64,000 nucleotides of DNA from Streptomyces sp. HUAS MG91 (GTDB lineage: Bacteria > Actinomycetota > Actinomycetes > Streptomycetales > Streptomycetaceae), in assembly GCF_040529335.1 (NCBI RefSeq), contig NZ_CP159535.1:100851-164850 (forward strand), read 5' to 3'. How positions within the stretch are numbered: position 1 is the first letter of the stretch; every line of letters starts with the position of its first letter. The position numbers were made by a program, and so were the translations under genes. Below are positions 1 through 64,000 of the stretch, one piece after another. A model generated the notes under the pieces. The model was given only the letters and a program-made list of their open reading frames with translations. It ran no database searches and was not told where the DNA came from.

Positions 1-107
1 ACGACCGTCACATCGACGCCCGCGAGGCGCAGTTCGCAGGCGAGCATCAGGCCCGTGGGCCCGGCGCCCGCGATCACCACATCCGTGTCCCACTCGGTGT
101 CTGCCAC
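1..107 (-). CDS. FAD-dependent monooxygenase, N-terminal fragment cut by the window edge
   Basis: About 35 residues read leftward from a GTG at 107, preceded by a GAGGGGAAC-type ribosome binding site at 111-119. The peptide contains the Rossmann dinucleotide motif GAGPTG followed by LACELRLAGV, typical of the N-terminus of aromatic-hydroxylase-type flavoprotein monooxygenases (PheA/TfdB/polyketide hydroxylase family). These enzymes bind FAD and hydroxylate or epoxidise small molecules with NAD(P)H and O2. It is transcribed divergently from the polyketide operon, so it is a plausible tailoring oxygenase. The substrate-binding part lies outside the window, so the substrate cannot be guessed. 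The family call rests on one motif and the start context. Confidence 0.7.
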   Translation of the reverse strand, partial: MADTEWDTDVVIAGAGPTGLMLACELRLAGVDVTV

Positions 108-261
108 GTCGTTCCCCTCAATCCCGCCGATCCCGCCGATCCCGCCGATTCCCGCCGCGCGCGCCGGCCTGCGTGTCCGGCCCACACGGTCACGCCGGGA
201 CCGCCACGCCTTCAAGACACCCCGCCTCCCGGGCGCGCGGGGCGGCCGGGGCGCTTGTCCC

Positions 262-277
262 GTCCCGCCGGCGGGAC
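262..277. promoter_or_regulatory. Palindromic putative operator, copy 1
   Basis: GTCCCGCCGGCGGGAC is a perfect 16-bp palindrome in the divergent promoter. It shares its core with the copies at 404-421 and 21210-21227. Its presence only in intergenic DNA ahead of biosynthetic transcripts suggests a homodimeric repressor or activator site. No matching regulator gene could be identified. Confidence 0.5.
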
Positions 278-403
278 GAGGCTCGGTCCACCAACCGGCC
301 CGGGCACAACCCCGCCGGCCACGGGACCGGGGCGCCCCGCGGACGCGGTGCGGGCCGCGGGACCGCCGCGCGAGACTCCGGTCGGCCCTTCCCCCGGGGA
401 ACG

Positions 404-421
404 TGTCCCGCCGGCGGGACA
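404..421. promoter_or_regulatory. Palindromic putative operator, copy 2 (18 bp)
   Basis: TGTCCCGCCGGCGGGACA is a perfect 18-bp palindrome lying about 80 bp upstream of the first gene of the rightward operon. It is identical over all 18 bp to the copy at 21210-21227, which makes chance GC-rich self-complementarity unlikely. Confidence 0.55.
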
Positions 422-499
422 GCGGGCGGGCCGTGACATCCGGGACCGAAAAGGACACGAGCGGGTGCTCCCGGTCGGTGGAGGAAGGAAAGACTGGCA

Positions 500-733
500 A
501 TGGATTCGCTCGGACACGACATCGCGAAGCTGTGGGCCCAGCACCTCGAATGCGCCGAGGTCGGGGTGGACGACGACTTCTTCACGCTCGGCGGCAACTC
601 GCTGTCCGGCATCAAGATCATCGACCAGGTGGCGGAGGAGTACGGAGTACGGCTCTCCGTACGCGACTTCTACCTGGCCCAGACCCCGGCGCGGGTCGCC
701 GCGCTGGTCGAGCAGGGGAGGGCGGCGGCGTGA
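500..733 (+). CDS. Free-standing peptidyl carrier protein
   Basis: A 77-residue carrier protein. The phosphopantetheine attachment motif DDFFTLGGNSLSG places the attachment serine at residue 34. The GGNSL form and the preceding DDDFF are typical of peptidyl rather than acyl carriers. It would hold an amino acid as a thioester while the next enzyme acts on it. Its TGA overlaps the GTG of the P450 (GTGA), so the two are translationally coupled. A carrier-P450-thioesterase trio recalls amino-acid beta-hydroxylation cassettes such as those of nikkomycin and novobiocin. No dedicated adenylation gene to load it lies in the window; one could lie to the left, or the downstream A domain could serve. 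Confidence 0.88.
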   Translation: MDSLGHDIAKLWAQHLECAEVGVDDDFFTLGGNSLSGIKIIDQVAEEYGVRLSVRDFYLAQTPARVAALVEQGRAAA

Positions 734-1980
734 GGCTGACGCCGGGACCCGCACGCGACGTCGACCTCGACGGTCTCGACCTGTTCGATCTCGACCTCTA
801 CACCTCGGGCGACCCCCACCCCATCTGGGACGTGATGCGGGACAGGGCTCCCGTGCACCACCAAGTCCTGCCGGACGGCCGGGAGTTCTGGTCGGTGACC
901 CGGTACGAGGACGTCTGCCGGGTGCTCGGCGACCACCGCGAGTTCACCTCGGAGCGCGGCACCACCCCCACCCACGTGGGCATCGACGACCCCGCCGCGG
1001 GCAAGCTCCTCACGTCCACCGACCCGCCCCGGCACACCGAGGTCCGCAGGCCGCTCGGCGCCAAGCTCACCGCACGCGCCGTGAAGTCCTGGGAGGACTC
1101 GATCCGCGGGACGGTCACCCGCTTCCTCGAACCCGCCCTCGAAGGCGAGGTGTTCGACCTGGCGGAGCGGTCGCTGCTGCTCCCCGCGATGGTCACCGGC
1201 CCGCTCCTCGGCATCCCGGCCGAGGACTGGGAGGAGCTCGTCCAGCTGACCGCCATGGTCACGGCCCCCTCCGACCCGCACTTCCAGATCGCCAACGAGC
1301 CCACCACGCTGGCCATCGCCCACCACGAGCTGGTCAACTACGTCACGGAGTGGGTCAGGAAGCGCCGCGCCACCGGCGCCGAGGACGACAGCCTCCTGCA
1401 CCACCTCATGAGCGTGCGGGCCGGCGACGCACCGTTGACCGACGAGGAGATCGCCCTCGACGGCTACAGCATCCTGCTGGGCGCCAACGTGACGACGCCG
1501 CACACCGTCTCGGGAACCGTGCAGGCCCTCATCGAGCGGCCCGAACAGTTCGACAAGGCACAGGCCGACCCGACGCTGATCCCGAACCTCGTCGAGGAGG
1601 GGCTGCGCTGGACGTCGGCCGCCTGCAACTTCATGCGGTACGCCGTCGACGACATCGAGCTGCCCGGCGGCACCATCCCGGCCCGGGCCGCCGTCGTCGC
1701 CTGGATCGGATCGGCCAACCGGGACCCCGAACTCTTCGCCGACCCGCACACCTTCGACCTCACCCGCCCCAACGCCAAGCGCCACGTCGCCTTCGGCTTC
1801 GGGCCGCACTTCTGCATCGGCGCACCGCTGGCCCGGCTCACCCTGCGGGTCTTCTTCGAGGAACTCCTCCAGCGCTGCGCGTCCCTGGAGATCGCCGGCG
1901 AACCCGAGCACCTGCGCTCGTACTTCATCTCCGGAATGACCCGCTTTCCCGTCGTCGCGCAGAAACGGCAGACGCCATGA
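730..1980 (+). CDS. Cytochrome P450, probably acting on a carrier-bound amino acid
   Basis: 416 residues, normal for a soluble bacterial P450. The haem ligand motif FGFGPHFCIGAP puts the proximal Cys at residue 362, and the ExxR region is visible as EEGLR. The I-helix reads LLGANVTTPHT. The acidic residue usually preceding the conserved Thr is Val254, followed by Thr255-Thr256. The GTG start overlaps the carrier stop and the stop overlaps the thioesterase start (ATGA), so PCP, P450 and thioesterase are one translational unit. By analogy with NikQ/NovI-type enzymes it probably hydroxylates the amino acid held on the free PCP. Late oxidation of the polyketide is the alternative. It would need ferredoxin partners encoded elsewhere. 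Confidence 0.9.
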   Translation: MRLTPGPARDVDLDGLDLFDLDLYTSGDPHPIWDVMRDRAPVHHQVLPDGREFWSVTRYEDVCRVLGDHREFTSERGTTPTHVGIDDPAAGKLLTSTDPPRHTEVRRPLGAKLTARAVKSWEDSIRGTVTRFLEPALEGEVFDLAERSLLLPAMVTGPLLGIPAEDWEELVQLTAMVTAPSDPHFQIANEPTTLAIAHHELVNYVTEWVRKRRATGAEDDSLLHHLMSVRAGDAPLTDEEIALDGYSILLGANVTTPHTVSGTVQALIERPEQFDKAQADPTLIPNLVEEGLRWTSAACNFMRYAVDDIELPGGTIPARAAVVAWIGSANRDPELFADPHTFDLTRPNAKRHVAFGFGPHFCIGAPLARLTLRVFFEELLQRCASLEIAGEPEHLRSYFISGMTRFPVVAQKRQTP

Positions 1981-2714
1981 CAACCGGCTCCACGATCGCC
2001 CCCTCGCCGTGGTTCGTCCGGCCGCCGTCCACCGACCACGCCGCGCGGCTGTTCTGCTTCCCTTTCTCCGGTTCCGGGGCATCGGCGTTCAGCGCCTGGC
2101 CGGCCGCGCTCGGCGACGTCGAGATCTGCCCGGTGCAGTTCCCCGGCCGCGAGAACCGGCTCGGCCACCCGCACTACGGCACATACGAGAACCTCGCCGA
2201 GGCCCTGGTCGAACCGCTCACGCCGCTGCTCGACCGGCCGTTCGCGTTCTTCGGCCACTGCTCGGGCGTGGTCCCCGCCTACGAGACCGCCCTCCGGCTC
2301 GCCGAGGCCGGCCTGCCCACCCCGAAGTGCCTGTTCGTGTCCGGCCAGCCCGCCCCGCACGACGCCTCCCGCGACCGCATGCTCACCATGACCGAGCCGG
2401 AACTGCGCGCCGAGCTGGAGGCGTTCCTCCGCGGCCGGGGCATCGCACCACGTCCGGACATGCTCGACCTCGGCCTCATGGTGCTGCTCAAGGACACCGC
2501 GGCGGCCGCCGCCTACCGGCGCGAGACGCCGGCGGCGCTGGACTGCCCCGTGGTCGTCCTGCACTGGCGGGACGACGCCGACGTGCACCTCGACGACCTC
2601 CAGGGCTGGCGCCGGTACGCGGACTCCGTCGAGTTCCGCGTGATCGACGGCGGCCACTACGACTTCATGGACGCACCGGACGAACTGCGCACCCTGCTGA
2701 CCCGCTGGCTGTGA
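1977..2714 (+). CDS. Thioesterase-like alpha/beta-hydrolase with a Cys nucleophile; possible aminoacyl shuttle
   Basis: 245 residues, the size of a type II thioesterase. Family motifs are FCFPFSGSG near the N-terminus, QFPGREN, and the C-terminal GGHYDF histidine. The nucleophile elbow reads GHCSG (residues 93-97): Cys95 stands where type II thioesterases have Ser (GHSMG in the other copy at 27941-28696). Alpha/beta-hydrolases with an active-site Cys are known as aminoacyl shuttles between carrier proteins (CmaE, SyrC) and in some cyclising thioesterases. Since it is coupled to a free PCP and a P450, and the downstream A domain looks defective, a shuttle role is attractive. This is inference; simple editing hydrolysis remains possible. 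Confidence 0.85.
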   Translation: MTTGSTIAPSPWFVRPPSTDHAARLFCFPFSGSGASAFSAWPAALGDVEICPVQFPGRENRLGHPHYGTYENLAEALVEPLTPLLDRPFAFFGHCSGVVPAYETALRLAEAGLPTPKCLFVSGQPAPHDASRDRMLTMTEPELRAELEAFLRGRGIAPRPDMLDLGLMVLLKDTAAAAAYRRETPAALDCPVVVLHWRDDADVHLDDLQGWRRYADSVEFRVIDGGHYDFMDAPDELRTLLTRWL

Positions 2715-2729
2715 GCGGAAGGATACGAA

Positions 2730-5700
2730 ATGAGTGGCGCAGCCACCGATATCGCCGTGGTCGGACTGTCGTGCCGGTTCCCCGGTGTGCACGGCCCGGA
2801 GGCCTTCTGGCGGCTGCTGGCCGACGGGAAGTCGACGGTCGGCACGTTTCCCGCGAGCCGGGCGGCCGACGCGCAGGCGGACCTCTCCGCCCACCCGGAC
2901 GCCGCCACCCTGGGTGCCGGCTCCTTCCTCGACTCCGTCGACGGGTTCGACGCGGAGTTCTTCTCGGTGTCCGCCGCGGAGGCGGCCGCGATGGACCCCG
3001 TACAGCGCCTCGGCCTCGAACTCGCCTGGGAGGCCGTCGAGGACGCGGGCGTCACGGCGGCCGCGCTCGCGGGCCGTGAGGTCGACGTCGTCGTCGGCGC
3101 GGCGCCCTCCGGCTACGACCAGCTGCGCAAGCGGTCCGGCAGCGACCGGGACGACCACTACGCCGCACTCGGCTCCAGCGGCGCACTGATCGCGAACCGC
3201 ATCTCGAGCCTGTTCGACGTGCGCGGCATGAGTCTGTGCGCGGACTCCGGCCAGTCCTCCTCCCTGGTGTCCCTCGCGCTGACCTGCGACCGTATCCGCT
3301 CCGGCGCCGTCGACATGGCGCTCGCGGGCGGCGTGCACCTGATCATGGATCCGGAGTCCGGCACCGGTCTGGCGAACCTGGGCGCCCTCTCGCCCGAGGG
3401 CCGCTGCTTCCCCTTCGACGAGCGGGCGGGCGGCTTCGTCCGCGGCGAGGGCGGCGCGTTCGTCCTGCTCAAGCGGCTCGACCTCGCCGTGGCCGACGGC
3501 GACCACGTCTACGCCGTGGTGCGCGGCTGGGGCGTCCGCAGCGGCGGCGCCTCGTCCCGGATGCCCGACCCCAGCCCCACCGGCCAGGCGTCGGCCGTCC
3601 TGTCCGCCCTGCGGAGCGCGGACCTCGCCTTCGACGCGGTCGACTACGTCGAGGCGCACGGCACCGGCACCCGGCTCGGCGATCCGGCCGAACTGGCCGG
3701 TCTGCGCGAGGTGCAGGCCGAACACGGCCGCGGCCGCCCCCTGACGGTCGGCTCGGTGAAGGCGAACGTCGGCCACCTGGAGCCCGCCGCCGGCCTGGCC
3801 GGCTTCGTCAAGACCGCGCTCTGCCTGGACCGCGGCCTGCTGGTCCCCCAGCCGGACTTCCACGCCCCGAACCCCGCCGTGAGCGACTTCGAGAAGGACT
3901 TCGAGGTGCTGCGGACCGCCCGCCCCTGGACCGGCGAGCCGGGGCGGCCGCGACGGGCCGGCGTGTCGTCGATCGGCATGGGCGGCACCAACGCCCACCT
4001 CATCCTCGAACAGGCCCCCGAACTCCCGGCACCGGCGCCCGTGGCGGCCCCTTCGGCCGTCCCCTGGGTGCTGTCGGCGCGCACGGAGGCGGCCCTGCGC
4101 GCGCAGGCCGCCCGGCTGAAGGAGTTCGTGACCGATGGGCTGCCGTCGCCGCCGGCCGCCGTCGGCCACGCCCTCGCCACCGCACGGACCACGTTCGCGC
4201 ACCGCGCGGTCGTCGTCGCCGGGGACCGGGCGGAGACGCTCGCCGGACTCGACCTGCTGGCCCGGGGCGAGACCTCGGCCCGCGCGGTGCGCGGCACGGC
4301 CACGGAAGCGACGGGCCCGATCGTGTTCGTCTTCCCCGGCCAGGGCTCGCAATGGCTCGGCATGGGACGGCAGTTGTACGCGGAGTCGCCGGTGTTCGCC
4401 GCGTCGATCGACGCGTGCGCGAAAGCGCTGGATCCGTGGCTGGACTGGAGCCTCCTCGACCTGGTGACGGGCGCCGGACCGGCTCCCTCGCTCGACGACG
4501 GGGACGCCGTGGTGCAGCCCGCGCTCTTCGCGATGATGGTGTCCCTGGCCCGCCTGTGGCAGTCCCTCGGCGTGGTCCCCGACGTGGTCATGGGCCACTC
4601 GCAGGGCGAGATCGCCGCGGCCTGCACGGCCGGCGCCCTCAGCCTCGAGGACGCCGCCCGCGTCATCGCGCTGCGCAGCCGCGCCCTGACCGCGCTGGCC
4701 GGCCACGGCGCCATGTGCGCCGTGGCCGCGCCCGCGAGCTGGGTGGAGGAGCGCCTCGCCCGCTGGCCGGGACGGCTGTGCGTGGCGGTGGTCAACGGAC
4801 CGGCCTCCGTGGTCGTCGCGGGAGATTCCGCCGCTGTCGAGGAGTTCACCGCGCTCGCCGCCGACGACGGCGTCCGGGTGCGCCGGATCAAGGTCAGGTT
4901 CGCGTCCCACTCTCCGCTCGTCGAACGCATCCGCGACCAGGTGCTCGAGGCCGGCGCCGGCACCACGCCGCGGGAGACCGCGGTCGAGTTCCACTCCACG
5001 GTCACCGCGGGGCCGCTCGACACCCGCCGCCTCGACGCCGCGTACTGGTACGACAACCTGCGCTCGCAGGTCCGCTTCGGCGAGGCCGTCGAGCAGCTGA
5101 TGAGGGAGCGCGGCGGCGTGTTCGTGGAGGTCAGCCCGCACCCCCTGCTCCAGGTCGCCATGGGGGAGATCGCCGACACGCTGCCCGTTCCGCCGCCCGT
5201 CGTCTCCACTCTCAGCAGGCACGACGGCGGCCTGGGCAAGGTGCTCGCGTCGCTCGCCGAACTGCACGTGCACGGTGCGCCGGTGAACTGGAAGGCGGCG
5301 TTCGGCGGGGCCCGGCCGCCCCGGACCGCGCTGCCGACCTACCCGTTCCAGCGACAGCGGTACTGGCTGACCGCGCCCGCCGAGGCCGCCGAGGAAGCAC
5401 CGGCCGACGGACAGCCCGGCTCACGCGCGGCGCGGCTCGATTCGCCCGCCGCGGTCCTGGCCCTGGTCTGCGAGGAGACCGCGGCCCTGCTGCGCACCAA
5501 GGGATCGGCGCTGACCGGAACGGACCTCCAGGCGCGGTCGACCGAGACCTTCAAGGCCCTCGGCTTCGACTCCTCGCTGGCGGTGGAGCTGCGCAACCGG
5601 CTCAACGCGGCGGCCGGCGTGCGCCTCCCGGCCACCGTCGCCTTCAGCCGCCCCACCGCCCGGGAACTCGCCCTCCACCTGCACTCCCTCCTCGCACCGC

Positions 5701-5804
5701 AGCCGTGCGACGGCCCGGAGCCGGACCCGGTGGTGGCGGCCGACGACCTGGTGGACCGCAGCGACGACGATCTCTACGCCCTGATCGACCGCGGATACGT
5801 GTAG
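2730..5804 (+). CDS. Type I polyketide synthase loading module, KSQ-AT-ACP
   Basis: 1024 residues. The KS active-site region reads [10 protein letters not shown]: Gln175 replaces the catalytic Cys, while His310 (HGTGT) and His349 (NVGHLE) remain. This is the KSQ arrangement, which decarboxylates a malonyl-type unit to make the starter. The AT has GHSQGE (Ser624) and FASH (724-727), close to the methylmalonyl-type YASH, so a propionyl starter is likely. The ACP serine is Ser948 in GFDSSL. The C-terminus ends in a short acidic docking segment ([13 protein letters not shown]). ATG at 2730 is preceded by GGAAGGA. The local motif SGQ rather than the usual TAQ is uncommon. Confidence 0.93.
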
Positions 5805-5896
5805 GCCGTACCGACCGTGTCCGCAGCCGCGTGGGCCCCGTACGCCCGCGCCCGCACCTTTCTGACATGCAACTTGTTCCGTTGAGGGAGGCCCTG

Positions 5897-8800
5897 GTGG
5901 AGGAAGTCGACAAGCTCCGGTCCTACTTGCGACGCGCCGTCGGCGACGCGCAGGAGCTGCGCGAGCGGGTGCGCGAGCTGGAGGAGTCCGCACGCGAACC
6001 CATCGCCGTCGTCGGCGTGGGATGCCGCTTCCCGGGCGGCGCGACCTCCCCCGAAGCGCTCTGGGACCTCGTCTCCCGCGGCGGGGACGCCATGGGCGGC
6101 TTCCCGGCGGATCGCGGCTGGGACATCGAGGGGCTCTACGACCCGGACCCCGAGGCGCACGGCAGGACGTACACGCGCTCGGGCGGATTCCTGGACGGCC
6201 TGGCCGACTTCGACGCGTCGTTCTTCGGCATCAGCCCCCGCGAGGCGCTGGCCATGGACCCGCAGCAGCGGCTGATGCTGGAGACGTCGTGGGAGGCCCT
6301 GGAGCGCGCGGGCATCGACCCGGAATCCCTGCGCTCCACGGCGACCGGGGTGTTCACCGGTCTCTACGACGTCGACTACGGTCCGCGGGTCGGCGGCGGC
6401 GCGGCCGGCGAGGTCGAGGGGTTCCGGCTCACCGGCACCTACCTCAGCGCGGCCTCCGGCAGGGTCGCCTACACCCTGGGGCTGCACGGCCCGGCCGTGT
6501 CGACGGACACCGCCTGCTCGGCCTCCCTCGTCGCCGTCCACCAGGCCGTACGGTCGCTGCGCTCCGGCGAATGCTCGATGGCGCTGGCCGGCGGCGTCTC
6601 GGCGATGCCGACACCCGGCATGTTCGTGGAACTCGCCCGCCAGCGCGGCCTGTCGGAGGACGGCCGGTGCAAGGCGTTCGCCGACGCGGCGGACGGCACC
6701 GGCTTCTCCGAGGGCGCGGGCGTCCTGGTCCTGGAACGCCTGTCGGACGCACGGCGCAACGGCCACCACGTGTGGGCCGTGATCCGGGGCAGCGCCGTCA
6801 ACCAGGACGGCGCCTCCAACGGCCTGAGCGCCCCGAACGGCCTGGCCCAGCAGCGCGTCATCCGCGCCGCCCTGGCCGACGCGGGCCTGAGCACCGGCGA
6901 CGTGGACGCCGTGGAGGCGCACGGCACCGGCACCCGGCTCGGCGACCCCATCGAGGCCGAGGCCCTGCTCGCCACCTACGGCCAGGAGCGGCAGGGCGGC
7001 GACCCGCTGTGGCTGGGCTCGTTGAAGTCGAACATCGGCCACACCCAGGCGGCCGCGGGCGTCGGCGGCCTGATCAAGATGGTCATGGCGATGCGGCACG
7101 GTGTGCTGCCCGCGACGCTGCACGTGGACCGTCCGTCGTCCCACGTCGACTGGGAGTCCGGCGCCGTCGAACTGCTCACCGAGGCCCGCGAGTGGACCAC
7201 GCCGGAGGGCCGGCCGCGCCGCGCGGGCGTCTCCGGGTTCGGCATCAGCGGCACCAACGCCCACGTGATCCTCGAACAGGCCCCCGCGCACGCGACCGCC
7301 GAGGACACCCCGCGGCCCCGCACCGGCTCCGGCCCCTCGTTGCCCTGGGTGCTGTCGGCCCGCTCCGAGCAGGCCCTGCGCCGGCAGGCGGAGCGGCTGC
7401 ACGACGCCGTCGCCGCCGACCCGGACATGCCGGCCGAGGCCGTGGGCCACGCCCTGGTGACGACCCGCTCGCGCTTCGACCACCGCCACGTCGTCATCGG
7501 CGCCGGCCGGGAGGACCTCCTCGCCGCGCTGGCCGCCGTCGCCGCGGGCGACGAACCCGGCACCGGCGCGGTCTCCGGTGTCGCGCGGCCGGTCGGCAGG
7601 ACGGTGTTCGTCTTCCCCGGCCAGGGCGGCCAGTGGCTCGCGATGGGCCGGGAGCTGTACGAGACGTCGCCGGTGTTCGCCGACCGACTGCGCGCCTGCG
7701 ACGAGGCGTTGAAGCCGTGGATCTCCTGGCCGCTGATCGACACCGTGTGCGGCGGGCCCGACGCGGCCGACCTCGCGGACATCGACGTCGTCCAGCCCGC
7801 GCTGTTCGCGGTGATGGTGTCCCTGGCCGAGGTGTGGCGCTCGCTCGGCGTGACACCGGACGTGGTGATCGGCCACTCCCAGGGCGAGATCGCCGCCGCC
7901 CACGTCGCGGGCGCCCTCACGCTCCAGGACGCCGCCAAGATCGTGGCCCTGCGCTCCCGGCTCCTCGCCACGGTCACCGGGCAGGGCGCCATGGCGGGAA
8001 TCCTGCTGCCGCAGCAGCGGGTGCGGGAACTGCTGGCCGGCAAGGAGTCCAGGATCGGGATCGCCGCGGTCAACGGGCCCAACGCGACGACGGTCTCGGG
8101 CGAGACCGATGCGGTCGAGGAACTGATCGCGCTCTGCCAGGCCGAAGGCGCCCGCGCCCGCGCCATCAAGTCCAGCGTCCCGGGACACTCGCCGCTCATG
8201 GACCGCTTCGACGGCCGGCTCCAGGAGGAGCTGGGCGAGGTCACCCCGCTGCCCACAGCCGTGACGATCTACTCGACCGTGACCGGCGACGTGATCGACC
8301 CCGCCGCGCTCGACACCGGCTACTGGTACCGCAATCTGCGCGAACCGGTCCAGTTCGGCACCGCCATGGGGCGCCTGGTCGAGCGGGAGCGCGACAGCGT
8401 CGCCATCGAGGTCAGCCCGCACCCGCTGCTCGTCCTGAACATCCAGGAGATGTACGACGACACCCCCGCCGCCACCGGCTTCGCCGTGGGGACGCTGCGC
8501 CGTGACGCGGGCGGCCTCGCCCGCTTCCACGAGTCCGCGGCCGAGGCCTTCGTGGCGGGCCTGGACGTGGCGTGGCAGGAGGTGTTCGGGCCGCACACCG
8601 GCCGGCCCGACGAGCCGGTCACCCTGCCCACCTACGCCTTCCAGCGGCAGCGCTACTGGCTCGACACACCGCAGGAGACCACCGCCGCCCGCACCTCGGA
8701 CCACCCGCTGCTCGACGCCGTGATCGACCTGCCCGGCGACGGCCCGGACGGGTCCGGCGGCGTCGTCGGCAGCGGACGCCTCTCCCTCGAACGCCACCCG

Positions 8801-11422
8801 TGGCTCGGCGAACACCTCGTCCACGGCGCCGTCCTGCTGCCGCCGGGCGTCCTCGTGGAACTGGCCGCCTGGGCCGCGCACCGCACCGGATGCGACACCG
8901 TCGGCGAACTCACCCTGGAGACACCCCTGGTGCTCTCCCGCACCGCCGACCGTGAACTGCGGGTCACCGTCGACGCCGACCGCACCATCACCGTGCACTC
9001 ACGGTCCGCGGGCGAGAGCGCCTGGACGCGCAACGCCGTCGGCACCGCCCGGACCGGCACGGCCCCCGCCGCCGAGGGCCTCACCGTGTGGCCGCCCGCG
9101 GGCGCGGACCCCGTGTCCTTCGACGACGAGTACACCCGGCTGACCGCTCTCGGCTTCACCCACGGCCCGCACCTGCGCGGGCTGCGGCAGGTGTGGCGGC
9201 GCGGCGCGACCCTGTACGCGGAAGTGGAGCTGCCCGACACGCACGGAGCGGACCAGAGCCGGTTCCGGCTCCACCCGGCCCTGCTGCACGCCGCGCTCCT
9301 GCCGCTCGGGCTCGGCGACTTCGTCGACACCGGCCGGCCCGAGGGCTGGCTGCCGCGCCACTGCGCCGGAGTGCGCATCGGCCCCGGCCGCCCGGCCGCA
9401 CTGCGTGTACGCCTCGCTCCCGCGGGTGAGAACGCCCTGTCGGTGACCCTCGCCGACCAGAGCGGAGCACCGGTCGGCGGTATCGAGACGCTGACCGTGG
9501 CCCCCGCCGACGTGGCACGGCTGACCGAGCTGAGCTTCGACCGGCAGGACTCCCTGTTCCACGTGGACTGGACCGCCCTGCCGACGCCGGACGGCGAGCC
9601 CGACGGGCCGTACGCGGTGCTGGGCACCGCCGCGGACGCCTGTGTCGATCTCGACGAACTCGCCGCACGAGACGGTGAGGTGCCGCCGGTCGTCCTCGCC
9701 TTCGTCGACCCCGCGCCGACGGGCGACGTACCCGCCGCGGTCGAGCACACGCTCCACCGTGTCCTGCGGTGGACCCGGCGCTGGCTGACCGACGAGCGGT
9801 TCGCCGGCTCGCGCCTGGCCCTCGTCACCGAGAACGCCTTCCACGACGACACGGCGGGCCGCGGCCCCGACCCCGCCGCGGCCGCGGTCTGGGGTTTCGT
9901 ACGATCCGCGCAGACCGAGAACCCGGGCCGGTTCGCCCTCATCGACACCGACGGGCACGAAGCCTCGCGGGCCCTCGTCCCGACGGCCGCCGCCACCGGG
10001 GAGGCCCAGCTCAGAATCGGCTCCGGCGCCCTGAGCACGCCGCGCCTCGCCCACGCCGCCGCCCGGCCCGCGGACGCCGCACCCGGACTCGGCACCGGCA
10101 CGGTACTGATCACCGGCGGCACCAGCGGTCTGGGCGCGATGCTCGCCCGGCACCTCGTCGCGCGGCACGGCGTGCGCAGCCTCGTCCTCACCAGCAGGCG
10201 CGGCGCGGACGCCCCCGCGGCGGCGCCGCTTCGCGCGGAACTGACGGCGGCCGGGGCCGCGGTCGAGATCGTGGCCTGCGACATCAGCAGCCGCGACGCC
10301 GTGGCCGGACTGCTCTCGGCCGTGCCCAGCGAGCACCCGCTGACCGCGGTGATCCACTGCGCGGGCATGCTCGACGACGGCGTGGTCGAGGCCCTCACCG
10401 AGGACCGCGTGGACGCCGTGCTCGCCCCGAAGGTGCGCGGCGCCTGGCACCTGCACGAGCTGACGAGGGACCTCGGCCTGACCGCGTTCGTCCTGTTCTC
10501 CTCGATCGCGAGCGTGCTCGGCACCGCGGGACAGGCCAACTACGCGGCGGCCAACGCGTTCCTCAACGGACTCGCCGAGACCCGCCGCGCCGAGGGACTG
10601 CCCGCCCTCTCGATGTGCTGGGGCTTCTGGGCCGAGCGCAGCGAGATGAGCGCCGCCCTCGGCGACGCGGACATCGTCCGCATGCAGCGCCAGGGCATCC
10701 AGCCGCTGGCCTCGGCCGAAGGGCTCGCGCTGTTCGACGCGGCCGTCACCACGGCCGACCCGGTCGTGGTGCCGGTGCGCCTCACCCTCACGGCGCTCGG
10801 TGAGACGGCCTCGCCGCTGCTGCGCACCCTGGCCGCCGCGACCACCGTCCCCGACGACGCGGCGGAGACCCGGCCCACCGGCGCCGCGCTCGCCGAGCAG
10901 TTGGCGTCGCTGTCGCCCGAGGAGGCCGAGGCCGCGCTCCTGGAGACCGTACGGACCCAGACCGCCCTCGTCCTCGGCCACGCGGACGCCGCGCGGGTCA
11001 GCGCCACCGAACCGTTCAAGAAGCTCGGCGTCGACTCGCTCACCGCCCTCGAACTGCGCAACAAGCTGACCGCGGCGACCGGCCTGAAGCTGCCCGCCAC
11101 GCTCGTCTTCGACCACCCGAACCCGGCCGCCGTCGCCGAACTCCTGGCCGCGCGCATCACCCGCCGCCCCGACGCCGACGCCGGCGCGGAGGCCGGGGCG
11201 GAGCACCTGGTCAAGGAGATCGAAGGGCTCGGCGCCCGCCTCGAGGACGCTTTCCGCAGGCTCGCCCAGGACGAGCGGGCCACCATTTCCACGCTGCTCG
11301 GCGACCTGCAGGGCCGCGTCCGTTCGATGGCGGGCGACCAAGCGCCCACCACCGTCGTCGACCAGATCAGTTCGGCGTCCGCGGGGGACCTGCTCGCGCT
11401 GCTGGACAAAGAGCTCGGCTAG
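5897..11422 (+). CDS. Type I polyketide synthase module 1, KS-AT-DH(inactive?)-KR-ACP
   Basis: 1841 residues from a GTG at 5897, chosen because GAGGGAGG lies just upstream and the protein then opens with an N-terminal docking helix ([13 protein letters not shown]). An ATG at 5867 has no good ribosome site. KS: Cys207, HGTGT, NIGH. AT: GHSQGE (Ser661) but VPGH at 761-764 in place of YASH or HAFH, suggesting an ethyl or larger alkylmalonyl extender. DH: first motif intact (His973), but the second reads HPALLH, with His1131 replacing the catalytic Asp. KR: LDD at 1492-1494 (B-type), Ser1536 and Tyr1549 present. ACP: Ser1714. The likely outcome is a beta-hydroxy, alpha-alkyl intermediate. It ends in a docking segment ([10 protein letters not shown]). 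Confidence 0.93.
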
Positions 11423-11429
11423 GGGAGCC

Positions 11430-14400
11430 ATGACAAACGACAACAGTGCCGAGGTCCTCGACTACCTCAAGCGGACGTCGATCGAACTGCTCGAGACGCG
11501 CAAGCGCCTGCAGGAGCTGACCGACGCCGCCGCCGAACCGGTCGCGATCGTGGGCGTCGCCTGCCGCTACCCCGGCGGGGTGAGCTCCCCCGAACAGCTC
11601 TGGGAGCTGGTGCACAGCGGCGCGGACGTCGTGTCGGACTTCCCCGACGACCGGGGCTGGGACGTGGAGAACCTCCACGACCCGGACGGCCTGCGGCCCG
11701 GCAGCTCGTCCACCCGCTCGGGCGGATTCCTGTACGACGCGGGCGACTTCGACGCCGAGTTCTTCGGACTCAGCCCGCGCGAGGCGCTCTCCGCCGACCC
11801 GCAGCACCGCCTGCTCCTGGAGACCGCCTGGGAGTCGCTGGAACGCGCGGGCATCGACCCGCAGAGCCTCAATGGCAGCGACACCGGTGTCTTCGCCGGC
11901 ATCGCCTACTTCGGATACGGCAACCACTTCGCCACCCCCGAGTCCATCGCGGGGTACGCCCAGACCGGCTCGCTGCTGAGCGTGGCGTCCGGCCGGGTGG
12001 CGTACGCGCTGGGCCTCCAGGGCCCGGCCGTGTCGACGGACACGGCGTGCTCGTCGTCGCTTGTGACGGTGCATCAGGCGGTGCGCTCGCTGCGCCAGGG
12101 CGAATGCGGTCTCGCCCTGGCCGGTGGCGTCACCGTCATGGGGACACCGCAGGTGTTCCGGGAGATGTCCAAGCTGCGCGGCCTGTCGCAGGACGGCAGG
12201 TGCCGGGCGTTCGCCGACGCGGCGGACGGCACCGGCTTCTCCGAGGGCGTGGGCGTCCTGGTCCTGGAGCGGCTGTCGGACGCGCGGCGCAACGGCCACC
12301 GGGTGTGGGCCGTGATCCGGGGCAGCGCCGTCAACCAGGACGGCGCGTCCAACGGCCTGACCGCGCCGAGCGGCCCCGCCCAGCAGCGCGTCATCCGCGC
12401 CGCGCTCACCGACGCCCGCCTCCAGGCGGGCGACGTGGACGCCGTGGAGGCGCACGGCACCGGCACCCGGCTCGGCGACCCCATTGAGGCGGGCGCCCTG
12501 CTGGCCACCTACGGCCAGGAGCGGCAGGGCGGCGACCCGCTGTGGCTGGGCTCGTTGAAGTCGAACACCGGGCACACGCAGGCGGCCGCCGGGGTCGGCG
12601 GCCTGATCAAGATGGTCATGGCGATGCGGCACGGTGTGCTGCCCGCGACGCTGCACGTGGACCGCCCGTCCTCGCACGTCGACTGGGAGTCCGGCGCCGT
12701 CGAACTGCTCACCGAGGCCCGCGAGTGGACCACGCCGGAGGGCCGGCCGCGCCGCGCGGGCGTCTCCGCCTTCGGGGTCAGCGGCACCAACGCCCACGTG
12801 ATCCTGGAGGAGCCGCCCGCCGACGAGGCCGGACCGACGTCCGGAGAGAAGGAGCTTTTGTACGGCGGCGGCGACGCGGTGCCGTGGGTGCTCTCGGCGC
12901 GCTCGCGGCAGGCGCTGCGGGCACAGGCCCGCAAACTGCGCGACTTCGCCGCCGCCGACACCGGCCAGGACCTCACCGACCTGGGCTGGTCGCTGGTGTC
13001 GAGCCGGACACCGTTCGAGCACCGCGCCGTCGTCGTCGGCCGGGACCGGGACGAACTGCTCACCGCGCTGACCGCCCTGAGCGAGGGCGAGGAGTCCCCC
13101 GCGGTCGTCCACGGCACCGTCGGCGAACCCGGCGGCACGGTCTTCATGTTCCCCGGCCAGGGCACCCAGTGGACGGGCGTGGCACGGCAGTTGTACGACG
13201 CCCACCCGGTGTTCGCACGGAGCCTCGACGAGACCTGCGCCCGCCTCGACGCCCACCTGCCGTTCGCGCTCCTGCCGCTGCTCCTCGCCGAGGAGGGCGA
13301 CGCCGACTGGGTCGACGAGGACGGACGGCGGAAACGCACCGACATGGCCCAGGCGGCGCTGTTCGCCCTTCAGGTCGCCCTCTACCGGCTGCTCGCGCAG
13401 TACGGCCCGCGTCCCGACCACCTGATCGGCCACTCCGTCGGCGAGATCGCCGCGGCCCACGTCTCCGGGGTCCTCGGCCTGGACACCGCGGTCCGGCTCG
13501 TCGCCGCACGCGGCCGCGTCATGCAGGCGGTCACCGAGCAGGGCGCCATGCTGGCCGTGCGCGCCCCGCACGACCGGGTGGCCGGCCTGCTCGACGGGTA
13601 CGACCGGGTCGGCGTCGCCGCCGTCAACGGCCCCGAGTCGGTCGTGGTGTCGGGCCTGCGCGAGCAGGTCCACGCGGTCCGGGACCGGCTCGTCGCCGAC
13701 GGCGTCTCCGCGAAGCTCCTCCCGGTCGACCACGCGTTCCACTCGCCGCTCATGGACCCGGTCCTGGACGCGTTCGCCGACACCCTCGGCGAGCTTCCCC
13801 GGGACGGCGCGATGACGATCCCGATCGTCTCCACCCGGCTCGGCCGCGCGGCCACCCTCCAGGAACTGACCTCCGCCCGGTACTGGGTGGACCACGTGCG
13901 CGAGCCGGTGCGCTTCCACGAGGCCGTCGAGTGCGCCCGCGCCGCAGGCGCGAGCGTCTTCTTCGAGGTGGGCCCGGGCGCGACGCTCGCGAGCATCACC
14001 AAGGAGGCGTTCGCCGGGCAGGGCGTGCACGACGCGGTGGTCGTCTCGGCGTCGCGCAAGGGCCGCCCCGGCTCCCGGACCCTGCTCACCGCCCTCGCCC
14101 ACCTGCACGTGCACGGCGCCGGCGTCGACTGGGCCGCCCTGTTCGGCACCCGCCGCCTGGTCGACCTGCCGACGTACGCGTTCCAGCACCAGCGCTACTG
14201 GCTGGACTTCCTGGCCGAGATGGAGACCGCCGACGTCACCTCCGCCGGGCTGACCGCCGCCGGCCATCCGCTGCTCGGCGCCGTGGTGGACCTGCCGGGC
14301 ACCGACGAGACGGTCTTCACCGCCCTGTGGTCGCTGCGCACCCACGGCTGGCTCGCCGACCACACCGCCTTCGGCGCCGTCGTCGTCCCGGCGACCGCCC

Positions 14401-17400
14401 ATCTGGACCTGGCCCTGTCGGCGGCCGCCCACACCGGGTGCGGAGCGGTGGAACAGCTGACCCTGGAGGTGCCCCTGATCCTGCCGGACTCCGGCGACGT
14501 ACGGATCCGGGTCGTCGTCGGCCCGGCGGACGACGACGGGCGCCGCACCCTGGACGTGTACTCGCGCCCCGCCGACGAGGACCCGCAGGCGGGCGGCTGG
14601 ACCCGGCACGCGATGGGCACGGTGCTGCCCGCCGGACCGCCGGCACCCGAACACGACGACGATGTACGCCCCTTGGCCTCCTGGCCGCCCGCCGGGGCCC
14701 GGCGGATCGACATCGGCACCCTCTACGACACGTTCGCGGACGCGGGCTTCGACTACGGCCCCGGCTTCCGCGGGCTGCGCGAGGTGTGGCGCCGGGGCGA
14801 CGAGCTGTTCGCCCTGGCCACCCTGCCGGACACCGCCGACGGCGTCGCCGCCGAGGAGTTCGCGCTGCACCCCGCCCTGCTGGACACCGTCCTGCACGCG
14901 GCGATCGCCGGCGGCGTCGTCGACGTGAGCGGCGAGCGGAGCCGGATGCCGTTCTCCTGGTCCGGCGTGGAGCCGGCCGGTCCCGGCGCCGCGACCGTAC
15001 GGGTCCGCCTCACGTCGACGGGCGAGGAGACGGTGACGCTGACCGTCGCCGACGAACGCGGCCGCCGGATCGCCACCATCGGCGCGCTGGCGTTCCGCCC
15101 GGCCGATGCCCAGCAGGTGCACTCCGCCCGCGGCGCCGCACGGCAGCCCTTGTACGAGGTGCGGTGGCGGCCGTCGAAGGAGCGCGCGCGGCAGGCCGGG
15201 CGCACCCCGTGGGCCGTGCTCGGCGCGCCCGACGGCCTGGCCGCCCGGCTGCGCCCGGCCGACGCCGCCGACACGACACCGCACTCCTCCCTCGACGCCC
15301 TCCTGGCCGGACAGCGGCCGCCCGCGCACATCGCCCTGTGCCTGGACGACCTCGTCGCGGCGAGCGCGGCCGACGGCCCGGTCGCCGCCACCCGCGACGC
15401 CGACAAGCGCGTCCTGGCGCTGCTCCAGCAGTTCCTCGCCGACGACCGCCTCGCCGGATCCACCCTGGTGGTGCTGACCCGGCTGGCCGTCGGCGCGGTC
15501 GCGGGGGAGCGCGTCGAGTCGTTGCCCGGAGCCTCGGTGTGGGGCCTGGTCCGCGCGGCGCAGAGCGAGCACCCGGGCAGGTTCCGGCTCGTGGACCTCG
15601 ACGACGCGGACGCCTCCTGGGCGTCCCTCGCCGACGTGATCGCCGACGACGAGGCCCAACTCGCCGTGCGCGACGGCGCGTTCCTCGTGCCCCGGCTCGC
15701 CGCCGCCGCTCCGGACGGCCACCGCCTCCCGGAGCCGCCGGCCGGCGCCCACCGCCTCGGCATCCCGACCAAGGGAACCGTCGAGAACCTGACCTGGGTG
15801 CCGTGCCCCGAGGTCGACGCGCCCCTGGCGAGCGGCCAGGTCCGGATCGCCGTGCAGGCCGCCGGGCTCAACTTCCGCGACATCACCATCGCCCTCGGCC
15901 TCGTCGGCCGGACCGCCATCGACGCCGGGCTCGGCAGCGAGGGCGCCGGAGTCGTCCTCGACGTCGCCGACGACGTCACCGCGTTCGCCCCCGGCGACCG
16001 GGTCACCGGCATCTTCACCGGCGCCTTCGGCCGCACGGCCGTCGCCGACCACCGCATGCTCGTGCCCGTGCCCGACGGCTGGAGCTTCGCCGAGGCGGCC
16101 TCCGTGCCGTGCACGTTCCTCACCGCCTACCACGGCCTGCTGCGCGTGGCCCGGCTGAAGAAGGGGCAGCGGGTCCTCATCCACGCCGCGGCGGGCGGCG
16201 TCGGCATGGCCGCCGTCCAACTGGCCCGGCACGTCGGCGCCGAGATCTACGCCACCGCCAGCGAGGCCAAGTGGCCCGCCCTGCGCGCCCTGGGCCTCGA
16301 CGACGACCACCTCGCGTCCTCCCGCGACCTGGAGTTCGCGCCGAAGTTCCTGCGCACCACCGAGGGCCGCGGAGTGGACGTCGTCCTCAACTCCCTCGCC
16401 CACGAGTTCGTCGACGCCTCGCTGACGCTGCTGCCGGGCGGCGGGCACTTCGCCGAGATGGGCAAGACCGACATCCGCGAGCCCGCGACGGTGGCCGCCG
16501 ACCACCCCGGCGTCCACTACGAGGCGTTCGACCTCTGGGAGGCGGGACCGGACGCCCTCCAGGAGATGTTCCGCGCCGTCATGGACCTGTTCGCCGACGG
16601 CCGGATACGCCTGGGCCCGATCTCCCTGACCGGCATCCGCGACGCCCGCCGCACGTTCCGGGAGATGAGCCAGGGGCGCCACATCGGCAAGCTGGTCCTG
16701 GAGGTGGGCGGCGGCTTCGGCGGCGGCACGGTGCTCGTCACGGGCGGCACCGGGGGAGTGGGCTCCCTCGTCGCCCGCCACCTCGTGACCCATCACGGCG
16801 TCCGCAGCCTGGTCCTCGCCAGCCGCAGCGGACCGGCCGCCGAGGGCGTGCCCGGGCTCGTCGCCGAACTGGAGGCCGCCGGGGCGCGGGTGCGGGCCGT
16901 GGCCTGCGACGTGGCGGACCGCGACGCCGTGGCCGCACTCCTCGACGGTCTGCCGGGCAGCCACCCGTTGACCGCGGTCGTGCATGCCGCGGGTGCCCTC
17001 GCCGACGGCACCGTGGAGTCGCTGACCGCGAAGAGCCTCGACCACGTCCTCGACGCCAAGGCCGCCGGCGCTCACCATCTGCACGAACTGACCCGCGAGC
17101 GGCCCCTGTCGGCCTTCGTCGAGTTCTCCGCCTTCGCCGGCCAGACCGGCAACGCCGGACAGGCCAACTACGCCGCCGCCAACACCTTCCTCGACGGCCT
17201 GGCCGCCCGGCGCAGGTCCGAGGGCCTGCCCGCCACCTCCCTGTGCTGGGGCTGGTGGGAGGAGAGCAGCGGCATGACCGGAGAACTGCACCGCGCCGAC
17301 CTGTCCCGGCTGCGCCGCGCGGGCATCGCCGCGATGCCGACCGCCGAGGCACTGGCCCTGTTCGACGCGGCGGTCGCCGAGGGCAAGGCCGTCCTCGTGC

Positions 17401-18053
17401 CCGCCCGGATCGACCTCGCCGCGCTGCGCGGCAGGCCCGCCGACGAGGTGCCCCCGCTGCTGCGCGACCTCGTCGACGCCGCCCGTCCCCGTCGCGCCGC
17501 GACCGCCACCGCCACGGCCGGCGGCCCCGCGGGACTCCTGGACCGGCTGACCGCGCTGCCCGCGCCGCAGGCGCGAGAAGCGCTCCTGGAGCGGATCCGC
17601 GAGCAGGCCGCCGTGGTCCTCGGGCACAGCTCGGGCGCGGGCGTCGACGCCGACCAGGCGTTCACCCAGCTCGGCTTCGACTCACTGACCGCCGTCGAGC
17701 TCTGCAACCTGCTGGCGGCCGAGACCGGCCTGCGCCTGCCGTCCACCCTCGTCTTCAGCTATCCGACCCCGCGCGAACTGGGCGAGCACCTCTTCGGCCT
17801 GCTGCGGCCGGCGGGCGAGGACGAGGGCGCCGCCCCCGGCGCGACGGACGACGCCGAAGCGGCCGACGAGACGCGCATCCGTGAGGTGCTGCGGACCGTG
17901 CGGATCGGGGACCTGCGCGCCGCGGGCCTGCTCGAACCGGTCCTCGCCCTGGCCGGCGCGGCCGCGGAACCCGACGCCGGCGAACCGGCCGGCCAACTGT
18001 CCGACCTGGACCTGGATTCCCTGATCGACCTGGCCCTGGACGAGAAGAGGTGA
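11430..18053 (+). CDS. Type I polyketide synthase module 2, KS-AT-DH-ER-KR-ACP
   Basis: 2207 residues with a complete reductive loop. KS: Cys207 in DTACSSS. AT: GHSVGE (Ser669) and HAFH (768-771), the malonyl-CoA signature. [12 protein letters not shown] (His978) and HPALLD (Asp1152), both catalytic residues present. ER: NADPH motif [11 protein letters not shown] from about 1585. KR: nucleotide motif GGTGGVG, Tyr1914 present, but the residue 13 before it, normally the catalytic Ser, is Ala1901 (FSAFAG). There is no LDD. ACP: Ser2085. If the KR works despite this, the module gives a saturated methylene; if not, DH and ER have no substrate. The gene starts 7 bp after module 1 ends. Its C-terminal docking helix is [13 protein letters not shown]. 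Confidence 0.93.
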
Positions 18054-18058
18054 ACGGC

Positions 18059-21000
18059 ATGACCGACTCGACCGACCGCACGGCGGACGGCGCGGACCGG
18101 GTCCAGCGGGCGCTGCGCACGCTGCTGGAGGAGCGCGACCGGCTCCGCCGCGAGAACGACGACCTGAAGGCGGGCCGCGGCGAGCCGATCGCGGTGGTGT
18201 CCATGTCCTGCCGTTTCCCGGGAGGCGTGGCCTCACCGGAGGATCTGTGGGACGTGGTCCGCGAGGGCCGCGACATCGTCGGCGACTTCCCCGACGACCG
18301 CGGCTGGCGCGACGTGTACGACGCCGACCCCGACGCCACCGGCAAGGCGTACACCCGCCAGGGCGGATTCCTGACGGACGTGGCCGGGTTCGACGCCGGG
18401 TTCTTCGGCATCAGCCCGCGCGAGGCGCTGGCCGTCGACCCGCACCACCGGCTCCTCCTGGAGACGTCGTGGGAGGCGTTCGAACGGGCGGGTATCGTCC
18501 CCGCCGACGTACGGGGAAGCGACGTCGGCGTCTTCACGGGTGTGAGCTCGTCGGAGTACGGGTGGCGTTTCCTGGAGGGCGGCCAGAAGGACCTGGAGGG
18601 CTACCTGCTGTACGGCAGCGCCCTGAGCGTGGCCTCCGGCCGGGTCTCGTACGAACTGGGCCTCACCGGGCCCGCGGTGTCCCTGGACACCGCGTGCTCG
18701 TCGTCGCTGGTGTCGCTGCACATGGCGGTGCAGTCGCTGCGGTCGGGCGAGTGCTCGCTCGCCCTGGCGGGCGGGGCGCTCGTGATGGCGACGCCCGCGA
18801 TGTTCGTCGAGTTCTCCCGCCAGCGCGCCCTGTCCGCCGACGGCCGCTGCAAGGCGTTCGCCGACGGCGCCGACGGCACCGGCTGGGCGGAGGGCGCGGG
18901 CGTCCTCCTCCTCGAACGGCTCTCCGACGCACGCCGCAACGGACACCCCGTCCTGGCCGTCGTGCGGGGCAGCGCGGTCAACCAGGACGGCGCCAGCAAC
19001 GGCCTGACCGCCCCCAACGGCCGCGCCCAGGAGAAGGTCATCCGCGCGGCCCTGGCCAACGCGGGCGTGGACCCCGCCGACGTGGACCTGGTCGAGGCGC
19101 ACGGCACCGGCACCAGGCTGGGCGACCCGATCGAGGCGGGTGCCCTGCTCGCCACGTACGGGCAGGGCCGCGCCGAGGAGCGGCCGCTGTGGCTCGGCTC
19201 CCTGAAGTCGAACATGGGGCACGCCCAGGCCGCGGCCGGCGTCGGCGGTGTCATCAAGACCGTGATGGCGCTGCGCCACGGCTATCTGCCCAAGACCCTG
19301 CACGTGAACGCGCCCACACGGGAGGTCGACTGGGAGTCCGGGGCCGTCGAGGTCCTCGCCGAGGGCCGGGAGTGGGCCCGCGCCGACGGGCCGCGCCGGG
19401 CGGGCGTGTCCTCGTTCGGCGTCAGCGGCACCAACGCGCACGTCGTCCTGGAGGAGGCGGACCCCGCGGACGGGCCCGCGGTGGCCACCGGCCCCGCCGA
19501 CGGCACCATCGGCGCGGGTCTCGTGCCCTGGGTGCTGTCCGCCAAGAGCGCCCAGGCCCTGCGGCAACAGGCCTCCAGGCTCCGCGAGTTCACCGCCGCC
19601 GACCCGTCCCTGGACCTCGCCGACGTGGGCTGGTCGCTCGTGTCGAGCCGGTCCAGGTTCACCCACCGGGCCGTGGTCCTCGGCCACGACCGCGACGAAC
19701 TCCTCGACGGCCTCGGCGCGTTGAGCGAGGGCACCGAGTCCCCCGCGGTCGTCCGCGGCAGCGCGGGCGGGCCGGGTCCCGTCGCCTTCGTCTTCCCGGG
19801 CCAGGGCTCCCAGTGGGCGGGCATGGGACGCGAGCTGTACGAGGGGTTCCCGGTCTTCGCCCGCAGCATCGACGCCTGCGCCGAGGCCCTGTCCGAGTGG
19901 GTCGACTGGTCGCTGCTCGACGTGATCCGCGGCGCGGCGGACGCCCCGGGCTTCGACCACGTCGACGTGGTGCAGCCCGCGCTGTTCGCGGTGATGGTGT
20001 CCACGGCGGCCCTGTGGCGGTCCTGGGGCGTGGAACCGGCCGCGGTGATCGGCCACAGCCAGGGCGAGATCGCCGCCGCGTACGTGAGCGGCGCGCTGTC
20101 CCTGCGGGACGCCACCCGGGTCGTGGCGCTGCGCAGCAAGGCCCTGGTGGACCTGATCGGGCACGGCGGGATGGCGTCGGTGGGCGCGTCCGCGGACGAG
20201 GTGGAGCGACACCTCGCGCCGTGGGGCGACCAGGTGAGCGTCGCCGTCGTCAACGGCCCGTCCTCGGTCGTGGTCTCCGGCGAACCGGAGTCGCTCGACG
20301 AGTTCGTGGAGAAGATGAACGCCGAGGGCGTCCAGGCCCGCCGCATCAAGGTCGACTACGCCTCGCACTCCCACCACGTGGCCCGCGTGCGGGACCAGGT
20401 GGTCGGCTCCCTGTCCGACGTCCGTCCCACGACGTCGACGGTGCCGTTCTACTCGACCCTGTACGGCGAGGTCATCGACACCACGCGCCTCGACGCCGGC
20501 TACTGGTACGAGAACCTGCGCGAGAAGGTCCTCTTCGAGCCGTCCGCACGGCAGCTGGCCGCGGACGGGTTCCGGGTGTTCGTCGAGGTGAGCCCGCACC
20601 CCGTGCTGACCGTGCCGGTGCAGGAGATCCTCGACGACACCGGTGGCGCCGGCGACTCGGGCGACGCGCTGGTCCTGTCGTCCTCGAGGCGCGGCAGAGG
20701 CGAGGTGGAGTCCGTGCTCACCTCGCTGGCCACGCTGCACGCGCGCGGCGGAGCCGTCGACTGGGCCGCCCTGTTCGGCACCCGCCGCCGCGTGGACCTG
20801 CCGACGTACGCGTTCCAGCACCAGCGCTACTGGCTCGGCTCCGCGCCCACCGCCGCCGTCGCACAGCTGCCGGCCGCCGAGCCGCCCGCGCCCGACGACA
20901 CCGGCGAGCGCCCCCTGGCCGAGCGGGTCGCCGCGCTCTCCGGCGACGAGGCGAAGGAGCTCGTGCTCGACCACGTCCTCCAGAAGGTCGCCGTCGTGCT

Positions 21001-21193
21001 CGGACACGCCTCCGGCGGATCCGTCGACGCCGACCGGGAGTTCAAGGAGCTCGGCTTCGACTCGCTGCTGTCGGTGGAGCTCAGCAAGCGCCTGAGCGCC
21101 TCGACCGGGCACAAGCTGCGGCCGAACCTGGTGCTGCGGCACCCCTCGCCGCGGCGCATCGCCGGGCACCTCACGACCCTGCTGTCCGCGTAG
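18059..21193 (+). CDS. Type I polyketide synthase module 3, KS-AT-ACP
   Basis: 1044 residues. ATG at 18059 is preferred over the GTG at 18050 because GAGG at 18047-18050 lies at the right distance. The N-terminal coiled docking region ([20 protein letters not shown]) precedes KS (Cys213 in DTACSSS). AT: GHSQGE (Ser667) and YASH (767-770), predicting methylmalonyl-CoA. ACP: Ser1002 in GFDSLLS. There is no reductive domain, so the product is an alpha-methyl-beta-keto thioester. Unlike modules 1 and 2, the protein stops just after the ACP, with no C-terminal docking helix. That fits hand-over to the condensation domain of the next protein by direct ACP recognition. Confidence 0.93.
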
Positions 21194-21359
21194 GGCACGC
21201 CGGGGCACCTGTCCCGCCGGCGGGACACCGCAAGCCGTCACGGCCCGGTGTCCCGCCGGGTTACGAACTGTCTTGTACGGCCGCCGCGCTCTCCCGACCA
21301 TGGGGGTGATCTGCGAATTCATCCGGTTTCCGGGCCTTCTTGTCTAGGGGTTGATCTGT
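21194..21359. promoter_or_regulatory. Internal promoter region between PKS and NRPS genes
   Basis: A 166-bp gap in an otherwise dense gene block. It carries the third copy of the palindrome (21210-21227) and a half-site TGTCCCGCCGGG at 21249-21260, followed by less GC-rich DNA (TTACGAACTGTCTTGTACGG, then TCATCCGGTTTCCGG) that could hold a promoter. This suggests the NRPS/extender genes form a second transcript under the same regulator as the first. Confidence 0.5.
21210..21227. promoter_or_regulatory. Palindromic putative operator, copy 3 (18 bp)
   Basis: TGTCCCGCCGGCGGGACA, identical to 404-421, placed 17 bp after the module 3 stop and about 130 bp before the NRPS start. A half-site begins 39 bp downstream, at 21249. 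Confidence 0.55.
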
Positions 21360-24300
21360 GTGCGTTCATTCGGTGCGTCCTCTGCGCACAAGGGCATGTG
21401 GCGGGCGCAGGAGATGGCCCCCGACACGCCGAACCACGCGCTGACCATGTGGGACGTGGACGGTGACCTGGACCGGGAAGCCATCGGGTCCGCGTTCCTG
21501 CACGTCATGGGCGAGGCCGAGGTGCTGCGCGTCACCTTCTCCGACGACGGCGAGGGACTGCGCCTGGTCCCCAGGGAGCTGGGCGACTGGCGTCCGTTCG
21601 CCCTCGACCTGAGCGCCGAGGCCGACCCCGAGCAGGCGGCCCGCGACGCCCTCGCCGAACTGGTGCGGCAGCCCTTCGATCTCGGCCGGGACCTGCTGTT
21701 CCGGCTGGGCGCGGTCAAGCTGTCGGACACCCGCCACCTGCTGGTGATCGCCTACCACCACCTCATATCGGACGGGTTCGGCGCGGGCGGCCTGCTGTCC
21801 CGGCGCCTCGCCGAGGTCTACACGGCCCTGGTGCGCGGCGAGCCGGTGCCCGAGCTCGAACACCCCTGGGACACCGCGTCGTTCGCGGCCGAGGCCACCG
21901 ACTACCTCGTCTCCGAGAAGTTCACCGAGGACTCCGCCTTCTGGCGCGACTACCTCAAGGACGCGCCCGCCCCCGCGCAGCTCCCGCGCGTCGCCCTCGG
22001 CGACGAGCAGCGCGCCGCCCTGTCCGAGCCGCTCGGCAGCGCCGACCGCTGGTCGGAGGTGGCCGAGACCATCGGCATGGCCTCCCGCACGCTGACCGTG
22101 CCGCGCGCCGAGGCCGACACCTGGACCGAGACCGCGCAGAACCTGGGCCTGTGGATGTCCCAACTGGTCACCGCCGCCACGGCCGTGTACCTGCGGCACC
22201 GCTGCGAACACCCCGAGTTCCTGCTCTCGCTCGCGGTGGGCAACCGGATCGGCGTGGCCAGCCGCACTCCCGGCCTCGCCGTGAACGTGGTCCCGGTGCG
22301 GGCGAAGGTCGGCCTCGACGCGTCCTTCGCTGACATCGCCGAGGCGCTCGTCGACGACACGTACGAGATCTTCGACCACACCGCCTGCCACTACTCCGAC
22401 ATCCAGCGGGCCGCCGGAACCCCGCTGAGCGACCGCGGCAGCTACGGCGCCGTCGTCAACGTCGTCGAGTTCGTCGAGCGGCTCACCTTCGGCGACAGCC
22501 CCGCCCGCTACTGCGGCGCGACCACCGGAACCTTCGAGGAGCTGTCCATCGGCGTCTACACCGACGGCAGCCCCGACAGCGACCTGTACATCCGGCTCGA
22601 CGCCCCCGCCCGCCTCTACGACCGCGCCGAACTCCGCTTCATCGGCGAGGAGCTGATCGCCCACCTGCGCGCCGTGCTCGCCGCGGGCGACAAGCCGGTC
22701 GGCACCCTGGACGTGCTCGCCGGCGAGCACCGCGACCGGGTGCTGGCGGCGGCCCACGGCACGCGGACGCCGCAGTCCTGCCTGACGGTCCCCGAACTGT
22801 TCACCCGCCGGGCCGAGGCCGACCCCGACGCCGTCGCGCTGGTCGACGCGGACGACCAGGTGTCGTACGGCGAACTCGCCGCGCGCTCGGACCGGATCGC
22901 CCGTGCGCTGCGCGGGCGCGGCGTGGCGCCCGAGACGGTCGTCGCGGTGGCGCTGCCGCGCTCGGCGGAGCTCGCCGCCGCCCTCCTGGGTGTGGCGAAG
23001 GCGGGCGGCGCGTACCTCCCCGTCGACCCGGCGGCCCCGGTCGACCGGATCACCGCGCGGATCGGCGACACCGAGGCGCGCGTCCTGCTCACCGACGCGG
23101 CGACCGCCGAACGCCTCGCGGCGGACTCCGGCGCCCCGGTGACCACCGTCGAGGCGCTCCTGTCCGAGGGCGCCGCCGACACCCCGGCCGTCACGGCCGC
23201 CCCGCGAGCGGACAACCTCCTGGCCGTCCTCCCCGACTCCGCGACCTCCGGCACGGACGGGGCGGTGGCCCTCACCCACCGCAACCTCGCACGGCTCACC
23301 CAGGACGCACCGTGGTGCACGGCCGACGGCACCACGGTGCTGTGGCACACCGCGCACACCTCCGACGCGCTCGCCCTCGACCTGTGGGCGCCCCTCCTGG
23401 CCGGCGGCCGCGTGGTCGTGGCCCCGGGCGGGGACCTCGACGCCGACGCCCTGACCGCCGCGCGCGCCGCCCACGGCATCACCACGGTGTGGCTGCCCGC
23501 GAGCTGGTTCTCGGCGATCGCCGCCGAACGCCCCGAGGCGCTGGCCGGGCTGCGCGAGGTCGTCACCGGCGGCGACCGGGTGCCCGCCGCCGCGCTGCGC
23601 CGGGTCCGCGAGGCCTGCCCCGAACTGACCGTCGTGCACGGCCACGGCCCGGCCGAGTCGACCCTGTACGCCGCGTGCCACCGCCTGGCCGCGGGCGAAC
23701 CGCTGCCCGACGCGTCCACGATCGGCCACCCCCTGGACAACACCTCCCTCCACGTCCTCGGCCCGGGCCTCAACCCGCTGCCCGCCGGTGTGACCGGCGA
23801 GCTGTACGTGGCCGGGACCGGCCTGGCGCGCGGCTACGCCGGGCGGGCCGCGGCGACCGCGGAGCACTTCGTGGCCTGTCCGTTCGGCCCGGCCGGCGCC
23901 GTCATGCACCGGACCGGTGACCGGGTGCGCCGGCGCGAGGACGGCCGGCTCGAGTACGTGGCGCGTGCCGATCGGCGCGAGCGGCCGGCGGAGGTGGAGG
24001 AGGTGCTGTCCGAGCACGCCCACCTCGCCCAGTCCGTCGTCCTCGTCACGGCGGACGGCTCCGGCGGCCGGCAGCGCCTGGTCGCGTACGTCGTCCCGGC
24101 CGCCGGGCGGACCGTCGAGACCGACGAACTGCGCCGGTTCGCCGCAGGCCGGCTGCCCGAGTCCCGGGTGCCGTCGGTGTTCACCGTCCTCGACCGGCTG
24201 CCGCTGACGGCGGGCGGCCGGGTCGACCTCGCGGCGCTGCCCGAGCCCGCCTCCGCCGAGGACACCTACCGGGCGCCGCGCAACGACATCGAGCGGACCC

Positions 24301-24554
24301 TGGCCAAGGCCTTCGCCGAGGTCCTCGAACTCGAACGGGTCGGCATCGACGACGACTTCTTCGACCTGGGCGGCAACTCGCTGCGGGCGATCCGCCTCGT
24401 CGGCCTGATCCGCTCCGAACTCAAGCAGGAAGTCACCATCCGCCGCCTGTTCGCGGCCCGGACCGTCACCGGTCTGTCGGACATGTGGAAGGACCTCGGG
24501 CAGGCCCGCAGGCCCGGTCTGCGCAGGCGGACCAGGGAAGGCGCCGTCCTGTAA
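21360..24554 (+). CDS. Nonribosomal peptide synthetase C-A-PCP with a degenerate A domain
   Basis: 1064 residues from GTG 21360 (AGGGG at 21346-21350; the protein then starts at the usual C-domain boundary). C domain, about 1-450: HHLISDG with His133, His134 and Asp138, so amide-bond formation looks possible. A domain, about 460-960: A5 (HGPAEST) and A7 (HRTGDRV) are recognisable. A3 reads SGTDGAVALTH (from Ser630) without the usual PKG, A8 lacks the QVKIRG stretch, and A10 has Arg954 where the catalytic Lys normally sits. PCP: Ser1007 in GGNSL. There is no thioesterase or reductase. It would acylate an amino acid with the module 3 beta-ketoacyl chain. Adenylation is doubtful, so the PCP may be loaded in trans. 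Confidence 0.9.
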   Translation: MRSFGASSAHKGMWRAQEMAPDTPNHALTMWDVDGDLDREAIGSAFLHVMGEAEVLRVTFSDDGEGLRLVPRELGDWRPFALDLSAEADPEQAARDALAELVRQPFDLGRDLLFRLGAVKLSDTRHLLVIAYHHLISDGFGAGGLLSRRLAEVYTALVRGEPVPELEHPWDTASFAAEATDYLVSEKFTEDSAFWRDYLKDAPAPAQLPRVALGDEQRAALSEPLGSADRWSEVAETIGMASRTLTVPRAEADTWTETAQNLGLWMSQLVTAATAVYLRHRCEHPEFLLSLAVGNRIGVASRTPGLAVNVVPVRAKVGLDASFADIAEALVDDTYEIFDHTACHYSDIQRAAGTPLSDRGSYGAVVNVVEFVERLTFGDSPARYCGATTGTFEELSIGVYTDGSPDSDLYIRLDAPARLYDRAELRFIGEELIAHLRAVLAAGDKPVGTLDVLAGEHRDRVLAAAHGTRTPQSCLTVPELFTRRAEADPDAVALVDADDQVSYGELAARSDRIARALRGRGVAPETVVAVALPRSAELAAALLGVAKAGGAYLPVDPAAPVDRITARIGDTEARVLLTDAATAERLAADSGAPVTTVEALLSEGAADTPAVTAAPRADNLLAVLPDSATSGTDGAVALTHRNLARLTQDAPWCTADGTTVLWHTAHTSDALALDLWAPLLAGGRVVVAPGGDLDADALTAARAAHGITTVWLPASWFSAIAAERPEALAGLREVVTGGDRVPAAALRRVREACPELTVVHGHGPAESTLYAACHRLAAGEPLPDASTIGHPLDNTSLHVLGPGLNPLPAGVTGELYVAGTGLARGYAGRAAATAEHFVACPFGPAGAVMHRTGDRVRRREDGRLEYVARADRRERPAEVEEVLSEHAHLAQSVVLVTADGSGGRQRLVAYVVPAAGRTVETDELRRFAAGRLPESRVPSVFTVLDRLPLTAGGRVDLAALPEPASAEDTYRAPRNDIERTLAKAFAEVLELERVGIDDDFFDLGGNSLRAIRLVGLIRSELKQEVTIRRLFAARTVTGLSDMWKDLGQARRPGLRRRTREGAVL

Positions 24555-24639
24555 CCACCGCCCCCGGCACACGAATCCGTCGCTCGACCGCGCCCGACCG
24601 GCGCGGTGCCCCGATCAGCGGGTGAGGAGAAAGGGAATC

Positions 24640-26007
24640 ATGGATTCTTTGACAGAAGCCCTGCTGTCCGGGGCCGGCCCGGACGAGATCGGGCGACACG
24701 CACTTCCCCCGCAGTACCGGGCCGCGCACCTGCTGGCCGCCGACGTCGGCATGTTCGACGGGGTGGCCGATCCCGACGTGCGCAAGTCGCTGCACGTCGG
24801 GTCCGTCCCCATGCCGGAGCTCGCCCCGGACGAGGTGGTCGTCGCCGTCATGGCGAGTTCCATCAACTACAACACCGTCTGGTCGGCGACGTTCGAACCG
24901 GTGCCCACCTTCGCGTTCCTCAAGCGCCAGGCCCGCAACGGCGGTTGGGACCGCCGGCACGACCTGCCGCACCAGGTCGTCGGATCGGACGCGGCCGGCA
25001 TCGTCGTACGCGCCGGGACCGGCGTACGCCACTGGAAGCCCGGCGACCACGTGGTGGCCAGCTGCGTCCAGGTCGACGACCAGGAACCGGCCACCCACGC
25101 CGACGCCATGCTCGGCACCGGCCAGCGCATCTGGGGCTACGAGACGAACTTCGGCGGCCTCGCCCACTACGCGGTCGTCCGCGCCAGCCAGCTGCTGCCC
25201 AAACCGCCGCACCTGACCTGGGAGGAGTCCGCGAGCGTCCTGCTGACCGCGGCCACCTCCTACCGGATGCTCATCGGTGACAACGGCGCCCGGATCAAGC
25301 AGGGCGACATCGTGCTCGTCTGGGGCGCCACCGGTGGACTCGGCGCCTACGCGGTGCAGATGGTGAAGAACGCGGGCGGCATCCCCGTCGGCGTCGTCGG
25401 CTCCGAGCACAAGGCCGCGGCACTGCGCCGGCTCGGCTGCGACGTCGTCATCGACCGCAGCGCGATCGGCCTGGGCGACGACGGCGCACCCACCCCGGAA
25501 CGCACCATCGAACTGGGCAAGCGCCTCGGCCGGGAGATCCGCCGCCAGGTCGGCGAGGACCCGCACGTCGTCTTCGACTACGTCGGGCGCGCCACGTTCG
25601 GGATCTCCGTGTTCGTCGTCCGCAAGGGCGGCACGGTCGTCACCTGCGGATCGAGCACCGGCTACGACCACCACTTCGACAACCGCTACCTGTGGATGAA
25701 CCTCAAGAAGGTCATCGGCAGCCACGCCGCGAACCTCCAGGAACAGGCCGAGTGCAACCGCCTGTTCCGCCTCGGCCACCTGGCCCCCGTCCTCTCCGAC
25801 GTCTACCCGCTCGACGAGGTGGGCGAGGCGGCGCGCCTCGTCCAGCTCAACCGGCACATCGGCAAGGTCGGTGTGCTGTGCCTCGCCCCCGAGGAGGGCC
25901 TCGGCGTCACCGACCCCGCCCTGCGGGAGAGGATCGGCGCCGAGCGGCTCAACCCGCTGCGCGGTCTGGGCGCGGCGCCCCGCCCCGCCGAAGGCGCTCG
26001 GTCATGA
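24640..26007 (+). CDS. ccr: Crotonyl-CoA carboxylase/reductase family enzyme
   Basis: 455 residues. ATG 24640 is chosen because AGGAGAAAGGGA lies immediately upstream; an in-frame GTG at 24622 has none. The medium-chain reductase fold shows SSINYNTVW, RIWGYETNFGG, the NADPH loop WGATGGLG and IGSHAAN. These correspond to the CO2-binding Asn, Glu and His of characterised CCRs; the Phe next to the Glu is Tyr here. The ending VGVLCLAPEEGLGV is diagnostic. CCRs reductively carboxylate 2-enoyl-CoAs to alkylmalonyl-CoA extender units. It overlaps the KAS III gene (ATGA) and forms a cassette with it and the dehydrogenase. The probable user is module 1, whose AT has VPGH. Confidence 0.93.
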   Translation: MDSLTEALLSGAGPDEIGRHALPPQYRAAHLLAADVGMFDGVADPDVRKSLHVGSVPMPELAPDEVVVAVMASSINYNTVWSATFEPVPTFAFLKRQARNGGWDRRHDLPHQVVGSDAAGIVVRAGTGVRHWKPGDHVVASCVQVDDQEPATHADAMLGTGQRIWGYETNFGGLAHYAVVRASQLLPKPPHLTWEESASVLLTAATSYRMLIGDNGARIKQGDIVLVWGATGGLGAYAVQMVKNAGGIPVGVVGSEHKAAALRRLGCDVVIDRSAIGLGDDGAPTPERTIELGKRLGREIRRQVGEDPHVVFDYVGRATFGISVFVVRKGGTVVTCGSSTGYDHHFDNRYLWMNLKKVIGSHAANLQEQAECNRLFRLGHLAPVLSDVYPLDEVGEAARLVQLNRHIGKVGVLCLAPEEGLGVTDPALRERIGAERLNPLRGLGAAPRPAEGARS

Positions 26008-27002
26008 CCGGGGCCACCGGCATCGGCATCCTGTCCACCGGCTCCTACCTGCCCAAGCACGAGGTGAGCAACGAGGAGGTCGCCGCCCGGGTCGGCGTCA
26101 CCGCGGACTGGATCGAACGCAAGACCCAGATACGGTCGCGGCGCTACGCCGCCGACCACGAGGCGACGTCGGACCTGGCGATCAAGGCGGCCGAACGGGC
26201 CCTGGAACAGGCACACCTGACCGCACAGCAGATCGACTACATCATCCTCTCCACCTCCACCGGCGACTTCCCGCAACCGCCCACCTCCTACCTCGTCCAG
26301 CACGGCCTGGGCGCCTACGGCGCCGCCTGCTTCGACGTGAACGTCGTGTGCAGCGGCTTCGTCTACGCCCTCTCCCTGGCCCACGCCCTGGTGACCGTGC
26401 GCCCCGGTGCCCGCGCCCTGGTGATCGGCGCGGACGTGTACTCGCGCATCCTCGACGTCACCGACCGCAGGACCGCCATCCTGTTCGCCGACGGAGCCGG
26501 AGCCGCGATCGTCGGAGCGGTCCCGCAGCCGTACGGCATCATCGCCACCGACCTCGCCAGCCGGGGCGACGCGCACCACCTGATCCGCGTCGAGGCGGGC
26601 GGCAGCCGCCACCCGGCGTCGGCGGAGACCGTCGCCGAGGGCGGCCACCACTTCAAGATGGACGGCCGCGGAGTACGGGACTTCGTGGCCGAACACGTGC
26701 CGCCCGCGCTGCGCGCACTGGCCGCGCGGGCCGGCGTCGACCTCGCCGCCGTCGACCACTTCGTACCGCACCAGGCCAACGGCGTCATGCTCACGGACGT
26801 CGTCGACCGCGCGGGCCTCACCACCGCGCGGACGCACCGCACCCTGATCCGGTACGGGAACGTCGGCAGCGCCTCGGTGCCGGTCGCGCTCGACGAGGCC
26901 CACCGCACCGGCGCCCTGACGCCGGGCGACCTCGTGCTCCTCGCCGGCTTCGGTGGCGGCATGTCGATCGGCGCATCACTACTGACCTGGGGGACCGCAT
27001 GA
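26004..27002 (+). CDS. Beta-ketoacyl synthase III (FabH-like), extender-unit precursor synthesis
   Basis: 332 residues with the KAS III triad Cys116 (DVNVVCSGF), His256 (VPHQAN) and Asn286 (YGNVGSAS). KAS III enzymes condense an acyl-CoA with malonyl-ACP or malonyl-CoA to give a beta-ketoacyl product. Here it sits between a CCR and a 3-hydroxyacyl-CoA dehydrogenase with overlapping codons on both sides. The same trio supplies branched or longer alkylmalonyl-CoA units in clusters such as divergolide and ansalactam. It therefore probably builds the carbon skeleton of a longer extender from a short acyl-CoA. The acyl group cannot be read from the sequence. Confidence 0.9.
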   Translation: MTGATGIGILSTGSYLPKHEVSNEEVAARVGVTADWIERKTQIRSRRYAADHEATSDLAIKAAERALEQAHLTAQQIDYIILSTSTGDFPQPPTSYLVQHGLGAYGAACFDVNVVCSGFVYALSLAHALVTVRPGARALVIGADVYSRILDVTDRRTAILFADGAGAAIVGAVPQPYGIIATDLASRGDAHHLIRVEAGGSRHPASAETVAEGGHHFKMDGRGVRDFVAEHVPPALRALAARAGVDLAAVDHFVPHQANGVMLTDVVDRAGLTTARTHRTLIRYGNVGSASVPVALDEAHRTGALTPGDLVLLAGFGGGMSIGASLLTWGTA

Positions 27003-27877
27003 CCACGACGACCGGCAGCGACACGATCGAGAGGGTGGGTGTCGCGGGCAGCGGCATCATGGGCACCGGCATCGCCGAACTGTGCGCCAAGTCAGGCCTG
27101 GACGTGGTCGTCGCGGTGTTCTCCGACGCCTCCCTCGACAAGGGGCCGCAGCGCCTGGCCGCCTCCCTCGACCGGGGCGTGGCCAGGGGCAAGCTGACCG
27201 CCGAGCAGCGCGACGCGGCACTGTCCCGGGTCACCTACACCCGCGACCTCGCCGACCTCGCCGACCGCCAGCTGGTGATCGAGGCGATCAAGGAGGACGA
27301 GCCGCTCAAACTCGACCTCTTCGCCACCCTCGACAAGATCGTGGAGGACCCGCACGCCATCCTGGCGACCAACACCTCCTCGATCCCCGTCGTCCGCCTC
27401 TCCGCCGCTACCCGCCGCGCCGAGCACGTGCTCGGCCTGCACTTCTTCAACCCGGTCCCGGCGCTGCCGCTCGTCGAGGTGGTCCCCTCGGTGCTGACGG
27501 ACAGGGCGGTGAGCGACCGAGCCCTCACCTTCGTCCGCGACGTCCTGGGCAAGCAGCCCATCACCTCGCCGGACCGCGCCGGCTTCCTCGTCAACGCGCT
27601 GCTCTTCCCCTACCTCCTGTCCGCGGTCCGCATGGTCGAGTCGGGCCTGGCCACGGCGGAGGTCATCGACCAGGGCATGACCCAGGGCTGCTCGCACCCG
27701 ATGGGCCCGCTGCGCCTGGCCGACCTGATCGGGCTGGACACGACCGTGTCCATCGCGCAGGCCATGTACGAGGAGTTCAAGGAGCCGCTGTACGCTCCGC
27801 CGCCGCTGCTGCTGCGCATGGTGGAGGGCGGCCTGCTGGGCAAGAAGTCCGGCCGGGGCTTCTACCCGTACGCGTGA
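26999..27877 (+). CDS. 3-hydroxybutyryl-CoA dehydrogenase family enzyme
   Basis: 292 residues. The N-terminal NAD(P) motif GSGIMGTGIAELCAKSG is followed by the family signature LHFFNPVPALPLVEVV and the C-terminal GFLVNALLFPYL and GLLGKKSGRGFYPY. It would reduce the 3-ketoacyl thioester made by the adjacent KAS III to the 3-hydroxy compound before dehydration and CCR-catalysed reductive carboxylation. The start overlaps the KAS III stop. No dehydratase is encoded nearby, so primary metabolism must supply that step. It ends the rightward transcript, 5 bp before a strong hairpin. Confidence 0.92.
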   Translation: MTTTTGSDTIERVGVAGSGIMGTGIAELCAKSGLDVVVAVFSDASLDKGPQRLAASLDRGVARGKLTAEQRDAALSRVTYTRDLADLADRQLVIEAIKEDEPLKLDLFATLDKIVEDPHAILATNTSSIPVVRLSAATRRAEHVLGLHFFNPVPALPLVEVVPSVLTDRAVSDRALTFVRDVLGKQPITSPDRAGFLVNALLFPYLLSAVRMVESGLATAEVIDQGMTQGCSHPMGPLRLADLIGLDTTVSIAQAMYEEFKEPLYAPPPLLLRMVEGGLLGKKSGRGFYPYA

Positions 27878-27882
27878 GGGAA

Positions 27883-27926
27883 CGGCGAAGGGCCCGGGCG
27901 GGGGATGCCGCCCGGGCCCTTCGCCG
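27883..27926. terminator. Bidirectional terminator hairpin between convergent genes
   Basis: A perfect 19-bp stem (27883-27901 paired with 27908-27926) with a 6-base loop. It lies between the stop of the dehydrogenase (+) and the stop of the thioesterase (-) and could terminate both transcripts. Confidence 0.85.
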
Positions 27927-27940
27927 CTCCCTGGGATCGC

Positions 27941-28696
27941 TCAGACGGCGACGGTGCGCGCCGCCAGCCCCTCGGTGACGGCGCCGGCGACCGGCCCGAG
28001 CTGGTCGAAGAGGTAGAAGTGACCGCCGGGGAAGACCTTCAGACCGAAGTCACGGCTGGTGTGCGCCCGCCAGGTCCACATGTCGTCGACCGTCGTCATC
28101 GGGTCGCTGTCGCCGGTCAGGGCGGTCAACGGGACATCGAGCGGCTCGCCGCCGCGCCAGGTGAACGTGCCGAGGATGCGATAGTCGGCCCGCAGAGCCG
28201 GCAGCACGATCTCCAGGATCTCCGGATCGTCGAGCATCGCCTGCTCGGTGCCGCCCAGCCGGCGCACGTCGGCGAGCACGTCGGCGTCGTCGAACCGGCC
28301 GAAGGCGCTGTCCCGGCCGTCCGGCGCGCCCCGCCCCGACAGGAACAGCCGCTGCGGCCGGGGCAGTCCGTCGCGGGCCAGCAGCCGGGCCGTCTCGAAG
28401 GCGACGAGCGCCCCCATGCTGTGACCGAACAGGGCGTAGGGCCGCTCCGGATCGGCGGCCACTTCGCCGGCCAGCTGCTCGGCGACAGCCCCGACGAGGT
28501 CGTCCAGCTCGGTGAACGGCTCCTCGCGGTAGCGGTCCTGGCGCCCCGGGTACTGCAGGGACACCACGTCGAACGCGGACGGCAGGGAGCGCGCCAGCTG
28601 CAGGTACGCGGTGGCGGAGCCCCCCGCGTGGGGGAAGCAGAAGAGCCGGGGCCCGTTCCCGGCGGGGGTGAAGCGTCGGAACCACGTGCTGTTCAC
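27941..28696 (-). CDS. Type II thioesterase
   Basis: 251 residues from GTG 28696 (GAAGGGA upstream). The typical type II thioesterase layout is present: FCFPHAGGSA, QYPGRQDR, the nucleophile elbow GHSMG with Ser93, and GGHFYLF with the catalytic His. It would hydrolyse mis-primed or stalled acyl chains from the PKS/NRPS carrier domains. It faces the biosynthetic operon across a shared terminator and has a normal Ser nucleophile, which sets off the Cys of the paralogue at 1977-2714. A release role for the final product cannot be excluded, because the assembly line has no terminal thioesterase. Confidence 0.92.
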   Translation of the reverse strand: MNSTWFRRFTPAGNGPRLFCFPHAGGSATAYLQLARSLPSAFDVVSLQYPGRQDRYREEPFTELDDLVGAVAEQLAGEVAADPERPYALFGHSMGALVAFETARLLARDGLPRPQRLFLSGRGAPDGRDSAFGRFDDADVLADVRRLGGTEQAMLDDPEILEIVLPALRADYRILGTFTWRGGEPLDVPLTALTGDSDPMTTVDDMWTWRAHTSRDFGLKVFPGGHFYLFDQLGPVAGAVTEGLAARTVAV

Positions 28697-28883
28697 GGTC
28701 GGAAGTCCCTTCGTGGGCGAAAGGCCGCCGACCCCGACGGAGAACTCTCCGGCGGGGTCAGGGCGTTGTCCGTCAGGCGGTGTCGGGTGTGCGGGGCGAG
28801 CGTGGGAACGGTCGGACAGCCCGCCGGTGCCCCTCCGGGGGGTGGTGTGGGTGCCGACGGGCCGTTCGGTGCTCCGCGAGGGC

Positions 28884-30170
28884 TCATGACCGCACGTACC
28901 GGAGCTCACCCCCCGAGGCTGCCGGAGTGCGCTCGACGGGCGCTGGGGAGCCGGTGGAGAGCCCGGGTCCCCTTTCGGCCTCCACCACGCCGGCGAGCCG
29001 CCGCACTCCTTCACGGATCCGTTCCGGCGTCGGATAGCAGTACGACAACCGCATCTGGCGGCCACCCGACTTGTCCGTGTAGAAGCCGCTGCCCGACGCG
29101 TACGCCACCCCGGCCGCCACCGCACGCGGCAGCATCGCCCGGGTGTCCACGCCCTCGGGCACGGTCACCCACACGTAGAATCCGCCGTCCGGTACCGTCC
29201 AGGTGCATTCCGGCGGCAGGTACCGCTCCAGCGCGTCCAGCATCGCGTCGCGCCGCTCCCGGTAGATCTCCCGGAACACGGCGATCTGCCCCTGCCAGTC
29301 GTGCGCGGCCAGGTACCGCGACACGATCATCTGGTTCAGCGTGGGCGGGCACAGCGTCGCCGACTCCATCGCCAGCACCAGTTTCTCGCGCACCTCGTCC
29401 GGCGCGAGTACCCAGCCGACCCGCAGCCCGGACGCGAACGTCTTGGAGAACGAGCCCAGGTACACCACGTTGTCCGGGTCCGTCGACCGCAGCGCCGGGT
29501 AGGTGGCGCCGTCGAAGCCGAGCAGCCCGTACGGGTTGTCCTCGACCACCAGCACCCCGTGCGCGCGGCAGATCTCCAGGATCTCGGTCCGGCGCTCCAC
29601 CGCGAGCGTTACGCCCGCCGGGTTGTGGAAGTTCGGGATCGTGTACAGCATCTTCACCCGCTGCCCGGCGGCCCGGGCCCGCCGCAGCGCCGCCCGCAGC
29701 CCCTCCGGCACCAGACCGTGCCCGTCCATCGGCACATGCACGACCTGCGCCTGGTACGCCGCGAACGAGCCCAACGCCCCCACATAGGAGGGGCCTTCGG
29801 CCATCACCACGTCACCGGGATCGCACAGCAGCCGGGTCAGCAGATCGATCCCCATCTGCGAACCGACCGTCACCACGACCTCCTCCGGCCGCGCGGTGAC
29901 ACCCTCCAGCGCCATCACGGCGCAGATCTGCTCCCGCAGCGGCGGCAGTCCGTGCGCCGACGCGTACTGCAGTGCCGTCAGACCGTCCTCCGCGACGAGC
30001 TGCGCGACCTGCTGAGAGAGCGCGGCCAGCGGCAGGGCGGCCAGATTCGGCATGCCGCCCGCCAGCGAGACCACCTCGGGCCTGCTGGCGACCGCGAACA
30101 GCGCCCGGATCTCCGAGGCTTCCATGCCGGCGGTGCGCACGGCGAACCGGTTCGCTGCGATGTCGTGCAC
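28884..30170 (-). CDS. PLP-dependent aminotransferase (class I/II, 2-aminoadipate transaminase-like)
   Basis: 428 residues. The PLP-binding lysine is in GSFSKTFASGLRVGWV. Other fold type I markers are NFHNPAGVTL and VVEDNPYG. The family (LysN/AAT-I, related to MocR C-terminal domains) transaminates 2-oxo acids with wide specificity. It lies 16 bp downstream of ahcY at the end of the SAM-regeneration operon and ahead of the type II thioesterase. It may make or degrade an amino acid for the cluster, for example the one loaded on the free PCP. The link to methionine metabolism is only positional. Confidence 0.88.
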   Translation of the reverse strand: MHDIAANRFAVRTAGMEASEIRALFAVASRPEVVSLAGGMPNLAALPLAALSQQVAQLVAEDGLTALQYASAHGLPPLREQICAVMALEGVTARPEEVVVTVGSQMGIDLLTRLLCDPGDVVMAEGPSYVGALGSFAAYQAQVVHVPMDGHGLVPEGLRAALRRARAAGQRVKMLYTIPNFHNPAGVTLAVERRTEILEICRAHGVLVVEDNPYGLLGFDGATYPALRSTDPDNVVYLGSFSKTFASGLRVGWVLAPDEVREKLVLAMESATLCPPTLNQMIVSRYLAAHDWQGQIAVFREIYRERRDAMLDALERYLPPECTWTVPDGGFYVWVTVPEGVDTRAMLPRAVAAGVAYASGSGFYTDKSGGRQMRLSYCYPTPERIREGVRRLAGVVEAERGPGLSTGSPAPVERTPAASGGELRYVRS

Positions 30171-30186
30171 GTGGTCCTCCCGCAGC

Positions 30187-31573
<1,387 letters not shown>

Positions 31574-31584
<11 letters not shown>

Positions 31585-32437
31585 GGAGGCTCCTTGAGCT
31601 GTTCAGTACGGCACGGTGGATGTCCAGGGTCGCCGTGGACTTGTTGAGCGTGATGTAGTGCAGGCCGGGCGCTCCCTCGGCGAGCAGGCGTTCGGCCATC
31701 GCCGTGGCGTGGGCGACACCGATCTCGTACGCGTCGTGCGGGCGGTCCCGGGACGCCTCCAGCCGGTGCGCGAGGTCCTCGGGGAACGCGGCGCCGGACA
31801 GCTCGGCGAACCGGCCGATCTGGCGGGCGTCCGTGGCCGGCATGATCTCCGGGATGATCGGCGTGTCACAGCCGGCGGCCGCCACCCGGTCCCGGAGCCG
31901 CAGATAGTCCTCCACGTCGAAGAACATCTGGGTGACCGCGTAGTCCGCTCCGGCGCGGCACTTGGCGACGAAGTGACGGATGTCGGTGTCCCAGTCCGGC
32001 GAGCGCGGGTGCATCTCGGGGAAAGCGGCCACGCCGACCCTGAACTCGCCGAGCGAGCGCACGAGTTCGACGAGCTGATAGGCGTACGTGAAGCCGTCGG
32101 GATGCGGCCGCCAGGGCCCTCGCGGGTCACCGGGCGGGTCGCCCCGCAGCACGAGGACGTCCCGGACGCCGACGTCCGCGTACTGGCCGATGATGTGCCG
32201 CAGTTCGGCCACGGAGTGGTCGACGGCCGTGAGGTGCGCGACCGGCCGCAGGGTCGTCTCGGCGACGATGCGCCGGGTGACCTGGACGGTGCGTTCGCGC
32301 GACGAGCCGCCGGCGCCGTAGGTGACGGAGACGAAGTCGGGGGCGAGCGGCTCGATCCGGCGCAGCGCCTGCCACAGGGTCTGCTCGCCCTTGGCGGTCT
32401 TCGGCGGGAAGAACTCGAAGGAGAACGTCGGTCTCAC
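31574..32437 (-). CDS. metF: Methylenetetrahydrofolate reductase
   Basis: 287 residues from a GTG at 32437 that overlaps the metH stop (GTGA). The N-terminus [11 protein letters not shown] and the segments [17 protein letters not shown] and IIPEIMP identify a bacterial MetF. It makes 5-methyltetrahydrofolate, the methyl donor for the adjacent MetH. It sits between metH and ahcY in one translationally coupled operon. Confidence 0.95.
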
Positions 32438-35400
32438 CGTCCGCCTCCCGCCCGGCCCGCGTTGAAGTAGCTCGCCTCGGGGTGGTGGACGACGATGGCG
32501 TCGGTGGACTGTTCGGGGTGGAGCTGGAACTCCTCGCTGAGGTGGACGCCGATCCGCTCCGGCCGCAGCAGTCCGGCGATCTTCGCGCGGTCCTCCAGGT
32601 CCGGGCAGGCCGGGTAGCCGAGCGAGTAGCGGCACCCCTGGTACTCGGTGCGGAGCATGCCGGCGAGCGAGTCGGGGTCGTCGCCCGCCACCCCGATCTC
32701 GGAGCGGACGCGGGCGTGCCAGTACTCGGCGAGGGCCTCGGCCAACTGCACGGACAGGCCGTGCAGTTCGAGGTAGTCGCGGTAGGAGTTCGCGGCGAAC
32801 AGCTCGGCGGTGGCCTCACCGATCCTCGAGCCGACGGTGACGACCTGGAGGCCGACGACGTCGGTCTCGCCGGACTCTTCAGGGCGGAAGAAGTCGGCCA
32901 GGCACAGCCGCCGCCCGCGCGGCTGGCGTGGGAAGGTGAAGCGGGTCCGCTCGTTGCCGTACTCGTCGAGGACGATCAGGTCGTCGCCCTTGGACACGCA
33001 GGGGAAGTAGCCGTGGACGACGGCCGCCTCCAGCAGGTTCTCGGTGCGCAGCCGGTCCATCCACATCCGCAGCCGAGGCCGGCCCTCGCTCTCCAGCGTC
33101 TCGCCCTTGAGCCCCCACTGGCCCTTGAAGAGGGCGCTCTCGTCGAGCCAGGAGGCGTACTCCTTGAGCTGGATGCCCTTGATGACGCGGGTGCCCCAGA
33201 ACGGCGGTTCCGGCACCGGGTTGTCGGTGGCGACGTCCGAGCGGCCCGTCTCCCGCGGCTCGACGAGCACCACGTCCCTTCTCGGAACCCGGCGCTGTTT
33301 GAGTTCGGGCAGGGTGGCCCCGGGGACGCCGCGCTTGACCGCGATCAGGGCGTCCATCAGACGCAGACCCTCGAACGCGTCGCGCGCGTAGCGGACTTCG
33401 CCCTCATAGATTTCGTGCAGGTCCTGCTCGACGTAGGCGCGGGTGAGGGCGGCGCCGCCGAGGATCACCGGGTAGTCGGCCGCCAGCTTGCGCTGGTTCA
33501 GCTCCTGAAGGTTCTCCTTCATGATCACCGTGGACTTGACCAGCAGCCCGGACATGCCGATCACGTCGGCCCGGTGTTCCTCGGCCGCGTCCAGGATTGC
33601 CGAGACCGGCTGCTTGATGCCCAGGTTGACGACGTTGTAGCCGTTGTTGGACAGGATGATGTCGACGAGGTTCTTGCCGATGTCGTGGACGTCGCCGCGC
33701 ACCGTGGCCAGCACGATGGTGCCCTTGCCCTCGGAGTCCGACTTCTCCATGTGCGGCTCCAGATAGGCCACCGCGTTCTTCATCACCTCGGCGGACTGGA
33801 GCACGAACGGCAGCTGCATCTGCCCGGAGCCGAACAGCTCACCGACCACCTTCATGCCGTCCAGCAGGGTGTCGTTGACGATGTCCAGCGCTGGGGTGGT
33901 CGACAGGGCGTCGTCGAGGTCGGCCTCCAGGCCGTTCTTCTCGCCGTCGATGATGCGCCGCTTGAGGCGCTCCTCCAGCGGCAGCGCCGCCAGCTCCTCG
34001 GCCTTGCCGGCCTTGAGGGACTTGGCGGTGGCGCCCTCGAAGAGCGCCATCAGCTTCTGCAGCGGGTCGTAACCCTCGGCGCGCCGGTCGTAGATCAGGT
34101 CCAGGGCGGTGGTGACCTGCTCCTCGTCGAACCGCGCGATCGGCAGGATCTTCGAGGCATGCACGATCGCCGAGTCCAGACCCGCCTTCACACACTCGTC
34201 CAGGAACACCGAGTTCAGCACGATGCGGGCGGCCGGGTTCAGGCCGAAGGAGATGTTCGACAGGCCCAGCGTGGTCTGGACGTCCGGGTGGCGCTTCTTC
34301 AGCTCGCGGATCGCCCCGATGGTGGCGATGCCGTCGCCCCGGGACTCCTCCTGACCGGTGCAGATGGTGAAGGTCAGGGTGTCGATGAGGATGTCCGACT
34401 CACGGATCCCCCAGTTCGTCGTCAGATCGGCGATGAGGCGCTCGGCGATGGCGACCTTGTGCTCGACCGTGCGGGCCTGGCCCTCCTCGTCGATGGTCAG
34501 CGCGATCAGCGCCGCCCCGTGCTCCCGCGCCAGCCGGGTGACCTTCGCGAACCGCGACTCGGGGCCGTCGCCGTCCTCGTAGTTGACGGAGTTGATGACC
34601 GCGCGGCCGCCCAGCATCTCCAGGCCGGCCTGGAGGACGGGGACCTCGGTGGAGTCCAGGACGACCGGCAGCGTGGAGGCGGTGGCGAAACGGCCCGCCA
34701 GCTCCTTCATGTCGGCGACACCGTCGCGGCCCACATAGTCGACGCACAGGTCGAGCATGTGCGCGCCCTCACGGATCTGGTCGCGCGCCATCTCGACACA
34801 GTCGTCCCAGCGGGCCTCCAGCATCGCCTCGCGGAACTTCTTCGAACCATTGGCGTTCGTCCGCTCCCCGATCGCCAGATACGCGGTGTCCTGACGGAAC
34901 GGCACCGTCTGGTACAGCGAGGCGGCGCCCGGCTCGGGGCGCGGGCTGCGCTCGGGCGGGGTCATCTCGCGGACCCGCTCCACGACCTGACGCAGATGCT
35001 CGGGCGTCGTACCGCAGCAGCCGCCCACCAAGGACAACCCGTACTCGCGCACGAACGTCTCCTGCGCGTCCGCCAGCCCCACGGGCCCCAGCGGGAAGGT
35101 GGCGCCCTGCGAACTCAGCACCGGAAGACCCGCGTTGGGCATGCACATCAGCGGCGTCGTCGAGTGCCGCGCCAGGTGGCGCAGGTGCTCGGTCATCTCG
35201 GCCGGACCGGTGGAGCAGTTCAGGCCGATCAGGTCGATGCCCAGCGGCTCCAGGGCGGTCAGCGCCGCACCGATCTCCGAACCCAGCAGCATCGTCCCGG
35301 TCGTCTCGAAGGCCAGCGAGCAGATCAGCGGGACGTCGGCGCCGAGCGCCTCCATGGCGCGGCGGGCGCCGATCAGCGCCGCCTTCGTCTGCAACAGGTC

Positions 35401-35907
35401 CTGCGTCGTCTCCACCAGCAGCGCGTCCGCGCCGCCGGCCAGCAGTCCCTCGGCGTTGCGCTGGAACCCGTCGCGCAGCACGTCGTACGTGACATGCCCC
35501 AGCGTCGGCAGCTTCGTCCCGGGCCCCATCGACCCGAGGACCCAGCGCTGCTGTCCGGTCCTCGCGGTGAACTCGTCCGCGACCTCGCGGGCGACCCGCG
35601 CGCCCGCCTCCGACAACTCGTGCACCCGCCCGGCGATCTCGTACTCGCCGAGCGCCGAGTGATTCGCGCCGAACGTGTTGGTCTCCACGCAGTCGACGCC
35701 CACCGCGAAGTACGCCTCGTGGACCGCGCGGACGATGTCGGGACGGGTCACGTTGAGGACCTCGTTGCAGCCCTCCAACTGCTGGAAGTCCTCCAGCGTC
35801 GGCTCCCGCTCCTGCAGCATGGTGCCCATCGCACCGTCCGCCACGACCACGCGCGTCGCGAGGGCCTCCCGGAGCGCGGCGACGCGGCCGCCGCCCGGGG
35901 CGCTCAC
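32434..35907 (-). CDS. metH: Cobalamin-dependent methionine synthase
   Basis: 1157 residues, the full four-domain length. The N-terminal homocysteine-binding barrel has [11 protein letters not shown] folate-binding barrel follows. The B12 domain has DVHDIGKN (lower ligand His). The C-terminal activation domain has the [13 protein letters not shown] end. It remethylates homocysteine from AhcY with methyl-folate from MetF. The GTG start overlaps the stop of the upstream kinase gene (GTGA). Its presence implies cobalamin is available, which also matters for the B12-type radical SAM enzyme at 50.9 kb. Confidence 0.96.
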
Positions 35908-36887
35908 GACCGTCCGCCCAGGACCGCGGCGAGCGGCCGGGCGGCACCGGGACCGTAGGCGCCCTCGACGATGCGGTTCAGCCGCACCGGATCCACCTCG
36001 TACGTCTGCGAGCCGACCGCGCCGAGGACCACCGAGGCCAGCGCGCAGCCCAGTCGGGCCGCGGACCGGGCGTCGACGCCATGACCGAGGGCGGCGAGGA
36101 AACCGGCGCGGAAGGCGTCGCCGACACCCGTCGGGTCCGCCGTCTCGGCGACGGGAACGGCGGGGACGAGCAGGGGCTCCTGCCCGGCGCTCTCGACGCG
36201 GACGCCACCGGCGCCCAGCGTGGTGACCCAGCTACCGACGGCGCCGAGCACCTCCTCCCGGGACCAGCCGGTGCGTTCGCGCAGCAGCGCCGCCTCGTAC
36301 TCGTTGGTGAACAGCCAGGTCGCACCGGTCACCAGAGCGCGCACCTGGTCGCCGTCCAGGCGGGCCAGCTGCTGCGAGGGATCGGCGGCGAAGGGGATGC
36401 CGAGCTCCCGGCACCCGGCCGTGTGCCGCAGCATCGCCGACGGGTCGTCGGGGGAGACGAGGACGAGGCCGGGGCGTTCGGCGCCGGTGAGCAGACCCCG
36501 CACATCGATGTCGGCGGCCTCGGCCATCGCACCGGTGTGGAACGCGGCGATCTGGTTGGCGTCCTGGTCGGTGATGCACATGAAGCGGGCCGTCTGCCGG
36601 TCGTCCGACACCCGCACCCCGCCGGTGTCCACCCCGTGCTCCTTCAACCACACCTCGTACTCGGCGAAGTCGGTGCCGACCGCGCCGATCAGCAGCGGCG
36701 CCAGGCCGAGCCCGCCGAGCCCGAACGCGATGTTGGCCGCGACGCCGCCCCTGCGCACCTCCAGTCCGTCGACCAGGAAGGAGAGCGAGAGGTGCGCCAG
36801 CTGGTCGGGCAGCAGATGGTCCGCGAACCGCCCGGGAAAGACCATCAGATGGTCGGTGGCTATGGAACCGGTCACCGCGATGCGCAC
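35904..36887 (-). CDS. PfkB-family kinase, probable adenosine kinase
   Basis: 327 residues. PfkB signatures are the N-terminal GGVAANIAFGLGGLG and the C-terminal DPTGVGDAFRAGF anion hole with the catalytic Asp. The family covers ribokinase, fructokinase and adenosine kinase. Adenosine kinase is favoured because the gene is coupled to metH-metF-ahcY and would remove the adenosine released by AhcY, pulling that reaction forward. Substrate assignment is inference from context. Confidence 0.85.
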   Translation of the reverse strand: MRIAVTGSIATDHLMVFPGRFADHLLPDQLAHLSLSFLVDGLEVRRGGVAANIAFGLGGLGLAPLLIGAVGTDFAEYEVWLKEHGVDTGGVRVSDDRQTARFMCITDQDANQIAAFHTGAMAEAADIDVRGLLTGAERPGLVLVSPDDPSAMLRHTAGCRELGIPFAADPSQQLARLDGDQVRALVTGATWLFTNEYEAALLRERTGWSREEVLGAVGSWVTTLGAGGVRVESAGQEPLLVPAVPVAETADPTGVGDAFRAGFLAALGHGVDARSAARLGCALASVVLGAVGSQTYEVDPVRLNRIVEGAYGPGAARPLAAVLGGRS

Positions 36888-36998
36888 AGATCACTCCTTG
36901 GTCGCTTCGGTCGCTGAACGCCGATGGTGCGCGGGCCCGGCCCATCGGCAGTGCGGCCGCACTCCCGCCCGCGTACCGCCGGGGTCCGGCCGTCGGGC

Positions 36999-37020
36999 GG
37001 CGGGCCCCGGCGGGCCCGCC
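36999..37020 (-). terminator. Hairpin downstream of metK
   Basis: An 8-bp perfect GC stem (36999-37006 with 37013-37020) and a 6-base loop, just beyond the metK stop on the minus strand. It probably separates metK from the pfkB-led transcript. Confidence 0.5.
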
Positions 37021-37034
37021 GCACAGCCGCGGGC

Positions 37035-38258
37035 TCAGATGCCCGCGGCCGCCTTGAGCTGCTGGGCGCGGTCGGTGCGCTCCCAGGTGAAGTCGGGCAG
37101 TTCGCGGCCGAAGTGGCCGTAGGCGGCGGTCTGCGCGTAGATCGGGCGCAGCAGGTCGAGGTCGCGGATGATCGCGGCCGGGCGCAGGTCGAACACCTCG
37201 TTGATCGCCGCCTCGATGGTGGCCTGCGCGACCTTGCCGGTGCCGAAGGTCTCCACGAACAGGCCCACCGGCTCGGCCTTGCCGATCGCGTACGCGACCT
37301 GCACTTCGCAGCGGGACGCGAGTCCGGCCGCGACGACGTTCTTCGCCACCCAGCGCATCGCGTACGCGGCCGAGCGGTCCACCTTGGACGGGTCCTTGCC
37401 GGAGAACGCGCCGCCGCCGTGCCGGGCCATGCCGCCGTACGTGTCGATGATGATCTTGCGGCCGGTCAGGCCGGCGTCGCCCATCGGGCCGCCGATCTCG
37501 AACCGGCCCGTCGGGTTGACCAGCAGCCGGTAGTCGTCCGTCTCCAGCTTGATGCCCTCGTCGGCGAGTTGGCCGAGCACCTGCTCGACCACGTGCTCGC
37601 GCAGATCGGGGACGAGCAGGGAGTCCAGGTCGATGCCGGGGGCGTGCTGCGAGGACACCACGACCGTGTCGAGCCGGACCGGCCGGCTGCCCTGGTACTC
37701 GATGGTGACCTGGGTCTTGCCGTCGGGCCGCAGGTAGGGGACCGTGCCGTCCTTGCGCACCGCGGTCAGGCGACGCGAGAGCCGGTGGGCCAGCTCGATC
37801 GGCAGCGGCATCAGGTTGGGCGTCTCGTCCGTCGCGTAACCGAACATCAGGCCCTGGTCGCCCGCACCCTGCTGGTCTAGCTCGTCGTCCGCCCCGTCGC
37901 GGGAGGCGCCTTCGACGCGCTTCTCGTACGCGGTGTCGACGCCCTGCGCGATGTCCGGCGACTGCGCGCCGATCGACACCGAGACACCGCAGGACGCGCC
38001 GTCGAAGCCCTTGGCGGAGGAGTCGTAGCCGATGTCGAGGACGGCCTCGCGCACGAGCTGGGCGATCGGTGCGTACGCCGAGGTCGTCACCTCACCGGCC
38101 ACGTGCACCAGGCCGGTGGTGATCAACGTCTCGACGGCGACGCGGGACGTGGGGTCCTCCCGCAGCAGCGCGTCGAGCACGGTGTCGCTGATCCGGTCGG
38201 CGATCTTGTCGGGGTGCCCCTCGGTCACGGACTCCGAGGTGAACAGGCGACGGGACAT
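37035..38258 (-). CDS. metK: S-adenosylmethionine synthetase
   Basis: 407 residues beginning [21 protein letters not shown]. It contains the ATP/phosphate motifs [18 protein letters not shown] and [19 protein letters not shown]. It makes SAM from methionine and ATP and completes the recycling set with the downstream ahcY, metF, metH and kinase. It has its own upstream region and terminator, so it may be a separate transcript. I looked for a SAM-type riboswitch ahead of it and could not identify one. Confidence 0.97.
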
Positions 38259-38414
38259 GACTCTCCAGACGGTTGTGGCCCACAGCGCGAAGGGCGTCAG
38301 ACACGAAGCGCGGCACAGGCGGGCGAGACCGCCCGGGTGCCTGCCACGATGACCGATCTCGAAAGAGGAGCACTCGAAGAGCGCCAGAACCCCGCCAGAG
38401 CCGCCGCCGCACGA

Positions 38415-38458
38415 CTGCGGCCCGGCGCGATCCGCAGGGGGATCGCACCGGGCCGCAG
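38415..38458 (-). terminator. Terminator of the MMPL gene
   Basis: An 18-bp stem with one mismatch (38415-38432 with 38441-38458) and an 8-base loop, 10 bp beyond the stop of the leftward MMPL transporter gene. Confidence 0.8.
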
Positions 38459-38467
38459 GGGTGTGGG

Positions 38468-40735
38468 TCAGTGCACGAGATCGCGCTCGTGCTCACCGGA
38501 CCTGGTGGGCACGACCCGTGCCGGAGCGACCGCGAGCCGCTGCCGGAGCTTCTCGCCCTCGACATCGACGTTCGGCAGCAGACGGCCGAGCCAGCCGGGC
38601 AGCCACCAGGCGGCGTCGCCCAGCAGCGCGTGCACGGCGGGCACGATCGTCATCCGGACCACGAACGCGTCGAACAGGACGGCCGAGGCGAGACCGAAGC
38701 CCATCATCTTCACCAGGTCGTTGACCTCGAAGACGAAGCCGGAGAAGACGCTGATCATGATGATCGCGGCGGCCGTGACGACCCGCCCGCTGTGCCGGAA
38801 ACCGGTCACGACGGCCTCCTCGGCCCCGGCGCCGTGCACGTACGCCTCCCGCATCCGGGTCACGAGGAACACCTCGTAGTCCATCGCGAGGCCGAAGACC
38901 ACGCCGATCATGAACATCGGCATCGTCGTCATGATCGGACCGGGCTGGTCGATCCCGAGCAGATCGGCGGCCCAGCCCCACTGGAACACGGCGACCACCG
39001 CGCCGAGCGCCGCGCTCACCGACAGCAGGAACCCGAGCGCCGCCTTCAGCGGCACCAGCACCGAACGGAACACCAGGAGCAGCAGCAGGAACGCGAGGCC
39101 CACCACCAGTGCCAGATACGGCAGCAGGGCATCCGACAGGGCCTGCGAGAAGTCGATGAACAGCGCCGTCTGCCCGGTCACCAGAATCTCCGACGCGCCC
39201 GAGGCGGAAGCCAGCGACGCGGCCCTGGCCCGGACGTCCTTGACGAGTTCCTTCGTCCGGTCGTCCGTCGGACCCGTCTTCGGCACGACACTGAGGATCG
39301 CCGTGTCGCCCGCCTTGTTGGCGGCGGCCGGCGAGACGGAGTCGACGCCCGCCACCTTCTTCAGGGCGGCGCCGATCCTGTCACCGGCGGCTGCCGCGTC
39401 CTTGCCCTCCACGGTCACCGTCAGCGGACCGTTGAAGCCCGGCCCGAACGACTGCGACAGCAGGTCGTACGCCTTGCGCTGCGTGGTGTCCTTCGCCATC
39501 GTGCCCTCGCCCGGCAGGCCGAGCTCCAGCTGCGTGGCGGGCAGGGCCAGCGCCCCGAGCCCGAGGACCGCGACGACGAGCACGCCCACCGGGCGGCGCA
39601 CCACGAACGACGCCCAGCGCGTCGACAGGTTCGGCCTGGTCCGCGCGGCCAGCTTCGCCGCCTTCTTCTCGGACCTGGCCAGCTTGCGGGCCGACAGCGG
39701 CTTCTTCGTACGGACGAGACGACGGTCGGCGACCCGCAGTACACGGCGTGGCGCGAAGCCCAGCAGGGCCGGTACGAGGGTGACCGCCACCAGTACGGCG
39801 ACGGCGACCGTACCCGCCGCGGCGAGACCCATCTTGGTGAGGATCGGGATGTCGACGACCGCGAGACCGGCCAGTGCGATGATCACGGTGAGCCCGGCGA
39901 AGACGACCGCCGAACCTGCGGTGCCGGTCGCCCGGCCCGCCGCGTCGTCGGGGGCGTGCCCCTCGGAGATCTCGGCGCGGTACCGGAAGATGACGAACAG
40001 GGCGTAGTCGATGCCGACCGCGAGGCCGATCATCATCGCCAGCGTCGACGTCGTGGCCGACAGACCGAGGGTGCTGCCGAGCGCGGTGATGGCGGAGGTA
40101 CCGATGCCCACCCCGATCAGGGCGGTCAGCAGCGGCATGCCGGCGGCGAGCAGCGCGCCGAACGTCAGCACCAGCACGACGGCGGAGACGAGCACACCGA
40201 TCTGCTCACCGGTGCCGTTCATCTCCTGCTCGACCATGATGGCGTCACCGCCCGCCTCGACGGTCAGGCCGTCGTCGCGGGCCCGGTCGGTGGCCTTGGT
40301 GAGCGCGTCGTGCGCCTTGTCGGTGACGTCGGGCGCGGCGACCTCGTACGTCACCACGGCGTACGCGGTGCGGCCGTCGTCGCTGATCGAGCGGGCCTTG
40401 AACGGGTCGGCGACCGCGGCCACCTGAGGCGCCTTGCCGAGTTCACCGACGAGGCGCTCGACCACGGCGCGCTCGTCGGAGATCGACTTGCCGTCGGGCG
40501 CGCGCAGCACCACACGGGCACTGGCGCCCTCGGCGCTCGCGTCGGGGAACTTCTTCTCGAGCAGGTCGAACGCCTTCTGGGACTCGGTGCCCGGCATCGA
40601 GAACTGCTCGGTCGGCGGAGTGGGCGCGGACGACGCCGCGGCACCGACGCCGACGGCGATCAACACCCAGAAGAGAGCGAAGAGGCCGCGGCGCCTGAAG
40701 GCGAAGCGGCCGAGTCTGTACAGGAAGGTAGCCAC
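38468..40735 (-). CDS. MMPL-family (RND-type) membrane transporter
   Basis: 755 residues from GTG 40735, which gives the usual family start [16 protein letters not shown]; an ATG at 40771 without a ribosome site would add 12 residues. Two repeats each combine a large extracytoplasmic loop with a membrane bundle. The paired signatures [17 protein letters not shown] and [16 protein letters not shown] carry the proton-relay Asp residues. MMPL proteins in actinomycetes export lipids, siderophores or antibiotics. Its place at the flank of the biosynthetic block suits an exporter of the polyketide product, but no sequence feature gives the substrate. Confidence 0.9.
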
Positions 40736-41195
40736 GGCAACCGCACTTCCGTCAGTGGGGGGTGAGGACATACGCACGCGCCCACCGCCGGGGCGTCCAC
40801 GCCCGGGCGGTCCGCACCGCGTGCCCACACAGTGACCGCAGGAGCCATCGGCCGCCCGGATCCTCTGGGCGCTCTGGAGCGGCCCTCCAGCGGATCTCGA
40901 CGGCACGCCCCGTTTCCGGCCGGCCCCTTCTTTCCGTTCTTTCCGTCGAGGTCCGTGCAGCGGAAAGGCCCACCGGTGTCCCGCGGGGGGTGGGCGGGAC
41001 GCCGGCGGGCGGTTGCGGGTGTCGCGCGGGCGGTGTGGCCGTGGGCGAACTCCCTGCGCAGAGCATCCCGTCAGGCGCTGGACGTCCGCTCGTGGGCCGC
41101 CGGAGAACCGGTGCATCCCGCTCCCGGGGCATTGCACGCGCGGCGGCGCGCACCGGAAGCGTCCGGTGCGCGCCGCTCGGGTCGTGCTCTGTCGC
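40736..41195. other. Intergenic region between ABC operon end and MMPL gene
   Basis: About 460 bp with no supported gene. It includes a strong terminator for the ABC permease (41143-41176) and presumably the MMPL promoter. A less structured pyrimidine-rich stretch lies at about 40920-40950. Confidence 0.5.
41143..41176 (-). terminator. Terminator of the ABC transporter operon
   Basis: A perfect 15-bp stem (41143-41157 with 41162-41176) and a 4-base AGCG loop, 20 bp past the stop of the leftward ABC permease gene. Confidence 0.85.
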
Positions 41196-41972
41196 CTACT
41201 TGGGGTCGGCGTTGAACTGCGCCTTGGACCACAGGAAGCCGAGGACGGAGAGCGCCACGCACCAGGCGAGGGCGATCCACCCGTTGTTGCCGATCTCCGA
41301 GCCGAGGAGCAGGCCGCGCAGGGTCTCGATGGCGGGGGTGAAGGGCTGGTACTCCGCGATCGGCTGGAACCAGCCGGGCATCGAGTGCAGCGGCACGAAG
41401 GCGCTGGAGATGAGGGGGAGCAGGATCAGCGGCATCGCGTTGTTGCTGGCTGCCTCGGCGTTGGGGCTGCCCAGGCCCATGCCGACGGCGATCCACGTGA
41501 AGGCGATGGTGAAGAGGGTGACCAGGCCGAAGGCCGCGAACCACTCCAGGACCGAGGCGTCGACGGAGCGGAAGCCCATGGCGACGCCGATGCCGCCGAC
41601 GATGACCAGGCTCAGGAGCGTCTGCACGACGCTGCCGACGACGTGGCCGAAGAGGATGGAGCTGCGGTGGATGGCCATGGTGCGGAAGCGGGCGATGATG
41701 CCCTCGCTCATGTCCGTGGAGACCGAGACGGCGGTGCCGATGGTGGTGGAGCCGATCGTCATGAGCAGGATGCCGGGGACGATGAAGGTGATGTAGGCGT
41801 CACGGCCCGCGCCGCCGCTCATGGTGTCGCCGAAGATGTAGACGAACAGCAGGAGCAGCATCACCGGGGTGAGCAGCAGGTTCAGGGTGAGCGACGGGTA
41901 GCGGCGGGCGTGCAGCAGGTTGCGGCGCAGCATCGTGCCCGAGTCGCGGACCGCGAGGGACAGGGAGCTCAT
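41196..41972 (-). CDS. ABC-2 type transporter permease (DrrB-like)
   Basis: 258 residues with about six hydrophobic segments, including LTLNLLLTPVMLLLLFVYIFG and FIVPGILLMTIGSTTIG. The pattern matches the DrrB/ABC-2 permease family. It pairs with the ATPase gene upstream (ATGA overlap at 41969-41972) to form a drug-export-type transporter. Together with the DUF4097 protein it forms a three-gene leftward operon ending in a strong hairpin. It may give self-resistance to a cluster product; the substrate is unknown. Confidence 0.92.
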   Translation of the reverse strand: MSSLSLAVRDSGTMLRRNLLHARRYPSLTLNLLLTPVMLLLLFVYIFGDTMSGGAGRDAYITFIVPGILLMTIGSTTIGTAVSVSTDMSEGIIARFRTMAIHRSSILFGHVVGSVVQTLLSLVIVGGIGVAMGFRSVDASVLEWFAAFGLVTLFTIAFTWIAVGMGLGSPNAEAASNNAMPLILLPLISSAFVPLHSMPGWFQPIAEYQPFTPAIETLRGLLLGSEIGNNGWIALAWCVALSVLGFLWSKAQFNADPK

Positions 41973-42931
41973 CGGACGGTCTCCTTGGGCTGGGTGGGGA
42001 CGCCGCTCGTGCTGGTGAGCGCGAAGAACACGTCGTCCAGGTCGGGGGTGTGCACGGTCAGTTCGTCGGCCTCGATGCCGGCGACGTCGAGCCGGTCGAG
42101 GATCGAACGCAGGTTGCGCTGGCTGCCGTCGCTGGGGATCTGCAGGGCCAGTGCCTCGTCGTCGCGCACGGCCTCGGTCACGGCGAGCGCGGCCGACTGG
42201 AAGGCGACGGGGTCGGTGAAGCGGAGGCGGACGTGGCCGCCGGGGATCAGCCGCTTCAGTTCCTCGGCGGTGCCCTCGGCCGCGATCTTGCCGTCGTTCA
42301 GGACGGCGATGCGGTCGGCGAGTTCGTCGGCCTCCTCCAGGTACTGCGTGGTGAGGAAGACGGTGACGCCGTCGGTGACCAGCTCGCGGATGATGTTCCA
42401 CATGTTGTGCCGCGAGCGCGGGTCGAGGCCGGTGGTCGGCTCGTCGAGGAAGATGATGCGGGGGCTGCCGACCAGGGTCATGGCGATGTCGAGGCGGCGC
42501 TTCATGCCGCCGGAGTAGGTGGAGGCCGGCTTCTTCGCCGCCTCCACCAGGTCGAAGCGTTCGAGGAGTTCGGCGGTGACGCGCCGGCCCTCGGCCTTGG
42601 ACAGGTGGTGCAGGTCGGCCATGAGGAGCATGTTCTCCTCGCCGGTGATGAGCCCGTCGACGGCGGAGAACTGCCCGGTGACACCGATCGCGGCACGGGC
42701 GGACTGGGCGTTCGTGGCGAGGTCGTGTCCGCCGACCGTGATCTGCCCGGAGCCCGGGTCGGGGGCGATGAGGGTGGAGAGGATCTTCACGGCGGTGGTC
42801 TTGCCGGCACCGTTGGGCCCGAGGAGGGAGAAGATCGTGCCTTCGGGGACGGTGATGTCGAAGCCGTCGAGGACGGTCTTGTCTCCGTAGGACTTGCGCA
42901 ACCCGTGTGCCGCGATGGCCAGGTTCGTCAT
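41969..42931 (-). CDS. ABC transporter ATP-binding protein (DrrA-like)
   Basis: 320 residues. It has Walker A GPNGAGKTT, signature YSGGMKRR, Walker B IIFLDEPTTGLD and an H-loop-type TTQYLEEAD. The extended C-terminal domain (after about residue 220) is typical of the DrrA subfamily, which energises efflux of anthracyclines and other hydrophobic natural products through a DrrB-type permease. It is translationally coupled to that permease and starts 20 bp after the DUF4097 gene. Confidence 0.95.
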   Translation of the reverse strand: MTNLAIAAHGLRKSYGDKTVLDGFDITVPEGTIFSLLGPNGAGKTTAVKILSTLIAPDPGSGQITVGGHDLATNAQSARAAIGVTGQFSAVDGLITGEENMLLMADLHHLSKAEGRRVTAELLERFDLVEAAKKPASTYSGGMKRRLDIAMTLVGSPRIIFLDEPTTGLDPRSRHNMWNIIRELVTDGVTVFLTTQYLEEADELADRIAVLNDGKIAAEGTAEELKRLIPGGHVRLRFTDPVAFQSAALAVTEAVRDDEALALQIPSDGSQRNLRSILDRLDVAGIEADELTVHTPDLDDVFFALTSTSGVPTQPKETVR

Positions 42932-42951
42932 GGGGGGAGCTCCGTTTCGGG

Positions 42952-43623
42952 TCAGAGGCCGCGGGCGGTGATGTCGCCGTGCGAGGTGGTCGCGTGGATG
43001 GTCAGACCGGCGGCGGCACCGTCGCTGTTGCGCAGCGTGTTGGTGATCCGGCCGTAGGCGGTACGGGCGTCGAGCGAGGCGGAGACGCCGGGAGCGGCGC
43101 CGACCGAGATCGCGCCCGACTCGGTGTGCAGGGTGAGGGTGACGTGCGAGGCTTCGGCGACGGTCAGGTCGCCCTTCTGGGCGCGGAGTTCGGCGGGTCC
43201 GGTGAGGCGGGCCACCGAGATGTCGCCGTCGGCGACGGTGAGCCGGGTGTTCGCGGTCTCGTCCAGCGCGACGGTGGCCTGTGCGCCCTCGAACGTGACG
43301 TCGCCGAGCCGTCCCTCGCTGCGGAGTTCGGCACTGGCCGCCTTCGCGTCGACGTGTGAGCCGGCGGGGAGCTGCACGGTCACCTCGACCGAGCCGGAGT
43401 TGCCGAGCACCCCGTGCGTGGCCTCCGGAGCCTCGATCCGCAGCACACCCTCGCGGTAGGAGACCTCGATCTGCTCGGCCGCCTTCACGTCGCGGCTCCT
43501 GGCGGAGTCGGCGGGGCGCACCTCGACGGTGGTGTCGGTCCGGTCGGCGGCGACGAGGTGGATCCGTCCCGCCGGGATGTCGAGCACGGTCGGTACCGGG
43601 GCCGGGGTGTCGAACTTCTGCAT
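42952..43623 (-). CDS. DUF4097-family beta-helical protein
   Basis: 223 residues from the ATG at 43623, preceded at ideal distance by AAGGAG. The upstream ATG at 43638 has no such site and its codons overlap the ribosome-binding site. The sequence is a run of short beta-rich repeats (for example ELRSEGRLGDVTFEGAQATVALDETANTR split into units ending in GD or SG), as in DUF4097/YvlB-type putative adhesins. These are common next to DrrAB-like transporters in Streptomyces. Function unknown. No signal peptide or membrane segment is visible, so it is probably cytoplasmic. Confidence 0.8.
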   Translation of the reverse strand: MQKFDTPAPVPTVLDIPAGRIHLVAADRTDTTVEVRPADSARSRDVKAAEQIEVSYREGVLRIEAPEATHGVLGNSGSVEVTVQLPAGSHVDAKAASAELRSEGRLGDVTFEGAQATVALDETANTRLTVADGDISVARLTGPAELRAQKGDLTVAEASHVTLTLHTESGAISVGAAPGVSASLDARTAYGRITNTLRNSDGAAAGLTIHATTSHGDITARGL

Positions 43624-43676
43624 CGTGCTCTCCTTCATCCACGTCGCGTGCCCTGCAGCCCGCTGTTTCTGATGAT

Positions 43677-43695
43677 GGAAACGCTACGTTGCATT
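43677..43695 (+). repeat. 19-bp direct repeat, copy A
   Basis: GGAAACGCTACGTTGCATT, an exact match to 44025-44043. It lies 54 bp upstream of the DUF4097 start, in the position of a promoter or operator. Confidence 0.8.
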
Positions 43696-44024
43696 TATGA
43701 AACTGGCAACTGAGGTTCAGTGCTCAACTCGCTAACTATGCAGGCCAGAGCCGTGATTTCATTGCAATGGGATCGAGTTGAATGCAACGCTTTCGAGGTC
43801 CAGTGTTGCAACGAGTTGGCGGTGAACGCTATGCCGGGGCGTCGGGGCCGCGCGTGACCCCCGCCGCACCGACACCGGACGACCTGCCCGACCATGCCCC
43901 ACGCCGGTGCAGCCCCGCTCGAGCCCCGCTGGAGCCCGCGCGAGGACCCGGGCCGCACGGCCGCCTCCGGGCGCCCTCGACCGGCGTTCCGGCGGTGGCG
44001 TGCACCATGAAAGTTTCGATGGCC

Positions 44025-44043
44025 GGAAACGCTACGTTGCATT
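44025..44043 (+). repeat. 19-bp direct repeat, copy B
   Basis: An exact copy of 43677-43695, 348 bp away. The partner motif GTTGCAACGAG is also repeated at almost the same offset (43805-43815 and 44149-44159), indicating a duplicated regulatory block. Confidence 0.8.
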
Positions 44044-44246
44044 CATTGGTGCAGCAATGTATGGATAGGGTAACTGCGTTCTGACGTAGGAAAAAGGTGG
44101 GAGAAGTTGCAATAGTCTCCTGGTGAACGCAACAGCGATACAGGGGTCGTTGCAACGAGCTGTAGGTGAACGCCGGGCGCGGCGCTCTCTTGGCTGGTCG
44201 CCGCACGGACGGCGGCCGCGGATGCGCACACCCATTGCGCACGAAA

Positions 44247-44264
44247 AAACCTACCGAGCGGTTT
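44247..44264. promoter_or_regulatory. ARE-like operator 1 upstream of the TetR gene
   Basis: AAACCTACCGAGCGGTTT has AAACC/GGTTT arms, resembling autoregulatory elements bound by gamma-butyrolactone receptors. It lies just upstream of the probable tetR promoter. Confidence 0.5.
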
Positions 44265-44267
44265 AAA

Positions 44268-44295
44268 TTGACTTACCATTCGACCGGTTTATACA
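44268..44295 (+). promoter_or_regulatory. tetR promoter with ARE-like operator 2 in the spacer
   Basis: TTGACT (44268-44273) and TATACA (44290-44295) are separated by 16 bp, a good -35/-10 pair. The spacer contains TTACCATTCGACCGGTTT, whose CCGGTTT end matches the autoregulatory-element consensus. A receptor bound here would block RNA polymerase, so autorepression of the TetR gene relieved by a butyrolactone-type signal is expected. Confidence 0.6.
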
Positions 44296-44400
44296 GTCAT
44301 GCGGACTCTAGGTGGATCTCGGCGTCAGCCGATGGCCTCACGCAGTCGCACGCGGGTGGCTGATGCCGGCCCGTTCACGGACACATGAGGTGAGGCGCCC

Positions 44401-45030
44401 ATGAAGGCGAAGCAGGAGCGGTCGGTGCGGACCCTGGAGCGGCTGATCACCTCGGCGGCCCAGCAGTTCGCGGACCGCGGCTTCGTCCGGGCCACGCTCA
44501 GCGACGTCAGTGAGGCGGCCGGCGTCACCAAGGGGGCGCTCTTCTTCCACTTCGCCACCAAGGACGAGCTCGCGGACGCCGTCCAGGCCCGCGGCGAGGA
44601 CATCCTGGAGTCGGCGATCGGGGACATCGCCGGCCGGGAGGCCTTCAGCCTGCAGATCCTCGTCGACGCCACGCACGAGCTGAACCGCCTGCTGCGGGAG
44701 GACCCCTTCGTGCGGGCGGGGGTGCGCATCACCCGGGAGCGCACGGGCGCGGCGGCGTCGGACTTCTACCCCCTGTGGTTCGGCAGGCTGTGGAAGCTGC
44801 TGGACGACGCCCGGCGCAAGGGGGAACTGGACGGCGAGGTCGCCGACATGTCGGCGCGCACCCTGGTCACCGCCGCGGTCTCCGGTGTCGAGGTCCTCGC
44901 CTCGATGGGGGTGTCCGCGGACGAGGGCGACCAGTGGCTGACCCACCTGTGGGACCTCTTCCTGCCCCTCCTCACGCCGCCCGGAGATCCGAACCGTATA
45001 CGGACCATGACCTTCACGGATCTCCCGTAG
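44401..45030 (+). CDS. TetR-family regulator, probable gamma-butyrolactone receptor
   Basis: 209 residues. The N-terminal helix-turn-helix ATLSDVSEAAGVTKGALFFHFATKDELADAV closely follows the ArpA/ScbR/BarA pattern (VTKGALYFHF). The C-terminal ligand domain is of normal length. Family members bind ARE sequences and are released by gamma-butyrolactones or butenolides. An afsA homologue and two reductases lie immediately downstream, and ARE-like sites lie at its own promoter and before afsA, which supports a signal receptor over an antibiotic-responsive pseudo-receptor. Either could control clusters on both sides. Confidence 0.85.
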   Translation: MKAKQERSVRTLERLITSAAQQFADRGFVRATLSDVSEAAGVTKGALFFHFATKDELADAVQARGEDILESAIGDIAGREAFSLQILVDATHELNRLLREDPFVRAGVRITRERTGAAASDFYPLWFGRLWKLLDDARRKGELDGEVADMSARTLVTAAVSGVEVLASMGVSADEGDQWLTHLWDLFLPLLTPPGDPNRIRTMTFTDLP

Positions 45031-45102
45031 ATTGCCCATGAGTGCTACAAACTTCACACGCTGGGGGCCGATCGCTCCCGCGGGGGAGTCTCAGGGGGAG
45101 AC

Positions 45103-45867
45103 ATGGGCGCTTTGGCGGGCAAGACGGCATTGGTCACCGGAGCGAGTCGCGGGATAGGGCGCGGCATCGCGTGCCGGCTCGCCCGCGAAGGAGCCCTGGT
45201 CGGTGTGCACTTCCGGGGCGACGACGCCGCGGCCGACGAGACCCTCACCGCGATCCGCGACAGCGGCGGCCGGGCCTTCTCGATCCGCGCCGACCTCGGC
45301 GCCCCGGGGGCGGCGGAGCTGATGTACGCCCAGTTCGACGCGGAGGTGGCGCAGTTGGGCGCGGCTCCGGGCCTGGACATCCTGGTCAACAACGCGGGAG
45401 TCAGCGGCTCGGCCCGCATCGAGGAGGTGACACCGGAGCTCTTCGACCGGATCTTCGCGGTGAACACCAAGTCGCTGGTCTTCGTGGCGCAACAGGCGGT
45501 CAAACGCATCCACGACGGCGGCCGCATCATCAACGTGTCGTCGGCCGCGACGCGGCTGGCCTACCCCGAGTCCCTCGTGTACTCGATGAGCAAGGGCGCC
45601 GTGGACACCTTCACCCTGGCTCTCGCCAAGGAGATGGGGCAACGGAACATCACCGTGAACGCGGTGCGCCCCGGGTTCGTCGAGACCGACATGAACGCCG
45701 GGAAGCGGCTCCACGCGAAGGCCACGGACGAACTGGCCGCCTGGTCCGTCTTCAACCGGCTGGGGCAGCCCGAGGACGTGGCCGACATCGTCCTGTTCCT
45801 GGCGTCGGACGCGTCGCGGTGGATCACCGGACAGTGCATCGACGCCTCCGGCGGATCCCGGCTGTGA
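45103..45867 (+). CDS. Short-chain dehydrogenase/reductase
   Basis: 254 residues of the classical SDR type. It has the NAD(P) motif TGASRGIG, NNAG, catalytic Ser in INVSSAA, YSMSKGA (Tyr-x-x-x-Lys) and PGFVETD. The ATG at 45103 follows a GGGGGA ribosome site. Lying between the butyrolactone receptor and the AfsA homologue, it may reduce the beta-keto group of the butenolide intermediate made by AfsA, as proposed for similar reductases in butyrolactone loci. Direct proof of substrate is lacking. Confidence 0.88.
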   Translation: MGALAGKTALVTGASRGIGRGIACRLAREGALVGVHFRGDDAAADETLTAIRDSGGRAFSIRADLGAPGAAELMYAQFDAEVAQLGAAPGLDILVNNAGVSGSARIEEVTPELFDRIFAVNTKSLVFVAQQAVKRIHDGGRIINVSSAATRLAYPESLVYSMSKGAVDTFTLALAKEMGQRNITVNAVRPGFVETDMNAGKRLHAKATDELAAWSVFNRLGQPEDVADIVLFLASDASRWITGQCIDASGGSRL

Positions 45868-46244
45868 CGGGAGGCGCCCTGTCGGCCCCGGGCTGAGAGG
45901 GCGTCAACCGGCCCGCCCCGCACACTTTTTGACGCGAAACCTTCCGTGCGGCGAGGTGAAAGCGCGAAGGCCCGCCGGTGACGTCGGGGCGACGGCGGCA
46001 CGCCACGTGGCCCCTCACTTCGGCATTCACGCGCCCGGGTCCGGCCGGGGGCCGGGACGGCCGCGCACCCTCCCACCGATCCTCGACCCAATCGGGTACC
46101 CAATTTGCCTCCGGCTAACAGAAAAAAACCAGTCGACTGGTATTCTCTAGCTGCTTCGCGCTGCACTTGGGGCCTCGTTGCTCGCCATTTGTTCTGCTCA
46201 GGACGCGTTTTCTTCAGATCGACGTCTCAGCCAGGGGGTTCAAG
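45868..46244. promoter_or_regulatory. Promoter region of the afsA homologue
   Basis: 377 bp without a convincing gene. The right part becomes AT-richer and contains the ARE-like palindrome at 46128-46141, with TATTCT (46141-46146) as a possible -10 element at its edge. Confidence 0.5.
46128..46141. promoter_or_regulatory. ARE-like palindromic operator upstream of afsA homologue
   Basis: ACCAGTCGACTGGT is a perfect 14-bp palindrome flanked by AAAA and ATT. This gives a near-palindrome of about 20 bp that matches the look of gamma-butyrolactone receptor binding sites. It is 104 bp upstream of the GTG start, overlapping a possible -10 box, so receptor binding should repress signal synthesis. 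Confidence 0.65.
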
Positions 46245-47207
46245 GTGGGTGCTCTGATACAAACCGACCGTCCGAGTTGCCGGGTAGGTCTGGACCGCGA
46301 CACCGAACTCTTCGAACAGACCGTGCCGCGCAGCCTGGTGCACCGGGCCGCGGTCTCCGAGGTCCTCGTGACCGGGTGGCGGAGCACGGAAGGCACGTCG
46401 TACCGGCTCGGCGCCCAGTGGTCCCGAGGGCACGGCTACTACGGGGCCGTCGCCGACACGTGGCACGACCCGATGCTCTTCGCTGAATCGATTCGCCAGT
46501 CGTGCCTGCTGCTCGCCCACGAGGCCCTGCACGTCCCCATGACGCACCAGTTCCTCACCACGCGCACCTCCTTCCAGGTGGACGAGGCCGGAGTCCGGCT
46601 GTCGCGCCCCGGCCGGCCCGCCCACGTCGTCCTCGACATGAGCCTGGCCGAGGTCAAACTCCGCGCGGGCAACGTCAGCTCCTACGGATACGACGTCGTC
46701 GCCCTCCGCGACGGCGAGCGCGTGGGCGTGGGCCACCTGAAGGGCCAGTGCGTCTCCCCGGCCGTCTACGAACGGTTGCGCGGCGACCGGGTCGGAGCGC
46801 GCGCCTCGCGCCCCGCGGTCCAGTCCGTCGATCCCCGGCTCGTCGGCAGGGACTGCGAGTTCGACGTCGTGCTCGGCACCTCCGTGGCCGACGGAGTGCT
46901 GCCGCTGCGCATCGATCCGGAGCACCCGGTCCTGTTCGACCACCCGGTCGACCACGTCTCCGGCATGGTCTTGATGGAAGCCGCACGGCAGATGGCGCTG
47001 CTGGCCCTGCGGGCCCCTCAGGCGCTCCTGGTCGCCTGCGAGGCGAACTTCCGGCGCTACGTCGAGTTCCACGTCCCGTGCCTGGTGACGGCCGACGCCC
47101 CCGAGCGCGACTCCGCGGGCCGCAGCTGGCTCACCATCCACTTCCACCAGAGCGGCACCGAGGTCGGCTCCTGCCGGGTCGCCCTGGTCACCGGCACGGA
47201 GAACTGA
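46245..47207 (+). CDS. AfsA/ScbA-family gamma-butyrolactone synthase
   Basis: 320 residues from GTG 46245, with AGGGGG six bases upstream. Two A-factor repeat (hotdog-like) units are visible. The first is around PRSLVHRAAVSEVLVTGW with WSRGHGYYGAVAD. The second is around VLFDHPVDHVSGMVLMEAARQMAL, the family signature. AfsA-type enzymes condense a beta-ketoacyl-ACP with dihydroxyacetone phosphate as the first committed step of gamma-butyrolactone signals. Neighbouring reductases and a TetR receptor complete a signalling set. The exact signal (butyrolactone, butenolide or furan) cannot be told from sequence. Confidence 0.95.
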   Translation: MGALIQTDRPSCRVGLDRDTELFEQTVPRSLVHRAAVSEVLVTGWRSTEGTSYRLGAQWSRGHGYYGAVADTWHDPMLFAESIRQSCLLLAHEALHVPMTHQFLTTRTSFQVDEAGVRLSRPGRPAHVVLDMSLAEVKLRAGNVSSYGYDVVALRDGERVGVGHLKGQCVSPAVYERLRGDRVGARASRPAVQSVDPRLVGRDCEFDVVLGTSVADGVLPLRIDPEHPVLFDHPVDHVSGMVLMEAARQMALLALRAPQALLVACEANFRRYVEFHVPCLVTADAPERDSAGRSWLTIHFHQSGTEVGSCRVALVTGTEN

Positions 47208-47214
47208 GCCGCAC

Positions 47215-48186
47215 GTGACCACGGTGACCACCGCGACCGCCCCGGTCGGCACGGACACGGTTCTTGTCGCGGGAGGCACAGGCTTCATCGGACGCGCCGT
47301 CGTCCGCGAGCTCCAAGCCCGTACCGGCGCCGGTGTGCGGGTGCTGTCCTCCCGCGGCGGGACAACCCCTCCCGCGGGCTCCCCCGTCCGGCACGTCCGC
47401 GCCGACCTGACCCGCCGGGACAGCCTGCGGGGAGCCTGCGACGGCGTCACGACCCTGGTGCACACCGCCTCGTACGTCGGACGGGACGCCGAGCGCTGCA
47501 CGGCCGTCAACCACGACGGCACCCTGGCCCTGCTCGACGAGGCGCGACGGGCCGGAGTCGCCCGCGTCGTCCATGTCAGCACCGCCTCGGTGTACGGCAG
47601 CGGACCCCACCGCGGGGCACGCGAGGAGGACCTGCCCCTGCGGCCCGAGTCCGCGGCGAGCGCCTCCCGGATGCGGGCCGAGCAGGCGGTCCTCGACGCG
47701 GGCGGAGCCGTGCTGCGGCCGCACCTCGTCCACGGCGAGGGAGACAGATGGGTCGTGCCGGCCATCGACCGGCTGCTGCGGAGCGTCCCGGCCTGGCCGG
47801 CGGACTGCGACCCGCACATCTCGATGATCGCGGTCCGCGACCTGGCCCGCTGCGTGGTCTCCCTGGCCCTCGACCCGGGAGCGGCGCACGGACCGGAGAT
47901 CTTCCACGCGGCGGACCCGCGGCCGGTGCCCATGAGCCGGCTCAAGTCGGCACTGCACCGCACCCTCGGCACGCCCCTGCCGTCGGTCACGATCTCCCGC
48001 GACGAGCACCGGGCGCGGATCCGCCGCGCCCTGCCCGCGCTCTCCGACCACCAGTACGCCCTGCTCACCGAAGACCACTGGTACGACGCGGACAAGCTGT
48101 GGGCCCGGACCGGACAGCACCCGGGCCCCGGTCTCGAATCGCGCCTGGCCGAGTGCCGCGACTGGTACCTGCGGTACGGGAGTTGA
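47215..48186 (+). CDS. NAD-dependent epimerase/dehydratase family reductase
   Basis: 323 residues, extended SDR type: VLVAGGTGFIGRAVV at the N-terminus, HVSTASVYG, and a substituted YxxxK region. It begins 7 bp after the AfsA homologue with a GTG and is clearly co-transcribed. Similar extended SDRs accompany AfsA homologues in several Streptomyces butyrolactone loci and are thought to reduce or epimerise the signal. It ends just before a strong hairpin. Confidence 0.85.
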   Translation: MTTVTTATAPVGTDTVLVAGGTGFIGRAVVRELQARTGAGVRVLSSRGGTTPPAGSPVRHVRADLTRRDSLRGACDGVTTLVHTASYVGRDAERCTAVNHDGTLALLDEARRAGVARVVHVSTASVYGSGPHRGAREEDLPLRPESAASASRMRAEQAVLDAGGAVLRPHLVHGEGDRWVVPAIDRLLRSVPAWPADCDPHISMIAVRDLARCVVSLALDPGAAHGPEIFHAADPRPVPMSRLKSALHRTLGTPLPSVTISRDEHRARIRRALPALSDHQYALLTEDHWYDADKLWARTGQHPGPGLESRLAECRDWYLRYGS

Positions 48187-48193
48187 CGGCCCC

Positions 48194-48225
48194 GGCCGCG
48201 CGGAGCTCCCGGACTCCGCGCGGCC
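48194..48225 (+). terminator. Terminator of the afsA-epimerase transcript
   Basis: A perfect 12-bp stem (48194-48205 with 48214-48225) and an 8-base loop, immediately after the epimerase stop at 48186. Confidence 0.8.
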
Positions 48226-48369
48226 CCCCGGGCGCGCTCCGCCCGCGCCCAGCCGTCCCTCCAGCCGCCCTGAGTAGCCTCCCGAGCGTTTGAGAGCCTG
48301 TACCGCACCGCGCGTCCGCCGGCCCGCCCGCTCGTCGTCGCGGACCAGCACCGACAGGAGCCGACGCCT

Positions 48370-49269
48370 ATGACCGTGGAAACCACCACCCCCGGCGCGA
48401 CAGCGGCACCTCACGGACGAAGTCGGCGCGTGGAAGGGGAGCCGAGCCGGTACGCGGACCCCACGCCCTGCCGCGCGCCCCGGGGAAGGTGAGCCATGGA
48501 GCACAGCGGCATCGGCACGGCGACGACGTCCAGGGGGCCGGTGCACGCGGGCTGCGGAACCGCGACGGAGGCCAACGCCCGGTACCGGCGACTGATCGCG
48601 AACGGCGCGACCTGGCTGTCGGTCACCTTCGACCTGCCCACACGGCTCGGCCACGACAGCGACGACCCGATCGCCTCCGGTGAGGTCGGCAGGGACGGCG
48701 TCGCGATCGACTCGATCGACGACATGCGCGTCCTGTTCGGCGGCATCCCGCTCGGCAGCGTCTCCACCTCGATGACCGTCGACGCCCCGGCCGCGCCGCT
48801 GCTGGTCCTCTACCACCTGGCGGCGGAGGAACAAGGCGTGACCGCCGACCGGTTGAGCGGCGCGCTCCGCAACGGCGGGACCGGCGACCACTCCCTGGCG
48901 GCCGCGCCCGTCTTCCCGCCCCGCCCGTCGGTGCGGCTGACCGCGGACGTCCTCGCCTACTGCAGGGCCGAACTTCCGCGCTGGAGCACAGCAGCGCCCC
49001 CCGGCCCCGACGACGCCCAGGACCGGCCCCACGGGACGCCCCGCGCACCACTGCACCCCGCGCCCTGCGCCGCGACCCGACAGACCGAACGCATCGCCAA
49101 ACTCCGCGCCTGGCGATGCGGGGAACGCGTCGGCGACACCCTGACGGCACTGCGCGCGACGGCGGCCGGCGTGGACAACGTTCTCTACCCGATGAAGAAC
49201 GCCCTGGCCGCCGGCGCCACCGTCGGCGAGGTCTGCACAGCACTCCGCGAGGTGTGGGGCGGCGGATGA
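48370..49269 (+). pseudogene. Decayed methylmalonyl-CoA mutase-type large subunit
   Basis: One continuous frame from ATG 48370, interrupted by a TGA at 48490-48492. The part before the stop (GEPSRYADPTPCRAPRGR) aligns loosely with the N-terminal GEPGxYPxTRG segment of acyl-CoA mutases. After it, GTATEANARYRRL, FDLPTRLGHDSDDP, GVAIDSIDDMRVLF and VSTSMTVDAPAAPLL are clear mutase sequence. The body of the barrel is then missing, and the frame resumes with the C-terminal segment ERIAKLRAWR...EVCTALREVWG. At roughly 300 codons against the usual 520-560 it cannot form a complete barrel. An intact ancestor might have supplied mutase products to the neighbouring pathways. Confidence 0.8.
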
Positions 49270-49353
49270 CGCACGGGGTGCGGCCGGGGGCGGGGCGCTC
49301 AGCGGTTCACCACGCCACTGGGGCTGTGCGGTCGGGCGAACGGATGCGCAGAG

Positions 49354-49650
49354 TCAGCGGACCGCGGGCCCTGCCGCATCCGCGAGCGGCCGCGTCCGTT
49401 CGGAGCCGGCCGCGATCTGCCGCGTGATGAACGCGTCGATGGCACGCACCGAGCGCAGTTCGTCCGCGTCCGGGATCCATCCGTCGAGGTCGACGGCGAA
49501 GTGGTCGCAGATCCAGGCGACGAGCTGCATGACACCCATGCTGTCGAGCACACCGTGGGCCGGCAGATCCTGATCCGGCTCCACCGTGCCCGCCGACGTC
49601 CCGCTGATCTGCGTGGCCAAGAACTCTTCGATCGCCTGGGAGTGACGCAT
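49354..49650 (-). CDS. Discrete acyl carrier protein
   Basis: 98 residues from ATG 49650, preceded by AGGAGT. The phosphopantetheine motif is GVLDSMGVMQLV with Ser37, and the rest has the four-helix carrier pattern (FLATQI...DQDLPAHG...LVAWICDHFAVDL). It is divergent from the repeat-peptide operon, 220 bp away, and isolated from other fatty-acid or polyketide genes. It may carry an acyl or aminoacyl group for that operon or for the signal-synthesis genes. No direct partner is evident. Confidence 0.85.
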   Translation of the reverse strand: MRHSQAIEEFLATQISGTSAGTVEPDQDLPAHGVLDSMGVMQLVAWICDHFAVDLDGWIPDADELRSVRAIDAFITRQIAAGSERTRPLADAAGPAVR

Positions 49651-49870
49651 CAGGACTCCTTCTGTCTGCCCGGCCAATCGGTTGTACCCGCCTCCACTCG
49701 AATACTCCTTGAACACCGGTCGATCGAGAAATGCGCTGAGGGTTCGCTGGAGAGCCGGTCGATTGACGGCCGCCTCTCTTGTTGCCTCACGGGCCGGGTG
49801 TAATCGTTCGTGGCGGGCTGAACTTCGGGCCCAAGTGTTCTTCCGTGCTGATTCTCCAGGAAGGGTTCTG

Positions 49871-50110
49871 ATGTCCGAGAACGAAATGATAAACCGTGCG
49901 GCGGACGGCTGGGACGGCGAGATCGCGGCGAGCGTCTCCGCCGACTGGGACGGGGAGATCGCGGCCAACGTCTCCGCCGACTGGGACGGCGAGATCGCCG
50001 CGAACGTCTCCGCCGACTGGGACGGTGAGGCCCTCCTGGACGAGGACCTCCTGAACGCCCAGAGGAATCTCGAGGCCGCCGCGAACGATGACGGGCTCAT
50101 CGCGGAATGA
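49871..50110 (+). CDS. Tandem-repeat precursor peptide (putative RiPP precursor)
   Basis: 79 residues from ATG 49871 with AGGAAGGG upstream. After a 13-residue head, Trp14, Trp26, Trp38 and Trp50 occur at exactly 12-residue intervals. Each is followed by Asp-Gly-Glu and, in three repeats, by IAA(S/N)VSAD. The matching DNA (about 49902-50040) consists of 36-bp tandem repeats. An acidic, Leu/Ala-rich tail (LLDEDLLNAQRNLEAAA) follows. It is small, has no known domain and heads an operon with a radical SAM enzyme, oxygenases, a possible protease and an exporter. That is the profile of a multi-core RiPP precursor or peptide scaffold. Here the helical tail may act as a C-terminal recognition segment, or the head as a short leader. 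Confidence 0.8.
   Translation: MSENEMINRAADGWDGEIAASVSADWDGEIAANVSADWDGEIAANVSADWDGEALLDEDLLNAQRNLEAAANDDGLIAE
49905..50040 (+). repeat. 36-bp tandem repeats encoding the Trp-Asp-Gly-Glu core units
   Basis: Four units in frame, with Trp codons starting at 49910, 49946, 49982 and 50018. Units 2 and 3 are nearly identical; units 1 and 4 diverge at the ends. The exact 36-bp period indicates expansion by slippage or recombination within the precursor gene. Confidence 0.85.
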
Positions 50111-50922
50111 CCCGACGCTGGGGCGCGGGAGAGCCCCGCGTTCCAGCCTCCCGCGAAGACGACCCATATCTTTCCTCGTATCTGAACACCCGGGATATCG
50201 GCGGCATTCGGACTTCTCCGGGAGAGGAGACCGCGCCGGGAACGGTGTTCCGGACCGCCGCCATGGGACACGCGCTTCCCGACCTGGTTCTGAATCTGGC
50301 CCGGGAAATCGAGCAGGGAAGTTCCGCGAACACTCGGGAAAAGGTTCATTTCCTCGATCTGAGATCTCCGTCGGAAGTGAACGAAAAGCCCGCGCCGCGT
50401 GACACCGTGACGGTCCATCGGATACCGCTGCGCGACCCCGACGCCCGACACGTTCCCCCGCCGGCCCGCGGCCCCGAGCACTTCGCCCAGCAGTACGTAC
50501 GCATGCTGCCGGACGCCGGACGCGCGGTGGCAACGCTCCTGGACATCGTGGCCGCGGACACCGGACCGGTCGTCGTCGGCTGCCGGCTCGGCAAGGACCG
50601 CACCGGTCTGGTGATCCTGCTCCTGCTGCGGCTGCTCGGCGTGCCGGACCACGACAACCGCGAGGAGTTCGGCCGCACCGGCCGGGCCCTCGCCCGACGC
50701 CGCGACTGGCTCGACGGCTACGCCGCACGACGGGGCGAGACACCCGCCGAAGTGCTGCGCCGCTGCGCCCTCCCACCGGGCGTCCCCCAGCACGTGCTCG
50801 ACGTCCTGCGCCTGCGAGCCGCACGGGACACCCCGGCACCCGCCCTCTGGCCGGCCGTCGACGCGGCCCTGCTGAGACGGGCCCGCGCCCGCCTCACGCG
50901 ACCGAAAGGTGAACTTGCATGA
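50107..50922 (+). CDS. Tyrosine/dual-specificity phosphatase-like protein
   Basis: 271 residues. The P-loop CRLGKDRTG (Cys159 to Arg165) matches the CX5R motif of bacterial tyrosine phosphatases of the SidA/PTP3 type, which also have the N-terminal YLNTRDIGG segment seen here. The ATG overlaps the precursor stop. It could dephosphorylate a phosphorylated pathway intermediate or peptide residue, which fits the kinase and HAD phosphatase later in the operon. A signalling role is the alternative. Confidence 0.82.
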   Translation: MTRRWGAGEPRVPASREDDPYLSSYLNTRDIGGIRTSPGEETAPGTVFRTAAMGHALPDLVLNLAREIEQGSSANTREKVHFLDLRSPSEVNEKPAPRDTVTVHRIPLRDPDARHVPPPARGPEHFAQQYVRMLPDAGRAVATLLDIVAADTGPVVVGCRLGKDRTGLVILLLLRLLGVPDHDNREEFGRTGRALARRRDWLDGYAARRGETPAEVLRRCALPPGVPQHVLDVLRLRAARDTPAPALWPAVDAALLRRARARLTRPKGELA

Positions 50923-52241
50923 AGGTCCTGGTCCTGTGGCCGCCGCACGTCCCCAGCTACTTCAACGCGGGCCACCACATCAGCACGTTCCTGACGGCCA
51001 ACTACCTGCGCACCCTGCCCGAGGTCGACCAGGTCCGCGCCGTGGACGCGGGCGCCCTGAACTACACCTGGAAAGAGATCGGCGACCTGCTCTACCAGGA
51101 GCGGGCGGACGTACTGGCCGTCATGAACGACTTCGACAACGTCGACGACCTGCCCCGTCTGCTGACCTACGTGCGCACCCTGTCCCCGGACACCAAGGTG
51201 GTCACCGCCGGACGGCTGAGCAGCCAGGCACCCCGCTCCTTCGACGGCTACGACCTGGACGCGGTGGTCGTCGGCGGCGACCCCGAGGCCGGCGTCGCCG
51301 CGTACGTCCGCCACGTCGCCGGCACCGGGCAGGCGCCCCTGCCCGGCGTCGTCCTGCGCGGCCAGGACGTGAGCGACGCGGCCCCGGGCACCTTCCTCCC
51401 CGCGTCCGAGTGGGTCCTGCCCGCCGTCGAGGAGATCCCGTACCAGGCCTACGAGCGCATGTACCAGCGGGACCAGAACAAGTTCTGCGGCATCCCGCAG
51501 CGCCGCGAACTGGTCGTCCCCGCATCCCGGGGCTGCCCGGTGAACTGCTCGTTCTGCGAGGTCCCCACCTTCCAGGGGCTGCGCGACCGCAGGCTCACCG
51601 TCGAACGGACCATCGACTACATCAGGGACAGCTTCACGGCGCACCCCTTCGAGTACGTGGCGTTCTACGCGCCCACCTTCACGCTCGACCGCAAGTGGAC
51701 CGAGCGGCTGTGCCGCGAACTCATCGCGCTGGGCAGCCCGTACCCGTGGAAGTGCGCCACGACCGTCGCCCACCTCAGCGAGCCCCTCCTGGAAGCGATG
51801 GCCGCCTCCGGCTGCGTACGCGTCAGCGTGGGCGTGGAAACCCTCGACCCGTCGGGGCACCCGGCACTGCCCCGCCTCAAACGCATGGAGCAGCAGCGCT
51901 ACGAAGAGCTCGCCGCGGCCTGCACCCGGCTCGGCGTCGAGCTGAACTGCTTCGTCATCATGGGGCTGCCCGGAACGACCCCCGAGGGCGCCGAGAACAC
52001 CGTACGCGCCATCCGCGAGGCCTCCGGCCGGGTCCGGCCGACGGTGTACTCGTCGATGGACCGGCTGCGCGCCGCGACCTGCCCCGCCGAGGCATCGGCC
52101 TTCAACCGGCAGCTGCTGCACCCGGACGAGGCACCGGACCGCGAGACGGCCCAACGCCTGTACGGCCTCGTCTACGGCCGCGAGGACTGGGTCACCCCGG
52201 TGACCGAGCGCGTCCCGCAGCGACTGGAGCAGGCGCGATGA
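50919..52241 (+). CDS. Radical SAM protein with N-terminal B12-binding-like domain
   Basis: 440 residues. An N-terminal Rossmann-like domain (MKVLVLWPPHVP..., VVVGGDPE) resembles cobalamin-binding domains of class B radical SAM enzymes. It is followed by the cluster motif CPVNCSFC with Cys206, Cys210 and Cys213 (CxxxCxxC), then GVETLD and a GLPGTTPEG barrel segment. Class B enzymes methylate unreactive carbons or rearrange substrates. Its place two genes after a Trp-repeat peptide suggests it modifies that peptide, perhaps at Trp or the adjacent residues. The classical DxHxxG cobalamin motif is not seen, as in many of this class. Coupled by ATGA to both neighbours. Confidence 0.92.
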   Translation: MKVLVLWPPHVPSYFNAGHHISTFLTANYLRTLPEVDQVRAVDAGALNYTWKEIGDLLYQERADVLAVMNDFDNVDDLPRLLTYVRTLSPDTKVVTAGRLSSQAPRSFDGYDLDAVVVGGDPEAGVAAYVRHVAGTGQAPLPGVVLRGQDVSDAAPGTFLPASEWVLPAVEEIPYQAYERMYQRDQNKFCGIPQRRELVVPASRGCPVNCSFCEVPTFQGLRDRRLTVERTIDYIRDSFTAHPFEYVAFYAPTFTLDRKWTERLCRELIALGSPYPWKCATTVAHLSEPLLEAMAASGCVRVSVGVETLDPSGHPALPRLKRMEQQRYEELAAACTRLGVELNCFVIMGLPGTTPEGAENTVRAIREASGRVRPTVYSSMDRLRAATCPAEASAFNRQLLHPDEAPDRETAQRLYGLVYGREDWVTPVTERVPQRLEQAR

Positions 52242-53329
52242 CCGTCCTCAGCGAGACGCGGTGGGGGCTGCCCGACACCGCGGTCCGCGACCGGCGCGCG
52301 GCCGACCCGCGCGTGAACCTCAGCTCCAACGAACTCCACCACCCTCAAGTCGAGTCACTCGCACGCGAGATGGTGGACGGATTCGACCCCGCCGTGCTCC
52401 GCGCCTACCCGGTGCAGGAGCCCGCCGCCGCGGCGGCGGGCGCACTGCTCGGCCTCCCCGCGCACCACCTGCTGCTCTCCGCGGGCTCGGACGCGGTGAT
52501 CCGGCTCCTGCTGACCTCGCTGCGCGGCGCCTTCCCGGGCGGCCTCGTGCTCCAGGAGCCCAACTACGAGGCGTGGACGCAGGCGGTGGACGCGCCGCTG
52601 TGGCCCCTGCGCAAGGTGACCTCGACGGACGGCACCGCCACGACGTCCGCCGAGGCCATGCTGGACGCGGCAGCCGACGCCGAGCCCGCACTCGTCGTGG
52701 TCTCCTGGCCGAACGGCCCCGCCGGCTACACACCCCGGCTCGACCACATCGCCGAGCTGTCGGCCGTGTGCCGCAGCCGGGGCCACCTGCTCATCGTCGA
52801 CGGCTGCTACGCCGGATTCGCCGGCAGCCCCCTGAAGGTGGCCGAACTCGCCGACGACCACTGCCTGGTCCTGCTGAGCTGGTCGAAGATGTTCGGCTTC
52901 GCCGGCGGCCGCCTCGCCGTCGCCTGCGGGGGCCCCGACCTCGTGCACCGGCTGCGCGCCGCCCGGCAGGAGGACCACGTCTCAGCCCTGGCGCTGCACG
53001 CCCTGACCCGCACCGGCCAGGTCTACGACCGCTTCACGCACGTGTGGCAGGACATCACCGCCACCCGCGAGGCGATGCGGTCACGGCTCACCGCACTCGG
53101 CCACCACGTGCCGGAATCCGGCGGCAACTTCCTGCACGTACCACGGCCGACGGCCGCTTCCGCCGCCGAGCTGACGGCCCGCCTGTCGCACAGCGGCTAC
53201 CGCGTACGCGACATGGGCCTCACCAGCGGACTCCACCACCACGTGCGGTTCACCGTCGCCCACGGGCCGGCCGGCGAGCAGTTCCTGGACTGCCTGGTGC
53301 GGCACCTCGCGGAGGTCGGCGGAGCATGA
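52238..53329 (+). CDS. HisC-like PLP-dependent aminotransferase
   Basis: 363 residues, fold type I. NLSSNELHHP at the N-terminus recalls histidinol-phosphate aminotransferase (LxxNENP), and the PLP lysine is Lys217 in SWSKMFGFAGGRLA. HisC-like enzymes transaminate or decarboxylate phosphorylated or free amino acids. It overlaps both the radical SAM gene and the protease-like gene. It may process an amino acid released from the repeat peptide or act on a phosphorylated intermediate made with the kinase in the same operon. Confidence 0.88.
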   Translation: MTVLSETRWGLPDTAVRDRRAADPRVNLSSNELHHPQVESLAREMVDGFDPAVLRAYPVQEPAAAAAGALLGLPAHHLLLSAGSDAVIRLLLTSLRGAFPGGLVLQEPNYEAWTQAVDAPLWPLRKVTSTDGTATTSAEAMLDAAADAEPALVVVSWPNGPAGYTPRLDHIAELSAVCRSRGHLLIVDGCYAGFAGSPLKVAELADDHCLVLLSWSKMFGFAGGRLAVACGGPDLVHRLRAARQEDHVSALALHALTRTGQVYDRFTHVWQDITATREAMRSRLTALGHHVPESGGNFLHVPRPTAASAAELTARLSHSGYRVRDMGLTSGLHHHVRFTVAHGPAGEQFLDCLVRHLAEVGGA

Positions 53330-55149
53330 GCGCCATCAGCACACCCCCCGCCGCGCCGCGCACCCGCCACCACTGGCGGACCGTGGCCGACTGGTACGGC
53401 CTCGACCCCGCGCCGACCCCGCCCGCCGACCCGTGGGCACTGCCGACGCTCACCCCCACATCGGCGGAGCCCGGCAGCCCGCCCCGCGAACTCAACGCGC
53501 TCTACCGCACGTTGCAGGCGCACGACGACGGAGACCTCGGACTCGGCGCGGAAGGAGTCCGGTTCGTCCGCGCCAAGGGCCGGCGCGTCCTCGACGTCGA
53601 CTGGAAGCACGACACGCTGCTCATCGACACCCTGCACGCCACCGTCCTCCTCGACGGACAGCACCTCACACCCGACCGCGCCGCCCTGCGCCGCGTGCTG
53701 ACCGACGGCGTGCGCCGCCTCGTCGTCGTCGCCCACGGCGACGGCGGCCACCTCGACCTCGGCCCCCTCGTCGCCTGCGGCCTGTACACCCCCGTCGAAC
53801 GGGACCTGGCGTCCGGCGCACCCCTCGAACGCGGCTGCCGGGCGGGCGTCTCCTGCAAGCGGGCACGCGACCACGACGCCGTACTGCTGTGCCGCGACAT
53901 CAAAGCGGGCAGCGTCGTCCTCGTCGCCTGCAAGGCAGGCTCGATCATCGACCCCGCCTTCCCCTCCAGCACCAACGTGGTGGTCGGTTTCCTCGACGGA
54001 TACGCCGCCACGGTCGTGGCACCGCCCGGCAACGCCTCCGCGTCCCCCGTCATCACCCACGGCCTGTACGCGATGGCCGGCCACACCCCGCTGACCCGCG
54101 TGCGCTCCTACCTCGACGACGTGTCGGGACGCGGCCGCGTCCACTACCGGATCCTCGGCACACCCGGCCCCGCCGACACCGCCCCGGGCGACGACACCCC
54201 GCACCACGGCGGCGGCGTGACCGTGCACCACGTCGACCCGCCCGAGGACGGCGAACGGCACTTCGCCCTGCGCGTCTCGGACGGGACCGCCCTGCGCCCC
54301 GGCGTCGACAGCGCCTACGGGCGACGACACCTCGTCCTGCCCGAGGGCCTCGACCCGGACGCGGTGCGCCTCGTACCCGACTGGACCCCGCGCGCCGCGG
54401 ACCTGGACAACCACCGCACCGACCTGGAACGGATGCGACTGATGTACGGGCAGCTGACGGGCGCGCTCGTCTCCTCGCCCGCCCGACGGCGCGCCCTCGA
54501 ACTCGGCGAACGCCTGGCCGGCCTGCGCCACCGCCACGAGGCCTCCCGCCTGACCGCCGTACGCCGCCTTGCGGGCGGAGCCGCCCACGGCCTCGTCACC
54601 CACCCCGGCGGACAGGAGGCCACCCGCCAACTCCTCGACGCCTGGGGCGAAGGCGTCGCCGAGACCCTCGAACTGCTCCTCGTCCAGCAGGACCCGGCCG
54701 ACCTGCTCACCTCGGCCATGTGGCCGCAGGACGAGCGGCTCGGCCAGGAGGGCTGCGAAGTGTGCGGCCGACGCATGCGCGTCCTCACCTACCGCGACCT
54801 GCTCGGCAGCACCGGCTGCCTGCGCCACGACTGCCCGCACTGCGGCAGCCGCCGCGTCACCCCGGACCGGACCGACTCCTGCGTCACCTTCCGTCTCGTA
54901 CCGGGACCCGACCCGTCCCTGGAGGTCAACCCGGAGACGGAGCACGGCAGTTGCCACGTCGTGTGGCAGGCCACGTTCAAAAACAGCGCCACCGCCTTCC
55001 CCGTCCGCCGCACCCGCCTCGGCAACACCCCCGAGCGGCTGCCGCTCCCCGTCCCCGACGACCTCACCGACCAACTGCACACGGTCAAGGCCGTCGTGGT
55101 CAGCGGCAGCCGGATGTGGTCCTGGCGCACCCGATGGAGGGCCCGCTGA
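53326..55149 (+). CDS. Unrecognised protein with a possible CHAT/caspase-like protease domain and a zinc ribbon
   Basis: 607 residues. Residues about 95-240 show a hydrophobic strand ending in His (RRLVVVAHGDGGHLDLG, His137) and, about 65 residues later, a strand ending in Cys (VVLVACKAG, Cys202). This His-Gly...Ala-Cys layout is seen in clan CD proteases (CHAT, caspase, gingipain). Near the C-terminus Cys477, Cys480, Cys503 and Cys506 form a four-Cys zinc ribbon. The middle is alpha-helical without a recognised family. If it is a protease it could cut the repeat peptide into units. The assignment rests on pattern only. It overlaps both neighbouring genes (ATGA and TGATG). Confidence 0.55.
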   Translation: MSAISTPPAAPRTRHHWRTVADWYGLDPAPTPPADPWALPTLTPTSAEPGSPPRELNALYRTLQAHDDGDLGLGAEGVRFVRAKGRRVLDVDWKHDTLLIDTLHATVLLDGQHLTPDRAALRRVLTDGVRRLVVVAHGDGGHLDLGPLVACGLYTPVERDLASGAPLERGCRAGVSCKRARDHDAVLLCRDIKAGSVVLVACKAGSIIDPAFPSSTNVVVGFLDGYAATVVAPPGNASASPVITHGLYAMAGHTPLTRVRSYLDDVSGRGRVHYRILGTPGPADTAPGDDTPHHGGGVTVHHVDPPEDGERHFALRVSDGTALRPGVDSAYGRRHLVLPEGLDPDAVRLVPDWTPRAADLDNHRTDLERMRLMYGQLTGALVSSPARRRALELGERLAGLRHRHEASRLTAVRRLAGGAAHGLVTHPGGQEATRQLLDAWGEGVAETLELLLVQQDPADLLTSAMWPQDERLGQEGCEVCGRRMRVLTYRDLLGSTGCLRHDCPHCGSRRVTPDRTDSCVTFRLVPGPDPSLEVNPETEHGSCHVVWQATFKNSATAFPVRRTRLGNTPERLPLPVPDDLTDQLHTVKAVVVSGSRMWSWRTRWRAR

Positions 55150-55847
55150 TGCACCACCCCACCACCGCCCCGGCCCGGCCCCGCCCCGAACCCGCAACAC
55201 GGCACGCCCACCCCTACCCGCACGTCGTCTTCGGCCCCGGCACCCTCCTCGGCGCCGACGACACGGCCCGCCTCACCGCGACCTTCCCGGCACACCTGTT
55301 GCGCACCGCCCACCACCGCGACGGCGGCGACAAGACGTACACCGTCAACGCGCTCACCCTCCACCGCCACGGCACCCCGGCTCCCGAACTGAACGACCTC
55401 GACCCCGTCTGGCACACCGTGGTGGCCCGCCTGGCCGCCCCGGAACACGGCCACCACATGCTGCGGCTCCTCGGCCTGCCCACGGCACCCCTCGACATCG
55501 AGGTGCGCCTCACCGAGTACCGGCGCGGCGGCTGGATGTCCCGCCACACCGACCGCCCCGACAAGGCGTTCTCGCAGAACATCTACCTCTGCCCCGGCTG
55601 GCAGCGGCACTGGGGCGGCGGCCTCGGCCTCTACACGACCAGCAGCGCCCCCGACCCCGCCACGACGTTCCAGCCCGGCGACGGCAACTCCCTCGCCTTC
55701 GCCCGCTCCGAGAACTCCTGGCACGAGGTGTTCCCCGTCGACCCCCGCGCCCGGGCACCACGCCGCGCACTCCTCCTCCACGCCCACTGGGCCCGCACCG
55801 AGGACAACACCGCGCACCACCCCGCGGAGGCACCATGCGGCTCGTAG
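55149..55847 (+). CDS. 2-oxoglutarate/Fe(II)-dependent oxygenase (prolyl-hydroxylase type), copy 1
   Basis: 232 residues. The iron-binding facial triad is visible as RHTD (His-x-Asp) and the distal His in NSWHEVFPV. GGGLGLY lies between them, and an Arg-rich strand (RAPRRALLLHAHW) follows for 2-oxoglutarate binding. Such enzymes hydroxylate amino-acid side chains in peptides or free form. It shares a DKTY segment and overall layout with the second copy at 58591-59214, so the operon holds two diverged paralogues. It overlaps the zinc-ribbon gene (TGATG) and the kinase gene. Confidence 0.88.
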   Translation: MHHPTTAPARPRPEPATRHAHPYPHVVFGPGTLLGADDTARLTATFPAHLLRTAHHRDGGDKTYTVNALTLHRHGTPAPELNDLDPVWHTVVARLAAPEHGHHMLRLLGLPTAPLDIEVRLTEYRRGGWMSRHTDRPDKAFSQNIYLCPGWQRHWGGGLGLYTTSSAPDPATTFQPGDGNSLAFARSENSWHEVFPVDPRARAPRRALLLHAHWARTEDNTAHHPAEAPCGS

Positions 55848-56377
55848 TCGCCGGACCCCCCGGAGCCGGCAAGACCCGCCTGGCCACCGCACTGGCAGCC
55901 CGCACCACCACACCCCTGTACGACCTCGACGACCTCTACTGGGGCAGCGGCTGGACCCGCCCCACCCCCGAGACGTGGCGCACCCGCCTGACCGAGGTCA
56001 CCGGCCGGGACAGCTGGATCATCGCCGGGAACTTCCAGCCGACCATGGACATCCGGCTCCGCCGCGCCACCCACGTGATCGTCGTCGACCCCGGCCCGGC
56101 CGTCTGCCTGGCACGCCTCGCCCGCCGCACCCTCGGCATCTACCTCGGCCGCACCGAGGAACTGCCCCGCCACCTGCGCGCCGAGGGCCGCAGACAGGCC
56201 GGACGCGGCCTCACCCGCATCGCCCGCACCGCGGCCCGCTACCGCCACGTCGAACTGCCCCAGACCCACCGCCTCGCACACACGCACGGACTGCGGCCCC
56301 TGCACGTCGGCCGCACCCCGGACCCGACCACCCTCCTCACCCACCTCAGCCTCGACAGGAGCACGCGATGCGCGTGA
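55835..56377 (+). CDS. P-loop kinase (adenylate-kinase/FlaR-like)
   Basis: 180 residues. The Walker A motif is AGPPGAGKT at the N-terminus, followed by LYDLDDLYWGSGW (substrate Asp pair) and WIIAGNF. This is the pattern of the small AAA/FlaR-like kinases often annotated as topology modulation proteins. It probably phosphorylates a small molecule. With two phosphatase-like proteins and a MurA-like enzyme in the operon, a phosphorylated intermediate in the pathway is likely. It overlaps the genes on both sides by 10-13 bp. Confidence 0.82.
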   Translation: MRLVVAGPPGAGKTRLATALAARTTTPLYDLDDLYWGSGWTRPTPETWRTRLTEVTGRDSWIIAGNFQPTMDIRLRRATHVIVVDPGPAVCLARLARRTLGIYLGRTEELPRHLRAEGRRQAGRGLTRIARTAARYRHVELPQTHRLAHTHGLRPLHVGRTPDPTTLLTHLSLDRSTRCA

Positions 56378-57150
56378 CCACGCCGGGAACCACAGCCGCC
56401 CCGCCCACCCCCGAAACCACGCCCCCGCAAGCTGTGGCCTTCGACTTCTTCGGCACCCTCGGCCACTGGGAACCCGGCACCGTCGGAAGCCCCGCCCAGG
56501 TCCTGTACGACGCCGCCCCCGACCGCGCCCGCATCGACACCGTCCACCTGGTCGACCTGGTCGAGGGCAAGAACGGCACCGTCCAGCGCGACACACCGGT
56601 CACCGCCGCGGCCTACGCACGCTGGGAGGAGGACAGCTGGCGCGCAGCCGCCCGCTACGCCCACGTACCGGTCACCCCGGCGCTCATCGAGGAACTGCGC
56701 ACCGTCCTCGACGCCCGCCGCCTCGAACTCTACGAGGACGTACGCCCCGCCCTGCGCACCCTGCACGAGCACCACATCCCGTGGGTGCTGTGCTCCAACG
56801 CCTCACCCGACGTCGAGGGCAAACTCCACACCCTCCTCGGCCCCGAACTGCGCCCCCGCGGCTGCGTCGTGTCCTGGCGCGTCGGCGCACGCAAACCGCA
56901 CCCGCGCATGTTCACCACCGTGCTCGACGAACTCGCCCCGCTCACCGCCGCCGAGACCCTGTTCATCGGCGACCGCTACGACTGCGACATCGCGGGCCCC
57001 CGCACCCACGGCTTCCGCACCACCCTCCTCGACCGCGACGGCCGCACCGCCCTCCGCGACACCGAACGCGCCGCGACCACCGTGTGGAGCGACCTGCGGC
57101 CCCTGACCGAACTCGTGCGCCACGCCTCCCCGACGCCCGCGACCCCCTGA
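56368..57150 (+). CDS. HAD-superfamily hydrolase
   Basis: 260 residues. HAD motif I is FDFFGTL, motif II is LCSNAS, motif III is the Lys in ARKPHPRMF, and motif IV is IGDRYDCDIAG. The cap region lies between residues about 45 and 120. HAD enzymes of this size are usually small-molecule phosphatases or dehalogenases. Its position after the kinase suggests it removes a phosphate later in the same pathway. The substrate is unknown. Confidence 0.88.
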   Translation: MRVTTPGTTAAPPTPETTPPQAVAFDFFGTLGHWEPGTVGSPAQVLYDAAPDRARIDTVHLVDLVEGKNGTVQRDTPVTAAAYARWEEDSWRAAARYAHVPVTPALIEELRTVLDARRLELYEDVRPALRTLHEHHIPWVLCSNASPDVEGKLHTLLGPELRPRGCVVSWRVGARKPHPRMFTTVLDELAPLTAAETLFIGDRYDCDIAGPRTHGFRTTLLDRDGRTALRDTERAATTVWSDLRPLTELVRHASPTPATP

Positions 57151-57176
57151 GAACTCTGCGAAAGGCGGAGAACACC

Positions 57177-58577
57177 GTGAGCATCAACGCCCCGACACTC
57201 GCCCCGCTCCAGTCACCGGCCCACCTCACGGCCCGCGGCGGCAACCCCGCACGCGGCCACGTGAACGTCTCCGGCTTCAAACACGTCATGGTGCTCGCCG
57301 TCGCCTACGCCGTCGGCTCCCGGCGACACACCGTCCTCACCAACGTGCCGGACATCCTGGAGACCCGCACCTACCTCGAACTGCTGCCCCAACTCGGCGT
57401 CCACACCTCACAGGCAGGCTCCAGCCTGGTCCTCGCCCCCGGCGACCTCCCCTCCACCGACGACGCGACCGGCTCCGCCACCGTGCTCCCGCCCGTCGCG
57501 GAGAACATCCACGGCAGCCTCTACCTCCTGCCCCCGCTGCTCGCCCGCCGGGGCCGCATCGGCTTCTCCGCGTTCGGCGGCTGCCCCATCGGCAGCGCCC
57601 ACGACCGCGGCGCCCGCCCCTGGCGGCACATCGTGCGCGTACTGGAACACTTCGGCGCCCGCTTCGACGCCACACGGCGCGAGCTGACCCTGCCCCCACA
57701 CGGCTACCGGGCCACCGAACTGGACCTCGGCCTGTTCGCCGACGACCAGACCCTGCTCACCGGAGCCGAATACTCGGGAGCCACCAAGGCCGCCGTCCTC
57801 GCCGCCGCGTTCGCCGACGGCACCACGGTGCTGCACCGCCCCTACCGCAAGGCCGAACTCGAGTCGCTGCTGCGCCTGCTGGAACAGGACGGCGTCCACG
57901 TCCGACGGACACCCGACCGCATCGAGATCACCCCGCGCCCGGAGCGCCGCCAGGACCTCCTCACCTACGACCTGCCGCCCGACCTGCTCGAAGTGGTCAC
58001 GTGGACCACCATCGCCGCCGTCACCGGCGGCCGCGTCCACCTCACCAACGTCACCACCGAGACACTGCGCGACGGACTCGGAGCGGAGTACGCACTGTGG
58101 CGCGCCGCCGGCCTGCGCTTCGCCGAGGACAGCGGCGGCGTCATCGTCGGCGCACCGCGCGACGGCCGCTTCGCCCCGCTGCCCGAGATCCGCGTCGACC
58201 CCACCACCATCTACAGCGACTCCCAGCCCCTGTTCACCGTCCTCGCCACCCAGTGCCCCGGCCCCACCCACATCGTCGACGGAGTGTGGCAGGGCCGCTA
58301 CAACCACCTCGACGGACTCGCGGCCCTCGGCGCCGACATCCGCCACACCCCCCAGGGCATCCTCGTCGGCACCTCCCCCCTGCACGCCCCCGCGAACGGA
58401 ACACAGGTCCACGCCACCGACCTGCGCTGCGCCGCCGCCCTCCTGGTGGCGGCCCTGGCCGCCGACGGCGGACCCGTGCACATCACGGGCACCCACCACC
58501 TCGACCGCGGCTACGACCACCTGCCGCGCAAACTCGCCGACTGCTTCGTCGACTCCCCGCTTCCGTCGGTTCTGTGA
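57177..58577 (+). CDS. MurA/EPSP-synthase-fold enolpyruvyl transferase-like protein
   Basis: 466 residues from GTG 57177. Sequence matches to UDP-GlcNAc enolpyruvyl transferase include an N-terminal GFKHVMVLAVA (Lys35; the partner Asn is His36) and the catalytic-loop GGCPIGSAHDRGARP with Cys136. Repeated inside-out barrel units follow, such as EYSGATKAAVLAAAFADGTTVL and QPLFTVLATQC. Housekeeping MurA is about 420 residues, so this is longer and diverged, with an insertion after the Cys loop. It probably transfers an enolpyruvyl group from phosphoenolpyruvate to a pathway intermediate. Homologues with altered chemistry are possible given the Asn-to-His change. Confidence 0.85.
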   Translation: MSINAPTLAPLQSPAHLTARGGNPARGHVNVSGFKHVMVLAVAYAVGSRRHTVLTNVPDILETRTYLELLPQLGVHTSQAGSSLVLAPGDLPSTDDATGSATVLPPVAENIHGSLYLLPPLLARRGRIGFSAFGGCPIGSAHDRGARPWRHIVRVLEHFGARFDATRRELTLPPHGYRATELDLGLFADDQTLLTGAEYSGATKAAVLAAAFADGTTVLHRPYRKAELESLLRLLEQDGVHVRRTPDRIEITPRPERRQDLLTYDLPPDLLEVVTWTTIAAVTGGRVHLTNVTTETLRDGLGAEYALWRAAGLRFAEDSGGVIVGAPRDGRFAPLPEIRVDPTTIYSDSQPLFTVLATQCPGPTHIVDGVWQGRYNHLDGLAALGADIRHTPQGILVGTSPLHAPANGTQVHATDLRCAAALLVAALAADGGPVHITGTHHLDRGYDHLPRKLADCFVDSPLPSVL

Positions 58578-58590
58578 CCCTGGAGCCCGC

Positions 58591-59214
58591 ATGCGACCCG
58601 ATCTTCAGCACCGCACCCCGACCGAGGCCCTGGCCGGCGCCCACCTGCGGACCCTGCCCTGGTCCCACGCCTGGCTGGACCAGGCACTCGACCCCCGCCT
58701 CGCCCAGGAGCTGTCCCGGTCCTTCGACGACATCCCCCTCACCCCCTGCGCACAGCACGAGGGCGACAAGACGTACCGCATGGCCACCCACCCCGTCACC
58801 GTCGACGACCCGCACTCCTGGCCCGGCGGACCGTGGCCCGAGCTCCTCGACACGCTGACCTCCCCCTCGTACCGGGAGCAGATGACGCGCCTGACCGGAA
58901 TCCGGCTGGCCGAGGCACGGCTGTCGGTGAACCTGTGGGAGTACGCCAGCGGAGACTGGCTCTCACCGCACGTCGACAAGGCCGAGAAGATCGTCACCCA
59001 GATCCTCTACCTGAGCGACGGCTGGACCCCGGCCGACGGCGGCGAACTGCTCATCCTCGACGGGCCCGACGCGGACCGACCCACGGCCGCCCACACACCG
59101 GTCCTCGGCAGCAGCGCCGTCCTCGTCAGGTCCGACGCCTCCTGGCACGCCGTCCGCAGCCCCGCCCCCACCGCCCCGCGCCGACGGTCCGTGACCGTCA
59201 CCTTCCTGCGGTGA
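58591..59214 (+). CDS. 2-oxoglutarate/Fe(II)-dependent oxygenase, copy 2
   Basis: 207 residues. The facial triad is SPHVDKAEK (His-x-Asp) and ASWHAV (distal His), with GGELLIL between and the Arg-containing PRRRSVTVTFLR at the end. The N-terminal half shares EGDKTYRM with GGDKTYTV of the first copy. It starts 13 bp after the MurA-like gene and its stop overlaps the MFS start (GTGA). It probably hydroxylates a peptide or amino-acid intermediate at a different position from copy 1. Confidence 0.88.
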   Translation: MRPDLQHRTPTEALAGAHLRTLPWSHAWLDQALDPRLAQELSRSFDDIPLTPCAQHEGDKTYRMATHPVTVDDPHSWPGGPWPELLDTLTSPSYREQMTRLTGIRLAEARLSVNLWEYASGDWLSPHVDKAEKIVTQILYLSDGWTPADGGELLILDGPDADRPTAAHTPVLGSSAVLVRSDASWHAVRSPAPTAPRRRSVTVTFLR

Positions 59215-60509
59215 GCGGCGTCCGGGACCACCCCGAGGCCCGCCCCGCCACCGGCCGGCACCGGAACGACTTCGCCCTGCTGTGGTGCAGCGAGACGATC
59301 TCCCTGTTCGGTACGCAGATCACGCTGGTGGCACTGCCCCTGACCGCCGTACTGACCCTCGACGCGTCCGGCCCCCAGATGGGCCTGATCACCGCCACCG
59401 GCTGGCTGCCGATCGTGCTGCTCGGCCTCGTCGCGGGCGCCTGGTCGGACCGTCACGACCAGCGCCGGACCATGCTGGCGTGCCACGTGGGCCGGGCCCT
59501 GCTGATCGGCGCGATCCCGCTGCTGTCCGCTCTCGGACTGCTCTCGGTCCCCGTCCTGCTCCTGCTCGCCTTCGCCCTGGGCTGCTTCACCGTCTTCTTC
59601 GACATCGCCTACCAGACGCTCGTCCCGCACACCGTCAGGCCCGACGGCCTCGCACGGGCCAACGGCCGCCTGGAGATGAGCCGTTCGTTCGCACAGCTCG
59701 TGGGACCGAGCACGGCGGGATTCCTGGTGGTGCAGTTCTCCCCGGCAGGCGCCCTCACCCTCGACGCCGCGTCCTACGCGGTCTCGGCCGCCTGCGTCCT
59801 CGGCATCACGGCACACCGCACCCCACCCGCGCCCCCCGCGGACAACGTCACCCCCGCCTCCCCCCGCCACCGGCTCCGCACCGACCTGGCCGAAGGACTG
59901 CGCTTCATCAAGAACCACCGCCCGGTCCAGCTCGTGATCGTCGCCGGAGCGGCCTCCAACCTCTTCACCGCGGGCCTGATGGCCCTTCAAGTCCTCTACG
60001 CGACCCGTGACCTGGACCTCTCGCCGCGGACCATCGGCATCTGCCTCGCCGCGGAAGGAGCCGCGGCCCTGATCGGATCGGCCCTCGTCACGCGCGTCAT
60101 CGCCCGCGGCGGAGAACCCCGCACCGTCCTCATCGGCCTGGCCGTCCTCACCGGCGGCGGCTTCGTCCTCGCGGCCACCACACGGGACTGGTCCTGGGCG
60201 GGCTTCGCGACGGCCCAGTTCGCGTTCGGCCTCAGCTCGCCCCTGATCAACGTCGCCCTGGTGACACTGCGCCAGCGCCTCACCCCCGACCACGTACTCG
60301 GCCGCGTCAACGCGGCGGCCCGCGTCGGCATCATGTCGAGCCTGCCCCTGGGCTCACTCCTCGTGGGCCTGCTGGCGGGCGCGATCGGAAACCAGGGCGC
60401 CCTCTGGCTCTGCGCACTCGGACTCGCCACGGTCCTCGCCACGACGGCGCTGCCGCTGCTGCGCGTACAGGCAACCAGAACCGACGCGCGGGCGGCCTCC
60501 GTCGGCTGA
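59211..60509 (+). CDS. MFS exporter
   Basis: 432 residues with about 12 hydrophobic segments. It starts at a GTG overlapping the preceding stop. Early segments ETISLFGTQITLVALPLTAV and the loop GAWSDRHDQRRTML (MFS motif A, GxxxDRxxRR) identify the MFS_3/enterobactin-exporter-like branch. As the last gene of the overlapped operon headed by the repeat peptide, it is the likely exporter of the mature product and could give self-immunity. A convergent terminator follows. Confidence 0.92.
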   Translation: MSGVRDHPEARPATGRHRNDFALLWCSETISLFGTQITLVALPLTAVLTLDASGPQMGLITATGWLPIVLLGLVAGAWSDRHDQRRTMLACHVGRALLIGAIPLLSALGLLSVPVLLLLAFALGCFTVFFDIAYQTLVPHTVRPDGLARANGRLEMSRSFAQLVGPSTAGFLVVQFSPAGALTLDAASYAVSAACVLGITAHRTPPAPPADNVTPASPRHRLRTDLAEGLRFIKNHRPVQLVIVAGAASNLFTAGLMALQVLYATRDLDLSPRTIGICLAAEGAAALIGSALVTRVIARGGEPRTVLIGLAVLTGGGFVLAATTRDWSWAGFATAQFAFGLSSPLINVALVTLRQRLTPDHVLGRVNAAARVGIMSSLPLGSLLVGLLAGAIGNQGALWLCALGLATVLATTALPLLRVQATRTDARAASVG

Positions 60510-60511
60510 AC

Positions 60512-60547
60512 GGCCGGTCCCGAGCGAACAGACGCCCGGGACCGGCC
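60512..60547. terminator. Bidirectional terminator between MFS and surface-protein genes
   Basis: A perfect 10-bp stem (60512-60521 with 60538-60547) and a 16-base loop between the convergent stops at 60509 (+) and 60561 (-). Confidence 0.7.
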
Positions 60548-60560
60548 CGCGGAAACCGGC

Positions 60561-61466
60561 TCAGCCGCGGCGGGCGGCAGCCTTGCGACGGGTCAGGAAC
60601 ACGGCACCGCCACCGACGAGGAGCAGCGCTGCGGCGCCGCCCACCAGCGCACCGGTGTTGTCCGCGCCGGTCTGGGCGAGATCGCCGTCATCGCCCTGCG
60701 CACCGGTGGCCGCCGGCGAGGACGACGAGGCGGCCGGGGTGGGCTCCCCGGTGGTCGCGTCGTCGGCCGGCGTGGACGGCGTCGCCGTGGGAGTGGGCGT
60801 CGCGGCGGGCGTGGACGCCTCGCCGCTCGGCGTGGTGTCGACGGGCGGAGTGCTCGGCACCTCGTCGTCCTTCGGGGGGTTGGCGATGCAGTCCGTACCG
60901 CCCTCGGACGGACCGTTCCAGGAGGCGATCAGCGCACTGCCGATCACCGGCTTGCCGGCCGCCGGGACGGGACCGTGGCCCTCGCCCTCCTTGCCGTCGA
61001 AGACGGTCGTACCGCGGTACAGGTCGAGCTGCGCGAAGCAGACGGCGTCCGGAACCGCGATCGACAGCGTCGCCGTCTGACCGTCCTGCACCGACACCGA
61101 CGCGTGGTCGACGAGCTGCTGCACACCGGAGCTGTTGAAGTCCGGGCCGTGCGCCAGGTACGAGGCGAGCGAGACGGTGCAGGTGCTGCCGTCGCCCTTG
61201 ACCTGAAGCGTCAGCTTGCCGTTCGCGTCGGGCGCTATGTCCCTCAGCCCCGGACGCGCCGTCCAGGACGAACCGTCCGCCGAGAACGCGCACTTGTCGG
61301 ACGGCGCCGCACTGCCCGGCCCGGTCTGCTGCGACTCGAAGGTGCTGTCGGTGTTCTTCCAGCCGTGACCGCCACCGTGGGCCGAGGCCACACCGGAAAC
61401 GGAGAGAGCCAGCAGCGCGGCGGATGCCGTGGTGCCGGCCAGGCGGATGGCGAGGCGCCGAGTCAT
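60561..61466 (-). CDS. Secreted, sortase-anchored surface protein
   Basis: 301 residues from ATG 61466, with AAGGGGG upstream. The N-terminal signal peptide ends at VASAHGGG. A beta-rich domain with two Cys pairs follows, then a Thr/Pro/Ser-rich wall spacer. The C-terminus has LAQTG (an LAxTG, class E sortase signal), a hydrophobic helix and RRKAAARRG. It is cell-wall anchored, of unknown function, and probably unrelated to the adjacent pathway since it is convergent with it. Confidence 0.9.
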   Translation of the reverse strand: MTRRLAIRLAGTTASAALLALSVSGVASAHGGGHGWKNTDSTFESQQTGPGSAAPSDKCAFSADGSSWTARPGLRDIAPDANGKLTLQVKGDGSTCTVSLASYLAHGPDFNSSGVQQLVDHASVSVQDGQTATLSIAVPDAVCFAQLDLYRGTTVFDGKEGEGHGPVPAAGKPVIGSALIASWNGPSEGGTDCIANPPKDDEVPSTPPVDTTPSGEASTPAATPTPTATPSTPADDATTGEPTPAASSSSPAATGAQGDDGDLAQTGADNTGALVGGAAALLLVGGGAVFLTRRKAAARRG

Positions 61467-62097
61467 GGCGCATACCCCCTTGGAGCAGGTGAAAGGCCCG
61501 CCGGAGAACACGACGCACACCCCGACCCGGTCGCGGCACCCGACCGGTACGGGCATGTGCTGCGGCTCGGGGACGCACCACGTTCCGCGACGGCACGCGA
61601 CAGAGCACGCGCAGCCGAAAGCACAACCGGATGCAGGAGAAGTGGACGCCGAGCCGGATCGAACCCGGGAACAGGGAGAAGCTTCAACCACCCTCCCCCA
61701 CCTGTCAATTCATCGCCTTGCATCTCATCCGTCACAGTGGTCACAGAAGCGGAGAGAACGCCCGGCCGCCGGCATGGGCTGGCCTCGTCCGTGGCGTGGG
61801 TTGTCGCCTCAGCCCACTCTGGAACGAGCCGGGATCAAGAGAAAAGATCTTGGTCTCAATGTGTCCGAGGGCGGAACCGGCTTCGTAGACCTAGGTGTGG
61901 ATGCAGTCGCACCACATCGGACCCGGCCCTCCTGCCGGGGCCGGCAGAGGAATGGGGAAGCCGTGGATACCACGACGTCTCTTTGTACGACTCTCTGCTT
62001 CACGGGACTCTCCTCCTGCGAGGCCGAGAATGCCGTACCGCGCTGCCTGATCGGAGCTCCCGGAGCCTCGATCAACTCCCGCAGCGGAACGTTCCCG
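61467..62097. other. Intergenic region upstream of the sigma factor gene
   Basis: 631 bp. It must contain the leftward promoter of the surface protein and the rightward promoter of the sigma gene. The frame of the sigma gene stays open upstream, but the translation there does not resemble a protein domain. No tRNA, repeat or operator was recognised. Confidence 0.4.
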
Positions 62098-62622
62098 ATG
62101 AACGACAACTCCTGCGTCCTGCACGCGGAGTTCGCCGCTTTCACCGAGACGACCTGCAACGGGCTGTACTGGCACGCCTTCCGCTTGTGCAAGCACCACG
62201 CACTCGCGGAGGACCTGGTGCAGTCGGCCAGCGTGAAGCAGTGGAAGCAGTGGCCGCGCAACCGGTCGCGCAGCTTCCAGCACAACCGGGCTTCCGCATA
62301 CCGCACCGTCACGAACCTGTACTTCGACCACCTCCGCGGGAAGTCGAACTCGTACACGTTCTGCGACATCGACGACCACGACGTGGCCGCCGACGCCGAG
62401 ATGATGGATGCGGAGCTCATCGCCGCTGAGAATGCGCGCGAGGTGCTCCAGGCCGTGGACCAGCTTCCCGACCCGCTCGGGGACCTGATCCGCGCCGTCT
62501 ACCTCGATGAGATGACGGTGGCCGCGTTCGCCAACCAGAAGGGCCTGGCCCCGAAGACGGCGAGCCGCTACCACCTGAAGGCTCTGAAGCTTCTGCACAC
62601 CATTCTCGAAAAGCGCTCATAA
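62098..62622 (+). CDS. ECF-like RNA polymerase sigma factor
   Basis: 174 residues from ATG 62098. Region 2-like sequence (GLYWHAFRLCKHHALAEDLVQSASVKQWKQW, AYRTVTNLYFDHLR) is followed by region 4 (LPDPLGDLIRAVYLDEMTVAAFANQKGLAPKTASRYHLKALKLLHTI), a helix-turn-helix that would read a -35 element. The start is uncertain because the ribosome site is weak and the frame is open upstream. It is followed after 12 bp by a small gene with a strong ribosome site, which may be its partner. It lies close to the replicon end. Confidence 0.78.
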   Translation: MNDNSCVLHAEFAAFTETTCNGLYWHAFRLCKHHALAEDLVQSASVKQWKQWPRNRSRSFQHNRASAYRTVTNLYFDHLRGKSNSYTFCDIDDHDVAADAEMMDAELIAAENAREVLQAVDQLPDPLGDLIRAVYLDEMTVAAFANQKGLAPKTASRYHLKALKLLHTILEKRS

Positions 62623-62634
62623 GGAGGCAGACCT

Positions 62635-63042
62635 ATGGACGCCGACACAATCGTGCGTCTACGTCTGGCCGCCGGTTACCTCAAGAGGACATCCAACGCG
62701 GCCGCGGAGGAAGTCATGCAGGAGGCATTTCATGCCGTCCGGGCTTCCTCCAAGACATGCGCTGGAGAACTCGACTGGAGGGGGGAAGGCAGCGCCTTTC
62801 CCCCTCCAGGGAGAGATCCCCGGCCAGCTCATCTGAGCACAGAAGAAAACCCGCACCAGTTCAGCGCAGAACTGGCACGGCTTCTGACCGACGACAGGAA
62901 GGGAAATGCTGACAGTACCGCTTTGCGCAGGATCGCAGAGCTAACCGAGCTGCTCGAAGGGGAGCAGCCAGCTCAGGTCTGGTGGCAGCGAGCAGCGCTA
63001 CAGGGCGACGCTGTAGCAATCATGATGCTCGTCGACGACTAG
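62635..63042 (+). CDS. Small hypothetical protein with a C-terminal Sel1/TPR-like segment
   Basis: 135 residues from ATG 62635, preceded by AAGGAGG. The C-terminal AQVWWQRAALQGDAVAIMMLVDD resembles one Sel1/TPR-like repeat, as found in proteins encoded beside some Streptomyces ECF sigma genes. The middle of the frame spans a near-perfect 16-bp inverted repeat (62775-62809). That raises the possibility that only part of the frame is translated, or that it was formed by insertion of the repeat. Function unknown; possibly a sigma-factor partner by position. Confidence 0.55.
   Translation: MDADTIVRLRLAAGYLKRTSNAAAEEVMQEAFHAVRASSKTCAGELDWRGEGSAFPPPGRDPRPAHLSTEENPHQFSAELARLLTDDRKGNADSTALRRIAELTELLEGEQPAQVWWQRAALQGDAVAIMMLVDD
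62775..62809. repeat. Inverted repeat inside the small hypothetical gene
   Basis: 16-bp arms with one mismatch (62775-62790 and 62794-62809) around a 3-base AGC loop. It is GC-rich on one arm, purine-rich on the other, and would form a strong mRNA hairpin. Confidence 0.75.
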
Positions 63043-63855
63043 AAACCCAGGCGGAAAAGCGAACGGCAGGATCGCAACCCCGCCACACCAAGCCGAATTC
63101 GCGTCAGCCTGATGACAGGTGTACACAGCAGGCTGAGATGGAAACACCGAAGCGGCACCACCCAACGAAGGAGAATCAATATGTGGCTACCATAACCAAC
63201 GCCAGCAACACCTGCCGGCACGGGAATCGGGGGACCCTAACCGGCAGCCCGTAATGGAACCGTAGGAATGTAGTAGGGGCCTTGGCGTACAGCCGCATGA
63301 CAAGGAGCATGCCAAGCACGCCAAGGCCCCGTACTCCATGAAGCCCACCTCTACTTACGAGAAGAACACGGTGCATCACGGTGCAGTTCCACGATCACCA
63401 CCGAAGTAGCCGGATCCTTGAACACCGTCTCACTCAAAGAAAAGTCAACTCCGAGGAGAACCGACCCAGTCAGCAAACCAATCAGCACCGCACCCCGAAA
63501 ACTCCCAGGATCACGCCAACTGCTCGCTTCCCTCTTAAGTATTAAGTCCCACCCTTGATTTGTTGTTCCAACTGCTTTCATCAAGGTCTACGAAGCCTGC
63601 AGCCCATTCGGACCACCAAACCCAACAGGCTTTCTGATGCCCCGTCATATTAAAATCAGGCACTCCAGAACGAACCCATAACATAGCCTTCCAAAACTTT
63701 TGACTCACACTCAGAAGTACAGTGAAAGCCGGCAGGGAAGAACTCCCAGTCCGGCCCCGGTACTCGGCAGCAGGTCAGCCCTCCTACAACAAAGGGCGGC
63801 CCGGACTCAGGGGCAGCCAGCGCTTTACAGGGCCGCGCGGAGCGTGGACCTGCTA
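63043..63855. other. Gene-poor, lower-GC subtelomeric stretch
   Basis: About 810 bp with visibly lower GC than the rest, including AT-rich runs near 63530-63570. Short frames exist on both strands, but none has a ribosome site together with recognisable protein sequence. The only clear structure is the long hairpin at 63272-63335. It may be degenerate mobile DNA next to the replicon end. Confidence 0.5.
63272..63335. repeat. Long inverted repeat
   Basis: Arms of about 17 bp (63272-63288 and 63318-63335, one bulged base) around a 29-base loop. It could be a terminator or a relic of a mobile element end; nothing nearby distinguishes these. Confidence 0.6.
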
Positions 63856-63992
63856 GGTCGGATCGCGGAGCGATTCGACCCGCCAGATCCGCGGAGCGGA
63901 TCCGGCGAGCGTCACGGGTGACGCCCAACTCCCCGACGAAGTCGGGGAGTTGGGCCGATGCGGAGCATCGGTCAACCGCCGCGTAGCGGCGG
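63856..63992. repeat. Array of telomere-like palindromes at the right edge
   Basis: Six consecutive hairpins. 63856-63880 has a GGA loop and one G-T pair. 63886-63902 has GATCCGC arms and a GGA loop. 63909-63924 has GCGTCAC arms. 63923-63955 has a 15-bp perfect stem and a GAA loop. 63955-63971 has CCGATGC arms and a GGA loop. 63976-63992 has CCGCCGC arms and a GTA loop. Closely packed palindromes with 3-base purine-rich loops are characteristic of Streptomyces linear chromosome and plasmid ends, where they fold back during end patching. The order differs from the common archetypal telomere as I remember it. Confidence 0.75.
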
Positions 63993-64000
63993 CGCGTCGT

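Follow-up and report, generated by a model that had tools for sequence, protein, structure and literature searches.

A probable nikkomycin/polyoxin-type nucleoside pathway accompanied by a predicted ribosomal repeat peptide in Streptomyces sp. HUAS MG91

What might be made by an operon that opens with a small tryptophan-repeat peptide and ends with an exporter? In the window (the whole 64,000-nucleotide stretch of the Streptomyces sp. HUAS MG91 genome that was analysed), a first-pass annotation had described a same-strand run at 49871–60509 as ten genes of an undescribed RiPP-like operon that fits no known RiPP class. The run itself stands, with eleven genes counted instead of ten. Neighbouring genes overlap at eight of the ten junctions (by 4 nt at five of them, by 1, 13 and 10 nt at the others), and the remaining two junctions are gaps of 26 and 13 nt, in line with the single operon of mostly overlapping genes, gapped by at most 26 bp, that had been proposed.

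Enzymes of the nucleoside pathway

Every enzyme class encoded by nikI–nikO of the nikkomycin pathway is found in the operon (NikI/NikM, NikJ, NikK, NikL, NikO and NikN, the last an MFS protein plus a fused kinase), contrary to the earlier view of a RiPP-like enzyme set without a known match. The radical SAM enzyme (50919–52241, on the forward strand like all eleven genes), the NikJ/PolH counterpart, matches NikJ of the nikkomycin cluster L017 at 54% over 438 columns (residues 2–435 of 440). Across four clusters 149 columns are identical and the CX3CX2C motif is kept, with no clear branching order among the clusters compared. The enolpyruvyl transferase (EPT; 57177–58577), the NikO/PolA counterpart, finds its best PDB match in NikO (4fqd; E 7e-50, 173.3 bits), compared with 112.4 bits for the best MurA (MurA matches 2e-31 or worse); the EPT of L017, the same cluster as the 54% NikJ match, aligns with NikO (4fqd) at 968 bits. 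The PLP aminotransferase (52238–53329) corresponds to NikK/PolI (30% to NikK, E 1e-26), and the 2OG-Fe(II) oxygenases A (55149–55847) and B (58591–59214) are of the NikI/NikM, or PolD/PolK, type (to NikM, 37% over 124 columns, E 7e-20, and 33%, E 9e-27, respectively).

Two resemblances are weak. The PTP-like phosphatase (50107–50922; Pfam Y_phosphatase3, 7e-29), the NikL/PolJ counterpart, carries a GCRLGKDRTG active-site loop and matches NikL at 38% (E 8e-5) over 73 columns confined to the surroundings of that site. For the P-loop kinase (55835–56377), the counterpart of the C-terminal half of NikN, all Pfam matches are sub-threshold, and the earlier kinase call is sustained by similarity to a kinase of genome G111 (41% over 99 columns, E 1e-10) and to NikN (phmmer, 3e-4). 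The exporter (59211–60509) is confirmed as an MFS protein by Pfam MFS_1; it matches the MFS protein of a Nocardia operon at 53% and gave no BLAST match to NikN. Pfam also agrees with the earlier PTP-like, radical SAM, PLP, 2OG, EPSP/MurA-fold and MFS assignments. A B12-binding domain, formerly attributed to the radical SAM enzyme, matched at E 0.009, below cut-off. The HAD fold of the protein at 56368–57150 is upheld by Pfam, and its former designation as a phosphatase is unsupported: motif I of HAD phosphatases is DxDx(T/V), of which the second Asp is needed, and this residue is missing from the DFFGT found here and from the DFFRT of Nocardia. BLAST found nothing in the L017 cluster that corresponds to the HAD protein.

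There is little doubt, on the strength of these homologies, that the operon enzymes make up the route to the aminohexuronic-acid (AHA) nucleoside known from nikkomycin and polyoxin; the EPT, radical SAM enzyme, PTP, two 2OG oxygenases and aminotransferase of the AHA/octosyl-acid route are all present. The first-pass annotation had held that a match to a characterised pathway would count against its reading, and such a match exists for the enzymes and not for the peptide. The nikkomycin genes nikI–nikO (in L017 and L016) likewise comprise an EPT, a NikJ-type radical SAM enzyme, an aminotransferase, a PTP-like phosphatase, two 2OG oxygenases, a P-loop kinase and an MFS protein, although the last two are fused in NikN and separate in HUAS MG91. 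The neighbouring genes of L017, which we take, also by eye, to encode the non-ribosomal amino-acid half of nikkomycin, are replaced in HUAS MG91 by the repeat peptide, a 607-residue Cys-rich protein and the HAD protein. A presumably malayamycin-like cluster (L081) on plasmid p_3 of Mesorhizobium huakuii shares the radical SAM enzyme (49%), aminotransferase, PTP, kinase, two 2OG oxygenases and EPT, and unlike the operon it has a TruD pseudouridine synthase and a carbamoyltransferase.

Polyoxin biosynthesis (PolA, PolH, PolJ, PolD, PolK and PolI) covers the same reaction classes. The accessible part of PMC5365060, which describes the reactions of PolA, PolH and PolJ and those proposed for PolD, PolK and PolI, gives small nucleosides, not peptides, as substrates of the enzymes named for the nikkomycin/polyoxin pathway. 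Phosphorylation steps are stated for nikkomycin, polyoxin and malayamycin in PMC10127198. In polyoxins, carbamoylpolyoxamic and polyoximic acids serve as the peptidyl units according to the accessible portion of PMC3520715; there, as in that of PMC5365060, no ribosomal peptide is mentioned, in contrast to the HUAS MG91 operon. A search of 266 class members at E 1e-60 returned the NikJ-type enzyme from its own genome alone. Among 392 same-genus genomes it recurs at 52–54% in three others, all of which lack the repeat pattern and a close 607-residue protein.

The repeat peptide and the 607-residue protein

The first gene of the operon (49871–50110) encodes a 79-residue peptide, beginning MSENEMINRAADGWDGEIAASVSADWDGEIAANVSADWDGEIAANVSADWDGEALLDED, with tryptophans at 14, 26, 38 and 50, that is, four sites 12 residues apart with the motif (A/D)(D/G)WDGE; the first site is DGWDGE and the other three are ADWDGE. 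The peptide contains no Cys and ends in DGLIAE. Homologues are P0008, P0009 and L007 9625–9717. In the three Streptomyces peptides the tryptophans lie at 14/26/38/(50), and in the Nocardia asiatica peptide, MSEWSEVVEGGILADWDEINTGSVLADWDA, at 4/16/28. In the four peptides ADWD is followed by G, S, E or A. All eleven genes occur at the Nocardia asiatica locus in partly changed order, with the PTP gene on the opposite strand; ADWD and the 12-residue period are kept there, and the repeat units of the two genera differ outside ADWD. As a DNA pattern, ADWD-x8-ADWD matched one of the 392 same-genus genomes, HUAS MG91 itself, while a backward control pattern matched one other; it occurs once in the Nocardia locus against 4e-7 expected. 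A plasmid collection gave no match to the peptide.

The 607-residue protein (53326–55149), with Cys-rich, zinc-ribbon and Ig-like parts, is the proposed peptide-processing enzyme and belongs to no named family; neither Pfam (up to E 1) nor NCBIfam (up to E 0.1) gives it a match. Nothing significant was found among PDB sequences: the best E values, 0.049 for the single sequence and 0.023 for a profile, both come from the zinc ribbon. The earlier description as a possible caspase-fold protease with a zinc ribbon holds for the ribbon, whose four Cys are shared by all 29 aligned proteins; the caspase fold is unproven. The N-terminal domain models poorly and fold searches gave no clear answer. C151, C171, C177 and C202 are invariant (29/29), while His137 is kept in 22 of the 29 wider-family members aligned and replaced in the others by Asn (4), Leu (2) or Phe (1), a pattern that could point to metal binding and not to proteolysis.

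Close relatives of this protein appear rare and seem to accompany the repeat peptide. None was found beyond the own genome in 150 relatives at E 1e-30, nor in the plasmid collection or a first scan of genome contigs; a second scan found Nocardia. Six holders are known, and a protein search with a broader alignment returned the same six. The peptide and the 607-residue protein are both present in SGAir0957 and NPDC050085, and in total four of the six holders keep the short precursor gene with the tailoring enzymes. This speaks against loss of the peptide, or of its repetition, in homologous operons. The earlier view of one operon with a genuine repeat peptide of its own, an exporter and no known RiPP class is thus far borne out. 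For the other two, Streptomyces sp. NPDC050658 and S. monticola, no peptide turned up, their DNA lying outside the data examined. We judge it very likely that the peptide has a function in the pathway.

The wider 607-residue family is found in 30 of the 392 same-genus genomes; a single-protein search of these 392 gave five other, weak matches (E 1e-6 to 8e-6). Members of the family are often found close to NRPS, ATP-grasp or MFS genes, as judged by eye. Distant relatives also occur in genomes that lack the peptide, including G193, there at a different locus.

How peptide and nucleoside may be joined

Nikkomycin and polyoxin clusters carry an amide ligase, NikS/PolG. None of the eleven operon genes encodes an ATP-grasp protein, another ATP-dependent amide ligase or an amino-acid-moiety enzyme, nor do the flanks at 44401–49650 and 60561–61466 (the latter by eye), so that the gene arrangement of nikkomycin/polyoxin clusters proper, with amino-acid-moiety and ligase genes beside the nucleoside genes, is not found across this region. 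A carrier-protein gene runs divergently from the operon, and roughly 25 kb upstream there is a C-A-PCP NRPS module (21351–24554). A ligase may reside elsewhere in the genome, for example in that module, which would count against a ligase-free scheme.

On the best reading, the operon would produce a uracil polyoxin C-like AHA nucleoside. By homology, the EPT would load PEP onto UMP to give 3'-EUMP, which the NikJ-like enzyme would cyclise to octosyl acid phosphate; phosphorylation by the kinase would be temporary, both 2OG oxygenases would act to shorten the chain, the aminotransferase would yield the amino acid nucleoside, and the PTP-like phosphatase would take the phosphate off. We consider it somewhat probable that peptide and nucleoside are covalently linked at some stage, an estimate that includes a temporary link to a carrier. 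Because the operon lacks an ATP-dependent amide ligase, we tentatively assign the joining to the 607-residue protein, which would act by transpeptidation: using His137/Cys202 of the close clade, it would cut after the Asp of ADWD and transfer the acyl group onto the amine of the nucleoside, so that one peptidyl nucleoside per repeat could be released and exported by the MFS protein. It is possible, at somewhat less than even confidence, that the product is a RiPP–nucleoside hybrid in which tandem ADWD units supply the peptidyl half and a new family of Cys-rich zinc-ribbon transpeptidases joins it without ATP, in place of the amino-acid pathway and ligase of nikkomycin/polyoxin. The divergence of the repeat unit outside ADWD counts against this, being odd for a product moiety. 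Microcin C7 also joins a ribosomal peptide to a nucleotide, by means of the adenylating enzyme MccB; MccB is absent here, and the linkage and nucleoside chemistry differ.

That same divergence, with only ADWD conserved between genera, would suit a multivalent LysW-like carrier, whose DWD(G)E sites would hold an intermediate on Asp/Glu side chains until the 607-residue protein frees a peptide-free product. The peptide DW(D)GE resembles the LysW C-terminal EDWGE, and distant 607-residue relatives directly adjoin a LysW-type protein ending in EEDWGE; one such locus (L024) was confirmed to encode the LysW-type protein (Pfam Zn_ribbon_LysW, 44.2 bits, cut-off 27; TIGR01206, 44.8 bits, below its cut-off of 53.2), a [LysW]-aminoadipate-type kinase and an ArgC-type reductase, and L025 and L026 have the same layout by eye. 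Of the 30 stretches scanned around 607-residue relatives, however, only three show such an end. To our knowledge, these steps require no carrier in nikkomycin biosynthesis, which uses the same enzyme set. Lacking Cys, the peptide has no LysW zinc domain; it gives no LysW match and ends in DGLIAE, while the last Nocardia site, ADWDA, lacks the Glu. LysW/AmCP carriers and pearlins are likewise small ribosomal peptides or proteins released by peptidases, with a W–acid motif in LysW, but they have one C-terminal site instead of repeats, and no LysX/ATP-grasp, PEARL (LanB-like) or other loading enzyme is encoded in the operon. LysW bears its substrate on the last Glu of EDWGE (PMC10433800), and pearlins and DADH provide precedents for carrier-bound synthesis (PMC9303977). 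Overall we regard a carrier role as rather unlikely but still as a serious alternative.

An accessory small protein, be it a scaffold, an activator or a separate peptide product, could instead be co-transcribed with a complete AHA pathway and never joined to the nucleoside. Tandem W motifs can serve in protein binding, and genomes with nikkomycin clusters (G181, G193) or the G111 cluster lack the repeat pattern, so AHA enzymes can work without the peptide. This is an improbable account in view of the pairing of peptide and 607-residue protein across two genera, the exact 12-residue period and the want of any other peptidyl-moiety or ligase gene in the operon. The version of the first-pass annotation, a new RiPP class with the peptide itself as substrate of the radical SAM, 2OG and further enzymes, is least credible, very improbable in our estimate. 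The operon does open with a precursor-like peptide, RiPP pathways are known to use 2OG and radical SAM enzymes, and the operon 2OG enzymes match the RiPP enzyme YhhC weakly (5e-4, 1.5e-3); NikI and NikM, however, match YhhC more strongly (1.5e-11, 1.8e-7), so that this similarity is no evidence for a RiPP. The near full-length NikJ match of the radical SAM enzyme and the proximity of the EPT to NikO also argue against it.

Implications for nucleoside biosynthesis

The finding that stands is a nucleoside pathway accompanied by a ribosomal repeat peptide, a combination for which we found no report in the open-licence literature, which excludes most subscription papers. AHA enzymes together with such a peptide, and without the usual joining enzyme, suggest that such compounds may be assembled by a hitherto undescribed route. 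Nikkomycins and polyoxins inhibit chitin synthase and have been used or tested as antifungals; were their peptidyl half gene-encoded here, codon changes in a small gene could give access to analogues. The proposed scheme, if true, would join the natural-product logics of RiPPs and nucleosides and would give the unnamed family of the 607-residue protein its first role.

A probable operon for an aminohexuronic acid nucleoside

Eleven plus-strand genes span 49871-60509 of the window in this 8.6-Mb, two-contig genome, in the order repeat peptide (79 aa), PTP-like phosphatase, radical SAM enzyme, PLP aminotransferase, 607-aa Cys-rich/zinc-ribbon protein, 2OG oxygenase A, P-loop kinase, HAD-fold protein, MurA-like enzyme, 2OG oxygenase B and MFS exporter. 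With start codons chosen by us where more than one option existed, eight of the ten junctions overlap and the remaining two are gaps of 26 and 13 nt, in agreement with the compact gene run described in the first-pass annotation, which had counted ten genes.

The operon enzymes, a combination which that annotation could match to no known RiPP class, appear by sequence comparison to be those of the known route to aminohexuronic acid (AHA), the nucleoside half of nikkomycin and polyoxin. The top PDB match of the MurA-like protein is NikO (4fqd; 173.3 bits, E = 7e-50), with the best MurA reaching only 112.4 bits. Among 392 same-genus genomes (E of 1e-20 or better), the radical SAM enzyme has relatives at 52-54% identity in G111, G181 and G193 and at 33% in a fourth, G380. 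One protein of the G193 locus, L017, scores 968 bits against NikO, and the gene order of this locus is presumably that of the nikkomycin cluster (nikA-G and nikI-O); Nik names were applied to its genes on these two grounds. Compared with their L017 counterparts, the operon radical SAM enzyme is 54% identical over 438 columns (E = 8e-158), the aminotransferase 30% (E = 1e-26) and the enolpyruvyl transferase 34% (E = 7e-38). Oxygenase A matches NikM (37% over 124 columns, E = 7e-20), oxygenase B matches both NikM (33%, E = 9e-27) and NikI (33%, E = 6e-14), and the PTP resembles NikL (38%, E = 8e-5) within 73 columns confined to the active site region. The L017 ORF preceding nikO encodes an MFS protein with a C-terminal P-loop kinase fusion, to which the operon kinase is weakly related (phmmer, 3e-4), its match to a free-standing G111 kinase being better (1e-10). 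The operon MFS protein has no BLAST match to NikN, so this correspondence is by class only.

The kinase target in cryptic phosphorylation is the 2'-OH. As set out in passages of PMC5365060, NikO/PolA makes 3'-enolpyruvyl-UMP, which PolH, a radical SAM enzyme with a CX3CX2C motif, cyclises to octosyl acid phosphate; PolJ removes the phosphate, and the steps proposed to follow are chain shortening by the 2OG enzymes PolD and PolK and transamination to AHA by PolI (homologue NikK). A passage of PMC10127198 describes cryptic phosphorylation and dephosphorylation in nikkomycin, polyoxin and malayamycin. By this scheme and statement, every enzyme class required for AHA occurs in the operon. No base-altering enzyme (TruD) is encoded there, and the starting compound would be UMP.

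AHA-type radical SAM genes were found in two of 72,556 plasmid records, both from Mesorhizobium. On M. huakuii plasmid p_3 (271420-296679) the AHA enzyme set is joined by TruD and carbamoyltransferase genes, which suggest a malayamycin-like product; this plasmid is from a root-nodule isolate and carries its EPT gene in two frames. The branching order of these AHA clusters could not be read from a tree built on seven radical SAM sequences. At 12999-15326 (minus strand) of locus L015, beside the G111 AHA-type cluster, a short ORF with MKNHASILRPRLDKIKPQDR encoded by its final 20 codons directly precedes M16 peptidase and GNAT genes, and the region is possibly another peptide-linked cluster.

Just upstream of the operon, at 44401-48186, ScbR-type regulator and ScbA-type gamma-butyrolactone synthase genes, both above NCBIfam cut-offs, are accompanied by SDR and epimerase genes; they likely form an autoregulator system, which might control the operon. 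The match of a short ORF at 48496-49269 to methylmalonyl-CoA mutase is partial, its best stretch covering profile positions 53-200 of 512, and this ORF is perhaps a gene remnant. Divergent from the peptide gene is that of a small phosphopantetheine-type carrier protein (Pfam; 49354-49650, minus strand), with no counterpart in the Nocardia asiatica locus L007. Methyl-cycle genes are grouped at 30187-38258 (minus strand; AdoHcyase, MetF, MetH, a 327-aa protein that matched no NCBIfam model, and SAM synthetase), near PKS-like genes (2730-21193, by eye) and an NRPS module (21351-24554).

A repeat peptide shared across two genera

The repeat peptide is genuine and part of the operon. Screening 5.8 billion proteins at E values of up to 10, with 80 candidates scored, yielded two homologues besides the peptide's own entry, one of 67 aa with three W sites in Streptomyces sp. 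SGAir0957 and one of 74 aa with four in Streptomyces NPDC050085, and each strain also carries a close 607-aa protein. The NPDC050085 locus tags are 24015 (peptide) and 23995 (607-aa protein); if tags step by five, we infer that three genes fit between them, as here. Every other operon protein has a homologue encoded at the Nocardia locus, where the gene order is partly changed and the PTP gene is on the opposite strand. Between the kinase and 607-aa genes of this locus, a 30-aa ORF that has a strong ribosome-binding site encodes MSEWSEVVEGGILADWDEINTGSVLADWDA. Its W residues occupy positions 4, 16 and 28, and those of the Streptomyces peptides 14, 26, 38 (and 50); ADWD and the 12-residue period have therefore been retained and the rest of the unit altered, the first Streptomyces site being DGWDGE. 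The chance expectation of ADWD-x8-ADWD in L007 is 4e-7. Repeats 2 and 3 of the operon peptide differ by three synonymous and zero non-synonymous changes. Among the 392 same-genus genomes, the corresponding DNA pattern occurs in the source genome only, and its backward control in one other. No peptide was found in two further holders of the 607-aa protein, NPDC050658 and S. monticola, among predicted proteins sharing exact 5-mers. The repetitive precursor of the first-pass annotation is kept, with its 12-residue period, in SGAir0957 and NPDC050085 and in the N. asiatica locus.

The 607-aa protein and its family

Close relatives of the 607-aa protein, which belongs to no named family, comprise six database proteins including its own, a set unchanged when a broader alignment was used. 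At E 1e-10 the wider family extends to 30 of the 392 same-genus genomes, often near NRPS, ATP-grasp and MFS genes (by eye). The source genome has a second member (L069, 9095-10948; C2:45094-46947), flanked by MFS-like and ATP-grasp-like genes with an NRPS-like gene nearby (neighbour names by eye). C151, C171, C177 and C202, which might bind metal, are invariant in 29 aligned members, as are the zinc-ribbon Cys 477, 480, 503 and 506. His137 is present in 22 of the 29; all six proteins of the close clade have both H137 and C202. This pattern makes a caspase-like His/Cys pair possible in the operon protein but not a general family trait. Predicted structures of the N-terminal domain were poor, and clan-CD peptidases appeared solely among their weak, tied structural matches.

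In three of 30 stretches scanned, the direct neighbour of a 607-aa relative is a LysW-type carrier ending EEDWGE, confirmed by family models at L024, the sole locus so tested. The adjoining 600-aa Cys-rich/zinc-ribbon proteins (L024, 6329-8523; L025, 6429-8572; L026, 7607-9801) are possible release or partner proteins of carrier-based pathways. Kinase, reductase, split transketolase and DegT genes also occur in these clusters (family models for L024 only).

Possible joining of peptide and nucleoside

In nikkomycin and polyoxin the amine of the peptide bond comes from AHA, and the joining enzyme is the ATP-grasp ligase NikS/PolG. The bond connects the AHA nucleoside with a non-ribosomal peptidyl unit, as stated in a passage of PMC3520715. 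None of the operon proteins is of the ATP-grasp, adenylating, PEARL or YcaO kind. The simplest route to an amide without a ligase would be transpeptidation, and the operon may use it: cleavage would occur after the Asp of ADWD, and the acyl group freed there would pass to the AHA amine. ADWD is followed by G, S, E or A, in keeping with the site preference of caspase-like cleavage.

A ligase encoded elsewhere in the genome is possible, and the NRPS module at 21351-24554 lies about 25 kb upstream of the operon. The main rival to transpeptidation takes the peptide as a carrier: its DW(D)GE resembles EDWGE and distant 607-aa relatives adjoin LysW genes, but a loading enzyme is absent and the final Nocardia site lacks Glu. 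The peptide may instead be a regulator or scaffold.

The nucleoside half of the operon is already known, and genome mining for AHA-type nucleoside clusters has been done previously, in PMC5365060. In the open-licence literature we found no report in which a ribosomal repeat peptide and the 607-aa protein accompany an AHA pathway. Tentatively, and somewhat short of probable, the operon may represent a true RiPP-nucleoside hybrid.
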